In this document: positions 1 through 60,661 of the stretch, piece after piece
How positions within the stretch are numbered: the stretch's first letter is position 1
Layout of the letters: every line of letters begins with the position of its first letter
IMG/VR virus record: IMGVR_UViG_3300027659_000037
Location: 1-60,661 of that record
DNA: 60,661 nt
Source: a virus
Reading direction: 5' to 3' (one strand)
The notes under the pieces: generated by a model
Seen by the model: only the letters and a program-made list of their open reading frames with translations
Databases searched by the model: none
Told to the model about the DNA's origin: nothing
Made by a program: the position numbers and the translations under genes

Positions 1-679
1 CAAAGGTGTAGTCCCCACCGGAGTTGGGGGCAGGCCAGACGTTGATACAGGGCAGGTTCTGCGCAAAGATTGCCGCACTGGAGGTGTGCGCCGCTGCCGT
101 AGTGTAGTTCTGCCCACGGGTGCAATTTATCAGGTTGTTGCCGTCCACATTGGTGTACCCAATGGTCTCAGAGTCAATCTTGATAAACCCAGTCGTGGTT
201 AGTGCTGATGCGTTGCTGACCGCAACGGTTGTGTCTGTGCTGGTGATTGTGCTGCTTAACGTGACAGATGTTGCATTTGTCTGCGCCGTCTGACGGTTGA
301 TCCACACTTGAATTGGACGACCAGTCGTAAGTTTGTTTGGGATGGTCGAGTAGGTAGGCTCAGAGATACGGGAGATGTTGACGTCTGTCTGATTTGACGC
401 TACACCGTTGCTCTGGCGAATGACGTGGTCAAGCAAGTCAATCGTGTCTTCTGGGAGTGGGTATACCGCTTGTCCGGTAACCATAGTAATTGCGCCTTCT
501 TCCACTGTCCACAGGTTGATGCCACGGTTTGCCCACTCGATGGTGAGCAAGTTCAGCGAACGGCGTGCCGTACGAAACTCATAACCAGTACGAACCTCTA
601 AACCCGCCCGCTCATAGGCTTCCTCGATCATCTCATTGAGATCAAGGTTAAACGAATCGGAAGAGGATACGTAAGCCAT
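1..679 (-). CDS. Tail adaptor / tail-tubular-A-like structural protein (3' end outside window)
   Basis: ATG at 679; the frame stays open to the left edge, giving about 226 residues without a stop. The N-terminal 60 or so residues are helical (DLNEMIEEAYERAG, then an Arg-rich helix and a WANRG segment), as in head-tail adaptor proteins of podoviruses such as T7 gp11. Residues about 145-205 form an inserted module with a Thr/Val-rich beta start, IDSE, YT, CTRG and AAAH, which also occurs in the 746-aa tail protein at 52319-54559. It is the last gene in the left block of the late operon. The adaptor role is inferred from fold impression and position. Confidence 0.65.
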   Translation of the reverse strand, partial: MAYVSSSDSFNLDLNEMIEEAYERAGLEVRTGYEFRTARRSLNLLTIEWANRGINLWTVEEGAITMVTGQAVYPLPEDTIDLLDHVIRQSNGVASNQTDVNISRISEPTYSTIPNKLTTGRPIQVWINRQTAQTNATSVTLSSTITSTDTTVAVSNASALTTTGFIKIDSETIGYTNVDGNNLINCTRGQNYTTAAAHTSSAAIFAQNLPCINVWPAPNSGGDYTF

Positions 680-912
680 TATCTAAACCCTGCTGTTTTC
701 TTTGCTACGCTTTTAGGCTGAGCTACAAACTGCTTACCTGCCGCCTTACCTTTACGCTTGGCTTTGGTTGTAGCAGCATACTCTGCTGAGGACAACGACT
801 TGATAGCTGCTTCAGGTAAGTATCTCTCACCTGTTTTTGACGAAGGCTTCCCCGACTTGGTACGCCATTTCTGGTCGCCCCAATTTTTAAGAGAAGTCTG
901 CGGTGCTTTCAA
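679..912 (-). CDS. Small basic protein, conserved phage type
   Basis: 77 aa. The only in-frame start is TTG at 912, overlapping the TGA of the upstream gene (TTGA), so translation is probably coupled. The sequence is Lys/Arg/Ser-rich with a WGDQKW...KSGKPS...TGERYLP core and a lysine-rich C-terminus. I recall this type from many aquatic phages without a known function. It sits in a run of small late genes after the capsid genes, so a virion or assembly role is plausible but not shown. Confidence 0.7.
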   Translation of the reverse strand: MKAPQTSLKNWGDQKWRTKSGKPSSKTGERYLPEAAIKSLSSAEYAATTKAKRKGKAAGKQFVAQPKSVAKKTAGFR

Positions 913-1199
913 TCTCGGTATCCCCCGCCAGCAGCCTTGTACCGTTTAGCCATGACCTGCGCTTTTCTCGCGCTCCATTGCCCTGCGCCCGTACCTACGA
1001 TTGCCGCAGCTTTTACACTGTTGAAAATACGTTTGCGTAAATCAGGCTTGGTGTAGTTACCAGCTTCATTCACTTTGGACTTTGTTTTGCCGCCTTCGGC
1101 GTACATGGCGACTTTGTTCGGATCATCCTTGCGTTTGATCGTCTTGGCCTTTGGCATCTTAGAGGGGTTGACAGCACCCATGCCGCGACTCGACATCAT
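909..1199 (-). CDS. Small Lys/Gly-rich late protein
   Basis: 96 aa, starting MMSSRG directly after the TAA of the upstream gene. The middle carries an AEGGKT element similar to the KGG elements of neighbouring late proteins. The C-terminus (GQWSARKAQVMAKRYKAAGGGY) resembles a short conserved ending I know from DUF5872-like phage proteins, although that name is from memory. Basic with no membrane segment. Function unknown; the context suggests a virion or head-maturation accessory. Confidence 0.7.
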   Translation of the reverse strand: MMSSRGMGAVNPSKMPKAKTIKRKDDPNKVAMYAEGGKTKSKVNEAGNYTKPDLRKRIFNSVKAAAIVGTGAGQWSARKAQVMAKRYKAAGGGYRD

Positions 1200-1562
1200 T
1201 TAACACACCGTCCCGCGAGTCTTACCACGCTGAGCTATACCATCCGCGCGCGCAGAAGCTGTACCACCTTTGGAGAAGTTCTCAGGATAGGTTTTAGCAG
1301 CGTTGTAGGCCTTGTCTTTTTTGGTCTGCATCTTGGCATCGTCAGCTTCTTGAACCATTTGTTTTTCTTTTTGGTTTTTTTCAGCTTGAGCGGTATCAGC
1401 CCTATTTTGCGCTTTTTCCAGCCCTTTATAAGCGGTTCCAAGTACAGCGCCGGTTATTCCAGCGCCTGCAATTTTAGCGCCTACTCCACTTCCGCCACCG
1501 CCGCCACGACCGCCGCCCTCAAGCGGCTGATCGTCCATCCCGTGCCTTGTATGTCTTCCCAT
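1200..1562 (-). CDS. Late protein with conserved DDQxLEGGG start and RADG-GKTRG end
   Basis: 120 aa. The N-terminus has MDDQPLEGGG followed by a glycine run. Next come a short Gly/Ala hydrophobic stretch and a charged helix, then KGGTASARADGIAQRGKTRG and a final Cys. The same two ends flank unrelated middles in the proteins at 2793-3221 and 11073-11576, so the ends look like shared functional tags. Start could be at 1562 or at the internal Met before DDQ (about 1538). Tightly packed between neighbours. Function unknown. Confidence 0.7.
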   Translation of the reverse strand: MGRHTRHGMDDQPLEGGGRGGGGGSGVGAKIAGAGITGAVLGTAYKGLEKAQNRADTAQAEKNQKEKQMVQEADDAKMQTKKDKAYNAAKTYPENFSKGGTASARADGIAQRGKTRGTVC

Positions 1563-1565
1563 GAT

Positions 1566-2210
1566 TTAGCACATCTTTCCGCGAGTCTTACCGCGCTGAG
1601 CAATACCGTCACCACGACTGGAAGCCATACTGCTAGAAGCCATCTTCTTGACCGCGCCACCATGCTTCATTCCCGTTGCCGTCTGAACTTTGCCGCTTAA
1701 ATCACGGTATGTTTTGCCTTTATTTTCATCCGCTTTACGCATCGCCGGGCTGACGTAAGGTTTATTTGCATAATCCACAATGGCGGTTCCTACATCAGAC
1801 GCAGCTTTTTTTATCATGCGTTCATTTTCTTCACTTTTGCGACCTTGTTCGCCAAGATTAGGCTCTGAAGTTTCTTTGGGGGCAGGCGCGTCGGTTGCTT
1901 TTTTAATGTTACTGCTTAACCCAAACAAATCCGTAATATTTTTTGATCTATACGGTTTGTTTTCAACTTTTTCTTCGACTGCGGCTTTGCCAGCATTAGC
2001 TTCGGCTTTTTCTTCTTCGTCTTGATGAGCTTTTTGATTGGCTAGACCTTTAGCCTCTAAAGCTTTCATATCAACTTTTGAAGATGCTTTACTGGCGGGG
2101 GCAGAATCATCCTTCATTTTGGTGTTGTACTTCTTACCGCCAAATTCAAATTCTGTGTTGCCTGCTTCGCGGGCTGCACGGAATGCTTTACCAAATGCAC
2201 TTGTTGCCAT
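1566..2210 (-). CDS. Charged late protein with C-terminal RGDG-GKTRG tag
   Basis: 214 aa, start ATG 2210 preceded by an AGGAG-type site. Long, highly charged and probably largely disordered or coiled, with many Lys, Glu and Ala. Near the end are HGGAVKKM and then SSRGDGIAQRGKTRG, ending in Cys, a variant of the tag carried by several other small late proteins here. The N-terminal FGKAFRAAREAG segment is a short amphipathic helix. No enzymatic motif seen. Confidence 0.7.
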   Translation of the reverse strand: MATSAFGKAFRAAREAGNTEFEFGGKKYNTKMKDDSAPASKASSKVDMKALEAKGLANQKAHQDEEEKAEANAGKAAVEEKVENKPYRSKNITDLFGLSSNIKKATDAPAPKETSEPNLGEQGRKSEENERMIKKAASDVGTAIVDYANKPYVSPAMRKADENKGKTYRDLSGKVQTATGMKHGGAVKKMASSSMASSRGDGIAQRGKTRGKMC

Positions 2211-2219
2211 GATTACTCC

Positions 2220-2615
2220 TTAGCAGGCTTTGCCGCCCATTTTCATCTTAACCATTTTTGCCTTGGTTTTGCCTTTAGAAGCAACGCCGTCAGCCGCTTT
2301 ATGACCAGCAGCCATGCCGCCTTTTTTCATCATGCCCATACCACCAGCAGGAGGGCGGGGGGCAGCGGGGGCAGCGCCCATAGCGCCCATAGCGCCTCTA
2401 CCAGCACCCATACCGCGTTTTTTGGCAGCCATAGCAGCCATCATCTTGGGATCCATTCTTGTAGCCATCTCGCCACCTCTTTTAAAAGTTTTGCCTTTAT
2501 CGGCGTTTGAAAAATCTTTGCCCACAGACTGTGGGACTCCGGCTTTCTTGGCAAACGCTGGATTATGGGCCACCGCTTCCATGAATCTGTGTTGCTTGGC
2601 GCTACTACTCGGCAT
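2220..2615 (-). CDS. Met/Gly-rich late protein with KxGKTKxK tag
   Basis: 131 aa. The N-terminus (SSSAKQHRFMEAVAHNPAFAKKAGVPQSVG) is of a kind I recall in many uncultured phage proteins. The centre is a low-complexity Met/Ala/Gly/Pro stretch, and the C-terminus holds MKKGGMAAGHKAADGVASKGKTK and a final Cys. The 3' end of the holin-like gene overlaps this start by 11 bases. Function unknown; probably virion-associated. Confidence 0.7.
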   Translation of the reverse strand: MPSSSAKQHRFMEAVAHNPAFAKKAGVPQSVGKDFSNADKGKTFKRGGEMATRMDPKMMAAMAAKKRGMGAGRGAMGAMGAAPAAPRPPAGGMGMMKKGGMAAGHKAADGVASKGKTKAKMVKMKMGGKAC

Positions 2616-2796
2616 CGTCTTTCTTGCGATTCAACAATTTCTTCATAGTCTCGGTTTCGTAGATGCGGATTGCCACCCAAACAATACTGAGCAGTGCTGA
2701 GACAGCGGGTAAGAATTCCACAAGCGTTCCTATGACGGTGATAAGTGATACGCCATCAAGGGCATACTTTAGAGTTTCTTGGTTTTGTTCATTCAT
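2605..2796 (-). CDS. Small membrane protein, holin candidate
   Basis: 63 aa. A short polar N-terminus (MNEQNQETLKYALDG) is followed by two closely spaced hydrophobic stretches (about residues 15-30 and 31-45), then a basic, charged tail ending in KKDDAE. This size and topology suit a small phage holin. A second holin-like gene lies beside the endolysin at 54900-55412, so the two may divide roles. Start ATG 2796 overlaps the preceding gene's stop. Confidence 0.6.
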   Translation of the reverse strand: MNEQNQETLKYALDGVSLITVIGTLVEFLPAVSALLSIVWVAIRIYETETMKKLLNRKKDDAE

Positions 2797-3221
2797 ACAA
2801 ACCTACCTTTTGTTTTGCCTTTGACAGCGCAGCCGTCAGCACGGGCTGAAGCCGTTCCCCCTTTAGCCATGCCTTTACCGGAAATGATTTCACCCATTCC
2901 AGCACGAGAAGGAGTTTTATCGTCTTTTTTATCCCCAGAGTCATCACTGACGGCGGTTTTTATACCCGCTGCGGCAGCACCAGCACCTGCTGCACGAACA
3001 CCTGTTCGGGCCGCTGCTCGATCTTGGGCATCTTCAGTCACCTTCTTAGCGCTACCACGTAAGTGTGAGGTGTCTTGATTGATTTTTTTGAGATCGCCCA
3101 TTGTGCTGGAACTACCTCTCAAAGAAGGCATCTTGCTGTACTTGGTTCCGCTGATGCTTGCGCCTGCGCCGCCGCCCTCAAGTATTTGGTCATCGGTTGG
3201 TTTCTTGCCAATTTTTGCCAT
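2793..3221 (-). CDS. Late protein with conserved DDQxLEGGG start and RADG-GKTKG end
   Basis: 142 aa. Starts MAKIGKKPTDDQILEGGG and ends KGGTASARADGCAVKGKTKGRFV. The middle is Ala/Gly/Asp-rich and unlike its relatives at 1200-1562 and 11073-11576. Basic ends around an acidic middle. No enzymatic motif. The gene overlaps the downstream holin candidate by 4 bases, consistent with coupled expression in the late operon. Confidence 0.72.
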   Translation of the reverse strand: MAKIGKKPTDDQILEGGGAGASISGTKYSKMPSLRGSSSTMGDLKKINQDTSHLRGSAKKVTEDAQDRAAARTGVRAAGAGAAAAGIKTAVSDDSGDKKDDKTPSRAGMGEIISGKGMAKGGTASARADGCAVKGKTKGRFV

Positions 3222-3228
3222 GATTACC

Positions 3229-3483
3229 TCAACACTTCCATCTTGCTAAAGAAGCCGCCTTGCGGGTAGGCTTGCCTTTTTCATCTTTCATCGGGCCGGG
3301 CATACCAGACATACGTGCACAGAAAGAATCCTTGCGCTTGCCGCCTCCGGGCTGTGGAGCCTTCAAGTTGCTTCCTGTTGCTGCGTTGTACTTGGCACGG
3401 CCTTTGGCAGTCAAGCCCGCCCCCTTGGAAGCGGGTAGTTTTTCACCACGACCAATTGCAAGGGAGGGAGTTTTTTTAGCCAT
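3229..3483 (-). CDS. Small basic conserved phage protein ending in Cys
   Basis: 84 aa. Contains LPASKGAGLTAKGRAKYN, a K/P/G-rich linker, then FCARMSGMPGPMKDEKGKP and RKAASLARWKC at the end. This ordered set of motifs is widespread in phages and I associate it with a DUF6321-like family (from memory). Its function is not known to me. Strongly basic, so nucleic acid or capsid-surface contact is possible. Confidence 0.75.
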   Translation of the reverse strand: MAKKTPSLAIGRGEKLPASKGAGLTAKGRAKYNAATGSNLKAPQPGGGKRKDSFCARMSGMPGPMKDEKGKPTRKAASLARWKC

Positions 3484-3772
3484 AGAACACCGAGAGGCTG
3501 GTTAACGAGCCAACGCTCAGCGTCAAATACAAACCTGTACTTGCCAAAATACCTTCGCCGGGGACGAGGACATACGTAGAGTTGGCTACGGTTTGACTTG
3601 TAATGTCCATTGTGAACAAAACCTCGCCCGAGGCGCTACCGTCACGAATTTCAAATGTGCACGCGGTACTTATAGCAGGTGTAACAACAAAACCTTTGAG
3701 TCGTGTACGACCTGCGTAATACGACCCAGCGGTACTGCGGTGCGCTGACTTAACGTCTGTTTGCATTGCCAT
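3476..3772 (-). CDS. Beta-rich small structural protein
   Basis: 98 aa from ATG 3772, which is preceded by GGAG at suitable spacing; an extra upstream in-frame start lacks such spacing. After MQTDVKSAHRST the sequence is beta-rich, ending in short strands rich in Thr, Ser and Leu. Size and composition fit a head decoration or completion protein. Located two genes downstream of the capsid gene. The role is inference only. Confidence 0.65.
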   Translation of the reverse strand: MAMQTDVKSAHRSTAGSYYAGRTRLKGFVVTPAISTACTFEIRDGSASGEVLFTMDITSQTVANSTYVLVPGEGILASTGLYLTLSVGSLTSLSVFYG

Positions 3773-3792
3773 AATCAATCTCCTTTAGAACA

Positions 3793-3806
3793 GGGGCCAA
3801 AGCCCC
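3793..3806 (-). promoter_or_regulatory. GC-rich hairpin between two late genes
   Basis: GGGGC/GCCCC stem with a 4-base loop in the gap between the genes at 3816-4307 and 3476-3772. There is no clean T-run after it, so it may be an attenuator or mRNA-stabilising hairpin rather than a terminator. Confidence 0.3.
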
Positions 3807-3815
3807 TTAGATCAA

Positions 3816-4307
3816 TTATTGTTGAGTGGCGGTTGGGTTTGCAGAACCGTCAGAGTCTTTGACGACATACGTCAAGGTCAATATGCCAGCACCAGATGTG
3901 GCGGTGACGTTGGCCTGTGTAAACGTGATGATTGCGTCTGACGTACCTACGTTGTTACACAGCACAGCGGCGGCGGCAGAGTTATTGCCCAGCAAAATAT
4001 TTACGATGCCAGTGTTTGTAAATACGCTTCCGTTTGCGGCTGTATTAATTGCAACAGCATTAGCGAAGAGTGCGTATGTAGGAGTTGTTGTTGCATATGC
4101 AACAGTGGTGTTAAACGCCGCAGAAAGAATCTGTGAGCCTGCGGGAATCGTGAAGGCAACCGTAGCTGCTGTAATGTCCGTGTACAAAATGTCTTTAGAC
4201 TGCGATACGACTGTCGCGCCCAAATTGCGGATAGTGCCAGCGGTAGAGCCGGTGGTGTTTTTAACAGTGCCCAACAACCAAGGGCCAAGGTGAGTTGCGA
4301 ATCCCAT
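3816..4307 (-). CDS. Beta-rich structural protein, head decoration candidate
   Basis: 163 aa. Alternating Thr/Val/Ala/Ser-rich segments predict beta strands throughout, with few charged residues. It starts MGFATHLGPWLLGTV and ends with a short polar tail. First gene after the terminator that follows the capsid gene, a usual position for decoration or stabilising proteins. No specific family recognised. Confidence 0.65.
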   Translation of the reverse strand: MGFATHLGPWLLGTVKNTTGSTAGTIRNLGATVVSQSKDILYTDITAATVAFTIPAGSQILSAAFNTTVAYATTTPTYALFANAVAINTAANGSVFTNTGIVNILLGNNSAAAAVLCNNVGTSDAIITFTQANVTATSGAGILTLTYVVKDSDGSANPTATQQ

Positions 4308-4410
4308 AAGAATATCTCCATGCGTTATAGCGTATCAATCTTGCATGTCAGTCAGCCGGGACTGTTTGATACGCCGGGTTTCCCGGAATGTCTTCAATAT
4401 ACATCAAAAG

Positions 4411-4435
4411 AAAAGGAGGCACAAGGCCTCCTTTT
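4411..4435 (-). terminator. Rho-independent terminator after major capsid gene
   Basis: Perfect 10-bp inverted repeat (AAAAGGAGGC / GCCTCCTTTT) with a 5-base loop. On the minus strand it is followed by CTTTT. It lies 9 bases past the capsid stop. It likely gives partial termination and so lowers expression of the genes beyond the abundant capsid protein. Confidence 0.85.
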
Positions 4436-4443
4436 CAGTCTTT

Positions 4444-5355
4444 TTAGGACGAACCGGGGGAACCAAACATTCCCAACGGATCAGACCAGCCGAACGAATA
4501 ACGCTCGCGGGACTTGTAACGCACGTTACCGGTGTCAAAGTCGCCGTCCATGCTGTTAGACAGCGGAGTACGGACAAAGTGCTTCATACCGTTAGGCACG
4601 TCAGTAGTCAGATACCAACCATTGTTGTCGGTCAAGAAGTGGTTCTGTGTGTATCCCTCAGGGATAGAACCGTTATTCTTCAGAGCATTGATATCGTTGT
4701 CGGTAGTGCCAACACGCAGGCTGGTTTCCAACAGGCGGGTAGCCACGAATTGCAATGCAGGGGGAATAATTAACTTCTTAGGCTTAGCAGCGATCAACAG
4801 GCCACGCTCGTCTGTCCAAGCAGCGATCTGAATAACAGCGTTTTCCAACGAAGTTTCATTCAAGTCAGCAGCAGTAGCAGGACGGTTGGAGTTAGTGCCA
4901 CCGTTAATCAGCGGGTGAGCAGTGCTGAACAGAGCAACGCCATCACCACCGGTATAAGCGGCAGAGAAACCATTGTTCAAAACAGCAGCAGATTTAACCT
5001 GCTTGGTGTAGGACATAGCGCGAGCCAGACCTTTGGTGTAGCGAGCAGACAAGCTGTCGTACAAGTTGTCCTCAATGGCCTCTTCGGTCAATGAGAAACC
5101 CAAAGCAATGGTTTCGTGGTTATATCGAGCAGTCCATGCTTCCTGTGCATTGTCGTAAGCGATGGCGGAGCCTTCACTCTTAACAGGAGCAGCAGAGAAA
5201 CCAGACAGTTTAGTCTCTTCTTCAAAAGAACGCTCTGAAGTTTCGGTTTCATAAATTTCTTTATGCTCCTCGCCGTAGCGAGAATATTCCAAACCAAACA
5301 AAGCATTCAAACCGGGAAGGAGTTCCTTCAGTAGTTGCGCGCGTGAAATAGCCAT
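4444..5355 (-). CDS. Major capsid protein (HK97-like fold)
   Basis: 303 aa with a strong AAGGAG site before ATG 5355. Contains an N-terminal helical arm with acidic E-rich loop, a spine-like region rich in Glu/Ala/Lys, LFSTAHPL and IPPALQFVATRLL segments, and a C-terminal RYKSRERYSFGWSDPLGMFGS. These resemble the Mu/T7-type capsid subunits I know. Its place after scaffold and its own terminator support this call. Confidence 0.88.
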   Translation of the reverse strand: MAISRAQLLKELLPGLNALFGLEYSRYGEEHKEIYETETSERSFEEETKLSGFSAAPVKSEGSAIAYDNAQEAWTARYNHETIALGFSLTEEAIEDNLYDSLSARYTKGLARAMSYTKQVKSAAVLNNGFSAAYTGGDGVALFSTAHPLINGGTNSNRPATAADLNETSLENAVIQIAAWTDERGLLIAAKPKKLIIPPALQFVATRLLETSLRVGTTDNDINALKNNGSIPEGYTQNHFLTDNNGWYLTTDVPNGMKHFVRTPLSNSMDGDFDTGNVRYKSRERYSFGWSDPLGMFGSPGSS

Positions 5356-5366
5356 GATTTAGCTCC

Positions 5367-6209
5367 TTATGCACCAGTGGCAGAGTAGTAACCGTGCAGT
5401 GCTTGGTTAAATTTAACCAATACTTCAGGAAACTGGGTGAACACAATAGTGGATGAGCTAGGAATAGCTGTAACACTGCCGGGGACTGCAATCGCAGCGT
5501 TAATCGTAACTGATGTCGCAGCGGCTGACGCAGCGGCGGTTACAAAAGAACCTGTTTGAATGATTTGCCCATTTGCTGCAACGTAGGATACATCTGTTCC
5601 AATAGGGATTGCGCTAGGCAAGCCAGAACCTGTTAAGGTAATTGTTGTAGAAGATGAAGAGCCGGTTGCAGTCGTAGTAATAGCAGACTCATGTATCAAG
5701 CCAACCAAACGCAAAGGTAAGGTGGTTGTTACTGGAGTTGCCGTAGGAGCTAAAACTGCGTTAGCAGAATTACCAGTGGTTGTGCTACCTGTATTGTTAA
5801 TGGCGGACAGGTTGGTACCAATCATAGCCATAGCAGCGGAAGCAATAACAGTAGTGGCGGAACATACAGCAGCCTTAAACACAGCATCAGGATCGTCCAA
5901 CACATAGGCTTCACAGTCACCTGCAAGAGTTCCTGAAGGCCAGTATTGGTTGAATTGCTTTTGCTTAGTTAAAGGATTGGTGAAAGTACAACCCAAGAAA
6001 ATACCAACCGTTTGGTTTAAACCAGTGCCAGTAGAAACTGAGGCACGAGTTACAGAACCACGCGATAGTACGACGAAATCACCGTAAAAGATGTCGGTCG
6101 CATAACCGTACTGGATGGGGTACATACGGGTAGAACCCGCAAATACTTGACCACCAATTAGGTTCTGCGGCAACAGCCCGTACGGAGCTGATACAGCGGG
6201 ATAAGCCAT
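5367..6209 (-). CDS. Virion structural protein, capsid decoration/minor capsid candidate
   Basis: 280 aa, AAGGAG site before ATG 6209. Starts MAYPAVSAPYGLLPQNLIGG; the sequence is Gly/Thr/Ala/Val-rich with YWPSGTLAGDCEAYVLDDPDAVF and long Thr/Ser beta stretches, ending with a region that predicts a compact beta domain. Directly upstream of the major capsid gene. Similar proteins lie next to capsid genes in uncultured phages; a decoration or spike role is inferred. Confidence 0.7.
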   Translation of the reverse strand: MAYPAVSAPYGLLPQNLIGGQVFAGSTRMYPIQYGYATDIFYGDFVVLSRGSVTRASVSTGTGLNQTVGIFLGCTFTNPLTKQKQFNQYWPSGTLAGDCEAYVLDDPDAVFKAAVCSATTVIASAAMAMIGTNLSAINNTGSTTTGNSANAVLAPTATPVTTTLPLRLVGLIHESAITTTATGSSSSTTITLTGSGLPSAIPIGTDVSYVAANGQIIQTGSFVTAAASAAATSVTINAAIAVPGSVTAIPSSSTIVFTQFPEVLVKFNQALHGYYSATGA

Positions 6210-6228
6210 TTAAGGACTCCTTGAAAAT

Positions 6229-6696
6229 TTAAGTACCTTTGCCAAAGCTTGTCGAAGACTTGTTCTCTCTAAAGAGCGGCATCCTCGGATCACTTTGACG
6301 CATTAGGCTATTGTCTACAGCTTCCGCTTGAGCTTTTGTGAACTTCGTAACGTAATCCTCACGTTGCTCCATAAACTCAGACGGGCACTTGCAAAGCAAC
6401 AGCCCACCAATTTCGATATTATTTTTAAATCGACTATCGGGGTCGATTAAGAACTGGAACTTGGGTTGTTCTTCAATTGCGACTGGCTCCCAACCTTCCC
6501 GGAACTTGCCGGAAATGTTTCGTTGGTCTACCTTGTCCAAAGTAGAAACCCTTACCCATCTGTACGCATATCCCGGCTGTTTATCAGGCTCAGGAAGGAG
6601 ATCCGCTTGCTGCCACTGTTTAGGGCGCTCTTGCGTAGCTCTGCTCTGCATTTCACGCGACAATCTGTTTTCTGCTACTTTTACGTCTGTTGCCAT
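6229..6696 (-). CDS. Conserved head-region protein, function unknown
   Basis: 155 aa. Basic N-terminus (RLSREMQSRATQERPKQW), then WVRVSTLDKVDQRNISGKFREGWEPV, FQFLIDPDSRFKNNIEIGG and LLLCKCPSEF, and an alpha-helical tail. No catalytic motif. The GGAGG site before it lies inside the 3' end of the scaffold gene, so expression is likely coupled. Placed between scaffold and capsid genes. Confidence 0.65.
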   Translation of the reverse strand: MATDVKVAENRLSREMQSRATQERPKQWQQADLLPEPDKQPGYAYRWVRVSTLDKVDQRNISGKFREGWEPVAIEEQPKFQFLIDPDSRFKNNIEIGGLLLCKCPSEFMEQREDYVTKFTKAQAEAVDNSLMRQSDPRMPLFRENKSSTSFGKGT

Positions 6697-6697
6697 C

Positions 6698-7672
6698 TTA
6701 GGCCTCCAATTTCATCATTTCACGGGCGTACTGCTCGTTGGTTAATCTGAGTTTTTTAGCCAAGGCAACTTGTGTCTTTGTTAGCACGACCTGTTTGGGG
6801 GCGGTACTACGTTTAGCAGGTGCAACAACTGTGCTTGGTTTTGTACGTTGAGGTTTTTCCTCATCGTTGTTTGTAGTCGCCGCGAATTCTTCTGGGAATC
6901 TACGTCTGACTTCTTTGTCAATACTGCCGTAGTATTCGTCAGTACCTATATATCCACGTCCGTACCGTTCTGAAAGCTCTTCGTGGAATCCTTCAGCAAA
7001 TTTGCGCATCGCTAATTTGTTACGGTCTACAAACCATGGGTTGTTCGAGACCCAGTTAGCGACCTTAGGATCCATCTGCTGAGTTGCAGGCTGGTTAGTT
7101 TGGGTAGTTTGTACACGATTTTCATCAGTTTGTACAGTGGGCCTGAAATTCTTTGCTTTATCAAGCTTCATTTCTGCTCGAACTAACTCTTTCTGCGCAG
7201 CCAAAACTTTATCAGAATCTCCAGAGTCATAAGCCTCTTTGTAATTCCGTTCAGCTTTGTCAATTTCCATTTCAGCAGAACTTTGATACGTAGAAATTAA
7301 TTCTTTCTCGCCTGTTTGAATCATAGACTTGAGTCTTTTATTCTCGTCTAGAATTCGTTCAGCGACTGTCAGCGCCTCTTGTTGTTCACGCAGGGCTGAT
7401 TCTTTTGCACGCCGCTCGTCATGCCAAGCCTTTTTATATTGCTTAAACTTGACTTTTACGTTCTTTGTGTACTCTTCAGACTCATCAGCATTTTCAAGTT
7501 CTTGCTGTGTGTTTTCGTCCAAAGGGGGCGCTACAAATCTATCTTCTTGGGGTGTGTCGTCAACGATCTTTACCTCGACTTCATCCTCCTCAATAGTGAT
7601 ATTTACCTCTTGGGCATTCTTTTCTTCCTCGAGTTCATCGGGAAATCTGTATGGATCACCAAATCTTGACAT
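6698..7672 (-). CDS. Scaffold protein (capsid assembly)
   Basis: 324 aa. Acidic N-terminus (runs of Glu/Asp around residues 10-60), a long coiled-coil of Lys/Glu/Ala about residues 70-175, a Gln/Thr/Pro linker, and a basic C-terminal segment. This acidic-coil-basic pattern immediately before the capsid genes is typical of phage scaffolding proteins. No protease motif seen, so processing, if any, is not shown. Confidence 0.82.
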   Translation of the reverse strand: MSRFGDPYRFPDELEEEKNAQEVNITIEEDEVEVKIVDDTPQEDRFVAPPLDENTQQELENADESEEYTKNVKVKFKQYKKAWHDERRAKESALREQQEALTVAERILDENKRLKSMIQTGEKELISTYQSSAEMEIDKAERNYKEAYDSGDSDKVLAAQKELVRAEMKLDKAKNFRPTVQTDENRVQTTQTNQPATQQMDPKVANWVSNNPWFVDRNKLAMRKFAEGFHEELSERYGRGYIGTDEYYGSIDKEVRRRFPEEFAATTNNDEEKPQRTKPSTVVAPAKRSTAPKQVVLTKTQVALAKKLRLTNEQYAREMMKLEA

Positions 7673-7681
7673 GTACGCTCC

Positions 7682-8092
7682 TTATTTGCGTTTGATGCCA
7701 CGGGGGTCTTCTACAACACCTTCGACTGAGTCGTCGTTGATGATGCGGAATTCGCGTCCGTGGATGAGTAGGCGTGAGCCTGCGTTGGGTCGAGTCAACA
7801 CAAAATCACCTTTTTGACACCAAGGCCCAGTCGGAAACTTTGCCTTGTCTGCGTAGCAGTCTGGGCCAAGATCGACAACGAACAAAACTGTAGTGAGCAG
7901 CTCGTCGTATCGCAGGGTCTCGTCTGCTTTGATAATCCCAATATCGCCTTCATACTCCTTCTCCTGCTCGGGGATCGCGCACAGGATTTTGTAGCCCGCA
8001 GGCTTTGGTAGTTGAGTCGCCTTCTCTTCATCTTTCTTGTGCATGATCGCTTCGAGGTTTAGCGCCAGCCCAAGATCTAAAGTTTCACTCAT
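7682..8092 (-). CDS. GroES-like co-chaperonin
   Basis: 136 aa. From about residue 25 the sequence follows the GroES pattern: a PAGYKILCAI first strand, a mobile-loop-like segment, an L-V/V-DLGPDCY barrel strand, QKGDFVLTRPNAGSRL, and a final VEGVVEDP. Phage co-chaperonins such as T4 gp31 help fold capsid protein with host GroEL; that role is inferred here. It lies between portal and scaffold, i.e. in the head-assembly block. Confidence 0.8.
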   Translation of the reverse strand: MSETLDLGLALNLEAIMHKKDEEKATQLPKPAGYKILCAIPEQEKEYEGDIGIIKADETLRYDELLTTVLFVVDLGPDCYADKAKFPTGPWCQKGDFVLTRPNAGSRLLIHGREFRIINDDSVEGVVEDPRGIKRK

Positions 8093-8291
8093 CTAATTTC
8101 TCCAAGTTTTTCGTCAGGTCTGTGATGTATCTACGAGCGGTGAGCAGACCTGTAATTTCCCCACACATCCCGCAGTACTCGTCGTACGACCTAGCAGCTC
8201 GCGCTCCCAAGGCATCTTCGAGTTGTTTGACTTTCTCGTCAATTTGTTTCGCTGTGAACTCCAGCGCTTGTCTTATTTCGTAGGACATCAT
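8085..8291 (-). CDS. Small helical conserved protein
   Basis: 68 aa. Predominantly helical (EIRQALEFTAKQIDEKVKQLEDAL...), with a CGMCG element in the middle and a Lys/Leu-rich tail. It overlaps both the portal gene (ATGA-type) and the GroES-like gene, so expression is coupled. I recall similar small proteins in aquatic phages. Function unknown. Confidence 0.65.
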   Translation of the reverse strand: MMSYEIRQALEFTAKQIDEKVKQLEDALGARAARSYDEYCGMCGEITGLLTARRYITDLTKNLEKLDE

Positions 8292-10816
8292 TCATCCTTC
8301 TTTACTGGTGTTTTTTGTGGTTGGTTTCGCATCTGTCTATCCTGCTGTTTGCCTTGATGAGACAACTGCTCCCGTTGTCTGACCATGTCCATGCCTGTAC
8401 GGAAGCCATCAGCCTCTTGTTGATGCGCGCGCTGTGCTTCATTGTTCTGGTGTTGCATTGCAATCCTGGCTCCTTCAGTCTCTTGGTTGGCCTCAATACG
8501 CTTGAGTTCAACTTGAATCTGAGCCATCTTGGCCTGCATATCAGCCATGTCTTTCTGGGCCTTACGCTGCAAGTCTTGTTGCTTGATCTGCAACTCTTGT
8601 TGCTGCAACTGGATAAGCGGATCTTGAGCTTGCTGTTGGTTCTTCTGCTGTTGAGCTTCTTGCTGGTTTTGCTGGAGAAGTTGCTGAGATGCTTGCGCTG
8701 CCATCTTAGAAACTTGAACTTCCATCTCAGGAGACATTTGTTCTTCGTCCTTCTCCTCCTCGTATGGGGGTAAGGTCTGATCCATAGTCATCTCAACTTG
8801 CTTACGGTACTCCATACCTAAATGCTCGAATACGTGAGCCATCATTGCAGCTTGTAATTGCTGAGCCATCTGAGGATTCATACCCACGATGCTTTGTATT
8901 TTTGGATCCTGCATTGCTGTCATATGAACTGCAATATGGGCTTGATGATCCTGATACAAGAAAGCCTTGACCGGCTTATTAGAAAGGATGTTCATGTTCT
9001 CTGTGACTGGGTCACGCGGCTTCATGTCCTCTGCAACTGGTATCAATTTTTGGTAGTTCTTAATACCAATCACGTCTAACATCTGTCTATGAAGCTGGGG
9101 TAGGTCATACAGTTGTGGCGCAGTCTGGGCTAATTGAAGAGCCGCCTGATACTGAACAACTTTCTGAGCCATCGTTGCTGCATTAGGATCACTTACTGGA
9201 ATCACTTCCACGTAGTCATAGTCACTCTGCTTAGCGTGACGACCGCCTTCTTCTGGCTCGTAGCTGTACTCTGTAGGAGTGTAGTCGCGGATGATATCTT
9301 TGAGTAGCTTAAACTCCTGCCTCATCGAATAATGGACACGGGCCTGAATTGCACTCATAGTTTTGAGTTGACGCTCAAGAATAGCCAGCGTTGTACCAAC
9401 CGGGGACTGGGCCGACATGTCAGCCACTTGCAGGTCAACAGTGCCAGCAAACTTACGGCCTTCATCAATGATTGTCTGGAGGAGAGCAGCCAGAACCTGA
9501 CTTGGTTCTTTGTATGGCAGCGGCATTATGTTGTCGCGTAGGTTGCCACTTGGGACGTCCATGTCACGGAACTCTCCGGGACTTATCGGTGTGTCGTCTC
9601 CTTTGGATCGAAGCCCCCGTGTTTTAAAGCCCCCGGGTAGATTCGCCAGAGTACCAGCATCCACCAACTGACGCAGGATAGAAGTGCCAGACTTGGCAAA
9701 AGCACCAATAAGATGAATAAGGCCGAAACAGTAAAATCCAAAGCCCGGGATATAGCCGTAATGCACAAAGTGAGTACGTTTAATACATTGCTCATCTTCT
9801 GGTCTCCAGTTTCTACGTATCGCTAACACGTCACCTGAACTCTTCTCAATAGTGACGATGTAAGGCAGGGCAATCCCAGTCTCATTCCCATCGTCGTCCG
9901 TATGCTCATAACCGGGCAAGTCCATCTCGACCTGCATCTCCAAGAGCTTGAAACGGTCATCCTCAGACGCCCTAAAGCCAAGCTTCTCAGCGATCTTCTT
10001 CTCTACCTCGTCCATGACATTGATCGGATCACCCAAGTCAATATCTCGGTAAAAACCTTCATGCTGCAATTTCTTAAGCTCGTTCGCAGTTTTGCGCATC
10101 ACGTGGGTCACACGTTCTGCTGAGTCCAAACTTGAAGCACCGTAGGGCACAACCACGTCCTCGGCTGGCACATACATAGAGACCTGACGATTCAAGCTGG
10201 GATCAAAGTACACCTTCTTGAACGCGTTACCCGCCAGACCCAAGCCCCACAACATGCGCTCATGCTCGGGGCGAAACTCCTTCATCACGTCCGTCAGTTG
10301 GTAGTTCATATCTACCTGTACGCGCTCAGCCGCTTTCTTCTTCTCAGGAGTCTCTTTGCCGATGATCTGAGTCTTAACTGGGCCTGCTGCTGGGAACGTA
10401 GACATCATGGTCTCAGCTTGAAACTTAACGACGGACTCACTCAATATTGGGTGAAACACACCACATGCTCCGGGCCAAGGCTCCATACGTTCTTCAAGCT
10501 TCATACCAAGCAACTCAAGACCATCTACATATGTCTGAATATAATCTTTGCGACTAGAGACATCTGCCTCATACTCACCAACAAGATCCCCAGATAAGCG
10601 CGTCAAGTCGTCATCGCTCATATCTTCAGCTAAGTTCTTGCTAAACTCGTCTTCGTCCTCAGACTTCTCCATCTCAATCTCAAAGCCCGGGCCTCTGATA
10701 CTTACAGCTTCTGGGTCTTCGATCGTGATCTCAATCGGCTCATCTTCCTCACCAAGTTGCTCTATGCCCTGAGGTGCGTCTGTATAGACTGATTTGTCCA
10801 TGTTTGTTGCCATCAT
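8288..10816 (-). CDS. Portal protein
   Basis: 842 aa. An acidic N-terminal leader of about 70 residues is followed by the portal core: DYIQTYVDGLELLG, RMEPWPGACGVFHPIL and a stem region, with WGLGLAGNAFKKVYFDP and RNWRPEDEQCIKRTHFVHYGY further on. The C-terminal 140 or so residues are Gln-rich coiled coil (MEVQVSKMAAQ...QQQ). Length matches large podovirus portal proteins. Immediately after the terminase/accessory genes, as expected. Confidence 0.92.
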   Translation of the reverse strand: MMATNMDKSVYTDAPQGIEQLGEEDEPIEITIEDPEAVSIRGPGFEIEMEKSEDEDEFSKNLAEDMSDDDLTRLSGDLVGEYEADVSSRKDYIQTYVDGLELLGMKLEERMEPWPGACGVFHPILSESVVKFQAETMMSTFPAAGPVKTQIIGKETPEKKKAAERVQVDMNYQLTDVMKEFRPEHERMLWGLGLAGNAFKKVYFDPSLNRQVSMYVPAEDVVVPYGASSLDSAERVTHVMRKTANELKKLQHEGFYRDIDLGDPINVMDEVEKKIAEKLGFRASEDDRFKLLEMQVEMDLPGYEHTDDDGNETGIALPYIVTIEKSSGDVLAIRRNWRPEDEQCIKRTHFVHYGYIPGFGFYCFGLIHLIGAFAKSGTSILRQLVDAGTLANLPGGFKTRGLRSKGDDTPISPGEFRDMDVPSGNLRDNIMPLPYKEPSQVLAALLQTIIDEGRKFAGTVDLQVADMSAQSPVGTTLAILERQLKTMSAIQARVHYSMRQEFKLLKDIIRDYTPTEYSYEPEEGGRHAKQSDYDYVEVIPVSDPNAATMAQKVVQYQAALQLAQTAPQLYDLPQLHRQMLDVIGIKNYQKLIPVAEDMKPRDPVTENMNILSNKPVKAFLYQDHQAHIAVHMTAMQDPKIQSIVGMNPQMAQQLQAAMMAHVFEHLGMEYRKQVEMTMDQTLPPYEEEKDEEQMSPEMEVQVSKMAAQASQQLLQQNQQEAQQQKNQQQAQDPLIQLQQQELQIKQQDLQRKAQKDMADMQAKMAQIQVELKRIEANQETEGARIAMQHQNNEAQRAHQQEADGFRTGMDMVRQREQLSHQGKQQDRQMRNQPQKTPVKKDE

Positions 10817-11076
10817 CTACCCTTTAGAGTTGCCCGGTTTGTACGAGCTGAATACGTAAAATCTTTTGCGGGGTGACCTGTGCTTTTCACTGCACGATCC
10901 TTTGCCCGTTCTTCAGCAGTCATCATGTTGCGTTTCTGTCCTGCTGCTGTCAGTGACCCGTCTTCCTTCATATGCCCACGCTGTTTGAGTATGGCAATCG
11001 CCGTGTCCTTGTTACCGACCTGTGCTGCAAGCCGATCAACCAACTGATTGCGTCCCATAAACTTCTGTGTAGTCAC
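10813..11076 (-). CDS. Small conserved protein of the packaging block
   Basis: 87 aa. NQLVDRLAAQVGNKDTAIAILKQRGHM at the start looks like a small helical/HTH-type unit, followed by DGSLTAAGQKRNMMTAEERAKDRAVK and a Tyr/Thr/Arg-rich tail. Conserved next to portal genes in my recollection of uncultured phages. Overlaps the portal start by 4 bases. May bind DNA; not shown. Confidence 0.7.
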   Translation of the reverse strand: MTTQKFMGRNQLVDRLAAQVGNKDTAIAILKQRGHMKEDGSLTAAGQKRNMMTAEERAKDRAVKSTGHPAKDFTYSARTNRATLKGR

Positions 11077-11576
11077 TTGACCATTCTCCCTCTAGTCTTG
11101 CCACGGGAAGCTATGCCATCTGCGCGGGAAGAAGCGGTAACCTTGCCCCCCTTTTTAAGAGGTTCAAAACCCCCGCTGTCTGGGTTGTATCTCTCCACAT
11201 CTTTCCTGCTTACCGCCCTGTTTTTGGGAACTTTTTCAATTGGTACGCGAAGCACGGAGGAGCCTTCAGAAACATTGGTCGGCACATTGTCAGACTGGGT
11301 GAAGTATTTTTGTTTTTTACCGCCTTCTTTAGGAAGCATATACCCAGATTCTTTAATTGCCTCAAGTTCTTCTGGCCCTCTTACGTTTCGACCAGCATAT
11401 TTACCAGAAGCTGGCAAACCGTCTGTTTCTGAATAAACTGAGTTTTTAACTCTTGGGCGCATGAAAACTTCGGCTTTGTCTTTGATTTTCCCCATCAAAG
11501 AACTAAACCCGCCTCCGCTCCCGCCGCCTTCAAGCAATTGTTCGTCTAGTCCGCGTTTTGAATTGTTTTTAGCCAT
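11073..11576 (-). CDS. Late protein with conserved DEQxLEGGG start and RADG-GKTRG end
   Basis: 167 aa. Starts MAKNNSKRGLDEQLLEGGGSGGG and ends ASSRADGIASRGKTRGRMVK; the middle (mostly Lys, Pro, Val, Glu) is unlike its relatives at 1200-1562 and 2793-3221. Contains a KKGGKVT element shortly before the tag. Located between large terminase and portal genes, 8-10 kb from the other members. Function unknown. Confidence 0.75.
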   Translation of the reverse strand: MAKNNSKRGLDEQLLEGGGSGGGFSSLMGKIKDKAEVFMRPRVKNSVYSETDGLPASGKYAGRNVRGPEELEAIKESGYMLPKEGGKKQKYFTQSDNVPTNVSEGSSVLRVPIEKVPKNRAVSRKDVERYNPDSGGFEPLKKGGKVTASSRADGIASRGKTRGRMVK

Positions 11577-11584
11577 GTGAGTCC

Positions 11585-13111
11585 TTAATAATATGCCGCT
11601 TTTTTGCGGAACATCTTCTTGACGAAAGTGTCTTCTGGCTCATCGGTATCCAAGCGGATAAAGCCACCCTGCCGAAATCTCAACAGAGCCAATGTTGTGG
11701 AGTCTACCAAGTCATCGTTCGCTCCGCTAGGGAAGTCGTTGCATTCTTCTATGACTTCCTTTGCCCATCGTCTGTCCGGCGCATAGACCACGCCCCCTTG
11801 GAACAGACTGGAAACTGCGTTGACACGGGCAATCTTGTCCTGCCCCTTGCCCGGGGTGAACTCACCCACCGGTATGCCCATGCGCCTGAACTCTTGGTAC
11901 AGCGCCGCTCCGTTGGACTTCTTCTCCACCATGAACGCGTCTGGCTGCCACTCTTTGTACTCGTCAATGATCAAGGCTTTCAACTCGGGAAACTCGAGAC
12001 GTTTCTTGATTGAGTTTAAGAGAATGATCGCGTAATTGTTCGTCTCCTCATTGAAGAAGACTCCCCACGTCGTCAAAGCGTTGTAATCTGACCGATTTGT
12101 GGCTTCCTGCGCCGCATCCAGACTCATGATGGTGAACTCGCACGGGGGTGGCTCCTCTTTGTCCCAGATCTTCCACCACTCCCTCTTAATAAGAGCGCCT
12201 TCCTCGGACACGGGGTTCTGCATGTATTGGGCATTCCAATACCGCACGTCCAGCGCAGCTTTCTTGGCGTAAAGCTCTTCTACAGGCCAAAACTCGGGCC
12301 AAAGTGCCTCGCCATCGTCTGTGATTGCTGGAAACTCGACCACTTCCCACTGATCGACACCCTCTTCGCGGTTCATCTGGTTGACAATCATCCCTGTCAA
12401 GTCCAGCTTCGACCACCGAGTCATCACAACAATGATTGCACCGCCCGGCATAAGTCGCTGGAGAGGGCCAGACTGAAACCACTCCCAAGCAGGAAGAAAA
12501 ACATCAGCTCGCCCAGTCTTAGCGTCTTGTTCCGAATGAGGATCATCAATAATAAACAGATCAGCACCTCGACCAGCAAGAGCGCCACCCACACCGATTG
12601 CGAAATATTCCCCATGGAAGTTTGTACCCCATCTTGATGCCGACTTCGAGTCAGCTTGCAGCTCAACTTGCGGAAAAATGTCCTTGTAGTTGTCCATTCC
12701 CACCAAATTTCGCACTCTACGACCAAAATTCACTGCCAAATCAGCAGTGTGCGAGGCCATGATGATCTTTTTCTGTGGGTGCTTGCCCAAAAACCATGCT
12801 GGAGCAAGGTATGAAATCAATTCTGACTTACCGTGACGGGGTGCGATGTTTACAATCACCCTTTTCTTCTTGCCGTTGGCAATATCCTCGAAGATTTGGG
12901 CCAATTTCAGGTGGTGAGGGCCAACTTTGTACCCCGGATAGACGTGTTTGACGAAGTCAAGGAACGATTCCTTGCTCAAATCCTGCGTCATCTGGGCATC
13001 GTAGGTCTTAAGTAGCTCAAGAGTGCGTCTCTTTTGCTTCTCGGGCATTGTCGGCAGGGCTTGCCGTAGTTTAAATAGCTGTTCTGGAGAGAGTTGTGGA
13101 AGTGCTGTCAT
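11585..13111 (-). CDS. terL: Terminase large subunit
   Basis: 508 aa. ATPase domain: Walker A APRHGKSE (residues about 90-97) and Walker B LFIIDD at 185-190. C-terminal RNase H-like nuclease: IMSLDAAQEATNRSDYNAL, MVEKKSNGAALYQ and GANDDLVDSTT carry the acidic residues. It packages DNA into the prohead through the portal. Overlaps the upstream small-terminase candidate by 4 bases. Full length and intact. Confidence 0.95.
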   Translation of the reverse strand: MTALPQLSPEQLFKLRQALPTMPEKQKRRTLELLKTYDAQMTQDLSKESFLDFVKHVYPGYKVGPHHLKLAQIFEDIANGKKKRVIVNIAPRHGKSELISYLAPAWFLGKHPQKKIIMASHTADLAVNFGRRVRNLVGMDNYKDIFPQVELQADSKSASRWGTNFHGEYFAIGVGGALAGRGADLFIIDDPHSEQDAKTGRADVFLPAWEWFQSGPLQRLMPGGAIIVVMTRWSKLDLTGMIVNQMNREEGVDQWEVVEFPAITDDGEALWPEFWPVEELYAKKAALDVRYWNAQYMQNPVSEEGALIKREWWKIWDKEEPPPCEFTIMSLDAAQEATNRSDYNALTTWGVFFNEETNNYAIILLNSIKKRLEFPELKALIIDEYKEWQPDAFMVEKKSNGAALYQEFRRMGIPVGEFTPGKGQDKIARVNAVSSLFQGGVVYAPDRRWAKEVIEECNDFPSGANDDLVDSTTLALLRFRQGGFIRLDTDEPEDTFVKKMFRKKAAYY

Positions 13112-13707
13112 TCGTCTTGTTCAGTGTCTCTTCGCAGAGGGCTTTCGCTACGCACAATCTCGCGGGCCTCGACGTCTATCGCTTTGTCTTCGAGTTTAGT
13201 CAGGGTGTCCAAGAGTTCCTTTTCGACTTCCTCGATCGACATGATCTTATGCGTCACTTCACTGCGCTTCTTGAAAGCGTCTACGCCATCAACCTCACCT
13301 AATTTAGATAGGGCAGTGATACGAGCCTTGGCATCCTTGGCACTTTCAATCTCTGCCACCAGCTTGTTGACCACATACATCTTTAAGTCAGACAACTCTT
13401 CAACGATGGACACGTTCATCTGAGCCACCATACCGGCAAGCATGGCAAGGGTCTCGTTGGGGTACTTAGAGAAGTCAGGTCTGAGCGTCGGGTCTGAGAT
13501 CATTTGCCGAGCAAGTGCCTTGGCTTGGTCAGCGTTTTCTTGTGTTGGAGCAAGGGGGTTGCCCGTCAGATCTGACATCAGCTTCACCACGTTGGCCCTC
13601 ATGGTGAGTTCTTCAGACGGAGACAGATCTGGGAACGCATCTGAGGCGTTCTTGGGTAGAGGGATGTTCTCCTCTATATAAGGCATGATCTGTTCCATGT
13701 CGGGCAT
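13108..13707 (-). CDS. Terminase small subunit candidate
   Basis: 199 aa, first gene of the leftward block. Acidic N-terminus, then helical throughout, with a heptad-rich segment about residues 130-190 (RITALSKLGEVDGVDAFKKRS, EEVEKELLDTLTKLED). Size and position immediately before the large terminase fit a small subunit. No clear HTH is visible, so the call rests mainly on context. GGAG lies only 3 bases before ATG 13707; ATG 13698 has longer spacing. Confidence 0.6.
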   Translation of the reverse strand: MPDMEQIMPYIEENIPLPKNASDAFPDLSPSEELTMRANVVKLMSDLTGNPLAPTQENADQAKALARQMISDPTLRPDFSKYPNETLAMLAGMVAQMNVSIVEELSDLKMYVVNKLVAEIESAKDAKARITALSKLGEVDGVDAFKKRSEVTHKIMSIEEVEKELLDTLTKLEDKAIDVEAREIVRSESPLRRDTEQDE

Positions 13708-13730
13708 AGGCTCCGTTTTGTAGCTGAGGT

Positions 13731-13800
13731 GTTAGCGCAGGGAGTTCTAAGTTGTACCAACAAGCAAGGAGCAATGTTTACTCAGGTGCTATGCGCTAAC
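13731..13800. repeat. 9-bp inverted repeat flanking the late leader
   Basis: GTTAGCGCA at 13731-13739 and its exact reverse complement TGCGCTAAC at 13792-13800, 52 bases apart, between the first late gene and the candidate late promoter. It could be an operator pair or an RNA stem in the late leader. Confidence 0.5.
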
Positions 13801-13840
13801 GACCCGAATGTATCATAAAAATATATCTTTGCACAAGCAG
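13801..13840 (-). promoter_or_regulatory. Candidate leftward late promoter
   Basis: On the minus strand this AT-rich stretch contains TTGTGC followed by TATATTTTTATGATAC. Hexamer spacing to the best -10-like match is not ideal, so this is only a weak candidate for transcription of the late block starting with the small terminase. Confidence 0.25.
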
Positions 13841-13932
13841 GAGGTAAGGAATCCTACCCGGGGGGTCATTTCGTTTTTCCAAGTTGCTACGGGGTGTGTA
13901 ATTCGCATGGGGGGGTGGTGCTACAGGAGTAA

Positions 13933-14020
13933 GTACGTCTTGGCGGGTACGTCTCGGCGGGTACGTCTCGGCGGGTACGTCTCGGTGGGTACGTCTCGGT
14001 GGGTACGTCTCGGTGGGTAC
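13933..14020. repeat. 14-bp tandem repeat, six copies plus a partial
   Basis: Units starting at 13933, 13947, 13961, 13975, 13989 and 14003 read GTACGTCTCGGYGG, with one T change in the first. The last three carry GGTGG and the earlier ones GGCGG. A truncated seventh starts at 14017. The spacing is an exact 14 bases. Iteron-like; it may bind an origin or regulatory protein. Confidence 0.9.
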
Positions 14021-14110
14021 TTCAGATCCGGCAATAAGTAGCGGCTTGCTGCCGCACCTTTTAGGCAAAAAACTCAATGGTGGCAGGGAGTTAGGTGCTA
14101 GATCCGGCGG

Positions 14111-14190
14111 TGGTGTGTAATTGGGGAACTTGACATATATGAGTCTATGGATAAGGGACTCTGTGTAATTCGCGGTAACTTGACATATAA
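14111..14190 (+). repeat. Repeated TGTGTAATT / AACTTGACATATA boxes
   Basis: Two direct copies, about 50 bases apart, of TGTGTAATT followed after a few bases by AACTTGACATATA. Each contains a consensus TTGACA (14130-14135 and 14180-14185), but no good -10 lies 16-18 bases downstream. A third TGTGTAATT lies near 13875. These may be activator or repressor sites, or promoters with unusual -10 elements. Confidence 0.45.
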
Positions 14191-14236
14191 CTGGGGCGGA
14201 TTTTTGAAAAATATGTAATCGTTTGTGTGGTTCAGA

Positions 14237-14295
14237 GGGGGGTGGCATGGGGGGAGAGGCTCATTGTGGTTTAGGGGGGTAGGGGTCGGTGTGGG
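14237..14295 (+). other. G-run cluster with G-quadruplex potential
   Basis: Runs of GGGGGG at 14237-14242, 14249-14254 and 14274-14279, GGGG at 14282-14285 and GGG at 14293-14295, all on the plus strand within 60 bases, just ahead of the first early leader. The composition is unlike its neighbours. It could fold as a four-stranded structure in single-stranded DNA or RNA. Confidence 0.5.
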
Positions 14296-14306
14296 CTTAT
14301 TTAGCG

Positions 14307-14324
14307 TTCCGTCTCCTGCCGGAA
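14307..14324 (+). promoter_or_regulatory. TTCCGTC stem-loop, copy 1
   Basis: TTCCGTC, loop TCCT, GCCGGAA: 7-bp stem with one mismatch. First of six related stem-loops ahead of early genes; this one is 94 bases before the gene at 14418. Confidence 0.6.
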
Positions 14325-14360
14325 TGATTGACTATTCACTCTACATCATCTATTATTCTT

Positions 14361-14388
14361 TTATCGGAAGCAATTCGGCAACCGATAA
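14361..14388 (+). promoter_or_regulatory. Leader stem-loop of first paralog gene
   Basis: TTATCGG (14361-14367) pairs with CCGATAA (14382-14388). It follows a TATTATTC element and precedes CCTTTATAAGGAAATG. The second paralog's leader has a stem at the same place made of different bases, which argues for conserved pairing. Confidence 0.6.
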
Positions 14389-14417
14389 CCCTGTAAACCC
14401 TTTATAAGGAAATGAAA

Positions 14418-15086
14418 ATGGCTAAAGCAAAAACCCTGACTGCCCAAGCAGTCGCAGTGCAGTTCACTTCAGTGACAGACATCGCAGTGCAACATGGTCA
14501 AGCAGAGAATAAGATCTCTGCCTGTGCTGAGTACGCACTGGACATAATCAAAGGCTTTCCAGTACTGAAAGAAGTCTCAGAAGAAAACGTCAAAGCCCTG
14601 CGAGACGGTTATTCTTTGCATCATCGCAGTGTCTATAAGCCTAAGACATATGCAGTCATCAGTGGACAATACTTTGAGGCAACCCCAGATCATCTGGCAA
14701 ACGACAAAGTCGAAAAGATCAACGCAACGATCGACTGGGCAATGGTCTGGACACCCAATGAGATGGCGACTGAATTCAAAGATCGTCCAGAATTAAAAAA
14801 GATCGTCGAAAAAGTACGCAAAGCACATTTAACTTATGTGTCTGACACACTGGGTAAATTGGTACGCAAAGCAGAGGCGATTTTAAAAGATCGTGCGGGT
14901 ATCAAAGCAGAACGTAGAATAGTTCTGTTTGTGAATACAGTCGGAGACTTCTTTGCAGCACAGGAAAAGTCAGTGAAAGTTAAGCAGACTCGAAGTGGCG
15001 ATGCTACTGCTAACCCTGAGAAGTTTAAGGAGGCAGTCAAAGCCTTTTGGTTAGCATATGGTCAGAGACCTACTCAGTCTAAGTAA
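14418..15086 (+). CDS. Early protein, first paralog of a tandem pair; function unknown
   Basis: 222 aa from ATG 14418 (MAKAKTLTAQ); an in-frame ATG at 14412 is only one base from the AAGGA site, so the second is preferred. Mostly helical with an IDTV/VRKAHLTYVSD... centre and a basic KSVKVKQTRSGDATANPEKFKEAVKAFW C-terminus. Clearly homologous to the next gene: shared HG(Q/K)AEN, GFP(V/I)LK, LRDGYSL, YAVI(S/N)GQYF, VEKVRKAHLTY and RGDATANPEK. No enzyme motif. Own leader and terminator. High charge suggests nucleic acid or protein binding. Confidence 0.85.
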   Translation: MAKAKTLTAQAVAVQFTSVTDIAVQHGQAENKISACAEYALDIIKGFPVLKEVSEENVKALRDGYSLHHRSVYKPKTYAVISGQYFEATPDHLANDKVEKINATIDWAMVWTPNEMATEFKDRPELKKIVEKVRKAHLTYVSDTLGKLVRKAEAILKDRAGIKAERRIVLFVNTVGDFFAAQEKSVKVKQTRSGDATANPEKFKEAVKAFWLAYGQRPTQSK

Positions 15087-15095
15087 TTAGACTCT

Positions 15096-15135
15096 AAGCC
15101 CAGACCGGATTAATTTCCGGTCTGGGCTTTTTTTT
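15096..15135 (+). terminator. Rho-independent terminator after first paralog
   Basis: Perfect 14-bp stem (15096-15109 with 15116-15129), 6-base loop, then a run of T to 15135. A strong terminator ending the first early unit. Confidence 0.95.
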
Positions 15136-15142
15136 GTCCCGC

Positions 15143-15175
15143 TATTTGAGACCAGTTATGTAAGGGCGCGCGTGA
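15143..15175 (+). repeat. Post-terminator repeat TTGAGACCAGTTATGTAAGG, copy 1
   Basis: TTGAGACCAGTTATGTAAGG followed by GCGCGCG directly after the terminator. A near-identical copy follows the second paralog's terminator (16024-16056) and a diverged one follows the terminator at 27484. A promoter or regulatory role is suggested by placement between a terminator and the next gene. Confidence 0.6.
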
Positions 15176-15215
15176 GATCGAGCGAGGATGTCGAGCGCGA
15201 AACTATTAAATAGTG

Positions 15216-15233
15216 TTCCGTCACCTGACGGAT
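15216..15233 (+). promoter_or_regulatory. TTCCGTC stem-loop, copy 2
   Basis: TTCCGTC, loop ACCT, GACGGAT: 6 perfect pairs. It stands 86 bases before the second paralog gene, at the same place as copy 1 in its unit. Confidence 0.65.
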
Positions 15234-15270
15234 TGATTGACATTCTATATGGTCTCAGCTATTATTCTTT

Positions 15271-15290
15271 TACCTGATGCAAATCAGGTA
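15271..15290 (+). promoter_or_regulatory. Leader stem-loop of second paralog gene
   Basis: TACCTGAT, GCAA loop, ATCAGGTA: a perfect 8-bp stem after the same TATTATTCTTTTA element as in the first leader and before CCCTTAAAAGGAAATG. Pairing is retained with different bases relative to 14361-14388. Confidence 0.7.
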
Positions 15291-15318
15291 TTTCAATCAA
15301 CCCTTAAAAGGAAATGTA

Positions 15319-15972
15319 ATGTCAAATCGTAAAACCCCGATAGCTCAAGCTATCAACCCCGTGGCTTTTGTCTCAATTACTGACATTGGTTTACAGCATG
15401 GCAAGGCTGAGAATCGTATTGATTCATGCGCTGAATCAGCCCTTGACCATATCGTAGGTTTCCCCATTCTCAAGGATGTCTCAACTGAGGATATCAAATC
15501 CTTGCGTGACGGCTATTCATTGGCTCACAAGGAAATCTACAAGGCTGTCACCTATGCTGTTATCAATGGACAGTATTTTCCCGCCACGCCAGAACACCTT
15601 GAAAACAAGAAGGTTGAGAAAATCGAAGCCACGATAGATTACGTCATGAGTTTCACGGCTAATCAAATGGGTACGGATTTCAAGGACAACCCCAACCTCA
15701 AGGCTGTCGTTGAGAAGGTTCGCAAGGCTCACCTCACTTATATATCTGATAAGTTAGGCAAGTTGGTGGACAAGGCTGAGAAGATTCTTAGAATACGCTC
15801 AGGTATCAAGGTTGAGCGCCAAGTGGTGTTATTCATTGATACCATGAAGAAGATATTTGAAGCACAAGGGAAATCTGTCAAGGTGAAACAATCTCAGCGT
15901 GGTGACGCCACGGCTAATCCTGAGAAATACAAAAAGGCTGTTGAAGCTTTTTGGCAAGCGTACAAAGCGTAA
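15319..15972 (+). CDS. Early protein, second paralog of a tandem pair; function unknown
   Basis: 217 aa from ATG 15319 (MSNRKTPIAQ), with AAAAGGAAA just upstream; this start matches that of the first paralog better than the in-frame ATG at 15277. It shares most of its length with the gene at 14418, including the HGKAEN, LRDGYSL, YAVINGQYF and VEKVRKAHLTY segments and the basic C-terminus. Codon choice differs at many shared positions, so the duplication is not recent. Function unknown. Confidence 0.85.
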   Translation: MSNRKTPIAQAINPVAFVSITDIGLQHGKAENRIDSCAESALDHIVGFPILKDVSTEDIKSLRDGYSLAHKEIYKAVTYAVINGQYFPATPEHLENKKVEKIEATIDYVMSFTANQMGTDFKDNPNLKAVVEKVRKAHLTYISDKLGKLVDKAEKILRIRSGIKVERQVVLFIDTMKKIFEAQGKSVKVKQSQRGDATANPEKYKKAVEAFWQAYKA

Positions 15973-15983
15973 CGCTTGAGCCG

Positions 15984-16015
15984 AACCCCGAGCCGCAAGG
16001 TTCGGGGTTTTTTTT
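15984..16015 (+). terminator. Rho-independent terminator after second paralog
   Basis: AACCCCGA (15984-15991) pairs with TCGGGGTT (16002-16009), followed by eight T. Lies 12 bases past the stop codon. Confidence 0.92.
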
Positions 16016-16023
16016 CGCCCTTA

Positions 16024-16056
16024 ATTGAGACCAGTTATGTAAGGGCGCGCGCGTGA
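16024..16056 (+). repeat. Post-terminator repeat TTGAGACCAGTTATGTAAGG, copy 2
   Basis: Same 20-base core and GCGCGCG tail as at 15143-15175, again directly after a terminator. It is followed about 65 bases later by stem-loop copy 3, as in the second unit, but no paralog gene follows. Confidence 0.65.
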
Positions 16057-16090
16057 TTAGCGTGTGCGTGGTTTATGAGCTTAATTAGCG

Positions 16091-16108
16091 TTCCGTCTGG
16101 TGACGGAA
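16091..16108 (+). promoter_or_regulatory. TTCCGTC stem-loop, copy 3
   Basis: TTCCGTC, loop TGGT, GACGGAA: perfect 7-bp stem. There is no gene within several hundred bases downstream, so this looks like the leader of a lost or empty third unit. Confidence 0.6.
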
Positions 16109-16115
16109 TGGGATC

Positions 16116-16218
16116 ATCGCCTACCGTTCTCAGAACTCACACTACCAAAAACACGTCTACATCATCTACCGTTCTCAGAACTGATGATCTACATCGCCTA
16201 CCGTTCTCAGAACTGATA
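16116..16218. promoter_or_regulatory. Three GTTCTCAGAAC palindromic operator-like sites
   Basis: The 11-base near-palindrome GTTCTCAGAAC occurs at 16126-16136, 16171-16181 and 16203-16213, each within a longer CTACCGTTCTCAGAACT repeat. Spacings are 45 and 32 bases. This 5-1-5 symmetry is typical of dimeric DNA-binding protein sites. The half-site AGAAC also occurs in the TAGAACA array next to it. Confidence 0.75.
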
Positions 16219-16266
16219 GATTTGAACGCACAAAGCATACTAACTTTACATGTTCCAAAAAAAGAG

Positions 16267-16622
16267 TAGAACAAATGGGGTCGAGTAGAACAGAAAAACC
16301 CTCGTAAGTCCTTGTCAGCATTGAAGAAAAAGTTTTTGTTCTAATGTTCTACGATTTTGAGCATAGGGGTCAGGATTTTGCAGTTTTTCTCAATCGCAAG
16401 ACTTACCTGCTGAGTGCAAAGTTGCAGTCGAAAAAATCGAAATAAAACCGTATCCCCCCTAAAAACCGTAGAACATTAGAACAAGTTTCTTTTCTTTCTT
16501 TCTTTTTTATAAAATAATAATACTTCTCCTTACAAAAAACACAGAAAACCTACTTCAAGTAATACTCGTTTTTGTTCTAACTTTACATAGAAAAATAGAA
16601 CAAGTGGTAGAACATTAGAACA
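16267..16622. repeat. TAGAACA iteron array
   Basis: Ten TAGAACA heptamers. Forward starts: 16267, 16286, 16469, 16477, 16596, 16608 and 16616. Reverse: 16337, 16345 and 16573. Three form the 15-base doublet TAGAACATTAGAACA (16337-16351 inverted, 16469-16483, 16608-16622), about 130-140 bases apart. An AT/pyrimidine-rich stretch lies between the second and third. The pattern suits an iteron-type origin or an extended operator array. Confidence 0.75.
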
Positions 16623-16653
16623 AACGCCTTGAATAACTATCTTACCGTATCAC

Positions 16654-16682
16654 TTGTGTTAAATGTATAGTTGTGGTATACT
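16654..16682 (+). promoter_or_regulatory. Sigma-70-type promoter with palindrome over -10, copy 1
   Basis: TTGTGT (16654-16659), 17-base spacer, TATACT (16677-16682). An inverted repeat GTATA-N7-TATAC (16665-16681) overlaps the -10 box and could be a repressor site. The surrounding 43 bases recur with two mismatches at 19547-19589. Drives the gene cluster from 16790. Confidence 0.75.
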
Positions 16683-16739
16683 TATATCTGAGTCGAGGAT
16701 GAAACGCTTGCAGGTCGCAAGCACCACGGCTTGTTTAGT

Positions 16740-16759
16740 GTTCCGTCATCAGACGGAAC
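16740..16759 (+). promoter_or_regulatory. TTCCGTC stem-loop, copy 4
   Basis: GTTCCGTC, loop ATCA, GACGGAAC: perfect 8-bp stem, the longest of the family, in the 5' leader between promoter and the gene at 16790 (30 bases before its start). Confidence 0.75.
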
Positions 16760-16789
16760 GGATCAATGTCAGACCTTTAGGAGAGAGTC

Positions 16790-17083
16790 ATGAAAATGTT
16801 TTTTGTTGCCCCGATGCTTCCTGCATCCATTGCACGCCCCATCATTCGTTTGCACAAGCCCCGCGTTGCTTACAACCATGCGCAGACAGATCTCACCGAG
16901 ACCATGCGCCGTGATGCGTTGCGCACCGATACGTACTTCAATCAGAATTTAGAGTTCTTGGACAGAGACTACGATTTCGACGAGTTCCAAGACATTGACA
17001 ACGAGCATGAGGGCTTGACCATAACCGAGCCAATGTCCGAGGTCGAGTTGTTCCAGTTCTGCACTGGCTACGACACCATCTAA
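16790..17083 (+). CDS. Early protein, function unknown
   Basis: 97 aa, ATG 16790 with AGGAGAG upstream. N-terminus is hydrophobic/basic (MKMFFVAPMLPASIARPIIRLHKPR), the C-terminal half strongly acidic (FLDRDYDFDEFQDIDNEHEG). First gene after the regulated promoter at 16654. Acidic small early phage proteins often inhibit or redirect host proteins, but nothing here shows that. No family recognised. Confidence 0.7.
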   Translation: MKMFFVAPMLPASIARPIIRLHKPRVAYNHAQTDLTETMRRDALRTDTYFNQNLEFLDRDYDFDEFQDIDNEHEGLTITEPMSEVELFQFCTGYDTI

Positions 17084-17094
17084 TTTATTCAGCG

Positions 17095-17112
17095 TTCCGT
17101 CTACGGACGGAA
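17095..17112 (+). promoter_or_regulatory. TTCCGTC stem-loop, copy 5
   Basis: TTCCGTC, loop TACG, GACGGAA: perfect 7-bp stem between two early genes, 26 bases before ATG 17139. This copy is inside the operon, not at a promoter, which favours an RNA role. Confidence 0.75.
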
Positions 17113-17138
17113 TCAATTCCCTCATCAAGGAGAATCAC

Positions 17139-17504
17139 ATGGGACGTTTCAAAGATATTGCCATCGGCATGGTGGAAGACCACGAACAAGTACAGGGTGA
17201 CTTGTTCATCGACGATGAACTGCGCACGTTGATGCAGAACTTCAAGCCAACAGCAGAGGAACTTCAAGCTGAACTAGATGAACTGCAAGCTCATGCGATG
17301 AGCTTACCAAGTCTTTGTGTTCAGCCTGAGGTGAAAGTTTATTTGCTGATGAAGAACGGTTTCCCTCAGCGCTCATACACGGACAGGGCGTTGGCGTTCT
17401 ACGAGTGCTGGATTTGCACCGAGGGAGACATGCACGCCGAGACACCCGACGACTACTACGTTGTCGAGATCATGCACGACACATCCACTTACACAGGGGA
17501 ATGA
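17139..17504 (+). CDS. Early protein, function unknown
   Basis: 121 aa, ATG 17139 with AAGGAG. Acidic and largely helical in the first half (VEDHEQVQGDLFIDDELRTLMQNFKPTAEELQAELDELQAH), then a V-rich segment with LLMKNGFPQRSYTDRALAFYECWIC and an acidic end. No catalytic motif recognised. Next gene follows after one base. Confidence 0.68.
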   Translation: MGRFKDIAIGMVEDHEQVQGDLFIDDELRTLMQNFKPTAEELQAELDELQAHAMSLPSLCVQPEVKVYLLMKNGFPQRSYTDRALAFYECWICTEGDMHAETPDDYYVVEIMHDTSTYTGE

Positions 17505-17505
17505 C

Positions 17506-17718
17506 ATGAAAGTAAGACAGATACGCCGAAGGGCGAAGACCAAGTATGTAACGGAGGCGGGCTTTGCTTTCTTGCGTGGATGCTTTGCCAAGCGATGCCG
17601 TACCTATGAGGCGGGATGTCCCACTTGTGATGAGTGGCGCTTTCGTGACGAGCATGGGCGGTTCGTCTACAACTGGGATGAGTTGCGTAAGTACATGGAC
17701 ACAACGGAGGAAGTATGA
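17506..17718 (+). CDS. Small basic early protein
   Basis: 70 aa from ATG 17506 (MKVRQIRRRAKTKY), after a GGGGAATG context that acts as ribosome site. Basic N-terminus, then CFAKRCRTYEAGCPTCDEW with four Cys that could hold a metal. Ends overlapping the next ATG (ATGA). Function unknown. Confidence 0.65.
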   Translation: MKVRQIRRRAKTKYVTEAGFAFLRGCFAKRCRTYEAGCPTCDEWRFRDEHGRFVYNWDELRKYMDTTEEV

Positions 17719-17963
17719 ATGATTTCTTTTGGAACTACCGCATCGTCAACACAAAGACTGCTAACGGAGGGGAGGATTGGTACTGCATCCAAGAGGTGAT
17801 ATACAACGAGGACGGCAAACCCGAGAGTTATGGCGAGCCTTGCCTTGGGTCAGAGGATATGGAATCCTTTGGCGATGTGTGGCACATGATGCAGGAAGCG
17901 ATGACCTTGCCCCCATTGCAGGAAGAAGATTTTGTCCAACCAACACAGGAGTATTTCGCATGA
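17715..17963 (+). CDS. Small acidic early protein
   Basis: 82 aa. Overlaps its neighbours at both ends (ATGA junctions), indicating translational coupling. FFWNYRIVNTKTANGGEDWYCIQEVIYNEDGKPESYGE looks like a small beta-rich domain. The C-terminus is acidic with a Pro-rich tail. Unknown function. Confidence 0.65.
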   Translation: MNDFFWNYRIVNTKTANGGEDWYCIQEVIYNEDGKPESYGEPCLGSEDMESFGDVWHMMQEAMTLPPLQEEDFVQPTQEYFA

Positions 17964-18118
17964 ATCCAATCTATTACATATGCACTGCCGTCATATCTTG
18001 CGGGTTCATCGTGGTGGGGTGGGGTGGCGAGGGCTATCTGCACTACCTGTGCCTGATCTTGGGCGGCGTGGGGTTCGGTGCAACTGTCACCGATGCGTTG
18101 AATTACACAGGAGAGTGA
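17960..18118 (+). CDS. Small membrane protein
   Basis: 52 aa, ATG 17960 overlapping the previous stop. Two hydrophobic stretches, residues 5-21 (YYICTAVISCGFIVVGW) and 27-44 (YLHYLCLILGGVGFGATV), with short polar ends: likely two membrane spans. Function unknown; one of four tiny membrane proteins in the early block. Confidence 0.6.
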   Translation: MNPIYYICTAVISCGFIVVGWGGEGYLHYLCLILGGVGFGATVTDALNYTGE

Positions 18119-18121
18119 GTA

Positions 18122-18301
18122 ATGAATATCACAGTCGAGATCAGGGAGGTCTATGGTCAGTCCAAGATCTACCCAGTGTGTGACAAGGCGCAGACGTTTG
18201 CGCATATCGCAGGGACAACCACGCTACTGCCCCGAGACATCCAACGCATACAGATGTTGGGGTTCGAGGTCTTGGTAAAACAGAAGGAGTTGAAGTTATG
18301 A
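18122..18301 (+). CDS. Small early protein
   Basis: 59 aa: starts MNITVEIREVYGQSKIYPVC at ATG 18122 and stops at TGA 18299-18301, overlapping the next ATG. Beta-alpha-beta character by eye. Included because the junctions on both sides match the tight operon packing. Function unknown. Confidence 0.6.
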   Translation: MNITVEIREVYGQSKIYPVCDKAQTFAHIAGTTTLLPRDIQRIQMLGFEVLVKQKELKL

Positions 18302-18516
18302 GCAATGACATTCACGAACCAGAGTGCAGGCAATGCGGTGATGAGTATTCCGTCAACAGGTGGAAGCTTGGTTACAAGTTCTGCTTACCATGCGGCGAGC
18401 GTATCGCACAGAAGATCGTGCGCACTGTCGTGCCCATGCACAAGTCCAACTACGTGATGCTGACTGACATGGCTGACTTGAAAGGCATCAACAACAAGGG
18501 AGGGTTTCACAGATGA
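18298..18516 (+). CDS. Small zinc-ribbon-like protein
   Basis: 72 aa. Cys10-x2-Cys13 and Cys29-x2-Cys32 form a zinc-ribbon pattern (ECRQCG ... FCLPCGE), followed by a helix and a basic segment. Likely binds zinc; may bind nucleic acid or a host protein. ATGA overlap with the preceding gene. Confidence 0.65.
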   Translation: MSNDIHEPECRQCGDEYSVNRWKLGYKFCLPCGERIAQKIVRTVVPMHKSNYVMLTDMADLKGINNKGGFHR

Positions 18517-18764
18517 ACCACACACTAACAGATGAGTATCTATCCATTGCAATGACGGAATCAACGATGCGGAGGGCACACATGATTAGCACAGCGAATG
18601 GGGAAACCCTTGAGTCAGAAGCAGAGGAGGCGTTCTATGCCTACCTGACCGAGTTGCAACAGCAAGTAAAGATGCTTGTCGCTGAGGACAGGAAAATCAG
18701 TGCGACCTTGCGTGATGTGTTTCTTGCGGGATACCGCGCGTCAGAAGAAAGGAGATTCAGATGA
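18513..18764 (+). CDS. Small helical early protein
   Basis: 83 aa. Helical, charged (EAEEAFYAYLTELQQQVKMLVAEDRKISATLRDVFLAGYRASEERRF). Overlaps both neighbours by 4 bases. No motif recognised. Confidence 0.62.
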   Translation: MNHTLTDEYLSIAMTESTMRRAHMISTANGETLESEAEEAFYAYLTELQQQVKMLVAEDRKISATLRDVFLAGYRASEERRFR

Positions 18765-19087
18765 TGTACGGAGATGACATGAGCCACATGGTGTCGGTGT
18801 TCGTGCCGGTGGGCAGGGACAAGCCATGCCTACCATACGATGAATTCATAACTGAGGGAGGGTTTCATCCAAGCTCGTTCGCTGAAAGTTCTGAGTATGG
18901 TCGCCACTTCTATACCAAGTACGAGTTCCCGAACGGCAAGAAGGTGAGCGTGATCTGTGGGGCAATGTTCTATTCACGGACAGATGCCCCATACGAGGTG
19001 ATGTTTGAGGACGAGGACGAACCGTATGGGTATCAGACCGACGAGGAGTTGATGATTCTTTTAGCCAAAGCAATAGGAGATGCGTAA
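18761..19087 (+). CDS. Early protein, function unknown
   Basis: 108 aa. MMYGDDMSHMVSVFVPVGRDKP start, then Gly/Phe/Tyr-rich beta character, GKKVSVICGAMFYSR and an acidic C-terminus (MFEDEDEPYGYQTDEELM). The next gene starts at its last base. No family recognised. Confidence 0.62.
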   Translation: MMYGDDMSHMVSVFVPVGRDKPCLPYDEFITEGGFHPSSFAESSEYGRHFYTKYEFPNGKKVSVICGAMFYSRTDAPYEVMFEDEDEPYGYQTDEELMILLAKAIGDA

Positions 19088-19506
19088 TGGGATATAGATC
19101 AGAGGTGGCATACACCATCAGATTCACAAGCGACGACGAGCGAGCCAAGCAATCGTTTTATACATTCATAGCCGAAGCTAAGGCTAAGGCTGCCACAGCC
19201 CCATGTTTCACTGAGGAACAAAAGAACTGGAATGGAGGTAATGGGTTCATCGTGGACGAGGGACGATTCCGTATTAATTTCTCTGCTGACGATGTGAAGT
19301 GGTATCCCGACTACGACGATGTGAAGTGCCATGAAGCGTTGATAGAGCTTGCCGACGAGTGGGCGAACGACGAGGACAACCATTCCGAGATCGCCTATGT
19401 ATTCGTGCGTATCGGTGAGGAGAACGACGACATTGAGGAGAGGTTAGGCGGAGACTACGACTTTGAATGGGTGCAGGTCAATCGCTCGATCAGTCGAGAC
19501 TGGTAA
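19087..19506 (+). CDS. Conserved early protein of MGYRSEVAY type
   Basis: 139 aa. N-terminus MGYRSEVAYTIRFTSDDE recurs in many phages I can recall, usually without a known function. A central FRINFSADDVKWYPDYDDVKCHEALIELADEW segment suggests an alpha/beta domain; the tail is acidic. Last gene before the second copy of the regulated promoter. Confidence 0.75.
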   Translation: MGYRSEVAYTIRFTSDDERAKQSFYTFIAEAKAKAATAPCFTEEQKNWNGGNGFIVDEGRFRINFSADDVKWYPDYDDVKCHEALIELADEWANDEDNHSEIAYVFVRIGEENDDIEERLGGDYDFEWVQVNRSISRDW

Positions 19507-19547
19507 ATAACTGGCATCTTCTTACGCAACTACTTTGCGTGAGGGTC

Positions 19548-19576
19548 TTGTGTTATATGTATAGTTGTGGTATACT
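19548..19576 (+). promoter_or_regulatory. Sigma-70-type promoter with palindrome over -10, copy 2
   Basis: TTGTGT (19548-19553), 17-base spacer, TATACT (19571-19576), with GTATA-N7-TATAC overlapping the -10. It is 41/43 identical to the copy at 16653. Drives the DUF3150-like/MoxR/VWA module. A 6-bp inverted repeat (ACGCAA / TTGCGT) lies just upstream at 19526-19542. Confidence 0.75.
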
Positions 19577-19621
19577 TATAACTGAGTCGGGAATGAAAAT
19601 CATCGACGACTCGAAACAGCG

Positions 19622-19639
19622 TTCCGTCACCAGACGGAA
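19622..19639 (+). promoter_or_regulatory. TTCCGTC stem-loop, copy 6
   Basis: TTCCGTC, loop ACCA, GACGGAA: perfect 7-bp stem, 27 bases before ATG 19667 and about 40 bases after the promoter, in the 5' leader. Confidence 0.75.
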
Positions 19640-19666
19640 TGAATCATCAATCGAAAAGGAGTTCTC

Positions 19667-20596
19667 ATGAACACAGAGTTATCAAAGCCCAAGCATCTCA
19701 TCAGCTTGGCATCAAGTGCTGTCCTCGTCAGCGTGGATGCGAATGTATGGTCAGCGACCAAGCAAGACCGTGGCATCAGCAATGATGTTGCTGACTCAAA
19801 GCACGCCGATCGCAAGGCGGGCAAGTACGTTAAGAATCTGTTGGCAGATCATCCAAAGCACAAGGCGTTGGTCAACTATCGCCAGACGATTTACAACTGG
19901 GTCAAGCGTCGCACCTATCGTTGGAACAACTCACAGGACTTGTTGCCGAGCATCGACGTGCCTAAGTTCAAGCAGGAGTTCGGCGAGCATAAAGCGTCGT
20001 TCGAGAAACTTCTTGCAGATTTCATTCTGTCCTATGACGGAATCGTAAGTGACATGGCGTTCAAGGCAGGGGGCATGGGCGATATGTTCGATCGGTTGGA
20101 CTATCCTCCCAAGGAAGCATTGGCGGCTAAGTTCGGCGTTGAGCTTTATGTGTCCGAGGTTCCGATGAGTGACTTCCGTTGTGGCATTGCGAATGACATC
20201 GCTGATGATTTGTTTAGTACATACAGCAAGCAAGCCGAGGACATCGTGTCATCCATCGTCAACGAGCAGAAGACAAGGTTCATCGAGGTGATGCAGTCGA
20301 TCAGTCATTGTTGTGGCGTGGACGAGATCGGAGTGGACGACAACACAGGCGAGACCAAGACTCGCAAGCGCAAGATCTACGACACCACAATCCAGAAAGC
20401 GTTGGAGATGTGCGAGACCTTTAAGGGTTTCAACCTAAGCGACGATCCCGAGCTGGAGGTAGCCCGAGCATCGCTTGAGAGAGCATTGGCAGACGTAGAT
20501 GCCAAGAGTATCCGCGAGTCGGACGCAGTGCGTTCAAGTGTGAAGGAGGATGTAGACAGCATCCTCAGTAAGTTCAGTTCTTTTCAGTGTGTTTAA
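19667..20596 (+). CDS. DUF3150-like protein of the MoxR/VWA module
   Basis: 309 aa with AAGGAG before ATG 19667. Mostly helical with long coiled segments and several Trp/Tyr-rich motifs (WSATKQDRG, YNWVKRRTYRW). Size and position directly before a MoxR ATPase gene match proteins I know as DUF3150. The name is from recollection; no catalytic site is visible. It likely acts with the two genes that follow. Confidence 0.7.
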   Translation: MNTELSKPKHLISLASSAVLVSVDANVWSATKQDRGISNDVADSKHADRKAGKYVKNLLADHPKHKALVNYRQTIYNWVKRRTYRWNNSQDLLPSIDVPKFKQEFGEHKASFEKLLADFILSYDGIVSDMAFKAGGMGDMFDRLDYPPKEALAAKFGVELYVSEVPMSDFRCGIANDIADDLFSTYSKQAEDIVSSIVNEQKTRFIEVMQSISHCCGVDEIGVDDNTGETKTRKRKIYDTTIQKALEMCETFKGFNLSDDPELEVARASLERALADVDAKSIRESDAVRSSVKEDVDSILSKFSSFQCV

Positions 20597-20622
20597 TTCA
20601 GTAATCAATCAGGAGTTCCAAA

Positions 20623-21741
20623 ATGAGCAAAGTTTCTTTCGTCAATACCGTGACCATCAACGAACTACGGAAAATAATTCCGCTAATAGCTTCAGATCTG
20701 ACAGTGGTCGTACAGTCAGAACCTGGGTGTGGCAAGACCTCGCTGTTATCCATGATGGCGGTTGACAACGGTGACAAGTGGCGCAGTCCCAAGGATGGCA
20801 CAAACATCGAGGGTGACAAGTACGACTACATCTACGTTGACTGTCCGGTCAAGGACATGAGCGACATAGGTATGACTATCCCCAACCATGCGACCAAGCA
20901 GTTGGAGTACTACGTCGCTGAGTTGTTCAATATGAAAAGCAACAAGCCCAAGGTCATCTTGCTCGACGAGTTGATGAAGTCTCCCAAGCTGATGCAGATC
21001 ATCTATACCCGCCTGATGTTGGAGAGAATGTTAGGTGATGATCCGTTGCCAGACGGAAGCCAAATCATTGCGACGTCGAACAATGCAAGCGATGGCGTGG
21101 GCGATGCGATGTTGGCTCATGCGGCAAACCGTGTGTGTATTGTGCGCATGGCTAAGCCCACAGCTGATGAGTGGTTGCAGTGGGCAACAGCCAATGGAAT
21201 CTCTCGTGTTGTTCGTGCGTTCGTGGCGATGTTCCCGAGGGTGATGGCATCGTATACCGAGGGCGATATGCAGAAAGATAACCCTTACATCTTCAAGCCA
21301 AGCTCAGGTGCGTTGTCGTTCTGTTCCCCTCGTTCGTTGGCGAAGTGCGATGTGATCGTGAAGCATCGTGATGCGATAGGCGAGAACGCAACTATGGTTG
21401 CATTGGCAGGAACGATTGGTGCGTCAGCGGCAGGGGACATGGCGGCATTCATGTCGTTGGAGAAATCATTGACAGATGTCAAGGACATCGTGAAGAACCC
21501 GTTGGGTGTGACCATGCCGAGAGACATATCAGCCCAGTTGATGATTATGTTTCAAGCAGTAGATACATTGGCGACGCAGGATGAGTTGACAGCGTTCATG
21601 GAGTTCGTCGGTCGTATCGACTCAAGCGAAGTGCAAGCAGTGTTCTTCACCATGATGATGCGTAGTCCCAAAGCAGTGCGTCTTGCTCGCAACAATGCAA
21701 AGATCGCTGAGTGGGCTAAGAACAACCACGAATTGTTTTGA
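20623..21741 (+). CDS. MoxR-like AAA+ ATPase
   Basis: 372 aa. Walker A SEPGCGKTS (residues 32-40), Walker B VILLDE (111-116), sensor-1-like IIATSNN about residue 145. MoxR ATPases act as chaperones with VWA-domain partners to assemble or activate target complexes. The VWA gene lies about 460 bases downstream, so a functional pair is likely. The phage target is unknown. Confidence 0.88.
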   Translation: MSKVSFVNTVTINELRKIIPLIASDLTVVVQSEPGCGKTSLLSMMAVDNGDKWRSPKDGTNIEGDKYDYIYVDCPVKDMSDIGMTIPNHATKQLEYYVAELFNMKSNKPKVILLDELMKSPKLMQIIYTRLMLERMLGDDPLPDGSQIIATSNNASDGVGDAMLAHAANRVCIVRMAKPTADEWLQWATANGISRVVRAFVAMFPRVMASYTEGDMQKDNPYIFKPSSGALSFCSPRSLAKCDVIVKHRDAIGENATMVALAGTIGASAAGDMAAFMSLEKSLTDVKDIVKNPLGVTMPRDISAQLMIMFQAVDTLATQDELTAFMEFVGRIDSSEVQAVFFTMMMRSPKAVRLARNNAKIAEWAKNNHELF

Positions 21742-21753
21742 TAGGGGGGCAAT

Positions 21754-21930
21754 ATGAAACGATGGAAAGGAACACTTGTCGTGTCATACACACAAGATTT
21801 GGAAGTCGAAGCCGAGACGCAAGCCGAGGCTGAAGAATTGATGCGAGAAGCATTTGACCCAACACGATGCCATAACACCGCCGAGTGCCAAGCATACGAT
21901 GTTGAAGAAATAACAATGAGGGTTGAATGA
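21754..21930 (+). CDS. Small acidic protein
   Basis: 58 aa, ATG 21754 after GGGGGG-type site, stop overlapping the next ATG. MKRWKGTLVVSYTQDLEVEAETQAEAEELM is a beta hairpin followed by an acidic helix, then CHNTAEC. Resembles small DpnD/PcfM-like phage proteins by eye only. Function unknown. Confidence 0.6.
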   Translation: MKRWKGTLVVSYTQDLEVEAETQAEAEELMREAFDPTRCHNTAECQAYDVEEITMRVE

Positions 21931-22124
21931 TGATAACTTTTACTGAGTTGGAGTTGGTGTTGCTGATTGCGTTTGGTGTGATGACGTTCTATTTTTTCAG
22001 ACTCAAGGCTGAGTTGTATATGCACAGGCGTGTAGTAGCAGAGATGTTCATGCGTATTGCCAAGGGCAATGTGAAGGTTACCCAGACTGATGATGGCTTT
22101 GACTTTGAGGACATCAAGTCATGA
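21927..22124 (+). CDS. Small single-span membrane protein
   Basis: 65 aa. One hydrophobic stretch (residues about 7-25, LELVLLIAFGVMTFYFF), then a charged cytosolic-type tail. Lies between the MoxR and VWA genes with ATGA overlaps at both ends. Confidence 0.6.
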   Translation: MMITFTELELVLLIAFGVMTFYFFRLKAELYMHRRVVAEMFMRIAKGNVKVTQTDDGFDFEDIKS

Positions 22125-22207
22125 GTGAAACAAAGTGGTTGACCGTCGTCTATGTGTTGGCGATGGTTGTTCTTGTGTTAGATATATTTTATTGGAGAGC
22201 GATATGA
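22121..22207 (+). CDS. Very small membrane peptide
   Basis: 28 aa: MSETKWLTVVYVLAMVVLVL followed by DIFYWRAI. ATG 22121 overlaps the preceding stop and its TGA overlaps the VWA start, which supports translation. A single membrane span. Confidence 0.5.
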   Translation: MSETKWLTVVYVLAMVVLVLDIFYWRAI

Positions 22208-23484
22208 GCAAGCAAGAAACGCGTGTTAAGAAGGCGCACATTGCGCTGATGAAACACCCAGAGACAGCGTTGTACTCAGGCGTGATGTTGATGGGGTACA
22301 GCAAGGTCGTGGATGAAGGATGTCCTACGGCATACACCGATGGTATCAACAAGGTATACGGTCGCAAGTTCTTGGAGGGTGTCGATACCGAGCCGAAGGT
22401 GCGTGGCTTGATACTGCATGAGAACCTGCATGTGGCGTTGAAGCAATTACCAAGAGGTAAGGATATGTTTGACGAGAACCAAAAGATGGCGAACATTGCC
22501 GCTGACTTTGTGGTGAACGGCATCATTGAGAACATCAAAGGCACAGTCAATGGGTCGAGTGAGCGTATCGTGGACTTGCCTGATGGTGGTGTGTTTGACC
22601 CCATGTTCGACAACTGGTCAATGCGTGAGGTATACAACTACCTCAAGAAGAACTGCAAAGGCGGTGGCAAGGGCAACGGTCAAGGTGGCAAGGGAGGTGG
22701 TCAAGGTAACGTTCCGTCAGGGGGCGGAAACGAAGATGGCGATGGAGACACTATCACCATCAATGGCAAGACCTATGATCTTTCTAACTCAGACCAACAT
22801 GATCTCGGCAACCTGAAAGATCTTACGCATGAGCAGGTCAAAGAGATCAACGATTCAATTGATCGTGCGTTGCGTGAGGGCGGGATGTTAGCAGGTCGTA
22901 TGGGTGCGAAAGTACCCCGAGCTATCTCTGACTTACTCGAACCCAAGATTGATTGGCGTGATGCGTTGAGAGACTTTGTAGCGAGTGCCATCAAGGGCAA
23001 GGATGAGTTCACATGGCGCAAGCTGAACAAGCGTCACATGGCTAATGACATCTACTTACCAAGCATGGAGAACGAGACGATCGGCGAGGTGGTCGTCGCC
23101 ATTGACACATCAGGGTCGATCGGCAGTGCGCAGATTACCGAGTTTGCGACAGAACTGGTCTCTATTTGCGATCTTTGTTCACCTGACAAAGTGCGTGTTC
23201 TGTGGTGGGACACCGATGTGCATGGTGAGCAAGTGTTCGAGGGTGACTACAAAGGCATTGCTCAGATGCTTAAGCCAATGGGTGGGGGTGGTACTCATGT
23301 GTCATGCGTCAACGATTACATCAACGAGCAAAAGATCAATGCCGAGTGCGTGATCGTGTTCACTGATGGCTACGTCGAGAATGACATCACGTGGAACATT
23401 CATAGTCCAACCCTGTGGATGGTGACACAGTGCAAATCGTTCGAGCCGCCTGTTGGCAAGTTGGTGAAGTTCGGTGAAGACTGA
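22204..23484 (+). CDS. VWA-domain protein with HExxH metallopeptidase-like N-terminus
   Basis: 426 aa. HENLH at residues 72-76 fits the zinc motif HExxH in a DUF2201-like N-terminal domain. A Gly/Asn/Lys-rich linker lies about residues 150-185. The VWA domain has the MIDAS DTSGS at 301-305 and FTDGY at 386-390. MoxR plus VWA pairs remodel or load metal/cofactor proteins, but the phage target is unknown. The earlier TTCCGTC-type sequence at 22707-22727 lies in the linker codons. Confidence 0.85.
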   Translation: MSKQETRVKKAHIALMKHPETALYSGVMLMGYSKVVDEGCPTAYTDGINKVYGRKFLEGVDTEPKVRGLILHENLHVALKQLPRGKDMFDENQKMANIAADFVVNGIIENIKGTVNGSSERIVDLPDGGVFDPMFDNWSMREVYNYLKKNCKGGGKGNGQGGKGGGQGNVPSGGGNEDGDGDTITINGKTYDLSNSDQHDLGNLKDLTHEQVKEINDSIDRALREGGMLAGRMGAKVPRAISDLLEPKIDWRDALRDFVASAIKGKDEFTWRKLNKRHMANDIYLPSMENETIGEVVVAIDTSGSIGSAQITEFATELVSICDLCSPDKVRVLWWDTDVHGEQVFEGDYKGIAQMLKPMGGGGTHVSCVNDYINEQKINAECVIVFTDGYVENDITWNIHSPTLWMVTQCKSFEPPVGKLVKFGED

Positions 23485-23821
23485 AGACCTATTCAAAGAT
23501 TACTCTTGGAAAAGGGTAACTTACTACAACGGTGTAGAAGACGTGACGTTGGTGTTCACCCATAAGCTTGAATCGCTTATCTTTCAAGCAAACAGAGCAC
23601 CGAAGTTGAATAGCGCCTATGGTAGAGGAGAGGAGGTGATTGTGCGTCATCGTATGTCCAAGGAGATAGCAGAGGAACTCTTGATTGACATGGGGGATTC
23701 TGCTTTCGTCTACTGTTTGGAGAGGATAGAGAACAACGCACAGAATTCACGACTGTGGCGGGATGTGTTGTTATGGCTAGGTGAAGAATCAACTAAAGGA
23801 GAAAGCAATGAGAGGATTTGA
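23474..23821 (+). CDS. Early protein, function unknown
   Basis: 115 aa, GTG start at 23474 (MKTEDLFKDYSW), overlapping the VWA gene by 11 bases. Mixed alpha/beta: VEDVTLVFTHKLESLIFQAN, EEVIVRHRMSKEIAEELLID. No family recognised. It is followed within its last bases by the next gene's ribosome site. Confidence 0.6.
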   Translation: MKTEDLFKDYSWKRVTYYNGVEDVTLVFTHKLESLIFQANRAPKLNSAYGRGEEVIVRHRMSKEIAEELLIDMGDSAFVYCLERIENNAQNSRLWRDVLLWLGEESTKGESNERI

Positions 23822-24788
23822 TTACAAGCGTTTAGAGCAGATCACGAAGATAGAGAAGCCGTTTCGTGGTACGACCAATCGGTTTCCAATCGGGAGTCGT
23901 AGGCGTAATCTTCAGAATTTCTACGTCAGGGAAGAGAATGGCGTAAAAGTATTTGACATAACGTGTGGGACTCGTTGGAACACAGTTGAGCTTACTAAGG
24001 AAGAATACGATGCGGGAATCGCAAGGTGCGAGAAGAACCTACATGAGTACACATACGACGCGAGTGCGGGTACTAAGTACGTCAGGTATGAGCATCCTAT
24101 CCATGTCTTAGGTACTGTGTACCCCGAGTACTTTCAATTCACTGCCGAGGGCAACTACCCCTATGGGCAAGGCGAGAAGAAGTTCCTTAGCGATGCCACT
24201 AGCGGATGGTTTAAGAACGACTCACGCAGGGGTGGGATGGTGTGGTCGATTGGGCGCAGTGATGCTTGGCGCGTGATGCCGATCTTCAAGAACATGAGAG
24301 TAACAACCGATCAGGCTATGCGCTCGCTTGATGAGTATTCCGTCATCGGGCGGAAAGTCAATCGCAAAGTGGGTAAAGAGGTTCTTGCAGGATACGAACA
24401 CTTCTACAAGGTAAGCGAGACCATGTGCAAGGCGATGGACAGAGAAGCGTTCTTGCGTACAGCTAAGGAAGTTCTTGAAGAACATAGGGACGATACCGAC
24501 TTTGAAGTAGCTGACGAATTGCGAGATCAAGCACCACTTGATGCAATGATTCTTTATGCGTCAGCGTTGGGTGTCGGAAGGATTCAAGATCAGATCGTCC
24601 ACCCTAACTGGCATCGGTCTGAACCGCATGAAATCTTTGAGAATCTTAAGCGACACATGAACAACAGAATCTACAAAGAACATCCCGAAGTGTTCAAGCT
24701 TGTGCGGTATGGGACGGATGAGAAGTATCCGCCGAGCGTGTGGGGGTACGAAGTCGAGGTCAATGGCGAGATTGTTCAGCAGTATTAA
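23808..24788 (+). CDS. Early protein, function unknown
   Basis: 326 aa from ATG 23808 (MRGFDYKRLEQITK), preceded by AAAGGAG. An in-frame GTG at 23781 lacks such a site. Mixed alpha/beta with many aromatic residues (GTRWNTVELTKEEYDAGI, GGMVWSIGRSDAWRVMPIF). No known motif. An imperfect TTCCGTC/GGCGGAA pair lies inside the gene near 24339. Confidence 0.65.
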   Translation: MRGFDYKRLEQITKIEKPFRGTTNRFPIGSRRRNLQNFYVREENGVKVFDITCGTRWNTVELTKEEYDAGIARCEKNLHEYTYDASAGTKYVRYEHPIHVLGTVYPEYFQFTAEGNYPYGQGEKKFLSDATSGWFKNDSRRGGMVWSIGRSDAWRVMPIFKNMRVTTDQAMRSLDEYSVIGRKVNRKVGKEVLAGYEHFYKVSETMCKAMDREAFLRTAKEVLEEHRDDTDFEVADELRDQAPLDAMILYASALGVGRIQDQIVHPNWHRSEPHEIFENLKRHMNNRIYKEHPEVFKLVRYGTDEKYPPSVWGYEVEVNGEIVQQY

Positions 24789-24809
24789 TCAACGAAAGGG
24801 AGAGAGATC

Positions 24810-25724
24810 ATGAGTAAATATATTCTTGCAGGATTCGAGAGCGAAGAACTTGAGCAAAAGATTAAAGAGCATCAAGCGTTCGCGCTGATGCGTGAGTTGT
24901 GTTTCAAGTATAACTTAAAAGTCATGTGTACGACCGAGTATCACCACGGTACGGCGTTTCAGATGTGCCACACCAATGGCATGGCGGTGGGCAAAGTGTT
25001 TGCTCAAACCATAGAGGATGGCAAGCTGGAGTATTGCTATCGCACACCATACTACAAGAAAGAGCGTGGCAGTAGTGAGGAGGACAAGGAGACACTACGT
25101 AGCGTCAAAGTATCTTCATTGATGTCTAGCATCAAGCGAGTCAAAGCAATCATTGATATACCTAAATTACTCGACAAGAAGATGGGCAAGCTTAGCGATG
25201 CGAAAGACATCATGGAGAAAGCGATGGGCACTAGCTACAAGTCCAGTAGTGAATTTGCAGCTAACGAGATACAAGCGTTGCTCTGTGCGTTTCTAGGGGA
25301 AACTCCTAATGGAAATCACCTGACAATCGACACACTTAAATGTAAAAAGGTACTTGACAAATACAATGAAGCTGATAGAGTAGCGAGCAAGAAGTTAGAA
25401 GAACTTGATCGGTTTTTTAGCAATCCTTTCTACATGATAGGTGCAGATAGTTTCGGTCATTTCATAGTTGGCAAAGTCAAAATCACAGGGGGAAAACAGT
25501 ATGAAATCGTTGAGCAGTTTAAGCGTTATGCAGACATCACCGAGCGTGATGATCTTATCCCTGTGATGACCATGACCAAGCTTGCGCATGAGGGTAAGGG
25601 ACATCGTTCGCAAAACGGTTACATCCCTGTGATTGATACGTATGACGAGAATCTTGACGCAGTGTTCTTCTATCATAACCAAGCCACACATTACGACTAC
25701 GTATGGATGGCAACCCCATGCTGA
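24810..25724 (+). CDS. Early protein, function unknown
   Basis: 304 aa, GGGAGAG site before ATG 24810. Starts MSKYILAGFESEELEQKIKEHQAFALM, then beta segments with CTTEYHHG and MCHTNGMAVGKV, a Lys-rich helical middle and a beta-rich end (FYHNQATHYDYVW). No family recognised. The next gene starts within its last 22 bases. Confidence 0.65.
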   Translation: MSKYILAGFESEELEQKIKEHQAFALMRELCFKYNLKVMCTTEYHHGTAFQMCHTNGMAVGKVFAQTIEDGKLEYCYRTPYYKKERGSSEEDKETLRSVKVSSLMSSIKRVKAIIDIPKLLDKKMGKLSDAKDIMEKAMGTSYKSSSEFAANEIQALLCAFLGETPNGNHLTIDTLKCKKVLDKYNEADRVASKKLEELDRFFSNPFYMIGADSFGHFIVGKVKITGGKQYEIVEQFKRYADITERDDLIPVMTMTKLAHEGKGHRSQNGYIPVIDTYDENLDAVFFYHNQATHYDYVWMATPC

Positions 25725-26068
25725 ATGAGAACTTTGCCCCAGTGACGCATAGTTGGAATCTAAATCTGGTACGTCTTCCGATGCGCCGTATTGACGATCA
25801 CTTCATTGTGTATGTCGCTGATGGGTATCACCGTAGGTATGACAAGGACACATTGCCCGATGACTTGAAGACCAAGTTGACAATGATTCTTGCAGTTGAA
25901 CACACAGTCATACCTGACCACAAGCTTTCAAAATTAGAGTTGTATAGCAACACTCAATGTCTTGAGCTTGACGAGATTGGATGGAGAGCGTCCGAGTCGT
26001 ACTACTGCATGGTGGTGACGTATGAGTCAATGATGGCTATGAGAGGAGAGAGCGATGGGGAAACTTAA
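25703..26068 (+). CDS. Early protein, function unknown
   Basis: 121 aa. Start ATG 25703 or the internal ATG at 25718. Alpha/beta composition with RRIDDHFIVYVADGYHRRYD and WRASESYYCMVVTYESMM. No motif recognised; overlaps both neighbours, as usual in this operon. Confidence 0.6.
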   Translation: MDGNPMLNENFAPVTHSWNLNLVRLPMRRIDDHFIVYVADGYHRRYDKDTLPDDLKTKLTMILAVEHTVIPDHKLSKLELYSNTQCLELDEIGWRASESYYCMVVTYESMMAMRGESDGET

Positions 26069-26333
26069 AGATTTGTTGGATTCGTGGAACGATGACGACT
26101 ATGTAAAAGTCTCTGATCCTCTTCCCGAAAACCTAGCCAAGTATTGGCAAAGCACGCAAGGGTTTGTGTTGATCGAGACGATGGACTTCCAACACCTTGA
26201 GAACGTCGTCAATTACTTTTCTCAGGAAGGTACGGTGGTTTATCCGAAGATGCAACCGTCATTCGAGAATGTGATGCTGACCTACTTGCGTAAGCAAGCA
26301 CAGATCAATGATGTCCACAAAGAGATTCTGTAA
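26055..26333 (+). CDS. Small early protein
   Basis: 92 aa with GAGAGGAGAG before ATG 26055. MGKLKDLLDSWNDDDYVKVSDPLPENLAKYW, then FQHLENVVNYFSQEGTVVYPKM. Function unknown. Directly upstream of the VRR-NUC gene. Confidence 0.6.
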   Translation: MGKLKDLLDSWNDDDYVKVSDPLPENLAKYWQSTQGFVLIETMDFQHLENVVNYFSQEGTVVYPKMQPSFENVMLTYLRKQAQINDVHKEIL

Positions 26334-26344
26334 GGAGAACAAGC

Positions 26345-26638
26345 ATGGCTAACACACCCGAAGGCAAGGTTAAAACCAAGATTAGAAAGACCCTTAGCGC
26401 ACACGACTGCTATGTCACGATGCCGATTGGCACAGGGTTCGGTTGTGCGGGTGTGCCTGACTATCTTGTATGTATCAACGGACACTTTCTTGGTATTGAA
26501 GCGAAGGCGGGTAAGAACAAACCCACTGCTCTACAAGATCAACACATGACCAACATTCGTAGGTTCGGGGGCTACACCATAGTCGTGAACGAAGATAACT
26601 TTGATGAACTAGAGAAGCTGTTGAAGGATTTGTCATGA
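26345..26638 (+). CDS. VRR-NUC domain nuclease
   Basis: 97 aa, AAGGAG before ATG 26345. Core GVPDYLVCINGHFLGIEAKAG: PD at 38-39, E52 and K54 form the PD-(D/E)XK site, and TALQDQHM (Q64) follows as in VRR-NUC proteins. A stand-alone nuclease likely acting on branched or structured DNA, e.g. in replication or recombination. Confidence 0.88.
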   Translation: MANTPEGKVKTKIRKTLSAHDCYVTMPIGTGFGCAGVPDYLVCINGHFLGIEAKAGKNKPTALQDQHMTNIRRFGGYTIVVNEDNFDELEKLLKDLS

Positions 26639-26745
26639 AAGTATTCTGGTGGACAGTCTTTGCACTGAATATGTTGACAGTCATCGTGACTGGGTTGGTT
26701 GTACTGGGCTGGTGGTTAGCGTCAGCATTACCAAGGAGTTTTTAA
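26635..26745 (+). CDS. Very small membrane protein
   Basis: 36 aa. MKVFWWTVFALNMLTVIVTG with VVLGWWLASALPRSF: one or two hydrophobic spans. Overlaps the previous stop by 4 bases and ends just before the next ATG. Confidence 0.5.
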   Translation: MKVFWWTVFALNMLTVIVTGLVVLGWWLASALPRSF

Positions 26746-26949
26746 ATGGATGAACAAGACAAAAGTAATTTGCGTGATCTACACGCAGGATTTGCAATGA
26801 TAGGTTTAATCATGAAAGGAGAAGCACCGCACGACATACCAATGAAGGCATATCTGTATGCCGATGAAATGCAAGAAGCCCGAGACCTGCATGGGGCAGG
26901 AATCGTATCAGTGAAACGCCGAACCAAGAAGGAGAAGGCAGATGAATAA
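26746..26949 (+). CDS. Small conserved early protein
   Basis: 67 aa, AAGGAG before ATG 26746. LRDLHAGFAMIGLIMKGEAPHDIPMKAYLYADEM and a Lys-rich tail; a type I recall from other phages without function. Overlaps the next gene by 8 bases. Confidence 0.65.
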   Translation: MDEQDKSNLRDLHAGFAMIGLIMKGEAPHDIPMKAYLYADEMQEARDLHGAGIVSVKRRTKKEKADE

Positions 26950-27478
26950 ATCAGCGAAAGTAAGGATGCTGTTGCGTAGGAATCCAAACACCAAAGCAGG
27001 GGCAGTCGTCGAGACACTTGACTGCACCATGCAACAAGCCTATGTCATGTTAAACACACAGAGGAAGGCAATGGGGATTTACAAAAGCGCAGACGGCACA
27101 TTTAAAAATCCGCCCTCAAACGGAACACTAAATAAAAATTCAATCCTTGCACAGGGTGTATCTTTAGGACGCGCTATTCAAAGAGGAATGGACGACGGGT
27201 CGCTACAGAAACGTGCAGACGAAAACTTTGTACCCTTTACTGGTGAGATCACGATGGAGGAGCCGCCCACAACCAATCCTGACCCAGTGAATCATCCCTA
27301 TCATTACAAGGTGGGTGGCATCGAGACTATCGACTTCATCGAGGGAAAGAATCTTGGCTATAACCTTGGCAATGCGGTGAAGTACATCAGCAGAGCAGAC
27401 CACAAGGGCAACAGACTGCAAGACTTACAGAAGGCTCAGTGGTATCTCAACAGAGAGATCAACAAAGCACAGGCTTGA
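26942..27478 (+). CDS. DUF3310 protein with N-terminal helix-turn-helix-like domain
   Basis: 178 aa. Residues about 1-50 (AKVRMLLRRNPNTKAGAVVETLDCTMQQAYVMLN) resemble a winged helix-turn-helix unit. Residues 115-178 carry the DUF3310 signature VNHPYHYKVGGIETIDFIE...NLGNAVKYISRADHKG...DLQKAQWYL, also present in T7 gp1.7 nucleotide kinase. May help nucleotide supply or regulate expression. Terminator follows. Confidence 0.8.
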   Translation: MNKSAKVRMLLRRNPNTKAGAVVETLDCTMQQAYVMLNTQRKAMGIYKSADGTFKNPPSNGTLNKNSILAQGVSLGRAIQRGMDDGSLQKRADENFVPFTGEITMEEPPTTNPDPVNHPYHYKVGGIETIDFIEGKNLGYNLGNAVKYISRADHKGNRLQDLQKAQWYLNREINKAQA

Positions 27479-27483
27479 TTCGT

Positions 27484-27509
27484 AGGCATGGTTCGCCATG
27501 CCTTTTTTT
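27484..27509 (+). terminator. Rho-independent terminator
   Basis: AGGCATGG, TTCG loop, CCATGCCT: perfect 8-bp stem with a UUCG-type tetraloop, then seven T. Ends the MoxR/VWA-to-DUF3310 unit. Confidence 0.95.
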
Positions 27510-27526
27510 GACACTTTTGAAAACGT

Positions 27527-27550
27527 TATTTGATGCCAGTTATTTAAGGA
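27527..27550 (+). repeat. Post-terminator repeat, diverged copy 3
   Basis: TTTGATGCCAGTTATTTAAGG, similar to the repeats at 15146 and 16025 and, like them, placed directly after a terminator and before the next gene. AAGGAG at its end doubles as the ribosome site for 27559. Confidence 0.5.
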
Positions 27551-27558
27551 GAGCAACG

Positions 27559-28023
27559 ATGCTGACAGGATTAGATATTTTGCTCGCACGAATGAAGACC
27601 CACCCCGAGGAGTTCCTACATACAAGCAAAGCTGTTCCCTATGAGGGAGAATTGTTTGGCGGGAAGTGGTCAGACCTACTTGACTACGTTTGGCGTGTTG
27701 CAACTGAGGAAGAACGAAAGGCTCTCGATGATGCCCGCAGGGAGTTCTACCGTGATGACTTTAACGAGCGAGTCATGAAGCGACTTGCAGGTGAAGAAGT
27801 GAAACAAGTAGAACAACCAAGTCCGTTTATCGTCAAACAACAAAGTGGTGGTTTTGCTGTTAGTGCTGGTGGTACTGGCGGTAGTGGTAGTGCTAAGTCA
27901 ATGTTGAGTCAACAGGGGGCGCAACAAGCAAGGGCAAGCTTAGCGCAGACAGGTGCGACTATTAGCACTGACTCAAGTTTTTGGAATGGCGTTATTACAT
28001 CAGGCAAGGGGCAGCTGTGGTGA
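27559..28023 (+). CDS. Early protein, function unknown
   Basis: 154 aa from ATG 27559 (MLTGLDILLARMKTHPEEF), with AAGGAG upstream. Folded helical N-terminal part of about 90 residues, then a Gly/Ser/Ala-rich flexible region and a short polar tail. No family recognised. First gene after the terminator at 27484. Confidence 0.62.
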   Translation: MLTGLDILLARMKTHPEEFLHTSKAVPYEGELFGGKWSDLLDYVWRVATEEERKALDDARREFYRDDFNERVMKRLAGEEVKQVEQPSPFIVKQQSGGFAVSAGGTGGSGSAKSMLSQQGAQQARASLAQTGATISTDSSFWNGVITSGKGQLW

Positions 28024-28256
28024 CGCCTAATAGTTTCGACATTGACACTTGCAAGGAAGTTGTAGGCGATGAGCGTATGCGAGTCATCGAAGCCAAGGCA
28101 CGGCAAGATGCTGACAACGGCATCATGGAGAAGTTTCAACCAGCAGAGGCTTATTGGGACAAGGTGAAGTCGATCATGGAACACGTTATATATACGACCG
28201 CACACAAGAAGCGGATGGAGCGTGTTGCAAGAATGAAGGAAAAGAATAATGCTTGA
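28017..28256 (+). CDS. Small early protein, GTG start
   Basis: 79 aa. Start GTG at 28017 or 28020, after AAGGGG and overlapping the TGA of the previous gene; no closer ATG fits. Helical with many charged residues and a basic C-terminus (HKKRMERVARMKEKNNA). Function unknown. Confidence 0.6.
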   Translation: MVTPNSFDIDTCKEVVGDERMRVIEAKARQDADNGIMEKFQPAEAYWDKVKSIMEHVIYTTAHKKRMERVARMKEKNNA

Positions 28257-28431
28257 AGTCCACAACATCAACGGCAGGCTCACGACACGCGACGTTTGGT
28301 ACACAACCGATGACTACGGCACGTTATGGCGATTCGTTGTAACAGAAGGCGGTGTCAGATTTTGGTGGGATGCAATCCATGAGACAGCGATGATGAAGAT
28401 TCTTGGATACACAGATTGGAGTAGGACATGA
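28249..28431 (+). CDS. Small early protein
   Basis: 60 aa. MLEVHNINGRLTTRDVWYTTDDYGTLWRFVVTEGGVRFWWDAI: beta-rich, many aromatics. Overlaps both neighbours. Function unknown. Confidence 0.6.
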   Translation: MLEVHNINGRLTTRDVWYTTDDYGTLWRFVVTEGGVRFWWDAIHETAMMKILGYTDWSRT

Positions 28432-28589
28432 TGGATGAAAAGGCAATTCAAAAAGCGTGGAACATGATGTCCATGCACAACAGCGAACTGTTGCTTGAGA
28501 ACGAGCAGTTAAAGAAACAGCTTATGCGTCGGAGCTTGTGGTACGCAATCAAGCGAGCGATCAACATCTGGAGGGGTAAAGATGATTGA
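28428..28589 (+). CDS. Small helical protein
   Basis: 53 aa, MMDEKAIQKAWNMMSMHNSE then a leucine-rich helix and a basic tail. Start overlaps the previous stop and its stop overlaps the next start. Function unknown. Confidence 0.55.
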   Translation: MMDEKAIQKAWNMMSMHNSELLLENEQLKKQLMRRSLWYAIKRAINIWRGKDD

Positions 28590-28755
28590 AGCAATCAGAA
28601 CATTCTTTGGCAAGCTACGTGGTGAGCGTGGTGAGCGCAGGACTGTCATCGCAGAAGGGATGCTCTACCGATGCACCAAGTGCCATCTAATTTTTACAAC
28701 CAAATCCGCAGGGGAACAGCATGACTGTAAAGAAACATGGCGGGGCGAGAGCTAA
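28582..28755 (+). CDS. Small zinc-finger-like protein
   Basis: 57 aa. Basic N-terminus then Cys31-x2-Cys34 and His47-x-Cys49, a possible zinc site (YRCTKCHLIF...EQHDC). May bind nucleic acid. It overlaps the HTH gene that follows. Confidence 0.58.
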   Translation: MIEAIRTFFGKLRGERGERRTVIAEGMLYRCTKCHLIFTTKSAGEQHDCKETWRGES

Positions 28756-28930
28756 CTCAGGTAGGAAACTACCTGCTGTTGATGAGCGTAGGGCTTTCAG
28801 TTTGTATGCGCAGGGTGTACCCAAAAAAGTAATTGCGGATAGGTTTGGGATTGCGTACAAGTCGATGTTGACAATATTCAGAAAAGCAGGAAAGCTTATA
28901 AGAAAGGGAAAAAATGAAAACGATCGTTGA
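28721..28930 (+). CDS. Small helix-turn-helix DNA-binding protein
   Basis: 69 aa. KHGGARANSGRK basic arm followed by ERRAFSLYAQGVPKKVIADRFGIAYKSMLTIFRKAG, a clear helix-turn-helix. A likely transcription regulator or terminase-like DNA binder. Overlaps the next gene by 17 bases. Confidence 0.7.
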   Translation: MTVKKHGGARANSGRKLPAVDERRAFSLYAQGVPKKVIADRFGIAYKSMLTIFRKAGKLIRKGKNENDR

Positions 28931-30056
28931 ATGGTTTAAATCATTATGGGCTAGGCTTACCAAACCAAAAGCAGTCGAGGTTAAGGCTGAGGTAGAAAGC
29001 TCACCAGTCAAGCCTGTTGCAAGTGCGCCCAAGCGAGCCTACAACAAGAACAAATCCAAGACGCTGTCGGAGTTGTTGGACAATCTCGACTACTCGTTTG
29101 ATGCGATGCGTATTGACTACGAAGACATGTCATTTTTACCCAAGCGAGAGGTAGACGGACTCAAGAAATTTGGTGTGTCTGTCATGCCCAGTTTCGCACG
29201 ACAAGCGTTAGAAAAAGATATAGAAAACTACACCGACAAAGTTAACAAAGAAGCTGGGTTACCCGCAATTTTATTTATTGCTGACAACATGGGTGAGAAG
29301 CATTCAGAAGATAAAGATGGTATGTACCCTGATTTTTTCTTTGCCATCAAGCAGAAGAAGTGTCCGTGGTTTGTGGCTAAGAAAAAGGGAACAGCATATC
29401 AATGTGGGTTTGGGTATCGCTCAAGGGAAAGAAAAAAAATTTATTGGGTGTATTTTTTTGTGACCATAGATGCCAACGGAACAGTTAACACAACACACCA
29501 GCTACATCATAAGCCCGTAAAAACACCGAGTGGCGCATACACCCGCAAGCAGTGGCAGATGTCAAGCTGGGACGAAGATAACAAGGACATCACAGACAAA
29601 GCAGTATGTTTTTGGGTTACCGAACACTTTAATTTTTGGGGCGAGAGGCGCAACATGTGGTCAACGACTGTCAAGAAAGATGGGCATAGAGCAGTCTTTT
29701 ACATTGACCCCAAAGACACCAAAGATTATTTTAAAAACCGTGACAAGGTAGTCACCGTGAACGGTGCGTCCAAGCGAATCATTCATCTTGTAGAAGAACA
29801 TGAGCGCAACTATTCAAACGGCAAGAGAACAAAGATACGAGAACACATCAGAGGTCTTAGTGTCTTCAGTTGGAATAATTATTCCTGTTATGTAACTGCC
29901 CCTGAGTACCATACGGACATCCGCACCTACACCACCCCTTCAGAAGAAATTGAAGACGACACACCCTACAGAGATCAGTATCTTGATTTACCTCAGTTAG
30001 CAGACAGACTACACAACATTGCTGGAAAGAAAGCAAATGAGCTTAATCACGCTTGA
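28914..30056 (+). CDS. Early protein, function unknown
   Basis: 380 aa. Short amphipathic N-terminus (MKTIVEWFKSLWARL), a Lys/Val/Pro linker to about residue 45, then a mixed domain rich in Trp, Tyr and Lys (CPWFVAKKKGTAYQCGFGYRSRERKKIYWVYFFV; FWVTEHFNFWGERRNMWS). The C-terminus is acidic. Overlaps the DNA polymerase start. No family recognised. Confidence 0.65.
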   Translation: MKTIVEWFKSLWARLTKPKAVEVKAEVESSPVKPVASAPKRAYNKNKSKTLSELLDNLDYSFDAMRIDYEDMSFLPKREVDGLKKFGVSVMPSFARQALEKDIENYTDKVNKEAGLPAILFIADNMGEKHSEDKDGMYPDFFFAIKQKKCPWFVAKKKGTAYQCGFGYRSRERKKIYWVYFFVTIDANGTVNTTHQLHHKPVKTPSGAYTRKQWQMSSWDEDNKDITDKAVCFWVTEHFNFWGERRNMWSTTVKKDGHRAVFYIDPKDTKDYFKNRDKVVTVNGASKRIIHLVEEHERNYSNGKRTKIREHIRGLSVFSWNNYSCYVTAPEYHTDIRTYTTPSEEIEDDTPYRDQYLDLPQLADRLHNIAGKKANELNHA

Positions 30057-31914
30057 CTTTGAATCCTATTACACCAAGGGCTTGGGCTTCAGAACCCAAA
30101 CCACTGAGGAGTATGTACGTGATCGTCGCTTCGAGGTCATCGGCGTAGGTGTGAAGATTGACGACCAACCGACGACATGGTTCTCAGGAACACATGCTGA
30201 GATAAAAGAACATCTAAAGAAGATCGACTGGAGTGAGGCGGCCCTGCTTGCGCACAACACGCTCTTCGATGGATGTATTCTTTCTTGGCACTTCGACTGT
30301 CACCCTGCCTACCTATTCGATACCTTGTGCATGGCGAGGGCGATACACGGCGTTGATGCAGGGGGTTCGCTTAAGGCATTGGCTCTGCGTTACGAGCTAG
30401 GCGTTAAGGGCGATGAGGTAATACACGCTGAGGGTAAGAAACGGCTCGACTTCACTGAAGAAGAACTCTACCGATATGGTGAGTATTGCAAGAACGACGT
30501 GGAACTTACGCTAAGCCTTTTCCAAGTTCTTGCGAGCGCGTTTCCGCAGAATGAATTAAATCTGATTGACATGACATTGAAGATGTTCACTGAACCTGTA
30601 TTCCATGTGGACGATGTGTTGCTCCAAGACCGACTGATTGAACTCAGAGAAGAGAAGATGGCGTTGCTTCAGACATTGATGGAACAACTCAAATGCAAGG
30701 ACGAGGAAGCAGTTCGCAAGAAGCTGGCAAGTGGCAAGCAGTTCGCTGCTATCTTGACTGAACACAACATCGAAGTACCGATGAAACCAAGTAAGGGTAA
30801 GAAATCCAAAGGGGAGATGACTTATGCGTTGGCTAAAAATGATGAAGGTTTTCTGGCGTTGGCTGAAAGCGATGACGAGTTCATTCAACAACTCTGCGCT
30901 GTCCGACTCGGCACAATGTCCACCCTCGAAGAATCCCGCATTCAACGTTTCATCGACACGGGCAAACGTAACAAGGGACGACTTCCCATTCCTCTCAAGT
31001 ATTATGGCGCTCACACTGGCAGATGGGCTGGCTCTGATAAGGTCAATTTCCAGAATCTCCCAAGTCGAGATAAGAAAAAGAAAACCCTCAAGAACGCAGT
31101 TATCCCACCTGACGACTATGTTGTCATCAACTGCGACTCGTCCCAGATTGAAGCTCGTATCCTCGTTTGGTTGGCAGGGCAGGAAGATGTCGTCGAGCAG
31201 TTTCGCAAAGGAGAGGACGTCTACTCCGTCTTTGCCACCAAGATATATGACCGTCCGATCTCAAAGGCAGATCCTGTGGAACGGTTCGTTGGTAAAACCT
31301 GTATTTTGGGTTTAGGCTATGGGACTGGTGCGTTAAAACTTCAGCACACGCTAAAGACAAGTCCTCCCGGGGCAATCGTCACTGAGGTAGAAGCTAAAAG
31401 TTATGTTGATACATACCGAGAAACCAACGACAAAGTGATTGAGCTTTGGCGTGAGGGTGACAGGGTCATCAAGACCTTGGTTGACTGGCCTGAGGGCAAG
31501 AAGCCGTTCTACTACGGCAAGAACAAATGCTTGGAAGTGCATCCTGAGGGAATCAAACTGCCCAACGGCCTAATGATTCGTTACCCCGAGCTTCACCTCA
31601 ACACTGAAGAATCTAAAAGCCAATACGTGTACAAGTCACGTAAGGGGCCAGTGTCATTGTGGGGCGGCTCGTTGGTGGAAAACGTAGTTCAAGCGTTGGC
31701 AAGGATTGTCGTTGGCGAGCAGATGCTTGAAATACAGAAGCGCCACCGCGTTGCTTTAACAGTTCATGATGCGGCTGTCATCTTAGTTCCTGAGTCAGAG
31801 AAGGACGAGGCGATGAAGTATGTGATCGAGTGCATGTCTGTACCACCCGAATGGGCTAGGGGTTTACCCGTGGCCTGTGAGGCGAAGTATGGACATAGCT
31901 ACGGGGAGTGTTAA
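30037..31914 (+). CDS. DNA polymerase, family A with 3'-5' exonuclease
   Basis: 625 aa from ATG 30037 (MSLITLDFESYY). Exonuclease: DFE at 7-9, LAHNTLFDG with D78 and YCKNDVEL. Polymerase motif A NCDSSQIEAR with D367, motif B RFVGKTCILGLGYGTG and motif C LTVHDAAVIL with H577/D578. The usual Glu after HD is Ala here. It replicates the phage genome with the primase-helicase and SSB genes downstream. Full length. Confidence 0.93.
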   Translation: MSLITLDFESYYTKGLGFRTQTTEEYVRDRRFEVIGVGVKIDDQPTTWFSGTHAEIKEHLKKIDWSEAALLAHNTLFDGCILSWHFDCHPAYLFDTLCMARAIHGVDAGGSLKALALRYELGVKGDEVIHAEGKKRLDFTEEELYRYGEYCKNDVELTLSLFQVLASAFPQNELNLIDMTLKMFTEPVFHVDDVLLQDRLIELREEKMALLQTLMEQLKCKDEEAVRKKLASGKQFAAILTEHNIEVPMKPSKGKKSKGEMTYALAKNDEGFLALAESDDEFIQQLCAVRLGTMSTLEESRIQRFIDTGKRNKGRLPIPLKYYGAHTGRWAGSDKVNFQNLPSRDKKKKTLKNAVIPPDDYVVINCDSSQIEARILVWLAGQEDVVEQFRKGEDVYSVFATKIYDRPISKADPVERFVGKTCILGLGYGTGALKLQHTLKTSPPGAIVTEVEAKSYVDTYRETNDKVIELWREGDRVIKTLVDWPEGKKPFYYGKNKCLEVHPEGIKLPNGLMIRYPELHLNTEESKSQYVYKSRKGPVSLWGGSLVENVVQALARIVVGEQMLEIQKRHRVALTVHDAAVILVPESEKDEAMKYVIECMSVPPEWARGLPVACEAKYGHSYGEC

Positions 31915-31917
31915 GAT

Positions 31918-32112
31918 ATGTCAAGTGTACAAAGACTTATGATTGAGCGGGTTGAGGGTGGGTGGAGGTTGTCTTTCGAGGGGCATAGCCCCTATCCTGA
32001 GAATCCGTACGAAGTATGGTGGCCTGCTTTGCGCAAACATCCTGATGGGACAACATGGGGTAGCACCTTAACCAAAGAAGAAGTGTTGGCACGACTGGAG
32101 AAAGAACTATGA
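31918..32112 (+). CDS. Small early protein
   Basis: 64 aa. IERVEGGWRLSFEGHSPYPENPYEVWWPALRKHPDGTTWGSTLTKEEVLARLEKEL: beta strands then a C-terminal helix. Function unknown. Overlaps the next start. Confidence 0.62.
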   Translation: MSSVQRLMIERVEGGWRLSFEGHSPYPENPYEVWWPALRKHPDGTTWGSTLTKEEVLARLEKEL

Positions 32113-32507
32113 ACGAAACATGGAAACATGAAATAGACAAGGTCTATATGTCTGACGTAATTTGCTTGGAAAAAGAAACTGTTGAGAAAATAGAAGATGG
32201 ACACAGGATGGGCGCTATCTTTAGCAGAAACCCTAGTGAAGGTTCAGTGGTGTTTCATTCCGAGAGTGTTGTTAAAGATTTGAAGTGGGAAGTGACGCAA
32301 AAGGATACGGAAATATACAGACTCAAAGCAGAGCAAGATGAGATTTATGGGTTGCTTGGGTCAGCACATCTTGAACTGCGACAGAACCTTGAGTACGGAT
32401 TCAACCGCAACACAATCAAGTCAACGCTTATCAGCATAGGTCGATACGCACCCAAGCTGAAAGCAAAGATGGATGAGTTGCAAGCCAAGATGGGGGACAA
32501 GCTATGA
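32109..32507 (+). CDS. Coiled-coil early protein
   Basis: 132 aa, basic-acidic helical protein with heptads (KDLKWEVTQKDTEIYRLKAEQDEIYGLL). No motif. Overlaps both neighbours. Confidence 0.6.
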   Translation: MNETWKHEIDKVYMSDVICLEKETVEKIEDGHRMGAIFSRNPSEGSVVFHSESVVKDLKWEVTQKDTEIYRLKAEQDEIYGLLGSAHLELRQNLEYGFNRNTIKSTLISIGRYAPKLKAKMDELQAKMGDKL

Positions 32508-32965
32508 CTGAGTTCAACGACACCGAGCGTATGAGTAGCGTCAAGCAAGAAGCGGTGAGGGCGGCAGTAAACATAAAAGAAGAGTTGACCAAGCTCATTG
32601 CCGACAGCTATGACCAAGGGGTTAAAGACGCATTGGAAGTAGCTCGCAATGCAGCCATCGAAGAAGTGGCACAGCACATTGAAAAGATGCGAGTCTTTGG
32701 CAATGACACGATCAGTAGTTTTGCAATCTATATAAGGGAAATGAAGAAATGCCCTGAGCATGAGCAATCAATTTTGAATTTGGAGTTGAGCGCCCGCGCA
32801 ACAAATGTTTTGAGAGCAGAAAATATTCAAACGATTGGGCAACTGATTGGGCGTTTAAAAGACTGTGACTACTATCTTTCTAAACTGTGTAACTGCGGCA
32901 AAGTCACTGAACACGAGATCAAAAACGCTCTTAAAGAACGTGGACTTTCATGGGGACAGACATGA
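32504..32965 (+). CDS. Protein with RNA polymerase alpha C-terminal-domain-like fold
   Basis: 153 aa. N-terminal helical part to about residue 85; residues 90-153 follow the alpha-CTD pattern: LNLELSARATNVLRAENI, IGQLIGR, then LSKLCNCGKVTEHEI and KNALKERGLSWG. In bacterial RpoA this domain binds UP-element DNA and transcription factors. A phage copy could interfere with or redirect host RNA polymerase, or act as a DNA-binding helix-hairpin-helix unit. Homology is by eye. Confidence 0.8.
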   Translation: MTEFNDTERMSSVKQEAVRAAVNIKEELTKLIADSYDQGVKDALEVARNAAIEEVAQHIEKMRVFGNDTISSFAIYIREMKKCPEHEQSILNLELSARATNVLRAENIQTIGQLIGRLKDCDYYLSKLCNCGKVTEHEIKNALKERGLSWGQT

Positions 32966-33615
32966 GTTATACATGGTCGTTTTCATCATACAAGCAGTAC
33001 GTCAACTGCCCCAAGCAGTACCAAGAAATCAAGGTGCTGAAGCGTTTCTTTGTGAAGCCGACGCAGGAGATGACCTACGGCAACGAGGTACACAAAGCGC
33101 TTGAGCATTACGTCAAGGACGGCACTCCCCTTGCCAAGAACTACGAACGATTCAAAGCGCTGATGGACACACTGATGGAGATTGATGGTGAGAAACATCC
33201 AGAACTGAGGATGGCTCTTGACCGTGACGGCAACGCTAGCGAGTACGGCAAAGGATACTGGGTGCGGGGTATCGTGGACTTGCTCATTTTGGACGACGAC
33301 CTTGCGCACATCCTTGACTACAAGACAGGCAGTAGCAAGTACCCTGATACAAAACAGTTAAAGCTGATGGCACTGATGACCTTTGCTAAGTTTCCTCAGA
33401 TCATGCGAGTCAAGGCTGGCTTGCTGTTCGTGATGCACGATGGGTTCGTCACTGAGGAGTACACCCGAGATCAGATTCCTGCACTGTGGGATGCGTTCAA
33501 GTCTGATCTTGCACGGATGGATGGTTCATACGAAAATGATGTCTGGAACCCAAACCCTACACCCCTGTGCGGCTGGTGTCCTGTGACAACCTGTGACTTT
33601 CATAAAGGACGCTGA
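32962..33615 (+). CDS. Cas4/RecB-like PD-(D/E)XK nuclease with Fe-S cysteines
   Basis: 217 aa from ATG 32962. H44 in GNEVHKALE, D106 (VRGIVDLL) and DYK at 119-121 give the nuclease site. Cys16 plus Cys203, 206 and 211 (CGWCPVTTC) match the 4Fe-4S arrangement of Cas4/AddB-type nucleases. Likely 5'-3' or single-strand DNA processing in replication or recombination. Confidence 0.88.
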   Translation: MSYTWSFSSYKQYVNCPKQYQEIKVLKRFFVKPTQEMTYGNEVHKALEHYVKDGTPLAKNYERFKALMDTLMEIDGEKHPELRMALDRDGNASEYGKGYWVRGIVDLLILDDDLAHILDYKTGSSKYPDTKQLKLMALMTFAKFPQIMRVKAGLLFVMHDGFVTEEYTRDQIPALWDAFKSDLARMDGSYENDVWNPNPTPLCGWCPVTTCDFHKGR

Positions 33616-33617
33616 CC

Positions 33618-33872
33618 ATGCCGTACGAGAACAAACCAAGACCATACAAAAAAGAATATGAACAACAAAAAGACAGAGGCGAGTTACCTAACCGGATGGA
33701 GCGCCAACGCGCCCGAAGAAAACTTGATGCTGAGGGTGTTAGCCGCAAGGGAAAAGATGTTGCGCACGTCAAGGCTTTATCTAAAGGTGGATCAAACAAA
33801 GACGGAGTCCGACTTGAAGCACCAAGCAAGAACCGATCGTTTAAGAGAAAGTCAGACGGTTCAATGAAGTAA
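33618..33872 (+). CDS. Small HNH-like nuclease protein
   Basis: 84 aa. Strongly basic; the C-terminal half VAHVKALSKGGSNKDGVRLEAPSKNRSF fits a degenerate HNH motif (H, N, and the last position not a clear His). Probably a small HNH-type endonuclease; activity is uncertain because the last catalytic residue is not obvious. Confidence 0.68.
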   Translation: MPYENKPRPYKKEYEQQKDRGELPNRMERQRARRKLDAEGVSRKGKDVAHVKALSKGGSNKDGVRLEAPSKNRSFKRKSDGSMK

Positions 33873-33906
33873 TAGTCATCGCGTTAAGGCATGAGTGTGC
33901 GGTGAC

Positions 33907-34013
33907 GGGGGTTTAGTTAACCCCCTCTTAACCATGTCAGTCAAGCGGTGTTTTCGAGGTCTCTCTCTCCTTTCGCACGTCGGGCTTGACCGATTGACCC
34001 CCGTAAGGGGTCA
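33907..34013 (+). promoter_or_regulatory. Two leader stem-loops before the helicase gene
   Basis: GGGGGTT/AACCCCC (33907-33925) and TGACCCC/GGGGTCA (33995-34013), each 7 bp with 5-base loops, in the 165-base gap between the HNH-like and SNF2-like genes. Neither has a proper T-run. Possible attenuator pair or mRNA stability elements. Confidence 0.5.
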
Positions 34014-34037
34014 CAGTTTCATTCAGTAAAGGGTAGT

Positions 34038-35594
34038 ATGCAAGTCATTGATAACACGGCGGTACACATGAAAATACCGTCAAACGAACTTGGTCACTTG
34101 GTCGGGCACATTGAAAGGTGCGAAGTACTAAGAGACGACGGCAAGTTTGCTGAAGTAATGGTGTATTGGGGCATTAAAGAGATGCAACGCCTCATCAAAG
34201 TCTATGGTGATGCGCCGTCCCCAATGTTCAACGAATACGACTGGCCTGGGATGTATACGCCATTCGTCCACCAGAAAACTACTGCCTCATACCTTGCCTT
34301 ACGACAACGGGCCTTTTGCTTTAATGAAGCAGGCACAGGCAAGACATCGTCCGTCATCTGGGCGGCAGACTACCTGATAAATCAAGGACTGGTCAAACGG
34401 ATACTGGTCATCTGCCCACTGTCAATTATGTACTCCGCATGGCAGGCCGACATCTTTAAAACAGCAATGCACCGCACTGTCGGCGTGGCGTACGGCGATG
34501 CGAACAGACGCAAGAAAATCATCAACGGGGAGTACGAATTCGTCATCATTAACTTCGATGGAGTGGGAACAGTTTCCGAAGAAATAGGTAAAGTAGGGTT
34601 TGACCTAATTGTGATTGACGAAGCGAACGCATATAAAACGGTAACTACAAAACGTTGGAAGACCTTGGCAAAACTAATCACTCCCGCAACCCGTCTTTGG
34701 ATGATGACAGGCACACCCGCCTCACAGTCTCCGATGGATGCGTTTGGCTTGGCGAAGCTGGTTAACCCTATCGGTGTGCCCAAGTACATGACATCGTGGC
34801 GCGACAAAGTAATGCACCAAGTAACGCCGTTCAAGTGGGTTCCCAAGGCGACTTCACAGCAGGATGTGTTCAACGCATTGCAACCTGCCATCCGGTTTGA
34901 GAAGGCTCAGTGTCTTGACTTGCCTATGGTCATGTATCAGACCAGAGAGATACCGTTGTCCCCGCAAGCCGCCAAGTATTACAAAGTGCTGAGAGATCAA
35001 CTGCTCATCGAGGCAGTGGGGGAAACAGTCAGTGCTGTCAATGCGGCGGCGAAGCTCACCAAGCTGTTGCAGATTGCTGGTGGCGCTGTCTACACAGACG
35101 ACAGAGAAGTCATTGAGTTTGATGTATCCCCAAGGCTTAACGCCTTGATGGAGGTGATTGATGAGACCAATAACAAGGTCATTGTGTTCGTACCGTACAC
35201 CCACACCATCAAGTTGGTGGCACGGCATTTAAATCAACAAGGAGTAATAAATGAAATCATAGAAGGAAGCGTCAGTGCAAAACTGCGGTCTGACATTATC
35301 AACAAGTTTCAAACCGCAAAGGATCCACGTGTTCTGGTCATTCAGCCACAAGCCGCCTCGCACGGGGTAACGCTGACTGCCGCTGACACAGTGGTGTTTT
35401 GGTCGCCTGTCATGAGCGTAGAAACGTACATACAGTGCATTGCCCGTATCGACCGAGTTGGGCAGGTCAACAGTATGACGGTGGTACATCTACAGGGCGC
35501 GGAGGTTGAGCGCAGGGTGTACCAGATGCTTCAAGGTAAGGTGGATTCACATGAGAAGTTGGTCGATCTTTACAAACAGGAGTTAGGGATATGA
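34038..35594 (+). CDS. SNF2/DEAD-like helicase
   Basis: 518 aa. Motif I GTGKT (99-103), motif II VIDEAN (192-197), MTGTPAS for motif III, and C-terminal helicase motifs V-VI: QPQAASHGVTLTAADTVVFW and QCIARIDRVGQ. This SWI2/SNF2-type helicase is common in phages and probably acts in replication or recombination. Uses its own leader with two stem-loops. Confidence 0.92.
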   Translation: MQVIDNTAVHMKIPSNELGHLVGHIERCEVLRDDGKFAEVMVYWGIKEMQRLIKVYGDAPSPMFNEYDWPGMYTPFVHQKTTASYLALRQRAFCFNEAGTGKTSSVIWAADYLINQGLVKRILVICPLSIMYSAWQADIFKTAMHRTVGVAYGDANRRKKIINGEYEFVIINFDGVGTVSEEIGKVGFDLIVIDEANAYKTVTTKRWKTLAKLITPATRLWMMTGTPASQSPMDAFGLAKLVNPIGVPKYMTSWRDKVMHQVTPFKWVPKATSQQDVFNALQPAIRFEKAQCLDLPMVMYQTREIPLSPQAAKYYKVLRDQLLIEAVGETVSAVNAAAKLTKLLQIAGGAVYTDDREVIEFDVSPRLNALMEVIDETNNKVIVFVPYTHTIKLVARHLNQQGVINEIIEGSVSAKLRSDIINKFQTAKDPRVLVIQPQAASHGVTLTAADTVVFWSPVMSVETYIQCIARIDRVGQVNSMTVVHLQGAEVERRVYQMLQGKVDSHEKLVDLYKQELGI

Positions 35595-36010
35595 GTGCAG
35601 TCGAAGAAATTGAAGACACAAAACTGGATGAATTAGTCAAGGTATACTTGACAATACGTTCAGCACGTGAGAAGATGAAAGCTGAGTGGGAAGGTGAAGA
35701 TAGGGCACTTGAGGATGAGATGAAAGTCCTTGAGCAAAATTTCATGGTGACCTGCAATGAGAGTAATGCCAAAAGCATCCGCACAAACAACGGCACAGTG
35801 ATTCGCAAATTGAACGAACGCTTTACCGTAGCTGATGGCGAAAGCTTCAGAAAGTTTGTGTTGGAGAACGAGGCGGTTGATCTGTTGGAAGCACGTATCC
35901 ATCAGGGCAACTTCAAGGAATTCATAAAGGATCGCGCAGCCGATGGCTTGCCGCCCGGAGTGAATGTAATGAGGGAATTCACGATCACCGTGCGTAAACC
36001 CTCGAATTAA
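35591..36010 (+). CDS. Conserved early protein, coiled-coil N-terminus
   Basis: 139 aa. Helical, acidic N-terminal region about residues 1-55, then a compact domain (IRTNNGTVIRKLNERFTVADGESFRKFVLENEAVDLLEARIHQGNFKEF) and a short beta end. Overlaps the helicase stop. Some resemblance in layout to host-nuclease inhibitor type proteins, too weak to name. Function unknown. Confidence 0.68.
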   Translation: MSAVEEIEDTKLDELVKVYLTIRSAREKMKAEWEGEDRALEDEMKVLEQNFMVTCNESNAKSIRTNNGTVIRKLNERFTVADGESFRKFVLENEAVDLLEARIHQGNFKEFIKDRAADGLPPGVNVMREFTITVRKPSN

Positions 36011-36040
36011 TCAGTCAGTTTAGTAAACAAGGAAAATCAA

Positions 36041-36877
36041 ATGAGTACAGATCTCGCAACAATGTTCAGTGGTGCAATGGTTCCCGTTGAGGGCTTGGAT
36101 GAAGACACACTTGCCGTAGCAGGCGGTGCGCGTTCCAACAAACGCATCTCAATTAAAGGCGGCGTGTTCCGCAAATATTCTGGTGGCAAGGAAATCGGTG
36201 CAATCGAAGACCGCCACATGAACGTCATCTTTGTGAAGATGGCACACAAAGCATCCCGTATGTTCTACGAGGGTGTGTATCAAGAAGGCCAGAAGATCAG
36301 CCCGAACTGCTGGTCAACAGATTCTGAGACCCCTGACGCTGATGTCAAGGCTCCCGTAGCAAGCAAGTGCGCAGACTGCGATAAGGCCGTCAAAGGTTCT
36401 GGTCAAGGTGGTTCTGGTACAGCTTGCCGCCTGTCTTGGCGCACTGCCGTGGTGTTGCCTAATGATCCGGCTGGTGATGTGATGCAGTTGGTTCTCCCCG
36501 CTACATCTGCCTTCGGTAAAGAAGACAACGGTCGTTTCCCATTCCGTCCTTACATCCAGCACCTTGCGTCGCACAACGTAAGCGCTGGCCGGGTGATTAC
36601 TAAGATGGCCTTCGATACGAAATCTCCTACGCCAAAGGTTTTGTTCAGCCCCGCTGGCAAAGTGGAAGATGACGATTTGCAAACTATCGCACGTCAGGCA
36701 AAAAGCCCTGCTGCTGAAGCCGCTGTCAAGATGAACGTCTATCAGGTGGATGTGGCTGGTGAGGTGGAAGTCGCTCAACCAGAATCTGTTCCAGAACCAA
36801 CGAAGGTTGCCTCTGATAAACCCGTCGCTGATGATAAAAATATCTCAGACGTTGTTAAAAAATGGTCTAAGAAGTAA
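36041..36877 (+). CDS. Single-stranded DNA-binding protein candidate
   Basis: 278 aa. Basic middle beta-rich region, Cys90, 110, 113 and 129 as a possible zinc site, and a Lys/Asp-rich variable C-terminus. Between helicase and primase genes, as phage SSBs usually are. No definite OB-fold motif can be read by eye, so this is mainly context. Confidence 0.55.
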   Translation: MSTDLATMFSGAMVPVEGLDEDTLAVAGGARSNKRISIKGGVFRKYSGGKEIGAIEDRHMNVIFVKMAHKASRMFYEGVYQEGQKISPNCWSTDSETPDADVKAPVASKCADCDKAVKGSGQGGSGTACRLSWRTAVVLPNDPAGDVMQLVLPATSAFGKEDNGRFPFRPYIQHLASHNVSAGRVITKMAFDTKSPTPKVLFSPAGKVEDDDLQTIARQAKSPAAEAAVKMNVYQVDVAGEVEVAQPESVPEPTKVASDKPVADDKNISDVVKKWSKK

Positions 36878-36886
36878 GGAGTAAGG

Positions 36887-37207
36887 ATGTCACGGACATA
36901 CAGTAAACCGTTTCTTGATGAGTTGGAGAAGGCAAACCCGAATAGAGTAGGGATTGCCCTAGCTAATGCTTGCGTGAAGGCAAACCTGCCTGCAAAGTAT
37001 GTAGCATATGCGTTAGAGGTGACTCGGATGACGGTCTACAGTTGGTTCCGTGGCAGTCATGTCCGGCATAAAAATATGCTGAAGCTTGAAGCTATTACAA
37101 ACCTCATTGAGAGCGATACCGCAAAGGGTATTCTTCCAGCGACAAGCAATGCACAGGCAAAAGCCTATCTTGAAGACATGGTCGGGAGGTCATTCGACAA
37201 GAACTAA
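36887..37207 (+). CDS. Helix-turn-helix regulator
   Basis: 106 aa. ALANACVKANLPAKYVAYALEVTRMTVYSWFRGSHV is a clear Cro/CI-like helix-turn-helix, followed by a helical tail. A phage transcription regulator or origin-binding protein; could bind one of the operator arrays described here. Confidence 0.72.
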   Translation: MSRTYSKPFLDELEKANPNRVGIALANACVKANLPAKYVAYALEVTRMTVYSWFRGSHVRHKNMLKLEAITNLIESDTAKGILPATSNAQAKAYLEDMVGRSFDKN

Positions 37208-37208
37208 A

Positions 37209-37258
37209 CGGAGGTAACTCCGACATCATCAACCAGAGCGAGCATAGCCTCGCTCTTT
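37209..37258 (+). terminator. Stem-loops in the gap before the primase-helicase gene
   Basis: CGGAG/CTCCG (37209-37222), then AGAGCGAG, loop CATAGC, CTCGCTCT followed by TTTC (37235-37260). The second has terminator shape with a short T-run, so it may only attenuate. Confidence 0.6.
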
Positions 37259-37274
37259 TCAACTCTGGCGAGAC

Positions 37275-40112
37275 ATGTTAAAACAATTCTACGAGAAAGC
37301 ATTGCCAAGTCAGGGTGTCTACTGTGTCAGTGGTTTGTCCAACGGGAGAATGGCAAACCGATTCGCGGAGACACTCGACGGCGTATTGGAAGAAATTGAA
37401 AAGCTTAATAAAAAGGGGGCAGATGTATTTGTAGCACTGGGGACGTTTGAAGGGTACAGCCGTAAGGCAGATGACTGTTTATTCGTCAGGTCGTTCTTCA
37501 TTGATCTGGATGTAGGTGAAGGCAAGAAGTGCGCAACAAAAGAGGATGCCCATGCAGAGATAGAAAGCATCCTAAACCAGACAGGACTACCGGAACCCGT
37601 GCGGATTGATTCAGGCGGTGGCATACACGCTTACTGGATCATGGACACAGACATCCCCAAGGATGAATGGAAGCCAGCCGCAGAGGTATTCAAATCGCTT
37701 TGCCTACAGTATGGCGCTATTGATCCCGTAGTTACAGCAGATGCTGCACGAATCATGCGGTGTCCTGAGACATTCAATCACAAGACAGGGACTCCACGCC
37801 CTACATCAATCATCAGCAATGAGATTCCTGTATATGAATGGAAAGAGTTCAAAGCGTTTTTGTTGGGTGAAGAAGGCGAGGTTGTAGCGGTAGAGCCTAG
37901 GTCGCCTGAGATGGAGGATATTCTTGCAAGCATACCCAAAGGCTTGGATGAAGATACCAAGGCGCTGTTAAAGCTGGATAACTTCCCGAGGACGTATGAA
38001 GCTCTCATAAATAAATCAAAAGATGGTGGGGGGTGTAATCAAGTTAAGTATGCCTACGATCATGCTCATGAATTAGAAGAACCAATGTGGCACGCGATCA
38101 TAGCAATCGCAAAGTTCTGTGATGACGGCGCAGATGCCATACACGGATTATCTCAACCTGACCCAAGATATTCACATGCAGAAACCGAAGAAGTTGCAGG
38201 TCGCGCGCCTGCTCCACGCACCTGTGAGTGGTTCATCAAAGACTATCCCGAACGATGCGATGGATGTCAACACAGAGGCAAGATCGTCAGTCCCATCACT
38301 CTTGCCAGAGAGTTCACCCCCGCCCCGAAAACAAATAAGGAGAAACCAGTATGGGAGGTATCGGATACCAAAGCGATTTCTGATTTCCCAGAATTTCTGA
38401 TGCCCTACGTGCGGGGACAGCACGGCGGTATTTACTTTGTTCCAGCACCTAAAGTTGACAAGAAAGGCGTAAAGCACCAAGACGATCCTATCCTTATCCT
38501 TGCAAACAACCTTTACCCCGTCGTTCGTATGGTCAGCCCACACGAAGGCGAATGCTTACAGATGCGTCTTGAACTCCCCAAAGACGGAAATCGTGAGTTT
38601 TTACTTCCAATGAAGCATGTCTATGCCAAGGAAGCCTTCAAGGCCATCATGTCGAGCAATGGCGTTTTCTTCAACTCAGCACATGACCAACATCTTATGA
38701 ACTACATCGTTAAATGGGGACAATTCATGCAAACAACCGACAAAGCACTTTTGATGCGTATGCAAATGGGATGGACGCAAGAGCGTACAGATCCAGATTG
38801 GGACAAGCGGAGCTTCGTCATCGGCAAGAAAGAGATCACGCACACAGGCGAGATCATTGATGCGCCCTCTTCTCCTTTTGTCAAAGGGCTTGCCAAGCAC
38901 CTGACACAGCACGGCACGTTAGAGCGCTGGCGTGAGTCGATAGATTTCTTGAACAACCCAGAGTTTGAACTTCATGCGTTTGCTGCTATGAGTGGGTTTG
39001 GTTCCCCATTGATGCCCTTTACGTCAACTTCCGGCGTGGTTATGAGCCTTACTGGCAAGTCAGGCAATGCCAAGACAGGCGCAATGTACGGTGGCCTGAG
39101 CGTGTTTGGGCATCCCAAGGATCTGAGTGTGGTCAAGGCAACTGATAACGGATTGACAGGACGTTACCTCGGTCTGCACAACCTGATGTTTGGGTTAGAT
39201 GAAGTGGGCGACAAGAAGGCTGAGGAGTTGGGTAGTTTGATCCACGGTATCTCTCATGGTAAAGCCAAGATCAGGATGCAGAGTTCAGTCAACGCTGAAC
39301 GAGAGTATGAGATGTCTGCCTCATTGATTGCTGTGCTTACATCGAACCATGGGCTTTACGGCATATTGGAATCTAAGAAGATGAGCCTTGATGGGGAAGC
39401 AGCTCGACTGATTGAGCTGGCTATCAGGAAGCCCCGTATGCTCGAGTTGGACGGCACACTCGGGCCAAAGATCTTTGACGCATTCCGGTTTAACTACGGA
39501 CACGCTGGCCCCCTATTTATGCGCCACGTCATGATGGAAGGTGACCAATACATACTCGATCAGATCAAGTACTGGGAAGATAGATTCTTGAAAGACTTTG
39601 GTAACTACAGCGAGTACCGTTTCTATCAAAACCTTGTAGCAGCAAACTTCACAGGGGCATCAATCGCCAACGAGACCAAGCTGACAGGCTACGACATTGA
39701 GCGCATCTACCCCAGAGTCATCCAAGAGATGATTAGCATCAGAGAGACCGTGGTGCGGGTCAACTTCACAGACTATCAATCCCTGCTTGGTGACTTCATC
39801 AACAAGAATATGGCGAACATCCTTGTGCTTAAAGATGGCAAGACCACAATGGAACCCCGGGGCCAGATCGTTGCGCGTATTGTCAGTGATGAGAATCTTT
39901 TGCAAGTCTCCAAGTCTGAGTTCAAGAAGTATCTGTCAGAGCGCATGATTGGGGCGCGGGAGTTTGAGGCAGACATGCGGGAACGCAAGGTGCTGTTTGA
40001 TGATAAGAAGGGGCGGCTGACCACAGGTTGGAAGAGCGCTATCAGTACTGATCCGGCATACTTGTATTGGTTCAGAACAGAGATCCCAAGCGAACTGCTC
40101 AATGGTTTCTGA
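37275..40112 (+). CDS. Primase-helicase (archaeo-eukaryotic-type primase domain plus AAA/DUF927-like helicase)
   Basis: 945 aa. N-terminal primase region: FFIDLDVG (about residues 75-82) and DSGGGIHAYWIM. A C-rich ERCDGCQHRG may bind zinc (about residue 330). Helicase: Walker A GKSGNAKTG (594-602), Walker B FGLDEVG (about 640), and SNHGLYGIL. Provides primer synthesis and unwinding for the family A polymerase. Largest early gene. Confidence 0.88.
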   Translation: MLKQFYEKALPSQGVYCVSGLSNGRMANRFAETLDGVLEEIEKLNKKGADVFVALGTFEGYSRKADDCLFVRSFFIDLDVGEGKKCATKEDAHAEIESILNQTGLPEPVRIDSGGGIHAYWIMDTDIPKDEWKPAAEVFKSLCLQYGAIDPVVTADAARIMRCPETFNHKTGTPRPTSIISNEIPVYEWKEFKAFLLGEEGEVVAVEPRSPEMEDILASIPKGLDEDTKALLKLDNFPRTYEALINKSKDGGGCNQVKYAYDHAHELEEPMWHAIIAIAKFCDDGADAIHGLSQPDPRYSHAETEEVAGRAPAPRTCEWFIKDYPERCDGCQHRGKIVSPITLAREFTPAPKTNKEKPVWEVSDTKAISDFPEFLMPYVRGQHGGIYFVPAPKVDKKGVKHQDDPILILANNLYPVVRMVSPHEGECLQMRLELPKDGNREFLLPMKHVYAKEAFKAIMSSNGVFFNSAHDQHLMNYIVKWGQFMQTTDKALLMRMQMGWTQERTDPDWDKRSFVIGKKEITHTGEIIDAPSSPFVKGLAKHLTQHGTLERWRESIDFLNNPEFELHAFAAMSGFGSPLMPFTSTSGVVMSLTGKSGNAKTGAMYGGLSVFGHPKDLSVVKATDNGLTGRYLGLHNLMFGLDEVGDKKAEELGSLIHGISHGKAKIRMQSSVNAEREYEMSASLIAVLTSNHGLYGILESKKMSLDGEAARLIELAIRKPRMLELDGTLGPKIFDAFRFNYGHAGPLFMRHVMMEGDQYILDQIKYWEDRFLKDFGNYSEYRFYQNLVAANFTGASIANETKLTGYDIERIYPRVIQEMISIRETVVRVNFTDYQSLLGDFINKNMANILVLKDGKTTMEPRGQIVARIVSDENLLQVSKSEFKKYLSERMIGAREFEADMRERKVLFDDKKGRLTTGWKSAISTDPAYLYWFRTEIPSELLNGF

Positions 40113-40296
40113 ACCAGATTGGGTATTTCCGTTTGAAGTTATGGAGGTAGGGGACAGTTTCTTTGTCCCCACCCTTCGCTTTGCTGAGATGATCTACTCG
40201 ATTGACAGCGGTGCAAAACGTGCCGGTATTAGGGTCAAGTCCTACATCGTCGTCAAAGAAGATCACATCGGAGTGCGCACGTGGCGCATCCGTTAA
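40102..40296 (+). CDS. Small conserved phage protein (VGDSFFVPT type)
   Basis: 64 aa. FEVMEVGDSFFVPTLRFAEMIYSID and VRTWRI are elements I recall in many phages. Unknown function. Last gene of the early block; its stop overlaps that of the convergent 2168-aa gene. Confidence 0.72.
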   Translation: MVSEPDWVFPFEVMEVGDSFFVPTLRFAEMIYSIDSGAKRAGIRVKSYIVVKEDHIGVRTWRIR

Positions 40297-43200
40297 GGCT
40301 TGACTCCATACGCTTTAAACATTGCGATCATTTCATGTTTAATCATGTTCTCTTGCAGGATAGTCACTTTCAACATTTTATCTCGTATCTTAGGGCTTAG
40401 ACTTCCATCTAAACGGATCTGATTTGCCTCAGCCCTGAGTCTATTAAGTTCAACAACCTGTTGTTTGTAGATTTCTACAATATCCCTGTGCATGGGATTT
40501 TGCATGTCGTACTTTATTCCTGCAACTGGCGCGGCGGTATCAAATGTATTTAATTTTTGTTGGATTTCTTTTATTTGTTTTTCAACTGAACTAAATTCTC
40601 GAGAGTCCACATTGGACTTTGACCCAAAGAAAGATCCAATCAAAGGTAAATCAGTTTTAGGGTTGAACTCTTTTGCACCTTTGCTTAAATTAAACATACC
40701 GTAGATTAACTCGCCAACCTTGCCAAGACCGTCAAGATAGCTGTTTGTAAAAAAGTACAGCGTGTTAGGGCTAACATCAACTCCACCCACGCCAAGTCCC
40801 GGCACGTCTGATTTAAACAATTCTTTGGCAACGGTCTTGTATATCTCAGGAATCTTGTCCCCGCCTGTGTACGCATCGCCCATGCGTCGCGCTGTTGCGC
40901 TGTTGATATCTTGCCCAATGCCGTTTTTGTTCATTAGAAATTCGGTCAGGGGTCGAATCACAGTAGGCATCAATGAGTCAACGGCAAAAGCCAAAGGTGC
41001 TTCAGATGCGGGAATCTTAGAAATAGGAAGCGGCACAAACGAGTCTGCCATGATGGACATCACAATACTACTCATGCCATCTTTAAGGGAAGTCTGCCCA
41101 CGAGTCATGCCAGCAACTTGTGCACCCATCGCTGCAAATGCTCCCAAACCAAATCCCCACGGCACTTGAAAGATTACACCTCTGCCCAAGCCTAGACTCT
41201 CTGAAACACTGTCAGGAATATGAAACCGAGCGTTGCGAGTCCATTGCTGCATGTTGTCAGTCTTGACTGTGTTGCGCCCAAACTCATCGTCAGGAGCCAT
41301 CATCTCTGCCATCATGTACAAAAGGTACCCCATGCCAGACAAGGCAGTAATCATGATCCGTGCATTGCGTTGCTTCTCCGCGTAGGCGGTACGGAACTTA
41401 GCCACAGCCTCAGGGTCACTTTGAATGTTGGCAGGCAAACCAGCCACCACGTCATCAATGTTACGGAACGCAGGCGCAACGGCTTCAATGGAGCGTTTGG
41501 CACTGATTGCTGAGGGGCGGATAAACATGTACAACGCACCCATGCCACGGCTGTACGTACCCTTCTGCTCAAAGTTGGTCATCTCTTTTGCATAGGTCGC
41601 CGCTTGAACTGCCGCCGCTTTTTCAGCCGCAGACATCTGACCGTTGGGGCCGGGCGTTGTTGAGAGGCCGTTCGCTATTTGTTCTTTTAGGGCACGTTCT
41701 TTCTCTTGAGCGTACACCGCTGCGCGGCTGGTAAATTCAAACATGTTGTTCCATGTATCTACCAGCAGGTTGAACTGATCTAGTTTGGTGATCGTACGTG
41801 ATTTGCCAGTAGATTCAGCCAGCTTTTCCATATTGGTTTTCAAAGAGAAGCTTTGTATGTAAGTAGTCTTTGCACCGTTTTCAAGGTACTCAACCATATT
41901 CTTTACGTACGCATCCTCTTTCACCATCTTAGCAAGCAGTGCTTTGCTTTCGGGATCGCTTCGATCATGTAAGGAAGCAACTTTCCACGCCTTGGCTATA
42001 CCGTTATTGGCAACAATGTTTGCCGCCATTGATGTAGCGTACTGAAGTGCGGCAGCAGGGCCACGATCTGCACCAATGTTGAATGAATTAAACAACGCGT
42101 CGCGTATAAAGTTCATCGGCGCAAAGTTGTAGTTGTACCGTGTATGCAGCGAGCCAAAGAAGCCAGTTACTCGATTGGCAGTGTCAAGCAATGTATTGGT
42201 ATCTTGGTAGGTATACCGCAAAGAGTTCAGCAGCTTCTGATTGGTGATCTTGAGAATATCTAGTGAGCCATCTTTGTTGTAGTGAAAGATGTAATCCTCA
42301 CCCTTGTACTTCTTCATGTCGATGTTGTTGCGTTCCAAAAACTCAAAGTGCTTGATGTCCCCCGGAATAATGCCAGCTTCCATTGCATTCTTGATCGACT
42401 GTGTATAGTGTTTACGCCCCGCACGCCCCGCCGCGCGGATAGCATCGGACAAGCTCTGCAAAATTGGGTTATCGGAGACACTGAACCGACCGTCCATAGC
42501 AGCTTGGTATTCCTGCAACTCACGTCCGTTGCGGCGGCTATCAAAATCAAAACTGTCGTCAGCTTGTTTCTTGCCACGATCTTTGCCTTTGAACGGCATG
42601 TAGTTTTTAAACCCGTACAACCCAACAAGGTTTGATACAGGTGTAGACCAATAGTTGCCTTCTCTATTCAGTTCTGTCGTAGTCTTATGCAACTCACGCA
42701 TGGTCGTATAAATTGCTTGAATAGCGTTGTACTCGGCAGGGTTGTTCTGCTGCATATCAGCCAACTGCTGCTCCCGCAAGGCAACTTCAGACTGCTCAAG
42801 TCCCAACACATTGAATGCGCCGTCGTTGATATCTATGGGCATACCTTGCTTAGCTTTGCCGGGAGGCGCGGGTCTATTAAGACGTTCACGCACCTTGTCA
42901 GAAACGCGAGGGCCGTCTCCGTACGCATCAGCGTAGGTATTGGCAAGGTTGGTCAACTCAGTTCGCAAAGCTTTAAGTTGGACTTGAGTCAGTTCTGTTT
43001 TGTGGATCAAACCCGGCTTGTTGGTACGCTCGTCCCCAACAATCTGCACGCGACGTTCAGCAGGGCTGATCTGCACATTATTTTGAGTAAGCAGTTTTTG
43101 TTGACTCAAGGGCACAGTCAGTATAAATTTAACGAGCCGACGCTCAGGCTCGTGCATAGCCTCAGCAATTCTGTGCAGGCGGTTTAGCGCGGGTTTCAGG

Positions 43201-46200
43201 TCTTGCCCAATCAGCGCTGCATATTCTGTTACTTGGCTTTGCAGTTTGTTTTCTGTATCTTGCACACGGTTGATGTACTCGTTCTCACCAAGCGCTGCGC
43301 TGGTGACCGCCCACTCATAGAAGTTGGTGAATTTACCGTTTAAGTCCCGTGAAATCTTACCTGCAAGGTTGTATGTATCGAACAAGTATTTTGCTTCAGT
43401 GCGTCTGTCCACAAGCCATGTGGCAATCCGTCTCCAGCCTTCAGCTGTTGTAAACAACTTCTTTACAAAGTTTTTGCCATCCGGCGCGTCATTGCGATCG
43501 GGGTTGTAAGCAGAGTTGTCACCGTCAATACCATTAGCTGGCCCACTAGCTGGCAACGGTTTCATACTGATCGTACCTTTTTCAGGTACAGCCAGTATGT
43601 CTTCAAATGCAGCTTCAATTTCCAGCCGGTAATTGATGGGAGCTTCCATATCAAGCTTGCCACGCTTGAACAATTCTTTTGTGACGCCAAGCAGTTCAGC
43701 CACCTTCAGCTTAAACTCAGACCACATGGACTTCTTCTCAGGCAAAATTGTTTCTGTCTCTCCTACACCTTGCCGCAACTTAGCCAACTCCAATTGGAAA
43801 GACTTGTTGGTCATAGAGTAGCTGACAAACTCATACAAGTTTTTGTATGCCTCAGGAAACTTCTTGGCAAAAAACTGTCTACTGTCGTCCATTATGCTTT
43901 GCAGTTGTTCCGCTGCTTCAAGCTGCGCCATTGTTAACCCGACACCGTTCTTAGTTAAGAATATATTTAATACCTTAATAGTGGCGGCGTGTACAAGCTC
44001 GTGCATCAACACAGCTTCAGTCGCGCCAAATGGGGTTACAAAGATCGTGTCCGAAGCTGGGTCATAGATTGCAACGTCCTTGCCGGGCAGCTTGTCAACC
44101 ATTTGAATCTGGGTGTTCAGCTTCATGCTGAAAATTGCTTGGGCAATGTTTCGGAAGAACTTATTGTTTGCAGAAGTGCGCAGGAACTGCAACACGCCTT
44201 GGATGTTGTTACCCTTTATATGGGCAAGTACAGCATCAGGCACAAGCCCCTGAGTAGAAGTTCGCTGGCTGGCTTGATTGAGCTTGTCGTACTTCTCTTT
44301 GTTCTGTTTATGTTCTTGCTCAATCTTGTTCTGCACTTCAGCAATACGCAACGCAACGTTACGTTTCTGGTCATTGGTCATCCGTCTTTCTTTTTGAAGC
44401 AGATGAACTCCAAGATTCGCAAAACCTACGTCCTGCTGTAGCCCAGCATTACTAATAATTTGTTGCAGGTATACCTGCTTGTCACCGTCATTAAGTTCGC
44501 CCCATGCAGGAAACTCCACCCCAAACAACTTGCTGCTGACGGCGCGGTTCTGCTCATAGGCGTTTACAAAGCGTTGCTGCTCTGTAGTGAGATTTAATTT
44601 ATCAGCGCTTTTCTTTTTGCGATACGCATCAAGTGCCGCCGCCGCATTGTTGTGTTCTTCAATCGTGTTTTGCCTGATGTTGTCAAAGTAGACATCTTTC
44701 TCGTCAGGCCTTAAATCATTCCACGCAGGGATGAGAACACCTTCCTCACGTTTGGCATCACGGGTTAGGTCATACTCCTCACGCATCTCAGCCGTGATTT
44801 CATATCTACCTTCCTTAGACTCTTCACCTTCTTTTAGAACTTCATATCTTGGTATGGTTCTTGGTTTGCCTTCTTCGTCTACCTTAGACTCAGCCAAATT
44901 CTTCTGGTAATCTTCGTCTGCTGTCTGTTCATACTTGTCAGCCAACTCCATTGCAGCTTGGAGGTTTACCTCGCTACTTTGTTCAGTAGCTACATAACCC
45001 GGAGTTGTGTCAATGCGTTCAGGCTTGCTTGTTGTAACTAATGGAGCGGGCTGTATTGCCTTTCCTGCACCAGTGTCTGTAGCAGGTGTTCCAGTATCAA
45101 CCACTCTGTCTGATTGAGTTGTAGTAGTTCCTCCGGGGGTGACGACAGCACCGGGTTTGCCAGCCACAGTAGCGCCTGCTCCACCTGCACTTGCGATAGG
45201 TTCATTAACATTTTGACCCTTTTCTTTATCTATTTCTTTCCCTGTATGCAAAAACCATAGGGCTTGTTTTACTCCGCCTATTTCTTTTTCTAATTCTTCA
45301 ATTGCTGCTACTGCGTCCCTAACTTTTTGTGAACTGTTACGGCGCAACGTTGGCGCAAAGCCTAAAGCCTCGCGTTTCTTTTCAAGTTCTTCTAATTGAG
45401 CAGTTCTTTCTTGGATGAGCCGATCAACAGTTTCTTCTCTACTCTCAGTAGGAGGCGCAGTCTCATCCGGTTTGACCTCTGTCGTTGCAGGAGTAGTCTC
45501 AATCGGTTTGGTTGCCTGCCCAATAGGCACAGCGGGGCTGAGCATTGCCTCAGTTTCTGCATCAACCTTGGGCGCAGTTCCCGTAGTTTCAGTTTTAGTT
45601 TGGGTCTGCTGAATCTGCTGCTGTTCTTTAAGCGCTTCTGCTTTTTCTTTTTCAAACCTAGCGGTGTAGCCTTCACGCCCACCGATCGCTGCGCCCATAC
45701 CAGCACCAGCTAAACCTTCTAAAGTGCCTTGACTGACAACACCACGAAATGTGGGTACATCAAAGCCTTCACGTTGCAACGCCAAATTTTGTGCGAGTTG
45801 TTCTTGCCCGCCCTGTGGAAACTCGGTTGCAAGCTCTTTACCTGCTGTAATTGCGCCTTGTTTAATAGCCCCGCGTTCAGCAGCTTTTTTGGTCTCTTGT
45901 TCCGCTACCGCTTTAACCGCAGCTCTGGTGGCTTCCTTGCCTGCTGTCTGTGTGGCGGCGGTAGTGGCAGCTTGTTCTGCTGTGGTTCGCCCAATAATAT
46001 CTTTTGCCAACTGCCGAGCAAGGATAGGCTCTGCACCTGTTCTGGCCCCAACTGCGCCAATACCTGCGCCAAGTAGGATCTGATCTAAGTTCTTACCGTC
46101 GTATTCTTGCGCCTTAACCGCAACAGCTTCAATCTGCTCAGGCGTCATCTTGGTTTTTTCAGTCAATACCTGTTTGGTAGCGTCATATATTGCACCCTTA

Positions 46201-46799
46201 ACAGTGCCCGCGCCCATGATTGCGCCTGTACCCAGCGTTAAACCTGCACCTACCAACGGCGCACCACCAGTAAATAAAGTAACCAAGCCAGCGGCAATAG
46301 CAGGAGCCGCAGTTCCAAGCGAATTGGAAATAAGATCAACAGGCGCAACAGACATTGCCTTAACACCCGCCGCTACTTGATCCAGAATACCTTTGTCCTC
46401 CGCCTCTTGCATGATGCGGGCAATTTCTTTGCTGTCGTTTTTGGACTGGGCACTGTACAAAGCAGCTATTTCGTTTTCTACACCACGAAGGCTTTTAGAC
46501 ACAGCATTGTTTGCGCCAAACGCATCAGCAATCATGCGCACACCTGTAACAACGCCAGCCCCCACCTTAAGCGGCACATCGGCAACCTGACGGAAAACGC
46601 TTTGGTCTTGTGGTGTTGCTTCAGGTGGTTTAACAGGTGCAGCAGCTTTAATAGTTAAAGGCATCCACTCGTTTTTTATCAGTCCAAACTTTTCACCTGT
46701 ATCAGGATTGCTCGCTGTTTTAGAAAAAGAAACCCACTCGTTGTTAACTAACGCAAAGCGTTCTCCAGTATCAGGATTGGTGGCGGTTTGGAGTGCCAT
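40293..46799 (-). CDS. Very large multidomain internal virion / polyvalent protein with metallopeptidase motif
   Basis: 2168 aa. The N-terminus has two copies of a 23-residue NPDTGE-type repeat, then a hydrophobic Gly/Ala-rich segment (about 155-205) and a long Gln/Glu/Lys/Pro region. HELVH at 933-937 with E990 as possible third ligand makes a zinc peptidase plausible. Residues about 1555-1740 resemble large polyvalent protein domains (LPD38-like, from recollection). Such proteins are packed in the virion and ejected. Distal gene of the right late block. Confidence 0.85.
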   Translation of the reverse strand: MALQTATNPDTGERFALVNNEWVSFSKTASNPDTGEKFGLIKNEWMPLTIKAAAPVKPPEATPQDQSVFRQVADVPLKVGAGVVTGVRMIADAFGANNAVSKSLRGVENEIAALYSAQSKNDSKEIARIMQEAEDKGILDQVAAGVKAMSVAPVDLISNSLGTAAPAIAAGLVTLFTGGAPLVGAGLTLGTGAIMGAGTVKGAIYDATKQVLTEKTKMTPEQIEAVAVKAQEYDGKNLDQILLGAGIGAVGARTGAEPILARQLAKDIIGRTTAEQAATTAATQTAGKEATRAAVKAVAEQETKKAAERGAIKQGAITAGKELATEFPQGGQEQLAQNLALQREGFDVPTFRGVVSQGTLEGLAGAGMGAAIGGREGYTARFEKEKAEALKEQQQIQQTQTKTETTGTAPKVDAETEAMLSPAVPIGQATKPIETTPATTEVKPDETAPPTESREETVDRLIQERTAQLEELEKKREALGFAPTLRRNSSQKVRDAVAAIEELEKEIGGVKQALWFLHTGKEIDKEKGQNVNEPIASAGGAGATVAGKPGAVVTPGGTTTTQSDRVVDTGTPATDTGAGKAIQPAPLVTTSKPERIDTTPGYVATEQSSEVNLQAAMELADKYEQTADEDYQKNLAESKVDEEGKPRTIPRYEVLKEGEESKEGRYEITAEMREEYDLTRDAKREEGVLIPAWNDLRPDEKDVYFDNIRQNTIEEHNNAAAALDAYRKKKSADKLNLTTEQQRFVNAYEQNRAVSSKLFGVEFPAWGELNDGDKQVYLQQIISNAGLQQDVGFANLGVHLLQKERRMTNDQKRNVALRIAEVQNKIEQEHKQNKEKYDKLNQASQRTSTQGLVPDAVLAHIKGNNIQGVLQFLRTSANNKFFRNIAQAIFSMKLNTQIQMVDKLPGKDVAIYDPASDTIFVTPFGATEAVLMHELVHAATIKVLNIFLTKNGVGLTMAQLEAAEQLQSIMDDSRQFFAKKFPEAYKNLYEFVSYSMTNKSFQLELAKLRQGVGETETILPEKKSMWSEFKLKVAELLGVTKELFKRGKLDMEAPINYRLEIEAAFEDILAVPEKGTISMKPLPASGPANGIDGDNSAYNPDRNDAPDGKNFVKKLFTTAEGWRRIATWLVDRRTEAKYLFDTYNLAGKISRDLNGKFTNFYEWAVTSAALGENEYINRVQDTENKLQSQVTEYAALIGQDLKPALNRLHRIAEAMHEPERRLVKFILTVPLSQQKLLTQNNVQISPAERRVQIVGDERTNKPGLIHKTELTQVQLKALRTELTNLANTYADAYGDGPRVSDKVRERLNRPAPPGKAKQGMPIDINDGAFNVLGLEQSEVALREQQLADMQQNNPAEYNAIQAIYTTMRELHKTTTELNREGNYWSTPVSNLVGLYGFKNYMPFKGKDRGKKQADDSFDFDSRRNGRELQEYQAAMDGRFSVSDNPILQSLSDAIRAAGRAGRKHYTQSIKNAMEAGIIPGDIKHFEFLERNNIDMKKYKGEDYIFHYNKDGSLDILKITNQKLLNSLRYTYQDTNTLLDTANRVTGFFGSLHTRYNYNFAPMNFIRDALFNSFNIGADRGPAAALQYATSMAANIVANNGIAKAWKVASLHDRSDPESKALLAKMVKEDAYVKNMVEYLENGAKTTYIQSFSLKTNMEKLAESTGKSRTITKLDQFNLLVDTWNNMFEFTSRAAVYAQEKERALKEQIANGLSTTPGPNGQMSAAEKAAAVQAATYAKEMTNFEQKGTYSRGMGALYMFIRPSAISAKRSIEAVAPAFRNIDDVVAGLPANIQSDPEAVAKFRTAYAEKQRNARIMITALSGMGYLLYMMAEMMAPDDEFGRNTVKTDNMQQWTRNARFHIPDSVSESLGLGRGVIFQVPWGFGLGAFAAMGAQVAGMTRGQTSLKDGMSSIVMSIMADSFVPLPISKIPASEAPLAFAVDSLMPTVIRPLTEFLMNKNGIGQDINSATARRMGDAYTGGDKIPEIYKTVAKELFKSDVPGLGVGGVDVSPNTLYFFTNSYLDGLGKVGELIYGMFNLSKGAKEFNPKTDLPLIGSFFGSKSNVDSREFSSVEKQIKEIQQKLNTFDTAAPVAGIKYDMQNPMHRDIVEIYKQQVVELNRLRAEANQIRLDGSLSPKIRDKMLKVTILQENMIKHEMIAMFKAYGVKP

Positions 46800-46801
46800 G
46801 T

Positions 46802-49762
46802 TTAATCCACTTTAGCGCCGGGTGGAGGGGGTGGAGCGTCGCCGCCAGTATTAGTTGGTTTTGGTTTCATGCCTGCTTTTTCCCTGACAAAATTAACTGT
46901 ATCCTGCGCATCTTTACGCATACGGTCAAAATTTCTTTCTCTTATCGCTAACTGTTCTTTGGCAGCTTTTATAAGCGGTAGAGTATCTGGAGTTTCCGCC
47001 ATGCCAGCCCGATTAACGAGCGTAGCATATGCCGGTTTTGACATTTCTACTTCGATTGTTTTTTCTACGTTGGCTTGTAATTGTGCAGCAGCATTTAGCC
47101 GCGCTATCATGTTAGTTTCATTTCTTCCTTCTTTGTCTTCTTTTGCAGCCGCCGCACGTATTCTTTCTCCTGCTAACTGAGTCTCATTGACAGAATTTTG
47201 AAGCTCTCTACGCATTTTCTCAATAGAGATATCGTGTTCTCTTGCCCGCGTTGACCTAACTTCTTCTACTTTGAGCGCCTTCGTTTCAGCAGCATTTTCT
47301 TTTTGGGTCTGCATCTGGTATTCAGACAGCTTTAAGAAAAGCGTTTGCATCTTTTCAGCGTCTTTTTCTTTGACTGCCGCAGCGGCGTCAATTTCGCCTA
47401 TTGTCTCGAGACGAGTTGCTTCATCAAGACTGGCAATAGACTTGTTAATTTCCATGCGAACCTTCTTGGCTTCTTTTTCGCCCTCGACAATCTCAGGTAT
47501 TCGCTCCCTGACTGCAATCAAACCAGCAGTCAATGTTTCGCCGGGAGTAGAACCCCAACGTGCAAAGAACGCAGCAGCTTGCAAATACCTATTGCGCCTT
47601 GCCTCATCTTCAGCATTAGCGCGTTCTTTCATCAGATTGGCGCGCGCCTCTGGGTCGCGTTGTGCTACGCCCGCTGCCTCATAAGCAGCTTGTTTTTCTC
47701 TCATAATGTCCGGTATAGAACGATCCGCCCTAGTCTGTATATCGGAAATTTGTGACTTCAATACATCAGGTATGTTGGGGTCAGCCTGCGTTGCTTCTAA
47801 TGCAGTAAGCGGGGCTTTTAGAACAGGAGGAGGCGCAACTGCTGGCGCAGCTTGAGCAATGCCCAATGGCACATTGCTTACATCTTTAGTAACTTCACCT
47901 GTCATTGAACGTCGATGCAATATTTCTGAAGGGGTAAGCTCTGGTTTTTCTTTAACAACACTTTGATTGTTTTCGTCAGTTGAGCTTGCAAACGCAATGA
48001 TGCCACCGCCAGCTAATCTAGGTTGTTGAGGTTGTTTCTCCAATTGACGTTCACGCAGAATGCGTTGCGCCATACGTTTGATTGATGGGCTAGATGATTC
48101 TTTAAGTTGTTTTTGTAGACTCGACTCATCCATGTTGTAGAGGTCGCTCTCAACTTCGCCGCCTACGTTGTAAGACATGATGCCGCCTTTAGCGTATTCC
48201 TTGATGACGCCACCTTTTGCTTTGAACGCGTTGTACAGAGAAGCACCTGCACCTGCCGCGCCAATGGCTTGAGTGATTGGGTTGGGAGCCGCCACGTACT
48301 GCTGTGTGGTTTGAGCTTGCATGGGCAAGCCACGGATCATGTTGGACATTGTGCCCAACTGCATGAGTGGGTACTGCTGCGCGTTAGAGTAATCTTGAAT
48401 AGCCTGATTAACCTTCTGCTGCTCCAAGGCTTGTTGTTGTGCGCCAGTTGTATTCTGAAGACTGTAGATGCCTTGTTGTGCCGCAAGCTGTTGTTGACCC
48501 AAATTGGCTAATTGATTAGCCGCGCCCAAGGCAGCTTGATTTGCTTGCATACCATACCCAGCGCCAAATTGACGGGATTGTTCTTCAGCAGCTTGTGCGG
48601 CCTGCCCGTACTGTGCGCCAAGACTAGCGGCCTGTAATCCTTGTCCAGCGCCATATTGACGGGACTGCTCTGCGGCTTGTTGTGCTTGCTGAAAGGCCTG
48701 CTGATTAGCCAACTGCGACTGCATGTTTTGGCCTGCGCCAAGTTGTTGTATACCAAGCAACGCAGAAAGATTCTGTGTCCCGGTCTGAATGCCAGCCTGT
48801 TGATTGGCTTGTTGTGCCTGCAAACGAGCTTGCTGCTCAGCATTGAATTGTTGTTGGGCTTGACCATAAGCAGCTTGTTGTCCCGTGGCTTGGATGTCAC
48901 CCATTTGCTGACCGAGATTTCGTTCACGTTCCGCACGCACGATGGCATCACGACTACCGCCAAAAGCACCTGCGCCTACAGCTTGAGCTTGCTGCTGTGT
49001 GCCTTGAATGCCAGATTGGCGTTGCGCCTCACGTTTTTGGATGTCCACCACGTTCTGCATGTAGGGCGACATATACGCTTCTGCGGAACCGGGCTGCGCA
49101 AAACTTTGAGTACGTACTCTTTCAGCTGGCCCCATTTGATAGTTTTGTAAGTCTGGTGCTTGCGCTTGCATCATTGAAAACTGACCGGGCTGGTATGTGC
49201 CGGGGTTTTGAAATTGATTACCAAAATTACCAGCTTGATAGTTGGCATTTTGTAAATTCTGCATTGATTGTTGAGTAGCATCAGTTGCCTGACCATACTG
49301 ACCCGGTAATTGCATGTTGGCAATACCTTGTTGCGCACCGGTCTGCATCGGTTGAAAGCCAGCTATGGATTTACCGGGATCGTAGGAAGTCTGGTTACCC
49401 TGTGCATCGTATGTTCCACCATAAGATCTGTATGGTTGGAAGCCAGTTATGTTGAAAGTATCCGAGCCAGGTATTAATCTTCGTTCGGTTCCAGTTTGTA
49501 CTTGTTGTGTGCCACCACCCCTGCCGCCTGTGCTTTGCGTTGAATAGACAGGAACATCTTCATACTGAGGATTTGAACTTCCCTGAAACAATTGTTTCTG
49601 GGTTGCGCCCAGCATTGTCTCAACGTAAGGTTTTGCGTACTCAGGAATATTCGTTGAATACGTAGTGTTGGTGCTTTGTTGTGAACCGCCGCCGCCACCG
49701 CCGCCCATACCCATATACCCACTCAACGGAAGGAGTTTTCTTTTTGCATCGAGTAAATTCAT
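46802..49762 (-). CDS. Large Gln/Ala-rich internal virion protein
   Basis: 986 aa. N-terminal Gly run, Tyr/Gly/Gln-rich start, a Gln/Ala-rich long coiled-coil middle (about residues 150-500), then AKGGVIKEYAKGGIMSYNVGG and LAGGGIIAFASS, and a C-terminal coiled-coil and Pro-rich tail. Low complexity and neighbours suggest an ejected core protein similar in role to T7 gp14/15. No enzymatic motif. Confidence 0.75.
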   Translation of the reverse strand: MNLLDAKRKLLPLSGYMGMGGGGGGGSQQSTNTTYSTNIPEYAKPYVETMLGATQKQLFQGSSNPQYEDVPVYSTQSTGGRGGGTQQVQTGTERRLIPGSDTFNITGFQPYRSYGGTYDAQGNQTSYDPGKSIAGFQPMQTGAQQGIANMQLPGQYGQATDATQQSMQNLQNANYQAGNFGNQFQNPGTYQPGQFSMMQAQAPDLQNYQMGPAERVRTQSFAQPGSAEAYMSPYMQNVVDIQKREAQRQSGIQGTQQQAQAVGAGAFGGSRDAIVRAERERNLGQQMGDIQATGQQAAYGQAQQQFNAEQQARLQAQQANQQAGIQTGTQNLSALLGIQQLGAGQNMQSQLANQQAFQQAQQAAEQSRQYGAGQGLQAASLGAQYGQAAQAAEEQSRQFGAGYGMQANQAALGAANQLANLGQQQLAAQQGIYSLQNTTGAQQQALEQQKVNQAIQDYSNAQQYPLMQLGTMSNMIRGLPMQAQTTQQYVAAPNPITQAIGAAGAGASLYNAFKAKGGVIKEYAKGGIMSYNVGGEVESDLYNMDESSLQKQLKESSSPSIKRMAQRILRERQLEKQPQQPRLAGGGIIAFASSTDENNQSVVKEKPELTPSEILHRRSMTGEVTKDVSNVPLGIAQAAPAVAPPPVLKAPLTALEATQADPNIPDVLKSQISDIQTRADRSIPDIMREKQAAYEAAGVAQRDPEARANLMKERANAEDEARRNRYLQAAAFFARWGSTPGETLTAGLIAVRERIPEIVEGEKEAKKVRMEINKSIASLDEATRLETIGEIDAAAAVKEKDAEKMQTLFLKLSEYQMQTQKENAAETKALKVEEVRSTRAREHDISIEKMRRELQNSVNETQLAGERIRAAAAKEDKEGRNETNMIARLNAAAQLQANVEKTIEVEMSKPAYATLVNRAGMAETPDTLPLIKAAKEQLAIRERNFDRMRKDAQDTVNFVREKAGMKPKPTNTGGDAPPPPPGAKVD

Positions 49763-50166
49763 AATTTAATCCTCATCACTTGGTGGGTATTTTCTAGACC
49801 CATTTTCTCGTACATCTGCACCAATGAGCCTCTTGCCCAGCACTGCGCTTTGGTTGCACCGAATCTACGCATCCACTCTTTGGCTTCTTCAAAGACATGA
49901 TGTCTGACAATTCCTTTGCCACCCATCAAATTGACATGCGCTATACGCTCTCTTGGGTAGTCCATAAACTCAACTGTTACTGCGCCTGTAATGCCCTCAT
50001 CAGGTTCTTCCCACACCAAAAGAAATATCCGACCTGTGCGCACTGAATATTCCACCTGCTCAATGGTCAATGCTTCCGGTTCAAGATCAATTGCTTTTTG
50101 CAACAACGGTGCAGCAACAGGCCACATCTGTGGCAGTTGGCTTGGATGGACTTGATGGAGTGGCAT
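49759..50166 (-). CDS. GNAT-fold protein of the virion block
   Basis: 135 aa. GAVTVEFMDYPRERIAHVNLMGGKGIVRHHVFEEAKEWMRRFGATKAQCWARGSLVQMYEKMGLENTHQVMRIKL follows a GNAT acetyltransferase fold. Resembles T7 internal protein gp13 in size and place, so it may be a non-enzymatic core protein. Overlaps both neighbours. Confidence 0.72.
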   Translation of the reverse strand: MPLHQVHPSQLPQMWPVAAPLLQKAIDLEPEALTIEQVEYSVRTGRIFLLVWEEPDEGITGAVTVEFMDYPRERIAHVNLMGGKGIVRHHVFEEAKEWMRRFGATKAQCWARGSLVQMYEKMGLENTHQVMRIKL

Positions 50167-51695
50167 TATGTTGGCACAAATTTGCGGGGATTAATCTGTT
50201 TACCTTGCTTAGAGTTGCCGGTGCGTTCTTTACGCACTTTGGTCATCATTGTGTGCAGAATTTTTGCCCCCGCTTCAGTTGAACCATTGCCAAGGTGAGA
50301 CACCACATCAGCAGGAATTACAAACTCACCGTCAGCCAGCCGAGCAGGTTGCTTACCTGCAATCGTAGCGGGAATGTTGTCCGACATGCCGTCACCCGGG
50401 CCTCTGAGTAGCCTAGGGTTTCCACCAGCAGCATAGCCACCAAGACTGGATTGCATAATCCCACCACGCGCGGCATCGACTGATGCGCTGCTCTCTTCGG
50501 CTTTTGCACCGGGCGGAGAAAGATTGATCTGCCCTAATCTTGTAGGACGTTTCATGTTCTGTGCTTGGATATTGGATCGCTTATTGATCTTTGCCATGCG
50601 TATTTGCGCAGCGGATACTGGATCAAGAGATCGAGTGTCTGGATCAGTGTCATAAATAATACCCGGGTCGCTTTTTGTAGGCGGCATGTTCCGAGCTTGT
50701 TCGCTCAGCATAGACTCGTAGTAATCACCTGCTATTTTGCTGCCGCCTGTTGGATCAAAATCAACCTTACTACCCGACTTAAATGAAGCAATACCGCCTT
50801 CAGCATATACCTTGGGTGTGTATTGATAATCTTGTGGGTTTGCATAACGCCCTTGAAAGTTAGGCGACATCTTGTAGCGTTTCAATATGCCGTTGTACTC
50901 CTCAGGTTTTTCTTCTTCTTCGGACGGCTTAAGTAAATTCCTAGCCGTGTACGCCATAGACGCAGCAGAGAACGGGTTTTCTTTGACGTAGTTAAGTGCT
51001 TTTTCAAACCCGGCTTGCAGACCAGTAGGTTGTTGAAGTGGCATAAAACGGTTGTCATACCCTTCAAGTCCGTATGCTCCTTCTGTGTTACCAAATAAAG
51101 CTTGACGTTCTGCGGATGATCCTAGCGGGTGCTGGGTAACCTGCTCAATGCCCGCTTTGGGAGACATAGTTTGATTTGTCAACTCTTGTGTAGCATTTCG
51201 AGCAGCTTCTTGTTCTGCTACACCCCCCGGCCCTTCAGCAAATTGACCTAAGTTTTGGGCATTCTGCGCCATATCTTGACCCCGCTGCATAGCTTCAAGT
51301 TCAGCTTGGGAGAACCCAGAATTAACAGCTTGCATTTGATCTGCGGTGACCATCGCTTGGTTGATACCCGCTTCACCCATACCAAGGCCACCTGTGGTAA
51401 CACCTTGGGCAACACCTTCAGCCAATGCAGGTACGGCAGCGCCAGAGCCAGCGCCTATGGCGTTTAATATTGAAGCATTTGTACCAGCCTCCGCCAATAG
51501 ACCCGCAGTGCCGAACTCTGCGCCAAGGGCTGATAGACCCCCAAGGCCTTCCAGCGCACCAAGGCCAACACCCGCCTCTACTGCCCCCGCTGCAAGGGGA
51601 GCCAACTCGACTGCTGTAAACATCGTCGGCGCTGCTACGGCAAACGATTCCGCCATTATTGCTTCTGCCGCTAACGGCGCTGCTGCTGCTCCCAT
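50166..51695 (-). CDS. Virion protein with Ala/Gly-rich hydrophobic N-terminus
   Basis: 509 aa. First 130 residues are Ala/Gly/Leu-rich and hydrophobic, possibly membrane active. The middle is polar. C-terminus: AEGGIASFKSGSKVD, ARGGIMQSSLGGYAAGG, then LRGPGDGMSDNIPATIAGKQPARLADGEFVIPADVVSHLGNG, which I know as a recurrent end in phage core proteins. Function unknown; ejection likely. Confidence 0.75.
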   Translation of the reverse strand: MGAAAAPLAAEAIMAESFAVAAPTMFTAVELAPLAAGAVEAGVGLGALEGLGGLSALGAEFGTAGLLAEAGTNASILNAIGAGSGAAVPALAEGVAQGVTTGGLGMGEAGINQAMVTADQMQAVNSGFSQAELEAMQRGQDMAQNAQNLGQFAEGPGGVAEQEAARNATQELTNQTMSPKAGIEQVTQHPLGSSAERQALFGNTEGAYGLEGYDNRFMPLQQPTGLQAGFEKALNYVKENPFSAASMAYTARNLLKPSEEEEKPEEYNGILKRYKMSPNFQGRYANPQDYQYTPKVYAEGGIASFKSGSKVDFDPTGGSKIAGDYYESMLSEQARNMPPTKSDPGIIYDTDPDTRSLDPVSAAQIRMAKINKRSNIQAQNMKRPTRLGQINLSPPGAKAEESSASVDAARGGIMQSSLGGYAAGGNPRLLRGPGDGMSDNIPATIAGKQPARLADGEFVIPADVVSHLGNGSTEAGAKILHTMMTKVRKERTGNSKQGKQINPRKFVPT

Positions 51696-51696
51696 A

Positions 51697-52005
51697 TTAA
51701 ACCTCGCGTTTCATTAAAACAAAGCCGCGTCTGCGGTCAAATTCTTTAAACCCAAACATGGCAATTAACTTCTGCGCTTTTACATCATTTTCAAAAGGTA
51801 GAGCATACACTTCCGTGTAGCTTTTGTCTCTGAAATCTGACATAAAACCAGCAAAAATATGCTTATACCGCCTGACCTTTGAAGGAGTCCACGCCCCCTC
51901 GTTAAAGTTTAGATGCAATGAGATCTTTGTTCGGTCAAACAAGTAATCGCACAGGACTTCTCCATTATCGTCTTCGTACAGTTTTTCTCTTACTGGCGGC
52001 ATCAT
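51697..52005 (-). CDS. Second GNAT-fold-like small protein
   Basis: 102 aa. ISLHLNFNEGAWTPSKVRRYKHIFAGFMSDFRDKSYTEVYALPFENDVKAQKLIAMFGFKEFDRRRGFVLMKRE, a half-length GNAT-like fold with the typical C-terminal GFKEF strand. It lies before the 509-aa protein. Overlaps its upstream neighbour by 4 bases. Confidence 0.65.
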   Translation of the reverse strand: MMPPVREKLYEDDNGEVLCDYLFDRTKISLHLNFNEGAWTPSKVRRYKHIFAGFMSDFRDKSYTEVYALPFENDVKAQKLIAMFGFKEFDRRRGFVLMKREV

Positions 52006-52316
52006 GTTTTTATCTTTAGCACGTTTGAAGCCGTTGTGTCGTAGTAGATGTCCCCAGCGCGAAGATTGGCAAGATCGGCTTGAGTTGGTAGGCTAACTTG
52101 GGATGCGCCGGATGTAGTTGGATTGGGTTGCGCAAAAGACATGGCGGTAACCACATCTGTAGTACCCACATTCTGTGAAGCAAATATAGCTGGTGCTGCG
52201 CTGTTTAAAAAGTTGAAATACAAACGCAGTACGTTGGTTAACTGCTCCATGTACTGGGCATCATATTCAGCCGGAGCAGCCGGTAGTCGTGGCGGGGTGT
52301 TACCTTTTAATCCCAT
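52002..52316 (-). CDS. Small tail/virion protein
   Basis: 104 aa. Pro/Ala-rich N-terminus, helical YDAQYMEQLTNVLRLYFNFLNS, then a beta-rich C-terminus with DIYYDTTASNVLKI. Conserved in my memory near tail genes. Function unknown. Confidence 0.65.
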   Translation of the reverse strand: MGLKGNTPPRLPAAPAEYDAQYMEQLTNVLRLYFNFLNSAAPAIFASQNVGTTDVVTAMSFAQPNPTTSGASQVSLPTQADLANLRAGDIYYDTTASNVLKIKT

Positions 52317-52318
52317 GC

Positions 52319-54559
52319 TTATCTCCTGCCGTCAGGACGAATGTCAATTCGCGGAATGCCCAACTGCCACTGCACCCCCAGCGTATTCGAGCTAACTTGG
52401 AACGCCATCTGACGACCACGAATCCTGACATACACCTGCTGTGTAAACTGCTGAATAGCATAGGTTCTCTGGTTCTGATAGTTCTGCGTACTGATAACAG
52501 CCGGGTCATTAGATGAGCCGTAGGCTGCGCCGGGGAAAGTGCGTGGCAATACAGTGAAGCTGGCCTGCGGCAGGTTCACGCTTGAGCCATCAAACGATAA
52601 GTCAGGTATTAACCTCCAGACAAAACCAAAGTTATGCCCGTCCCCAATGTCAAAGTCAGATGAAGTTAGTGTTGAGGAGATGGGAACTGAAGGGTTTACT
52701 GTGCCATCATCTACACCGTTCTCATGGTAAACAAGCAAAGTATTTGCACTGCCGCCAGCCACGCCATAGGTTGCCGCCATTGGGTATTCTCTAAGTGCGC
52801 TGTCCAGCCATGCTGTACGTCCTTGGTTGTTACCTACGTAGTTGTCCCAGTCACCGTAGTACCAAATATTATCAAGATGGTTGTAGATTACATATCGGTC
52901 AATTACGGTCGAGCCAGCAGAACAATACTGCCACCAGACCTCGTTGTAACCCTCGTTTGTTCCAGCCATAAACTGATATGACTGGGTAAGGTTGATGTCG
53001 TTGTAGACGTACTGACGCAAAGTGCACGGCAAAGTCTGCACTCGGCCTGAATACATATAGAACTTGTCTGTACCCATCCAGTAGGTGATGTTGTTGGCAG
53101 TTGCTATTGCATTTGGCCCAGCAATTGATATGTTGTCACCCATGATCTGAAAGCCCCAGACATACGGTGGGCCAAGGTATTGCATGGAGTAGATAGCTGA
53201 ATCAGTCAGCACCAAAATCTCTTGACGGGTCTGAATGGCGGTCACAATCTGTGAGCCGTGGCTCAATCGGTAGCTACCCGCTTGGTTTGTAACAGCCGGA
53301 TACCACACCGTAAAGCTTTCTTGGTTCGACCAGTAAATTAGCAGCGGGTCTTGAACTAAGCTGCTGGCTACGGAGTCGTTGCACCCAAACGCAATAACAA
53401 AGCGCGAAGCATCGGACACCATAACAAAGTTGGCTACTGTCGGGCAGTAAGCATCCGTCGTGACTGTTCCTGCTTTGGTAACTATAGAGGCGCTTGGGCC
53501 AAGTAACTGACCCCGGTTGAATGTGCTGGCTGACGCAGAGTTTGCCCAGTAGTACAAAGCACCACCACGGGGGTTGAAGATCAAATCTTCGCCAAAGTTT
53601 GACTGACTCCATAAGCGAAGCTGCACGCCAACACCTACAGTAGCAGGCGAACCCCAGCCTGTAAATGTGGTGGACTGCGTTACTATTGCGTTGTCGGCAT
53701 GGGAGGCGGCTGCGCCTGAGCCTGTGCCACTTAATCCACGGGTACACCCCAAGAATTGAGTTGAATTTTTACTTGTATAAGAGATGTTCTCTGAGTCAAT
53801 CAGAATGTTTCCGGCTGCTGAAAACGCAGTTGTACTATCCACCGTGATTGTGGTGACGGAATTGTTTATAGCCCCATCAAGTTGATTTGTTGCCGTACCG
53901 GGAATAATGCCGCCCCAAGTACCTGCGCCCCAACCAACGTTTTGAGAGTAAACATCTTGGCCTGTTGTAATCTGGTATGCCCCTACAACAGATGCGCCGC
54001 CAGTACCTGTATCGCTTGCGTTAGCTGCAACCGAAGAAGTTATGGTGTAAGAGTTACTTGACACATAGGTGATCTGAAACTCTGCGTTAAGTATGGTGGC
54101 TGTAATAACTCCGCCCAAGGAAACAGCGCCGCTGAAAGTCACAAAGTCGCCGGTCTGTGCGCCGTGGCCTACATCGGTTACTGTGATTGTGGTGGAGCCG
54201 TTGGTTGCAGCAAAGGTAACTTCACCTGCGGCAGTAGTTGTACGCAAAGGCGTAACGTCGTAGAACGCGCCGTTTGTGCCGTTCTGTATGTAGTACTTGA
54301 GGTTTGTACCTATAGCCAGCAAGTTATAGCCAGTCAGGTTAAGCCAATTCCACATGCCTCGGGCAACGCCCCACAGCGTGCCGGTTGTTGGCTTTAGCGT
54401 AGAGTTGTTTAAACCGGTGTCGGCTGTCCAGCCCCCAACTTTTTCTGGTTGCCCAGAACGAAAGCGGATTTTGTTGGACGCATAGTACCCACCCTCATTG
54501 GTGTAAGTGGTGCTTTCTCTGTTTACACCGGGGCGAAGGGCGAGTTTCTGTAATGGCAT
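52319..54559 (-). CDS. Tail nozzle / tail-tubular-B-like protein
   Basis: 746 aa. Starts MPLQKLALRPGVNRESTTYTNEGGYY and has repeated beta-sheet units with Trp/Tyr-rich loops (GYNLLAIGTNLKYYIQNG; FGEDLIFNPRGGALYYW; YWMGTDKFYMYSGRV), as in propeller-type tail nozzle proteins (P22 gp10 / T7 gp12 class). An inserted module IDSENISYT...CTRG...AAASH at about 245-290 matches one in the adaptor at 1-679. Assignment by pattern. Confidence 0.78.
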   Translation of the reverse strand: MPLQKLALRPGVNRESTTYTNEGGYYASNKIRFRSGQPEKVGGWTADTGLNNSTLKPTTGTLWGVARGMWNWLNLTGYNLLAIGTNLKYYIQNGTNGAFYDVTPLRTTTAAGEVTFAATNGSTTITVTDVGHGAQTGDFVTFSGAVSLGGVITATILNAEFQITYVSSNSYTITSSVAANASDTGTGGASVVGAYQITTGQDVYSQNVGWGAGTWGGIIPGTATNQLDGAINNSVTTITVDSTTAFSAAGNILIDSENISYTSKNSTQFLGCTRGLSGTGSGAAASHADNAIVTQSTTFTGWGSPATVGVGVQLRLWSQSNFGEDLIFNPRGGALYYWANSASASTFNRGQLLGPSASIVTKAGTVTTDAYCPTVANFVMVSDASRFVIAFGCNDSVASSLVQDPLLIYWSNQESFTVWYPAVTNQAGSYRLSHGSQIVTAIQTRQEILVLTDSAIYSMQYLGPPYVWGFQIMGDNISIAGPNAIATANNITYWMGTDKFYMYSGRVQTLPCTLRQYVYNDINLTQSYQFMAGTNEGYNEVWWQYCSAGSTVIDRYVIYNHLDNIWYYGDWDNYVGNNQGRTAWLDSALREYPMAATYGVAGGSANTLLVYHENGVDDGTVNPSVPISSTLTSSDFDIGDGHNFGFVWRLIPDLSFDGSSVNLPQASFTVLPRTFPGAAYGSSNDPAVISTQNYQNQRTYAIQQFTQQVYVRIRGRQMAFQVSSNTLGVQWQLGIPRIDIRPDGRR

Positions 54560-54561
54560 TT

Positions 54562-54903
54562 TTAACCCACGTTACGCTCAAAATGAGGGCAGTCCACAAG
54601 ATTGGAAAAGTTCCCGCCCCAGCGGTTTTTGATGTTCAATGACTCCCAGTATGCGCCCAGCGGAGCAATGGTCGCCTTGTCCCAGATTATCTTCCCATCC
54701 TTGAAGAAGTTCAAGTCTATGGCGCACCGCTTCAGGTGGATAGACTTCATGGTCTTGGAACGACCCGTCTTGACATAGATAGCTTGCTGCTCTGGGGTGC
54801 GGGCAAGCTCGCCGCCAGTAATTTTAAAGCCTTGCTCTGTGGCGTAGGTAATGAGTTTGCAGGCATCCAGCAGGAATGCGGCTTGTTCGTCAGATAAACT
54901 CAT
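54562..54903 (-). CDS. Endolysin, M15-type D-Ala/L-Ala peptidase
   Basis: 113 aa. R35 in GELARTPEQQ, S54-x-H56 and D63 in SIHLKRCAIDL, and H107 in DCPHFE give the zinc peptidase signature. Cuts peptidoglycan cross-bridge peptides to lyse the host. Directly beside the holin gene. Confidence 0.92.
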   Translation of the reverse strand: MSLSDEQAAFLLDACKLITYATEQGFKITGGELARTPEQQAIYVKTGRSKTMKSIHLKRCAIDLNFFKDGKIIWDKATIAPLGAYWESLNIKNRWGGNFSNLVDCPHFERNVG

Positions 54904-55412
54904 TTTTTGCCTTTCATTTCAGCCAGCTTTTCAATGGTTCTGCCACCAAAGTATGCGCCCATTATCAACATTCCCCACTGCCCAAGCAAGGAAACGTAGG
55001 ACTCATTGGCGTTTAAACCAAAGGCCGACATCATGGCAAACAGGAAATACCCCAGAAAAATGGCAATCAAGGACATGGGCCGGATGTTTTTTGATAGCCA
55101 AGAGTCACTGGACATGTCTGCCTCCCAGCGATCTGTGACATTGTCGGCATCACTTTGTGCAGCCTTGGCAAACATCTCCATCTCAGCCAACTCCAGCTTG
55201 GCCTTTTCAATGCCCAGTTCAAGGAGCTTTTCTTCGTGGTCGAACTGAAGTTGGCGCAGCTTGGAGACGTCTTCTGCGGTTGGGTTGTCAGGAATCTTCA
55301 CGCCAAGCGTGTTCTCAACAACCTCTTTGCCTTTGGCTTGTATAGCAGACGACAGCAGACCAAGCCCGTTTTGAGCCAAGCTACCTAGTAATGATGCAAG
55401 TATTGGTAACAT
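54900..55412 (-). CDS. Holin, GTA-type three-membrane-span family
   Basis: 170 aa. N-terminal weak hydrophobic segment, long charged helix (about 45-105), then WLSKNIRPMSLIAIFLGYFLFAMM and WGMLIMGAYFGGRTIEKL, a pair of membrane spans. The pattern matches the 3TM holin family as I know it. Overlaps the endolysin start by 4 bases. Confidence 0.82.
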   Translation of the reverse strand: MLPILASLLGSLAQNGLGLLSSAIQAKGKEVVENTLGVKIPDNPTAEDVSKLRQLQFDHEEKLLELGIEKAKLELAEMEMFAKAAQSDADNVTDRWEADMSSDSWLSKNIRPMSLIAIFLGYFLFAMMSAFGLNANESYVSLLGQWGMLIMGAYFGGRTIEKLAEMKGKK

Positions 55413-55693
55413 TATTTATTCCGTTCTTTCTGTTCAAGCTCACGCCTGAGTTTTTCTACCTTCTCCACCTGCGCTTTGACCTCATGCTTGGCTTCCAGTA
55501 TGTCCAGATACAACATACCCAGCAGTGGCAGCATCAGCCCAACCAGAATCAAAGCAGCAACCCAGCCCACTACGTCTTCTCCCAGCGACTTAACAGGAGG
55601 AGCCACAACCAAAGGTAAAGGAGGAAGATAGCTGTTACTACTAGATACACCGACTTTGCTTGGAAGTTTCTTTTTGCCTCCTGCCGTTGCCAT
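55412..55693 (-). CDS. Small membrane protein of the lysis cassette
   Basis: 93 aa. One strong span (VVGWVAALILVGLMLPLLGMLYLDIL, about 42-67), then a coiled-coil tail (EAKHEVKAQVEKVEKLRRELEQKERNK). Could be an i-spanin or holin accessory. Its start lies inside the 3' end of the upstream gene: 124 bases overlap in another frame. Confidence 0.65.
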   Translation of the reverse strand: MATAGGKKKLPSKVGVSSSNSYLPPLPLVVAPPVKSLGEDVVGWVAALILVGLMLPLLGMLYLDILEAKHEVKAQVEKVEKLRRELEQKERNK

Positions 55694-56277
55694 TGCTTGT
55701 ACCTCTGCTGTGCTTCCTGTTTCAGCCTTGCCTGCTCCTGCTCCTGACCAATGACCTCACGCATCTCAAACACTTTGCTGTACAACGCGCCCATCTCAGG
55801 CGGGGATTGGTACACCATCGTTTCCCTGACCGTTACTATCAGTTCAGCCATCTGCTGCTGTGCCATTACTCGCTGCAATGCAGCTTCCATCAAGTTGGCA
55901 TCTGGGTCATAGACGTTTCTGGACTTCTCTTCTGCCTCCCGGATGTGCGTTGCTAACTGTTCTTCAAGTCTGAACAGCTTGGTAAGCTGCCCAACAATGT
56001 CTGCCATGACTTGGGTTTCGTCAACGGCAACGTAGGCTTCTTTCTTTTTCGCCACAGGCTGGAGCGATTTTCCCTGTGGGATAGGTGCAACACTTGCACC
56101 AAACATCTCTGCCAATTTTCCCCAGAAACCCCTAACCTCTTTTGCGATTCCAACGACTTCGTTAACAGTGCTTTTGACTTCCATGAAGGTAGTCTTAGCT
56201 TGCTTATACAGCTTGCAGCCTTCCTTGATGGCAGTGACGCAAGCATTGGCGGCAAAGAGAATGCTGAGCGGATCAAT
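55570..56277 (-). CDS. Membrane-anchored helical protein of the lysis cassette, probable ATT start
   Basis: 204 aa from ATG 56184, or 235 aa if an ATT codon at 56277 is used. GGAGAG lies at good spacing before the ATT, the extension (DPLSILFAANACVTAIKEGCKLYKQAKTTF) looks coding, and the 105-base gap otherwise left is unusual here. Long helical middle, C-terminal span VYLVVTAIFLLYLWLWLLLL. Overlaps the 93-aa gene by 124 bases in another frame. Role unknown. Confidence 0.6.
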   Translation of the reverse strand: MDPLSILFAANACVTAIKEGCKLYKQAKTTFMEVKSTVNEVVGIAKEVRGFWGKLAEMFGASVAPIPQGKSLQPVAKKKEAYVAVDETQVMADIVGQLTKLFRLEEQLATHIREAEEKSRNVYDPDANLMEAALQRVMAQQQMAELIVTVRETMVYQSPPEMGALYSKVFEMREVIGQEQEQARLKQEAQQRYKQWQRQEAKRNFQAKSVYLVVTAIFLLYLWLWLLLLSRWEKT

Positions 56278-56289
56278 TTCATCTCTCCG

Positions 56290-57381
56290 TTAGGCCGTGC
56301 GATTCCACATGTAAACCACAACGTAGGGTTGCACGTTTGCACCTGTTGGACTTACACCTGCCGCTGTAATTGTTGTTGTTGTGCCAACAGTGATGCCTGT
56401 GGTTGCGGTGGCTGTCTGCGGGTTCGCCCAAGATGCCCCGTCTGCGTGTCCGGGGGCTTGTGGGCTGCTACCTGCACCATCCCGTAGGTTCATTGTGTGT
56501 GAGTGAGCAGGATCGGTAACTGTCGAGGTTGATGTTGCCGTGTGAGTGTGCGTCGGCACAATCGCGTCATAACTGCCGCCCGTAGTACCCGCAAGGTATG
56601 AGGCATTGCCAGAACCCATCATCACCTGACCCGCGCCGAAGGCAACCCAAGTACCAAATCCCAATAGCGTTCCGGGGTTGGTGGAAACAGTGCTGGAATA
56701 GATAGAGCCAACCGGATAGAACAAACTACCAAGTGCGGCAAGAGTTGTGACCCCAGTACCACCATTGGCAATAGGTAAGGTTCCTGTAACGTCAGTGGTC
56801 AGTACAACTTGGGACAGCGTAGCGTTTGTGCCGTCTGAGCGAAGCACTCGGTTGTTTGTCTGCGCACCAGTCAAGGCATTGATGGCTAACTGCTGGGTTA
56901 TCTGGCCTGTACCGCCTTTGGCGATTGCCAGCGTGCCGGTCAAGTTCTGCGCCTGCAAGTCAAACACGTTTGTGGCATCAGACCACACCATGATCTTGTC
57001 ACCGTTGACAACAGAGATACCTGTACCAGCAGCCGTGGTGTTACCAATGACCGTAGAGTTATAGATCGTTATGGTGTAGCCGCTGTTGTTGCGAACAATG
57101 TACTGTTTGGACGCAGGCGGGATGTAAACGTTGGTTGCCGCAGATGCTCCGGTAAAGCTCAGCATGGCGTACACGGACTGATTTAATGCTGCGCTGGATG
57201 TTGGCCCGTTGACGTAAGTCAGTGCTTGGTTGGTAGAAGTGATCGGTACAACCTGATAGCCCGCAACGGCTGTGTCCAGAATGTAGGCCAGATTGCTGTC
57301 TGTGGTTGCGCCCCACGCACCGGCTTGGTCGCCAGAGCCGATCAGTTCGATCCGCAGGCTTGATGAATATGTACTGCTCAT
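56290..57381 (-). CDS. Tail fibre/collar protein
   Basis: 363 aa. The start MSSTYSSSLRIELIGSGDQAGAWG is a common tail fibre N-terminus. Two LAIAKGGTGQ / LPIANGGTGV repeats of trimeric fibres follow, and then a C-terminal collar-type domain: FYPVGSIYSSTVSTNPGTLLGFGTW and HTHTATSTST...HSH, rich in His that may bind metal. Adsorption structure. Confidence 0.85.
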   Translation of the reverse strand: MSSTYSSSLRIELIGSGDQAGAWGATTDSNLAYILDTAVAGYQVVPITSTNQALTYVNGPTSSAALNQSVYAMLSFTGASAATNVYIPPASKQYIVRNNSGYTITIYNSTVIGNTTAAGTGISVVNGDKIMVWSDATNVFDLQAQNLTGTLAIAKGGTGQITQQLAINALTGAQTNNRVLRSDGTNATLSQVVLTTDVTGTLPIANGGTGVTTLAALGSLFYPVGSIYSSTVSTNPGTLLGFGTWVAFGAGQVMMGSGNASYLAGTTGGSYDAIVPTHTHTATSTSTVTDPAHSHTMNLRDGAGSSPQAPGHADGASWANPQTATATTGITVGTTTTITAAGVSPTGANVQPYVVVYMWNRTA

Positions 57382-57851
57382 TATGTTTCTCCTTGTTCGG
57401 TTTTGGCGGTTATTGGATCAGTCGGCCAAACCACAGACTCTACCCGTGGGTCAATATCTTGGGAAGTAATATCTCTGAGAGCTTGTCTGTAAGCCGCCCA
57501 CTCTGCCTTGTCTGGGGTGTTAACGTCGGGTATTTGAGTCCAATCAGTCTTGGCAATAAGTTCGTTCCTTGTGGTTCGTGTGTTTGACCACGCTGAATTT
57601 TTCCACGCAGTAATCTCTTCTTCCGTTAAGGTAACCACACGGACGATATAAACCCAATCGCCTTCTTCATAAGGCTCGCATTCTTGGAGTTTTTCAGTTA
57701 AATAACTATGCTCTTTGTGCATATTAACTGGTTTGGCGTTATTGGCGGAAAGAAATTCTGTGGTTGGGATACCATCTGGAAACGATGTATTTGGGAACAA
57801 CTCCCAAGAAAATCCAACAGTGATGGGGTTTGACAAAATTGCAATTTTCAT
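57381..57851 (-). CDS. Tail fibre assembly chaperone
   Basis: 156 aa. C-terminal half: TRNELIAKTDWTQIPDVNTPDKAEWAAYRQALRDIT...VVWPTDPI, the signature of the phage tail assembly chaperone family (Phage_tail_APC type) by recollection. Next to two fibre genes, so it probably helps fold or trimerise fibres. Confidence 0.8.
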   Translation of the reverse strand: MKIAILSNPITVGFSWELFPNTSFPDGIPTTEFLSANNAKPVNMHKEHSYLTEKLQECEPYEEGDWVYIVRVVTLTEEEITAWKNSAWSNTRTTRNELIAKTDWTQIPDVNTPDKAEWAAYRQALRDITSQDIDPRVESVVWPTDPITAKTEQGET

Positions 57852-57866
57852 ACGTTTCTTTCAAAT

Positions 57867-60044
57867 TTATAGATCGGGGAACGCTGCGGTTGGAGGTGTA
57901 AAATTTGATGTGTACACAGCATATTTTGAAATACGGAATTCATCTAAATAACCGGTAAATGTCCTTGCGGTGGTATTATATCCGCCCATCGTTAAATAGG
58001 CTGAAGGATAGTTATAACTATCCGTAACAATCAAAGCAGAATCAGCTACGCCGTCAATATAAACTGTTAAATTGCTTGCGCCTGTGCCATATCTAACCAC
58101 GGCAAAATGAATCCAAGCTGCGGTTGTTACGGTACTTGCAGTTCCAGTAGCCGCGCTTGCGGCTCCATAGAAAAGTCTTAAATTGTTACTTGTGTAATAC
58201 GCCAAGGCTAAACCTGTTTGAGCGCCAAACCCCGCTGCCGTAAACGCTATTTGAAAAATTCCTTTATCTGAAGTAGCTGCATCCGCATAAAACCAACCCT
58301 CTACAGTGAAATCCCCTGAACCCAATAATATGGCCTGATTGTCGTTATTTATAAAGTTTTGAGTGGTTATATAATTGGTTATTCCGCCCGGAAAACGTAT
58401 AGAGCTACCACCAAATTTTGACTGAGTTGTACTCAAGACAACACCAGTACCTTGTGGGATCAACATTTGGTTCATTGAACTGTCGTACATCCCGGCGGTT
58501 GAAAAATTAAGTAAAAGTGTAGTATTGGTCACCTGCGTTACAGGCGAAGTCGGCGGCGTAAAAGCAGCCGTATAAATTGCTGTTCCTTTTACAACTCTGT
58601 ATCCCGCAGCATACCCAACAACAGTTTGATCTACTCCCAGTTGCCAAGGTACGTTTGCGGCACTAAGATTATAATTTGTTGTGGCAGTTCCTACTGATAC
58701 ACCATTAACATACAAAGTTGTAAGAGTAGTGCTAGTTCTAACTAAAGCTATATGAGACCATGTTCCTGCAACATGAAATGCAGTTATAAGCGAAGTAATT
58801 ATACCGTTTGGTACGGCGGCGTTTTGAAACACGCTTAATCTACCACTTGTGGTAGAATCGAAAAAAAGTGCTAAACGATTACCACCTTCAAAGTTAAAAA
58901 GATCGTTCCGCGTGGTAACAGTATTAACAATATAAAACCAACCTTCAAGTGTATAGTTTGAAGTACCAAATACAAACTGCGAAACGGCGCTGCTTGCAAT
59001 TAACTCAATAGTAGAACTAGCTACGGTATTTGCATAACTCCCACTAAAAGATGCTGAAGTGTAGCCAACAGCAGTTGTAGGCGCGGAAATAGTTGCGTTT
59101 GGTATTGGGATTTGTGAAACAAACCACGGGTAATAAGACGTAGAAGCAGCCGCAGCCCCTCTGTACATCGTTAAAGTATTCGCGCTTATATTTACAATAT
59201 ATGGCCTAACAAAAGTAAGCAGACTTGTATTTGTCCCTGTAATAGCCGCAGTGTTTGAGCCGCCGTATGGATTAGCTGATTGTGTTGAGGTCAGTACGCT
59301 GGTTGGAACTGTAAATGTACCTGTGTAAACAGCAACCGCTTTAACAATACGTAGTTGGCTAATTAACCCGTCAAAATAATTGGCTGGAGTCGCTGTTCCG
59401 GTTGTTCCCGCATCACAGCAAAGATGCACGTTGCCAACTGTATTGGTAAAACTTGTTGCGCTTGTGCCTGTAGTCGCATCTGCAACTCCGTTAATGTAAA
59501 CCACTACTTGCCCAGAACCCGTACCACTTCTAACAACGGCTATGTGCGACCATACGTTTAAAGTTAGTGTTCCCGTTGTGGTTACAATGTTTGTTGCCAA
59601 AGCCGCGCCGCCCGCAAGTTGAACAGCGCCTGTTGTAGTTAATCTAAGGGCCATTCTTCCGGCAGAATTACTATCGTATATATCAACAATCCCCCTTATC
59701 GTTCCGTAAGAGTATGGGTACACCCAACACTCCATAGTAAAAGTTCCTGTACCCATTGCGAATACAGTATTAAAAGGGATTGTAAATATTGGAGTCTGCG
59801 CAGGTCTGCAATCTACTGAATAAGCACTTTTATACGGGTTAAAAGCTGATTGGCTTTGCTGTGTCCCGATTGTAGTGATAGTTAAAGGCGAGGGTGTGAC
59901 TGAGTCGACATAAGAATAATTATTTTGCCCGTTTGTGCCGTCCCCATGAACAAGGGTTGTTACATAATTAAACGGTGGGTTTGTTGCAGGAGGGGTGGGG
60001 CTTGCGGCAGCCGCTTTACCAGATTTAATTGCTCCACTAAACAT
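57867..60044 (-). CDS. Virion protein with three LamG/concanavalin-like domains
   Basis: 725 aa. Three jellyroll domains: (1) FTMECWVYPY, WSHIAVVRS, VVVYINGVAD; (2) YTLEGWFYIVN, WSHIALVRT, LYVNGVSVG; (3) FTVEGWFYADA, WIHFAVVRYG, VYIDGVADS. This fold binds carbohydrates, so it may be a receptor-binding spike attached to the fibre. Confidence 0.85.
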   Translation of the reverse strand: MFSGAIKSGKAAAASPTPPATNPPFNYVTTLVHGDGTNGQNNYSYVDSVTPSPLTITTIGTQQSQSAFNPYKSAYSVDCRPAQTPIFTIPFNTVFAMGTGTFTMECWVYPYSYGTIRGIVDIYDSNSAGRMALRLTTTGAVQLAGGAALATNIVTTTGTLTLNVWSHIAVVRSGTGSGQVVVYINGVADATTGTSATSFTNTVGNVHLCCDAGTTGTATPANYFDGLISQLRIVKAVAVYTGTFTVPTSVLTSTQSANPYGGSNTAAITGTNTSLLTFVRPYIVNISANTLTMYRGAAAASTSYYPWFVSQIPIPNATISAPTTAVGYTSASFSGSYANTVASSTIELIASSAVSQFVFGTSNYTLEGWFYIVNTVTTRNDLFNFEGGNRLALFFDSTTSGRLSVFQNAAVPNGIITSLITAFHVAGTWSHIALVRTSTTLTTLYVNGVSVGTATTNYNLSAANVPWQLGVDQTVVGYAAGYRVVKGTAIYTAAFTPPTSPVTQVTNTTLLLNFSTAGMYDSSMNQMLIPQGTGVVLSTTQSKFGGSSIRFPGGITNYITTQNFINNDNQAILLGSGDFTVEGWFYADAATSDKGIFQIAFTAAGFGAQTGLALAYYTSNNLRLFYGAASAATGTASTVTTAAWIHFAVVRYGTGASNLTVYIDGVADSALIVTDSYNYPSAYLTMGGYNTTARTFTGYLDEFRISKYAVYTSNFTPPTAAFPDL

Positions 60045-60055
60045 ACTTAAATCCT

Positions 60056-60661
60056 TTAAGGTGTGTAATTCTGGCCAACAGTTACGCCGTACCAGTTTGT
60101 ACCATCAGAGAAAAAACTTAAAATATCTTGTCTTCCCGCCGTTGCTGTAATTGTTGGCGCAGAACCGCCAGCCCACTTAACTGGGTTGGTGACAGAAGGA
60201 AACGTTACGGTACGACTGCCCGTTCCATCTTGCTTTAAAAACATAATAAATGATTTCCCACTAACTACGGCAGGAAATGTGAATACCGCATTGCCGGTCA
60301 AAGTAATAATTTGTACAGTTCCGTTTACCAAGTCTAAAGTTATAGCTGTGCTTGAGTTAGCGGAAAACGGTGTTTCTACGTAGTTTGTGACCGTTGGGTT
60401 GGTCAGCGTCTTGTTTGCAAATGTCTCAGTACCGCTCAACGTAGCCAAAGTACCTGTGGTTGGTAAAGTGACGGATGTTGCAGCTGAAACCGTCAAGGTT
60501 GTGCCAAACGCACCACTGATTGTGAGCGTACTTGCCGCATTGTTTGCCACCCCTGTACCGCCGTTTCCCGCAGGTAAGGTGCCTGATACATCCGCCGTCA
60601 AAGACACCGCACCAAACGTTGGCGCACCAGAGGCGTTTCCATGCAAAACCTGTGATGATGT
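60056..60661 (-). CDS. Tail fibre protein (5' end outside window)
   Basis: The frame is open to the right edge; residues ending GTLPAGNGGTGVANNA match the GGTGxxxx repeat of the other fibre gene. Ends in a beta-rich region with TLSGTETFANKTLTNPTV and a C-terminal NWYGVTVGQNYTP. It is probably a long fibre whose N-terminal part lies beyond the window. First gene (as far as seen) of the right late block. Confidence 0.82.
   Translation of the reverse strand, partial: TSSQVLHGNASGAPTFGAVSLTADVSGTLPAGNGGTGVANNAASTLTISGAFGTTLTVSAATSVTLPTTGTLATLSGTETFANKTLTNPTVTNYVETPFSANSSTAITLDLVNGTVQIITLTGNAVFTFPAVVSGKSFIMFLKQDGTGSRTVTFPSVTNPVKWAGGSAPTITATAGRQDILSFFSDGTNWYGVTVGQNYTP

What the first reader, a model, noticed from the sequence alone, without database searches (positions are those of the whole stretch)
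1200..11576. Late proteins with the same two ends and unrelated middles
Proteins at 1200-1562, 2793-3221 and 11073-11576 share D(D/E)QxLEGGG near the start and RADGxAxxGKTxG near the end, while their middles differ. Proteins at 1566-2210 and 2220-2615 carry related C-terminal tags (SSRGDGIAQRGKTRG and KAADGVASKGKTK). Five unrelated proteins with one tag suggest a modular virion-targeting, packaging or processing signal. This is the strongest candidate for an undescribed system here.
Basis: partly seen in the sequence, partly recalled or inferred. Interest (0 to 1): 0.78.

Follow-up and report, generated by a model that had tools for sequence, protein, structure and literature searches.

The report
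Shared C-terminal tag on phage proteins
In an abundant but uncultured group of tailed phages, one gene cassette next to the capsid genes makes many different small proteins that nearly all end in the same short peptide, which looks like an address label that sends variable passenger proteins into the virus particle.

Summary
Five window proteins end in GG..(S)AS.RADG[IC]Ax[RK]GKT[RK]G.[MIF][VC]. The tags match each other far beyond chance, the middles do not. It sits at the extreme C-terminus of proteins in about 100 body clusters. Nearly all examined occurrences belong to one phage lineage and one late cassette, MCP-cement-DUF6321-[tagged genes]-p96-p77-adaptor. Flanking genes are near-universal, while most tagged bodies are unique to their genome. 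The tag is conserved as protein, not DNA, is predicted disordered, and can be present or absent on one domain (DUF6321). A sister lineage puts a different C-terminal tag on homologous bodies. No PHROG or Pfam family, solved structure or paper found describes it. Best reading: a C-terminal virion-incorporation signal for hypervariable, mostly basic passenger proteins, working like the N-terminal capsid-targeting sequence of T-even internal proteins but unrelated to it. Virion location, receptor and injection are inferred. A two-ended structural tether is the main rival.

The parts
1200..1562 (-). tagged protein, 120 aa, LEGGG head
   Evidence: ORF; tag HMM E = 1e-14
1203..1274 (-). C-terminal tag ...GGTASARADGIAQRGKTRGTVC
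1509..1535 (-). N-terminal motif DDQPLEGGG
   Evidence: head match z 7.3 and 9.1 to the other two LEGGG proteins
1566..2210 (-). tagged protein, 214 aa, alpha-beta-beta N-terminal module
   Evidence: alignment A3
1569..1649 (-). C-terminal tag ...MASSRGDGIAQRGKTRGKMC
2121..2198 (-). N-terminal module FGKAFRAAREAGNTEFEFGGKKYNT
   Evidence: conserved in A3; blocks of pLDDT 86-95
2220..2615 (-). tagged protein, 131 aa; the one widely conserved tagged body (28 of 30 capsid-selected loci)
2250..2330 (-). divergent tag ...GHKAADGVASKGKTKAKMV with C-terminal extension KMKMGGKAC
2499..2615 (-). N-terminal KQHxFM three-helix domain (phrog_16759)
   Evidence: E = 2.7e-20; tblastn to phiKZ and jumbo phages; pLDDT about 90
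2793..3221 (-). tagged protein, 142 aa, LEGGG head
2796..2870 (-). C-terminal tag ...GGTASARADGCAVKGKTKGRFV
3168..3194 (-). N-terminal motif DDQILEGGG
11073..11576 (-). tagged protein, 167 aa, LEGGG head, outside the cassette (between terminase and portal)
11079..11156 (-). C-terminal tag ...GGKVTASSRADGIASRGKTRGRMVK
11520..11546 (-). N-terminal motif DEQLLEGGG
3229..3483 (-). DUF6321 protein, untagged here, tagged in nine other loci; upstream flank of the cassette
   Evidence: Pfam PF19846 E = 1e-22; cluster 3
909..1199 (-). p96 (phrog_17747), downstream flank of the cassette
   Evidence: E = 5.4e-26; 29 of 30 loci
679..912 (-). p77 (phrog_14910), downstream flank
   Evidence: E = 2.6e-36
4444..5355 (-). 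major capsid protein, used to sample the lineage without selecting on the tag
   Evidence: phrog_371 and PF25209

Best explanation
The tag is a C-terminal virion-incorporation signal. Late in infection the cassette makes one to six small, mostly basic proteins with different bodies. Their last ~28 residues (a Gly-Gly hinge, then [S]AS.RADG[IC]Ax[RK]GKT[RK]G.[MIF][VC]) form an exposed, disordered peptide that binds a conserved component of the assembling head and carries the protein into the particle. Because only the tag must be kept, bodies diverge and are exchanged freely. The likely payload role is to enter the cell with the DNA and act at the start of infection, or to help compact the DNA. 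Shown by sequence: the tag, its terminal position, its modularity, protein-level selection, the confined late cassette and the hypervariable bodies. Inferred: location in the virion, the receptor, and injection.
For: Extreme C-terminal position in hundreds of ORFs. One late cassette next to capsid genes in 28 of 30 capsid-selected loci and in 19 long records. Constant tag against bodies with a median of 0 of 29 other loci holding a homologue, while flanking genes are in 29-30 of 30. Tag present or absent on DUF6321. Homologous bodies carry a different C-terminal tag in a sister lineage. Peptide-level selection, and tags more alike within than between genomes. Tag disordered in both models. The same design is documented for T-even internal proteins (PMC3012670; PMC12373910). 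The 2220 body belongs to a domain annotated as virion structural in two PHROGs.
Against: No proteomics or localisation. No receptor found: covariation with 11 phage proteins is weak and spread out. Several bodies have recurrent short N-terminal modules and unalignable middles, which also fits tethers. None of 80 diverse bodies matches a known effector family, and they look largely disordered.
Confidence: 0.5

Rival explanations
1. Two-ended structural tethers: the N-terminal module (LEGGG, KQHxFM, alpha-beta-beta or M+K+YxGG) binds one virion part, the C-terminal tag another, and the variable middle is only a spacer whose sequence hardly matters.
For: In family A3 only the two ends are conserved. 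At least one recurrent module is found in 124 of 283 bodies, almost never in shuffled ones. Middles are predicted largely disordered.
Against: Most bodies (159 of 283) have none of the recurrent modules. Copy number varies from one to six per genome. DUF6321 works both with and without the tag. Alignable bodies are under purifying selection, pN/pS 0.34, although these are the better conserved ones.
Confidence: 0.25
2. The tag is a general nucleic-acid-binding basic tail: the proteins coat or compact the packaged DNA and need no specific receptor.
For: Tag region has a median net charge of +7 and most bodies are basic too. They sit among other small basic proteins (p96, p77, DUF6321). The best, non-significant, Foldseek hits of the 2220 model are mostly DNA-binding helix-turn-helix domains.
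Against: Exact residues, not only charge, are fixed: DG, A, G, KT, G. The strict C-terminal position and lineage-specific tag types are not needed for charge-driven binding.
Confidence: 0.13
3. The tag binds a non-virion partner in the cell (an assembly chaperone, host polymerase or membrane protein) and the proteins act late in infection without entering the particle.
For: No virion data exist. A phage GroES gene lies nearby.
Against: Strict confinement to the capsid-adaptor interval, and a tagged body from a virion-annotated domain family.
Confidence: 0.09
4. A DNA-level repeat, recombination site or recent gene duplication at gene ends, without function of the peptide.
For: Tagged genes lie end to end, so a shared 3' sequence could help reshuffling.
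Against: Fourfold-degenerate sites are only 45% identical within and 39% between genomes while the amino acids are essentially fixed, and the motif is in frame at the C-terminus.
Confidence: 0.03

Closest known systems
T-even phage internal proteins (Ip1-3 and relatives) with the capsid-targeting sequence (PMC3012670, PMC12373910)
   Same: Highly diverse small proteins in a late hotspot that share only one short terminal signal; several per genome.
   Different: The signal here is C-terminal, not N-terminal, with unrelated sequence, in a podovirus-like lineage with a Mu gpT/HK97-type capsid protein. No prohead protease was recognised, and packaging and injection are not shown.
Encapsulin cargo-loading peptides (from own knowledge, not tested here)
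   Same: Short C-terminal peptide on unrelated proteins, thought to address them to an HK97-fold shell.
   Different: Phage head rather than a cellular compartment; different and longer peptide; receptor unknown.
C-terminal coat-binding segment of P22-type scaffolding proteins (from own knowledge, not tested here)
   Same: Short basic C-terminal segment expected to bind the inside of the shell.
   Different: The window's scaffold candidate (6698-7672) lacks the tag; the tag is on many small proteins instead.
RGQG...KKTRIC C-terminal tag of DSL-LC04-type phages (found here)
   Same: Gly-Gly hinge, R[GA]xG core, basic, extreme C-terminus, on bodies homologous to RADG-tagged ones.
   Different: Different sequence after the core, fewer proteins, and placed between portal and GroES rather than after the capsid gene.

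Membership tests
T-even internal protein / capsid-targeting-sequence system | diverse late proteins sharing only a short terminal sequence | tested here: met
T-even internal protein / capsid-targeting-sequence system | the shared signal is at the N-terminus | tested here: not met
   The signal is at the C-terminus, so this is not a member; 'works like' remains open
T-even internal protein / capsid-targeting-sequence system | signal removed by a prohead protease | tested here: inconclusive
   No dedicated protease recognised among scanned head genes, but several match no family
T-even internal protein / capsid-targeting-sequence system | proteins are packaged in the head and injected | not testable with these tools
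   No virion data for this lineage
DUF6321 (PF19846) | DUF6321 domain | tested here: met
   Window 3229-3483, E = 1e-22; tag appended to this domain in nine other loci
phrog_16759 (body of 2220-2615) | N-terminal KQHxFM...VGKDF domain | tested here: met
   E = 2.7e-20 over residues 1-46; same domain in phiKZ and jumbo phages
Encapsulin cargo-loading peptide | peptide docks into an encapsulin shell | not testable with these tools
   No complex prediction or binding data; no sequence comparison was made

The most novel reading that the evidence does not exclude
Each of these aquatic phage lineages has its own C-terminal loading code (RADG...GKTRG; RGQG...KKTRIC; possibly the RGTGCATKG and GEHxIQxKGHTRA variants) read by its own shell, loading a fast-evolving set of injected early-infection effectors: an encapsulin-like addressing system in free phages, which would let unknown packaged or counter-defence proteins be found by tag alone.
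Probability: 0.25. Interest if true: 0.87.

Novelty: new variant of a known kind. Interest (0 to 1): 0.66.

Why it matters
If it is a loading signal, it gives a one-line way to find packaged and possibly injected proteins in metagenomic phages, and a possible tag for putting foreign proteins into a phage head. It also explains why this part of such genomes looks like a run of orphan genes: the signal is conserved and most of the rest is not.

Tried and rejected
DNA similarity to known phages, tblastn of the 1200-1562 protein and of the 86-aa protein from L221: nothing. tblastn of the tag alone gave only a weak C-terminal match in three records (MinM2, Pag-Yong1, Pra-JY27; E = 8). The bacterial and archaeal genome collection gave 19 pattern matches; only four contigs (L129, L132, L140, L143) hold true C-terminal tags, and three of these carry markers of the same phage lineage, so it is not a cellular signal. 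PDB searches with capsid, portal, tag, the 86-aa tag variant, 2220 and DUF6321: nothing. Foldseek of both models: nothing significant. Searching for a receptor by covariation of tag type with 11 proteins gave only weak, spread-out signal. Literature searches for tag strings, DUF6321 and related terms found nothing relevant. A first clustering of bodies chained through low complexity and wrong ORF starts and was replaced; the largest cluster still merges at least two families. One script was stopped by the time limit and one failed because I had overwritten its input file; both were redone.

Full report
Observation. I cut each protein into head, middle and tag and compared all ten pairs with 500 shuffles. 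Tags: z 4.7 to 14.3, no shuffle as good. Middles: z -1.4 to 1.5. Heads: only the three LEGGG proteins match. A whole-record profile search finds these five places and no others. The window is an IMG/VR record of 60,661 bases whose left end cuts what looks like the tail-adaptor gene, so the genome is incomplete.

How common and where. In 173 ORF matches the motif lies at the very C-terminus: 136 end within four residues of it, and most of the rest have a short extension such as GTMITMKNGGSC or GTMVKMRMGGKACK. The loci share one gene order: capsid, cement, p100, DUF6321, tagged genes, p96, p77, adaptor. To avoid selecting on the tag I sampled by capsid protein. Of 30 loci with at least 5 kb after the capsid gene, 28 have one to four tags, all on the capsid strand and all downstream. 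In 19 records of 49-67 kb nearly all hits fall in one late block; the window's copy at 11079-11156, between terminase and portal, is the clearest exception.

What varies and what does not. Among the 30 capsid-selected loci, DUF6321 is in 30, p96 in 29 and the 2220 family in 28, but the other tagged bodies have a median of zero other loci with a detectable homologue. Part of this is fast divergence of proteins with short conserved heads, so 'private' means 'not recognisable', not always 'newly acquired'. The 283 bodies give 108 clusters. An alignment of 80 diverse members is invariant only at M1, two glycines and the tag. None of the 80 matches a PHROG family, and one has an isolated Pfam hit. 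An unbiased count of C-terminal words finds pieces of the tag on 20-23 body clusters in this lineage; in two sister lineages no word exceeds 3-5. The RADG tag is in 23 of 28 window-lineage loci, 1 of 24 DSL-LC04-type loci and 0 of 28 HTVC027P-type loci with at least 3.5 kb after the capsid gene.

Modularity. DUF6321 ends ...ARWKC in the window but runs on into forms such as ...AWNCADGGYVTAADGCAIKGKTKGRMV in nine other loci. The MPMYRKPT body of DSL-LC04-type phages ends in GGLVTSRGQGKVVRSKKTRIC (or VRGQGAARKTKGCKIC), while its relatives L030 and L052 end in the RADG tag. So homologous bodies carry different tags in different lineages. The tags share a Gly-Gly hinge and an R[AG]xG core.

Selection. 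Tag residues R, DG, A, G, KT and G are essentially fixed while fourfold-degenerate sites are 45% identical within and 39% between genomes, so the constraint is on the peptide. Variable tag positions are more alike within a genome (0.67) than between genomes (0.585; 0 of 2000 permutations reach it). That fits a shared genome-specific partner but could also reflect common descent or gene conversion. Alignable bodies have pN/pS of 0.34, so they are real, selected proteins.

Structure and chemistry. AlphaFold gives a confident N-terminal mini-domain (three helices in 2220-2615, alpha-beta-beta in 1566-2210), poorly determined middles and a disordered tag. The tag region is strongly basic, median +7. 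No solved structure or fold search helps. The head genes scanned show no dedicated protease, though several match no family.

Mechanism. [quoted passage not shown] I therefore favour a C-terminal virion-incorporation signal (confidence 0.5). It is not a member of that system, because the signal is at the other end and unrelated in sequence. The main rival is a two-ended tether with a little-constrained spacer. I could not identify the receptor: associations of tag type with 11 proteins were weak and spread out.

Limits. Cultured or named relatives found through the portal (HTVC027P, DSL-LC04, Pag-Yong1, CRP-902) lack the canonical tag, except for a weak form ending RDGCAKRGRTKGRFI on a 308-aa protein near the capsid genes of Pag-Yong1.

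Noticed in passing
L193:7540-7719; L055:10212-10406; L071:3812-3994: A 59-64 aa protein near the tail genes carries the same motif at its N-terminus (MAYKSGADGITKQGKTKGKN...), so the motif is not always C-terminal.
   Followed up: partly
L221:15767-16027 and relatives about 5 kb after the capsid gene: An 86-88 aa protein ends KTSGIKIRGTGCATKGTMARGPMA, a possible relative of the tag core (R[AG]xGxAx[RK]G); no match in cultured phages or the PDB.
   Followed up: partly
L206:7293-7730; L216:4639-5103: Alternative C-terminal ending GEHxIQxKGHTRAxMPxM on proteins in the same cassette, including one of the 2220 family.
   Followed up: no
window 2220-2615, residues 1-46: This N-terminal domain is also in phiKZ (annotated PHIKZ165.1) and at the start of large virion structural proteins of jumbo phages.
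   Followed up: partly
window 1566-2210, residues 5-30: The alpha-beta-beta module FxxAFxxARxxGDxTFxWxGKxYxT recurs in other tagged proteins, either at the start or after an M+K+YxGG leader.
   Followed up: partly
window 1-679 (-) and 52319-54559 (-): The adaptor gene cut by the left end and the 746-aa protein seem to share an inserted repeat-like domain (..TITVDSTTAFSAAGNILIDSENISYTS..), which makes them cross-match.
   Followed up: no
window 14412-15086 and 15277-15972: Two similar ORFs of 224 and 231 aa lie in tandem, an apparent duplication of unknown function.
   Followed up: no
window 40293-46799: 2168-aa protein with a large polyvalent protein associated domain (LPD38, PF18857).
   Followed up: no
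L226, L227, L228 (HMO-2011, HTVC034P, MEP402): Small basic proteins p96 and p77 (with DUF6321 in HTVC034P and MEP402) recur together in otherwise different marine phages.
   Followed up: partly

What the first reader, a model, noticed from the sequence alone, without database searches (positions are those of the whole stretch)
14307..19639. A six-copy TTCCGTC-tetraloop-GACGGAA stem-loop family before early genes
Copies start at 14307, 15216, 16091, 16740, 17095 and 19622. Stem arms are conserved, four-base loops differ (TCCT, ACCT, TGGT, ATCA, TACG, ACCA). Copies 4-6 stand about 27-30 bases before a start codon, and copy 5 is within an operon, so an RNA element seems more likely than a promoter operator. 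Possible roles are a translation control site, an RNase site or a protein-binding hairpin.
Basis: partly seen in the sequence, partly recalled or inferred. Interest (0 to 1): 0.75.

Follow-up and report, generated by a model that had tools for sequence, protein, structure and literature searches.

The report
Phage early-gene hairpin with genome-specific stem
A group of uncultured phages marks its early genes with a short hairpin whose stem letters are nearly the same at all sites of one phage but change, with matching changes on both sides, from phage to phage, which points to an unidentified factor that reads this stem.

Summary
The six stem-loops are real, well beyond chance, and part of a larger family. 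Of 76 related contigs with the gene after copy 6, about 71 have a hairpin at that place, often with another stem (CCCACG/CGTGGG, CCATG/CATGG, CCAGC/GCTGG, ATCTGTC/GACAGAT). Compensatory change is strong: 7 of 8 pairs, covariation score 0.319 against at most 0.117 when slid. A covariance model built only from copy-6 orthologues finds copies 1-5 and the equivalent sites in relatives. Stem arms are far more alike between sites of one genome than between genomes at the same site (0.115 vs 0.269; 0/2000 permutations); flanks are not (0.433 vs 0.449). So a common factor probably reads the stem. The element is directional (YTTAATTAGYG before the stem) and usually lies 48-51 nt after the -10 box of the copy-6 promoter. 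It also occurs intercistronically and before a noncoding, origin-like region. Copies 1-2 differ: they abut the -35 of strong promoters and that site class pairs poorly. I favour an early-transcript RNA element read in trans, probably during elongation; a stoperator-like DNA site is the main rival. No Rfam, Pfam, PHROG or fold match names the element or its factor. Closest published kind: ESAS repeats of cluster K mycobacteriophages.

The parts
14296..14332 (+). copy 1 (site A1): flank plus stem-loop 14307-14324, one mismatch in the stem, before the gene at 14418
   Evidence: 21.0 bits
14328..14356 (+). sigma70-like promoter TTGACT-17-TATTAT directly after copy 1
   Evidence: class-wide
14418..15086 (+). 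site-A gene, 222-aa family of unknown function (first of two paralogues)
   Evidence: no Pfam/PHROG match
15096..15129 (+). intrinsic terminator after the first site-A gene
15147..15159 (+). TGAGACCAGTTAT, conserved 13-mer upstream of site A2
   Evidence: sequence; family
15205..15241 (+). copy 2 (site A2): stem-loop 15216-15233
   Evidence: 24.7 bits
15237..15265 (+). sigma70-like promoter TTGACA-17-TATTAT directly after copy 2 (11 of 12 matches)
15319..15972 (+). second site-A gene paralogue
15983..16010 (+). intrinsic terminator before site C
16026..16038 (+). TGAGACCAGTTAT, conserved 13-mer upstream of site C
   Evidence: sequence; family
16080..16116 (+). copy 3 (site C): stem-loop 16091-16108 before a noncoding region
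   Evidence: 29.6 bits
16117..16660 (+). noncoding, AT-rich, origin-like region with GTTCTA / TAGAAC repeats, conserved in relatives
   Evidence: origin role inferred
16654..16682 (+). promoter of the copy-4 unit, TTGTGT-17-TATACT
   Evidence: read from sequence; relatives
16730..16766 (+). copy 4 (site D): stem-loop 16741-16758, ends 31 nt before the ATG at 16790
   Evidence: 21.8 bits
17084..17120 (+). copy 5 (site E): intercistronic stem-loop 17095-17112, ends 26 nt before the ATG at 17139
   Evidence: 27.0 bits
19548..19576 (+). promoter of the copy-6 unit, TTGTGT-17-TATACT (TTGAC-17-TATACT with TTGACnnnnnnGTCAA palindrome in relatives)
   Evidence: read from sequence
19584..19612 (+). P1, predicted 5'-proximal hairpin of the copy-6 leader (GAGTCG...CGACTC)
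19611..19647 (+). copy 6 (site F): stem-loop 19622-19639, ends 27 nt before the ATG at 19667
   Evidence: 27.1 bits
19667..20596 (+). site-F gene, 309 aa, unknown function, conserved in 191 viral stretches
27100..27136 (-). seventh, antisense copy (site I) inside gene 26942-27478

Best explanation
Each early transcription unit of this phage group carries one copy of a directional element of about 37 nt: an AT-rich YTTAATTAGYG segment, then a 5-9 bp stem with a free four-base loop. In the nascent or finished early RNA it folds as a hairpin and is read by one common trans-acting factor, phage or host, whose preference for the stem letters has shifted between phage lineages, so that the sites of a genome changed together. 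The likeliest step is on the elongating RNA polymerase or the fresh early transcript (processive antitermination or anti-pausing, working like put or nut), because the element sits at a fixed distance from the promoter, also precedes a noncoding region, and follows conserved terminators. Shown: presence, orientation, covariation, concerted stems, position. Inferred: transcription of the sites, RNA as the active form, the factor, the effect on elongation.
For: Covariation at site F: 7 of 8 pairs change on both sides, 0/500 shuffles, score 0.319 vs at most 0.117 slid. A model trained on site F alone finds the other sites in the window and in relatives. Arms are concerted within genomes (0.115 vs 0.269, 0/2000) while flanks are not (0.433 vs 0.449), which argues against plain gene conversion and for recognition of the arms. 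Orientation: flanks score higher in sense in 129 of 133 non-F sites (selection by the model favours this). Position: 45 of 54 site-F leaders have the arm 48-51 nt after the start of the -10 box, while the distance to the ATG spreads over 2-36. A second, 5'-proximal hairpin is predicted in most leaders (mean z -1.8, 45 leaders). Directional departures at core pairs: position 17 U.G 18 vs its mirror C.A 4, position 18 G.A 27 vs mirror T.C 2. Intercistronic sites G and H keep perfectly paired stems even when their letters differ from the genome's type. The noncoding site C is present in all 11 genomes examined.
Against: Site-A copies (copies 1 and 2) abut -35 boxes and pair poorly (position 18 paired in 48%; weak arms), as expected of a DNA site rather than a hairpin. 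The spacer is always 4 nt, typical of a dyad operator. An antisense copy with a genome-specific stem sits in a coding region. Summed over all pairs, G.U departures (41) do not exceed their mirror C.A departures (37), so RNA pairing is not selected for in every position. No factor was identified, no transcript data exist, and nothing tested shows an effect on elongation.
Confidence: 0.42

Rival explanations
1. Dyad DNA sites for a dimeric phage regulator. The arms are half-sites around a non-contacted 4-bp spacer; bound protein acts at promoters (site A, centred about 46-48 bp upstream of the expected start) and as a roadblock inside transcribed regions (sites C-H), like stoperators.
For: Constant 4-nt spacer and free spacer letters; genome-specific concerted arms, as reported for stoperator motifs (PMC6550527); site A abuts promoters; antisense site I within a gene.
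Against: Strong one-sided flank and orientation bias; unequal mirror departures at positions 13, 17 and 18; predicted leader hairpin P1 next to it; copy-6 promoters of relatives carry their own palindrome TTGACnnnnnnGTCAA; no DNA-binding or repressor family found among proteins scanned.
Confidence: 0.3
2. Leader hairpin for mRNA stability, processing or translation, with no dedicated sequence-reading factor or with a host RNase or ribosomal factor.
For: Copies 4-6 end 26-31 nt before the ATG; sites E, G and H are intercistronic just before ribosome-binding sites; 5'-proximal P1 hairpin.
Against: Stem letters are concerted within genomes, which pure structure does not need; site C has no reading frame; ATG spacing varies.
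Confidence: 0.17
3. Attenuator: the hairpin with its T-rich tail is a conditional terminator.
For: In relatives such as L133 several of the hairpins are scored as terminator-like, for example CCCACGCATCCGTGGG TTTTGTTTCA.
Against: None of the six window hairpins is scored as terminator-like and their tails (TGATTGAC, TGGGATCA, CGGATCAA) lack a T run.
Confidence: 0.06
4. CRISPR-repeat mimic (solitary repeat unit, Racr) read by a host Cas6-type protein.
For: Stem-specific, loop-free recognition and position just after promoters resemble solitary repeat units (PMC10651486).
Against: No Rfam CRISPR repeat family matches window or relatives, even at E up to 5 or 1; many copies per genome in ordinary leaders; host repeats not known.
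Confidence: 0.03
5. Hairpin promoter for a phage RNA polymerase as in N4.
For: Hairpins stand shortly before early genes.
Against: No RNA polymerase family among the proteins scanned, including the 2168-aa protein (one protein has only an alpha C-terminal domain); sigma70-like promoters stand upstream; in some relatives the hairpin ends only a few nt before the ATG.
Confidence: 0.02

Closest known systems
Extended start-associated sequences (ESAS) of cluster K mycobacteriophages (PMC3203893)
   Same: Inverted repeats upstream of a subset of non-structural genes, several per genome, mostly in one orientation, repeat sequence specific to the subcluster, conserved site by site, function unknown.
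   Different: ESAS arms are 17 bp with a mostly 4-13 bp spacer and are tied to a 13-bp SAS at the start codon; here arms are 5-9 bp, spacer always 4, preceded by YTTAATTAGYG, no SAS, and one site precedes a noncoding region.
HK022 put RNA (PMC9378689)
   Same: RNA element of two stem-loops downstream of an early sigma70 promoter.
   Different: put is about 70 nt, needs no dedicated protein, two per genome; here stems differ between phages in concert and there are about 4-7 sites per genome, some intercistronic.
Stoperators of cluster A mycobacteriophages (PMC6550527)
   Same: Many sites per genome, mostly one orientation, within transcribed regions, motif specific to each genome.
   Different: Stoperators are asymmetric DNA sites of an immunity repressor in temperate phages; here the site is palindromic with covarying arms, and no repressor or integrase was found among proteins scanned.
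Lambda nut boxB hairpins
   Same: Hairpin in early leaders read by a phage protein (from established knowledge, not tested here).
   Different: boxB is read largely through its loop and has boxA next to it; here the loop is free and the stem is kept.
Solitary CRISPR repeat units / Racr (PMC10651486)
   Same: Stem-loop just after a phage promoter; host-dependent sequence.
   Different: No match to CRISPR repeat families; many copies in coding leaders.

Membership tests
ESAS (cluster K) | imperfect 17-bp inverted repeats with variable spacer just upstream of a 13-bp SAS (GGGATAGGAGCCC) at start codons | tested here: not met
   arms 5-9 bp, spacer 4 in all aligned copies, no SAS-like sequence seen in the leaders
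ESAS (cluster K) | repeat sequence specific to a phage subgroup, sites conserved gene by gene | tested here: met
HK022 put RNA | two stem-loops downstream of an early promoter | tested here: met
   site F leaders: P1 and the hairpin, 48-51 nt after the -10 start; start site inferred
HK022 put RNA | antitermination by the RNA alone through the polymerase beta' zinc-binding domain | not testable with these tools
   needs transcription assays
HK022 put RNA | put sequence similarity | not tested
   no put model was run by name; no Rfam family matched the window or relatives
Stoperator | asymmetric 13-bp repressor site, one orientation relative to transcription | tested here: not met
   site is palindromic with covarying arms, although oriented by its flank
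Stoperator | cognate immunity repressor in a temperate phage | tested here: inconclusive
   no repressor or integrase among proteins scanned; not every ORF was scanned
CRISPR repeat / solitary repeat unit | sequence match to a known CRISPR repeat family | tested here: not met
   no CRISPR repeat family hit in Rfam scans
N4 hairpin promoter | phage-encoded virion RNA polymerase | tested here: not met
   no polymerase family among large proteins
Intrinsic terminator | G+C-rich stem followed by a T run | tested here: not met
   none of the six copies scored in the window; some relatives do

The most novel reading that the evidence does not exclude
The hairpin is a rewritable stem code on phage early RNA: a factor reads the sequence of a short RNA stem with little regard to the loop, and whole regulons switch together to a new stem sequence as phages diverge, so that early transcripts of one phage lineage are marked apart from those of others.
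Probability: 0.3. Interest if true: 0.85.

Novelty: new variant of a known kind. Interest (0 to 1): 0.62.

Why it matters
It defines a conserved regulatory element, absent from Rfam, in a large uncultured phage group (191 viral stretches encode the marker gene), with natural covariation data from dozens of genomes. Concerted change of stem letters across a regulon is a natural experiment on how a regulator and all its sites change specificity. If the RNA reading holds, it would be a rare case of sequence-specific reading of a short RNA stem with a free loop; if the DNA reading holds, it would extend stoperator-like control to a phage group in which no repressor or integrase has been found so far. 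The many stem types make swap tests straightforward.

Tried and rejected
Exact-pattern scan of viral contigs: 108 stretches, only contig 3300011115_000183 shares the context; most others look like chance palindromes or the unrelated repeats of L031. BLAST against phages by DNA and protein: no match. Rfam: nothing. Pfam/PHROGs for the genes behind the hairpins: nothing. Structures of the site-A protein (pLDDT 89.8) and the site-F protein (73.9) matched no solved fold, and the site-A protein no viral model at E <= 0.001, so neither can be named as the binder. Site J hits (before the gp27559 homologue) were discarded as terminator stems after reading their context. Antisense hits inside the site-D gene were treated as coding coincidence, and antisense hits downstream of the ATPase gene as palindromic site-G copies; neither was tested formally. 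The summed wobble test for RNA pairing gave no excess (41 vs 37), so it is not used as overall support. The P1 alignment A4 is not in structural register, so P1 rests on folding z-scores only. Literature searches found no description of this element.
Full report
Observation. The six stem-loops are in the sequence at the stated places, except that copy 4 starts at 16741. Four copies are exact, copies 1 and 2 carry one mismatch each. With up to three mismatches the window holds 13 matches against 1.94 expected, and no shuffle of 100 reached 13. The extra loose matches lie in reading frames. The window is a 60,661-base IMG/VR virus record without a DNA match of this region, or a match of the 309-aa protein, among deposited phages. 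It encodes terminase, portal, capsid, DNA polymerase A, a SNF2-type helicase and a DUF927 primase/helicase-like protein, so it is a tailed phage.

Relatives. The 309-aa gene after copy 6 has relatives in 191 viral stretches, of which 80 loci were kept. In the 76 with an upstream region, a hairpin stands at the place of copy 6 in all but about five divergent ones (L178, L181, L182, L188, L189), read and from model hits. Its stem letters differ: CCCACG/CGTGGG, CCATG/CATGG, CCAGC/GCTGG, ATCTGTC/GACAGAT, TCACG/CGTGA. The 43 distinct sequences align without gaps. Seven of eight pairs change on both sides in at least one sequence, 85.2% of cells pair, the covariation score is 0.319 against 0.168 in shuffles and at most 0.117 when slid.

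Independent recovery. A covariance model built only from site F finds copies 1-5 in the window at 21.0-29.6 bits and the equivalent sites in ten relative genomes and many further loci. The sites fall into classes: A (before a ~220-aa gene, often in several copies per genome), C (before a noncoding stretch), D/E, F, and in some genomes G and H, which appear to be intercistronic. Contexts found by a 13-mer upstream motif instead of by pairing also show the stem: 90 of 135 unique contexts have at least 4 of 5 core pairs, and observed pairing of unique arm pairs (3.57) exceeds every one of 2000 permutations (mean 3.29, largest 3.52).

Concerted stems. Over 46 distinct genomes and 161 sites, arms differ by 0.115 between different sites of one genome and by 0.269 between genomes at the same site. 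Flanks differ by 0.433 and 0.449. Loops lie between (0.531 and 0.689). No permutation of 2000 reached the observed arm value. The permutation ignores phylogeny, but the flanks of the same sites are an internal control. Homogenised arms around less homogenised loops and unhomogenised flanks are hard to get by gene conversion and are expected if one factor reads the arms.

Orientation and position. Flanks (YTTAATTAGYG before, T-rich after) score higher in the sense direction in 129 of 133 non-F sites (the model that selected them includes the flanks). At site F, 45 of 54 leaders have the arm 48-51 nt after the start of the -10 box, while the arm-to-ATG distance runs from 2 to 36. Site-F promoters of relatives are TTGAC-17-TATACT with their own palindrome TTGACnnnnnnGTCAA. 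Between promoter and hairpin most leaders fold a second, 5'-proximal hairpin (mean z -1.8, 45 leaders).

What does not fit a simple leader. Copies 1 and 2 abut the -35 of near-consensus promoters; this is a property of site A in relatives too (mean score 8.19 vs 4.03 shuffled), and site A pairs least well (position 18 paired in 48%). Copy 3 precedes a conserved, AT-rich, noncoding region with GTTCTA/TAGAAC repeats that looks like a replication origin (inference). An antisense copy lies inside gene 26942-27478, and its homologues in several relatives hold one with the stem type of their own genome. The spacer is always four bases. These points keep a DNA-site reading open.

RNA or DNA. For RNA: covariation in oriented leaders, the neighbouring P1 hairpin, one-sided departures at core positions 17 (U.G 18, mirror C.A 4) and 18 (G.A 27, mirror T.C 2), and perfect pairing at G and H sites whose letters differ from the genome's type. 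Against: over all pairs G.U (41) does not exceed C.A (37), and position 13 leans to C.A (22 vs 5). I put RNA action at somewhat under two in three.

Mechanism. Best supported is a common factor that reads the stem on early transcripts. Elongation control is favoured over translation because of the fixed distance from the promoter, the noncoding site C, and the conserved terminators directly before A and C sites. This step is inference.

Known kinds. ESAS of cluster K mycobacteriophages are the nearest published kind: inverted repeats before non-structural genes with subcluster-specific sequence and unknown function (PMC3203893). HK022 put shares two stem-loops after an early promoter (PMC9378689). 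Stoperators share many oriented, genome-specific sites in transcribed DNA (PMC6550527). The element meets some and fails other defining features of each, so it is filed under none. No paper found describes it. It is a new variant of a known kind: phage-wide repeated inverted-repeat control sites.

Noticed in passing
window 15147-15159, 16026-16038, 27531-27543; many relatives: A conserved 13-mer TGATRCCAGTTAT stands directly after intrinsic terminators and before site A and C elements, usually followed by GCGCGCG; at 27531 it stands just before the gene at 27559. Function unknown; 238 contexts in the fetched loci.
   Followed up: partly
window 16117-16660: Noncoding AT-rich region with TTGTTCTAATGTTCTAC-like repeats and inverted copies GTAGAACATTAGAACAA plus CTACCGTTCTCAGAACT repeats, conserved in relatives; looks like a replication origin.
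   Followed up: partly
window 32504-32965: Phage protein with an RNA polymerase alpha C-terminal domain (PF03118, E 1e-10), a possible transcription modulator.
   Followed up: no
window 20623-23484: Phage-encoded ATPase (phrog_1297) followed by a DUF2201 metallopeptidase/VWA-like protein, resembling a MoxR-VWA pair.
   Followed up: no
window 19548-19576 and relatives: Early promoters of the site-F class in relatives carry a palindrome TTGACnnnnnnGTCAA over the -35 box, a likely operator of another regulator.
   Followed up: no
window 14418-15972: Two paralogues of a ~220-aa early protein family, repeated up to several times per genome in relatives; confident predicted structure without a known fold.
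   Followed up: partly
window 13930-14020: Tandem repeats of a GGTACGTCTCGGYGG-like unit between the leftward structural genes and the rightward early region.
   Followed up: no
L031 177, 2217, 3472, 9356: Unrelated viral contig with four copies of TTCCGTCAATTGACGGAA with partly similar flanks.
   Followed up: no

What the first reader, a model, noticed from the sequence alone, without database searches (positions are those of the whole stretch)
19667..23484. Phage-encoded DUF3150-like/MoxR/VWA module
A promoter-driven unit encodes a DUF3150-like protein, a MoxR AAA+ ATPase, three tiny proteins (two membrane) and a VWA protein with an HENLH metal site and intact DTSGS MIDAS. Known MoxR-VWA pairs remodel protein complexes. 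In a phage this could activate a phage enzyme, disarm a host defence complex or alter the envelope. The two membrane peptides between the ATPase and VWA genes are unexplained.
Basis: partly seen in the sequence, partly recalled or inferred. Interest (0 to 1): 0.75.

Follow-up and report, generated by a model that had tools for sequence, protein, structure and literature searches.

The report
Three-gene protein-remodelling machine in phages
A freshwater phage carries a conserved three-gene set (a DUF3150 protein, a MoxR-type ATPase and a protease-like VWA protein) that also occurs in many other viruses and on bacterial plasmids; it probably works early inside the cell, not in building the virus particle, but its target is unknown.

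Summary
19667-23484 encodes a DUF3150 protein, a MoxR-like AAA+ ATPase, three small ORFs (two membrane) and a VWA protein with an HExxH site and intact MIDAS. ATPase and VWA are the coliphage N4 gp24/gp25 families, core genes of N4-like phages.

New here: DUF3150 membership is established by profile comparison (E 4.5e-34), and DUF3150 appears to be an obligate partner of the pair. Of 80 diverse viral DUF3150 loci, 76 hold all three genes and the other four are cut by contig ends. The same triad sits on burkholderial plasmids and a Chitinophaga chromosome. No held paper mentions DUF3150.

The only published idea found for such phage pairs, virion assembly, is disfavoured: Pelagibacter phages with the same head genes (major capsid protein 64% identical) lack all three genes, and plasmids make no virions. 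A conserved sigma70-type promoter, a covarying leader hairpin and DNA-metabolism neighbours point to early expression.

Best reading: an ATP-driven remodelling machine, possibly proteolytic, acting early on a host complex or on DNA metabolism. The target is inferred. The membrane peptides are accessory, absent from 39 of 101 spacers. Novelty: a new three-part variant of a known kind.

The parts
19548..19576 (+). sigma70-type promoter (TTGTGT-17-TATACT); relatives have TTGAC(T/A)-17-TATACT, 39 of 85 also with a TTGAC-N6-GTCAA palindrome
   Evidence: comparative: 49 of 85 distinct upstream regions against 0 of 1700 shuffles; second exact copy of AGTTGTGGTATACTTAT at 16669
19622..19639 (+). leader hairpin TTCCGTC-ACCA-GACGGAA in the 5' untranslated region, before the RBS
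   Evidence: perfect stem in 59 of 82 relatives' leaders against 6% of shuffles; all 7 pairs show changes on both sides, covariation score 0.486 vs 0.204 shuffled, 0/500
19667..20596 (+). P1: DUF3150 protein, 309 aa, mostly helical
   Evidence: hhalign to 10 DUF3150 proteins prob 99.9, E 4.5e-34; Foldseek top hit DUF3150 phage protein 1.0e-13; AlphaFold pLDDT 77.8, pTM 0.55
20623..21741 (+). P2: MoxR-like AAA+ ATPase, 372 aa, homologue of N4 gp24
   Evidence: phrog_1297 8.1e-51; catalytic motifs in 22/22 homologues; family profile best PDB match midasin 1.7e-37
21754..21930 (+). S1: 58 aa soluble ORF, not conserved
   Evidence: no homologue in other spacers
21927..22124 (+). S2: 65 aa single-TM protein, accessory
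   Evidence: family in 60 of 101 distinct P2-P3 spacers, pN/pS 0.51
22121..22207 (+). S3: 28 aa single-TM peptide, accessory
   Evidence: family in 24 of 101 distinct spacers, pN/pS 0.50; ATGA overlaps with S2 and P3
22204..23484 (+). P3: metallopeptidase-like domain (HExxH H72-H76, NxAxD to D101) plus VWA domain (290-426, MIDAS D301/S303/S305/T364/D388), homologue of N4 gp25
   Evidence: PF13203 2.8e-24, PF09967 9.8e-16; phrog_1314 1.2e-84; VWA fold Z 12.3; family profile hits minigluzincins and M48 proteases at the HExxH segment, weakly
23474..23821 (+). N1: 115 aa downstream ORF, variable
   Evidence: in some relatives only
23808..24788 (+). N2: conserved downstream protein of unknown function
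   Evidence: follows P3 in most relatives; no Pfam or PHROG match above chance
24810..25724 (+). N3: conserved downstream protein of unknown function
   Evidence: follows N2 in most relatives; no Pfam or PHROG match above chance
27484..27503 (+). terminator-like site, possible end of the transcription unit
   Evidence: 8-bp stem plus T-run, consensus match only

Best explanation
A three-component, ATP-driven protein-remodelling machine expressed early in infection from a host-sigma70-type promoter. P2 (MoxR-like AAA+) would form the hexameric motor. P3 would dock on it through its C-terminal VWA domain and present a substrate through the MIDAS, next to an N-terminal gluzincin-like metallopeptidase domain that may cut or bind it. 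P1 (DUF3150, helical) would be the third subunit, most likely adaptor or scaffold. Shown: the genes, motifs, homologies, tight linkage, promoter and leader. Inferred: complex formation, ATPase and protease activity, early timing, and the target. Because the same module serves phages and plasmids with unrelated replication and structural genes, a host complex common to many bacteria is the most economical target (my estimate 0.4 for host-directed, 0.3 for the element's own DNA-metabolism machinery). It is not primarily a virion-assembly factor. The two membrane peptides are optional accessories.
For: Tight triad: 76 of 80 diverse viral DUF3150 loci carry all three genes, the other 4 are truncated. 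Triad on plasmids and a Chitinophaga chromosome. Co-inheritance of the three proteins, distance r 0.75-0.86 against permuted maxima of at most 0.23. Motor motifs kept: in 22/22; in the 51-locus set a GKS/GKT P-loop and a DxSxS MIDAS are present in all; HExxH in 48/51. Conserved promoter and structured leader. Neighbours include PolA, a resolvase-like nuclease, DUF3310 and helicases, with unrelated terminase types. Head-module relatives without the triad. The analogous NorQ-NorD pair works by VWA docking and remodelling (PMC13036017).
Against: No biochemical or genetic test of this triad was found, and no target is known. HExxH is lost in 3 of 51 (Variovorax, P. dioscoreae, L148), so proteolysis may not be universal. 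Early location fits several functions. N4, Bacillus phage G, Thermus phage phiFa and a Rhizobium phage have MoxR+VWA with no detectable DUF3150, so the third part is not needed everywhere.
Confidence: 0.55

Rival explanations
1. Virion assembly or maturation chaperone-protease, as proposed for the MoxR plus metallopeptidase-VWA pair of group 2.2 jumbo phages (Iyer et al. 2021, PMC7824862) and reported for the MoxR-VWA pair of Acidianus two-tailed virus.
For: Published proposal and the archaeal virus precedent. In RPP1 some virion proteins are encoded near the N4 gp24/25 homologues (PMC4193335).
Against: HTVC027P and 023Pt_psg01 share the window's head module (MCP 64.5 and 62.5%, portal 43%, TerL about 48.6% identical) but lack all three genes. 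The triad occurs on plasmids, with no virion. It travels with several unrelated terminase types. N4 gp24/25 are middle genes (PMC4193335).
Confidence: 0.1
2. Remodels the element's own DNA-metabolism complexes, for example loading, recycling or clearing replication or recombination proteins.
For: Neighbouring PolA, resolvase-like nuclease, DUF3310 and helicases. Presley gp25 homologue is directly followed by a DNA helicase. Rhizobium phage VWA lies near DNA polymerase I. Core in N4-like phages.
Against: Replication proteins differ among carriers, so a shared own-target is less economical. Early regions also collect host-takeover genes, so location is weak evidence.
Confidence: 0.3
3. A conflict or defence module (superinfection exclusion or anti-element immunity) that has spread on mobile elements, like MoxR-VWA ternary conflict systems.
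For: MoxR-VWA pairs are common in predicted conflict systems (PMC7159879). Weak PADLOC mad8 match of P2, 0.00036. Presence on plasmids and a chromosome.
Against: No effector gene is consistently linked. The pair is core in all 25 N4-like phages compared, which suggests a basic function. No PADLOC match for P1 or P3.
Confidence: 0.15
4. Cofactor or metal insertion (auxiliary metabolism), by analogy with Mg/Co chelatases and NorQD.
For: Mechanistic analogy only (PMC13036017).
Against: No metalloenzyme gene recurs next to the module.
Confidence: 0.05

Closest known systems
Coliphage N4 gp24 / gp25 (PHROG 1297 / 1314)
   Same: Adjacent homologous AAA+ ATPase and HExxH-VWA protein; core and middle-expressed in N4-like phages (PMC4193335)
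   Different: No DUF3150 partner found in N4; listed as of unknown function; gp25 is annotated 'HNH endonuclease' in RefSeq
MoxR + metallopeptidase-VWA pair of group 2.2 jumbo phages (Iyer et al. 2021, PMC7824862)
   Same: Same two-domain architecture of the VWA partner and MoxR pairing
   Different: DUF3150 not mentioned in the passage; proposed role is virion assembly, which the present data disfavour for this triad
DUF3150 triads of cyanophage MinM2 / Pag-Yong1
   Same: MoxR, DUF3150 and VWA-like genes on one strand within about 4.5 kb, isolate phages
   Different: Order MoxR-DUF3150-VWA with other small ORFs between; 22-24% identity to the window proteins
Burkholderial plasmid MoxR-DUF3150-VWA cassettes (e.g. 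pBMC401)
   Same: Same three families, contiguous
   Different: Plasmid-borne, often beside type IV secretion genes; HExxH lost in some
NorQ-NorD, CbbQ-CbbO, RavA-ViaA
   Same: MoxR AAA+ plus VWA-MIDAS partner that remodels a protein complex
   Different: Two-component, cellular, no HExxH domain of this family and no DUF3150 (from general knowledge, not tested here)

Membership tests
DUF3150 (Pfam PF11348) | homology to DUF3150 proteins over most of their length | tested here: met
   hhalign of 53 relatives to 10 DUF3150s: prob 99.9, E 4.5e-34, 283 columns; decoys prob below 10. The single window protein stays below Pfam's cut-off; 10 of 53 relatives match weakly, best 0.0008
DUF3150 (Pfam PF11348) | similar predicted fold | tested here: met
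   best structural match is an annotated viral DUF3150 protein, E 1.0e-13, with low global TM (0.37), probably from differing arm positions
MoxR AAA+ ATPases | Walker A, Walker B, sensor-1 Asn, conserved Arg, sensor-2 Arg | tested here: met
   P34, G35, G37, K38, D115, N153, R170, R237 in 22/22
MoxR AAA+ ATPases | genomic pairing with a VWA protein | tested here: met
   relatives with enough sequence
MoxR AAA+ ATPases | helix-2-insert clade placement | tested here: inconclusive
   family profile is nearest to midasin AAA domains (1.7e-37); insert itself not examined, no tree built
MoxR AAA+ ATPases | hexamer and ATP hydrolysis | not testable with these tools
   needs biochemistry
DUF2201 metallopeptidase-VWA proteins | both Pfam domains | tested here: met
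   PF13203 86.6 bits (cut-off 23.2) and PF09967 58.4 bits (cut-off 26.4)
DUF2201 metallopeptidase-VWA proteins | intact MIDAS and HExxH | tested here: met
   D301-S303-S305-T364-D388 and H72-E73-H76
DUF2201 metallopeptidase-VWA proteins | VWA (Rossmann-like) fold | tested here: met
   Z 12.3, rmsd 2.6, 137 residues; N-terminal domain not covered by that search
DUF2201 metallopeptidase-VWA proteins | proteolytic activity | not testable with these tools
   needs biochemistry
N4 gp24/gp25 family | match to PHROG 1297 and 1314 | tested here: met
   8.1e-51 and 1.2e-84
Virion-assembly MoxR-VWA chaperones | found only with a virion, and needed by phages with the same virion genes | tested here: not met
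   absent from phages with homologous head genes; present on plasmids

The most novel reading that the evidence does not exclude
DUF3150-MoxR-metalloVWA is a previously unrecognised class of mobile-element machine: an ATP-driven, possibly proteolytic dismantler of a host complex common to many bacteria, used by both phages and plasmids during establishment in the cell.
Probability: 0.3. Interest if true: 0.85.

Novelty: new variant of a known kind. Interest (0 to 1): 0.6.

Why it matters
N4 gp24/gp25 are core genes of a large phage family listed as of unknown function, and a homologous pair with a third, tightly linked partner is spread over hundreds of viral contigs and over plasmids. The present data weigh against the published virion-assembly reading and define a testable three-protein unit with clear catalytic residues. 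If the machine acts on a host complex, its target would be a general weak point of bacteria exploited by unrelated mobile elements.

Tried and rejected
HNH endonuclease (PHROG/RefSeq label of the N4 gp25 family): no HNH domain match; the histidine motif is HExxH of a putative metallopeptidase.

DUF3150 hidden in N4, phage G, Thermus phiFa or Rhizobium phage TM3_14A: neighbouring genes of suitable size do not match and whole records give nothing.

N2/N3 as homologues of the MinM2 genes downstream of its VWA gene (one annotated AcrVA2 in Pag-Yong1): no match.

A solved structure for DUF3150: none found by sequence or by VIA-align, where best Z about 8.5 is at chance level for helical models.

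A distant VWA scan of viral contigs failed because the alignment has no conserved stretch. The genome-contig scan for the VWA gave only three relatives. Gene fusions of the three components: none in the loci checked. Membrane peptides as core parts: rejected. Rfam match for the leader: none.
Full report
What is there. The window is a whole IMG/VR virus record of 60,661 bp; whether the virus genome is complete is not known. The finding's coordinates hold. A DUF3150-like protein (P1), an AAA+ ATPase (P2), three small ORFs (S1-S3) and a VWA protein (P3) lie on the plus strand. S1-S2-S3-P3 are joined by start/stop overlaps, which sets P3's start at 22204. P2 and P3 match PHROG 1297 and 1314 and are homologues of coliphage N4 gp24 and gp25. 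tblastn finds the VWA protein in 673 and the ATPase in 405 annotated phage records, all below 60% identity. N4 gp24 and gp25 are among the 14 core genes of 25 N4-like phages, are listed as of unknown function, and are middle transcripts (PMC4193335).

DUF3150 is real. P1 alone gives no Pfam hit and no annotated phage hit. Ten of 53 close relatives match DUF3150 weakly. A Chitinophaga chromosome carries MoxR, DUF2201-VWA and a bona fide DUF3150 side by side. With ten such proteins from plasmids, a cyanophage and Chitinophaga, profile-profile comparison with P1 gives probability 99.9 and E 4.5e-34 over 283 columns, while unrelated families give nothing. The predicted structure's best viral match is an annotated DUF3150 protein. 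No paper in the held library mentions DUF3150.

A tight triad. Close relatives in viral contigs keep the order P1-P2-P3. Of the 80 best loci, 76 carry all three genes and the other four end at a contig edge. Orders vary (ATPase-DUF3150-VWA 42, DUF3150-ATPase-VWA 25, ATPase-VWA-DUF3150 7, other 2), so this is a linked set, not one fixed operon. Distances among the three proteins are correlated (r 0.75-0.86; permuted maxima 0.23). All three are under purifying selection (pN/pS 0.18-0.26).

Outside phages. The triad lies on plasmids of Burkholderia, Robbsia, Caballeronia, Variovorax, Cupriavidus, Paraburkholderia, Rhodovastum and Simplicispira. In four of those examined it is beside type IV secretion genes. 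In the Simplicispira plasmid the gene I took as the ATPase lies about 3.6 kb away. N4, Bacillus phage G, Thermus phage phiFa, a Rhizobium phage, cyanophage S-TIM5 and Synechocystis pSYSA carry MoxR plus VWA. For N4, phage G, phiFa and the Rhizobium phage, whole-record profile searches found no DUF3150.

Motifs. Across 22 divergent homologues the ATPase motifs and the MIDAS are invariant or nearly so. HExxH is kept in 19, lost in Variovorax, P. dioscoreae and L148. In the larger set of 51 loci, HExxH is present in 48 and MIDAS DxSxS in all. The HExxH segment weakly matches minigluzincins and M48 proteases. The VWA fold is confirmed. This favours a working motor with a substrate-binding partner; protease activity is likely but not universal.

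Not virion assembly. Iyer et al. (PMC7824862) described a MoxR plus metallopeptidase-VWA pair in group 2.2 jumbo phages and proposed a role in virion assembly with processing of structural proteins. Two results speak against this for the triad. First, Pelagibacter-type phages HTVC027P and 023Pt_psg01 share the window's major capsid protein (64.5 and 62.5%), portal (43%) and terminase (about 48.6%) yet lack all three genes in whole-record profile searches that found the pair or triad in positive controls. Second, plasmids carry the triad. The module also sits beside unrelated terminase types.

Timing and place. The transcript starts at a conserved TTGAC(T/A)-17-TATACT promoter and has a leader hairpin with changes on both sides at all seven pairs. 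Neighbours that recur in diverse loci include DNA polymerase A, a resolvase-like nuclease and DUF3310. This places the module with early/DNA-metabolism genes. Early expression is inferred, not measured.

The membrane peptides. S2 is in 60 and S3 in 24 of 101 distinct spacers. Thirty-nine have neither, and both are less constrained (pN/pS 0.5). They are real but optional; their function is unknown.

Most likely mechanism. By analogy with NorQ-NorD, where the VWA partner docks on the AAA+ ring and is twisted by ATP turnover (PMC13036017), P2 would drive conformational work on a substrate held by P3's MIDAS, with P3's protease-like domain cutting or gripping it and P1 as adaptor or scaffold. Carriers have unrelated structural genes and differing replication genes, so a host complex is the most economical shared target; the element's own DNA-metabolism machinery is the main rival. 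Neither is shown.

Novelty. MoxR-VWA pairs in phages are known. The tightly linked DUF3150 component, its spread over phages and plasmids, and the evidence against an assembly role are new as far as the held literature shows. I rate it a new variant of a known kind.

Limits. The host is unknown; structures are moderate (pLDDT 77.8, pTM 0.55 for both); the N-terminal domain of P3 was not tested alone; IMG/VR contigs are often fragments; DUF3150 absence in N4-type phages means not detectable with these profiles.

Noticed in passing
window 15217, 16092, 16742, 17096, 19623 and loci L005, L018, L039, L150, L201: A family of leader hairpins with one arm sequence per phage: TCCGTC...GACGGA five times in the window, TCTGTC...GACAGA seven times in L005, TTCACG three times in L150, and the other phages' arms rare. 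Expected 0 per shuffled window. This looks like concerted evolution, as if a fast-changing trans-acting factor recognises them.
   Followed up: partly
window 16655-16760: A second copy of the module's promoter and leader hairpin in front of the ORF at 16791, so the leader is shared by several early operons.
   Followed up: partly
RefSeq/PHROG records of the N4 gp25 family (e.g. NC_008720 EPNV4_gp25): Labelled 'HNH endonuclease' across many phage records although the family is a DUF2201 metallopeptidase-VWA protein: a probable spreading misannotation.
   Followed up: partly
L244, L245, L248, L251: On four burkholderial plasmids the MoxR-DUF3150-VWA triad lies directly beside VirB-type type IV secretion genes, in L245 also close to PRTRC genes.
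   Followed up: partly
window 23808-25724: Two conserved proteins of unknown function (N2, N3) follow the module in most relatives.
   Followed up: partly
window 1200-3221 and 11073-11576, minus strand: Four or five different small proteins near the structural genes end in a similar basic tag such as ARADGIAQRGKTRG or SRADGIASRGKTRG, perhaps a packaging or sorting signal.
   Followed up: no
window 14412-15086 and 15277-15972: Two tandem, visibly similar early proteins (224 and 231 aa), each preceded by a promoter-like site.
   Followed up: no
window 4444-13111, minus strand: Head and packaging genes are homologous to Pelagibacter podophages HTVC027P and 023Pt_psg01, while the early region is largely unrelated.
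   Followed up: yes
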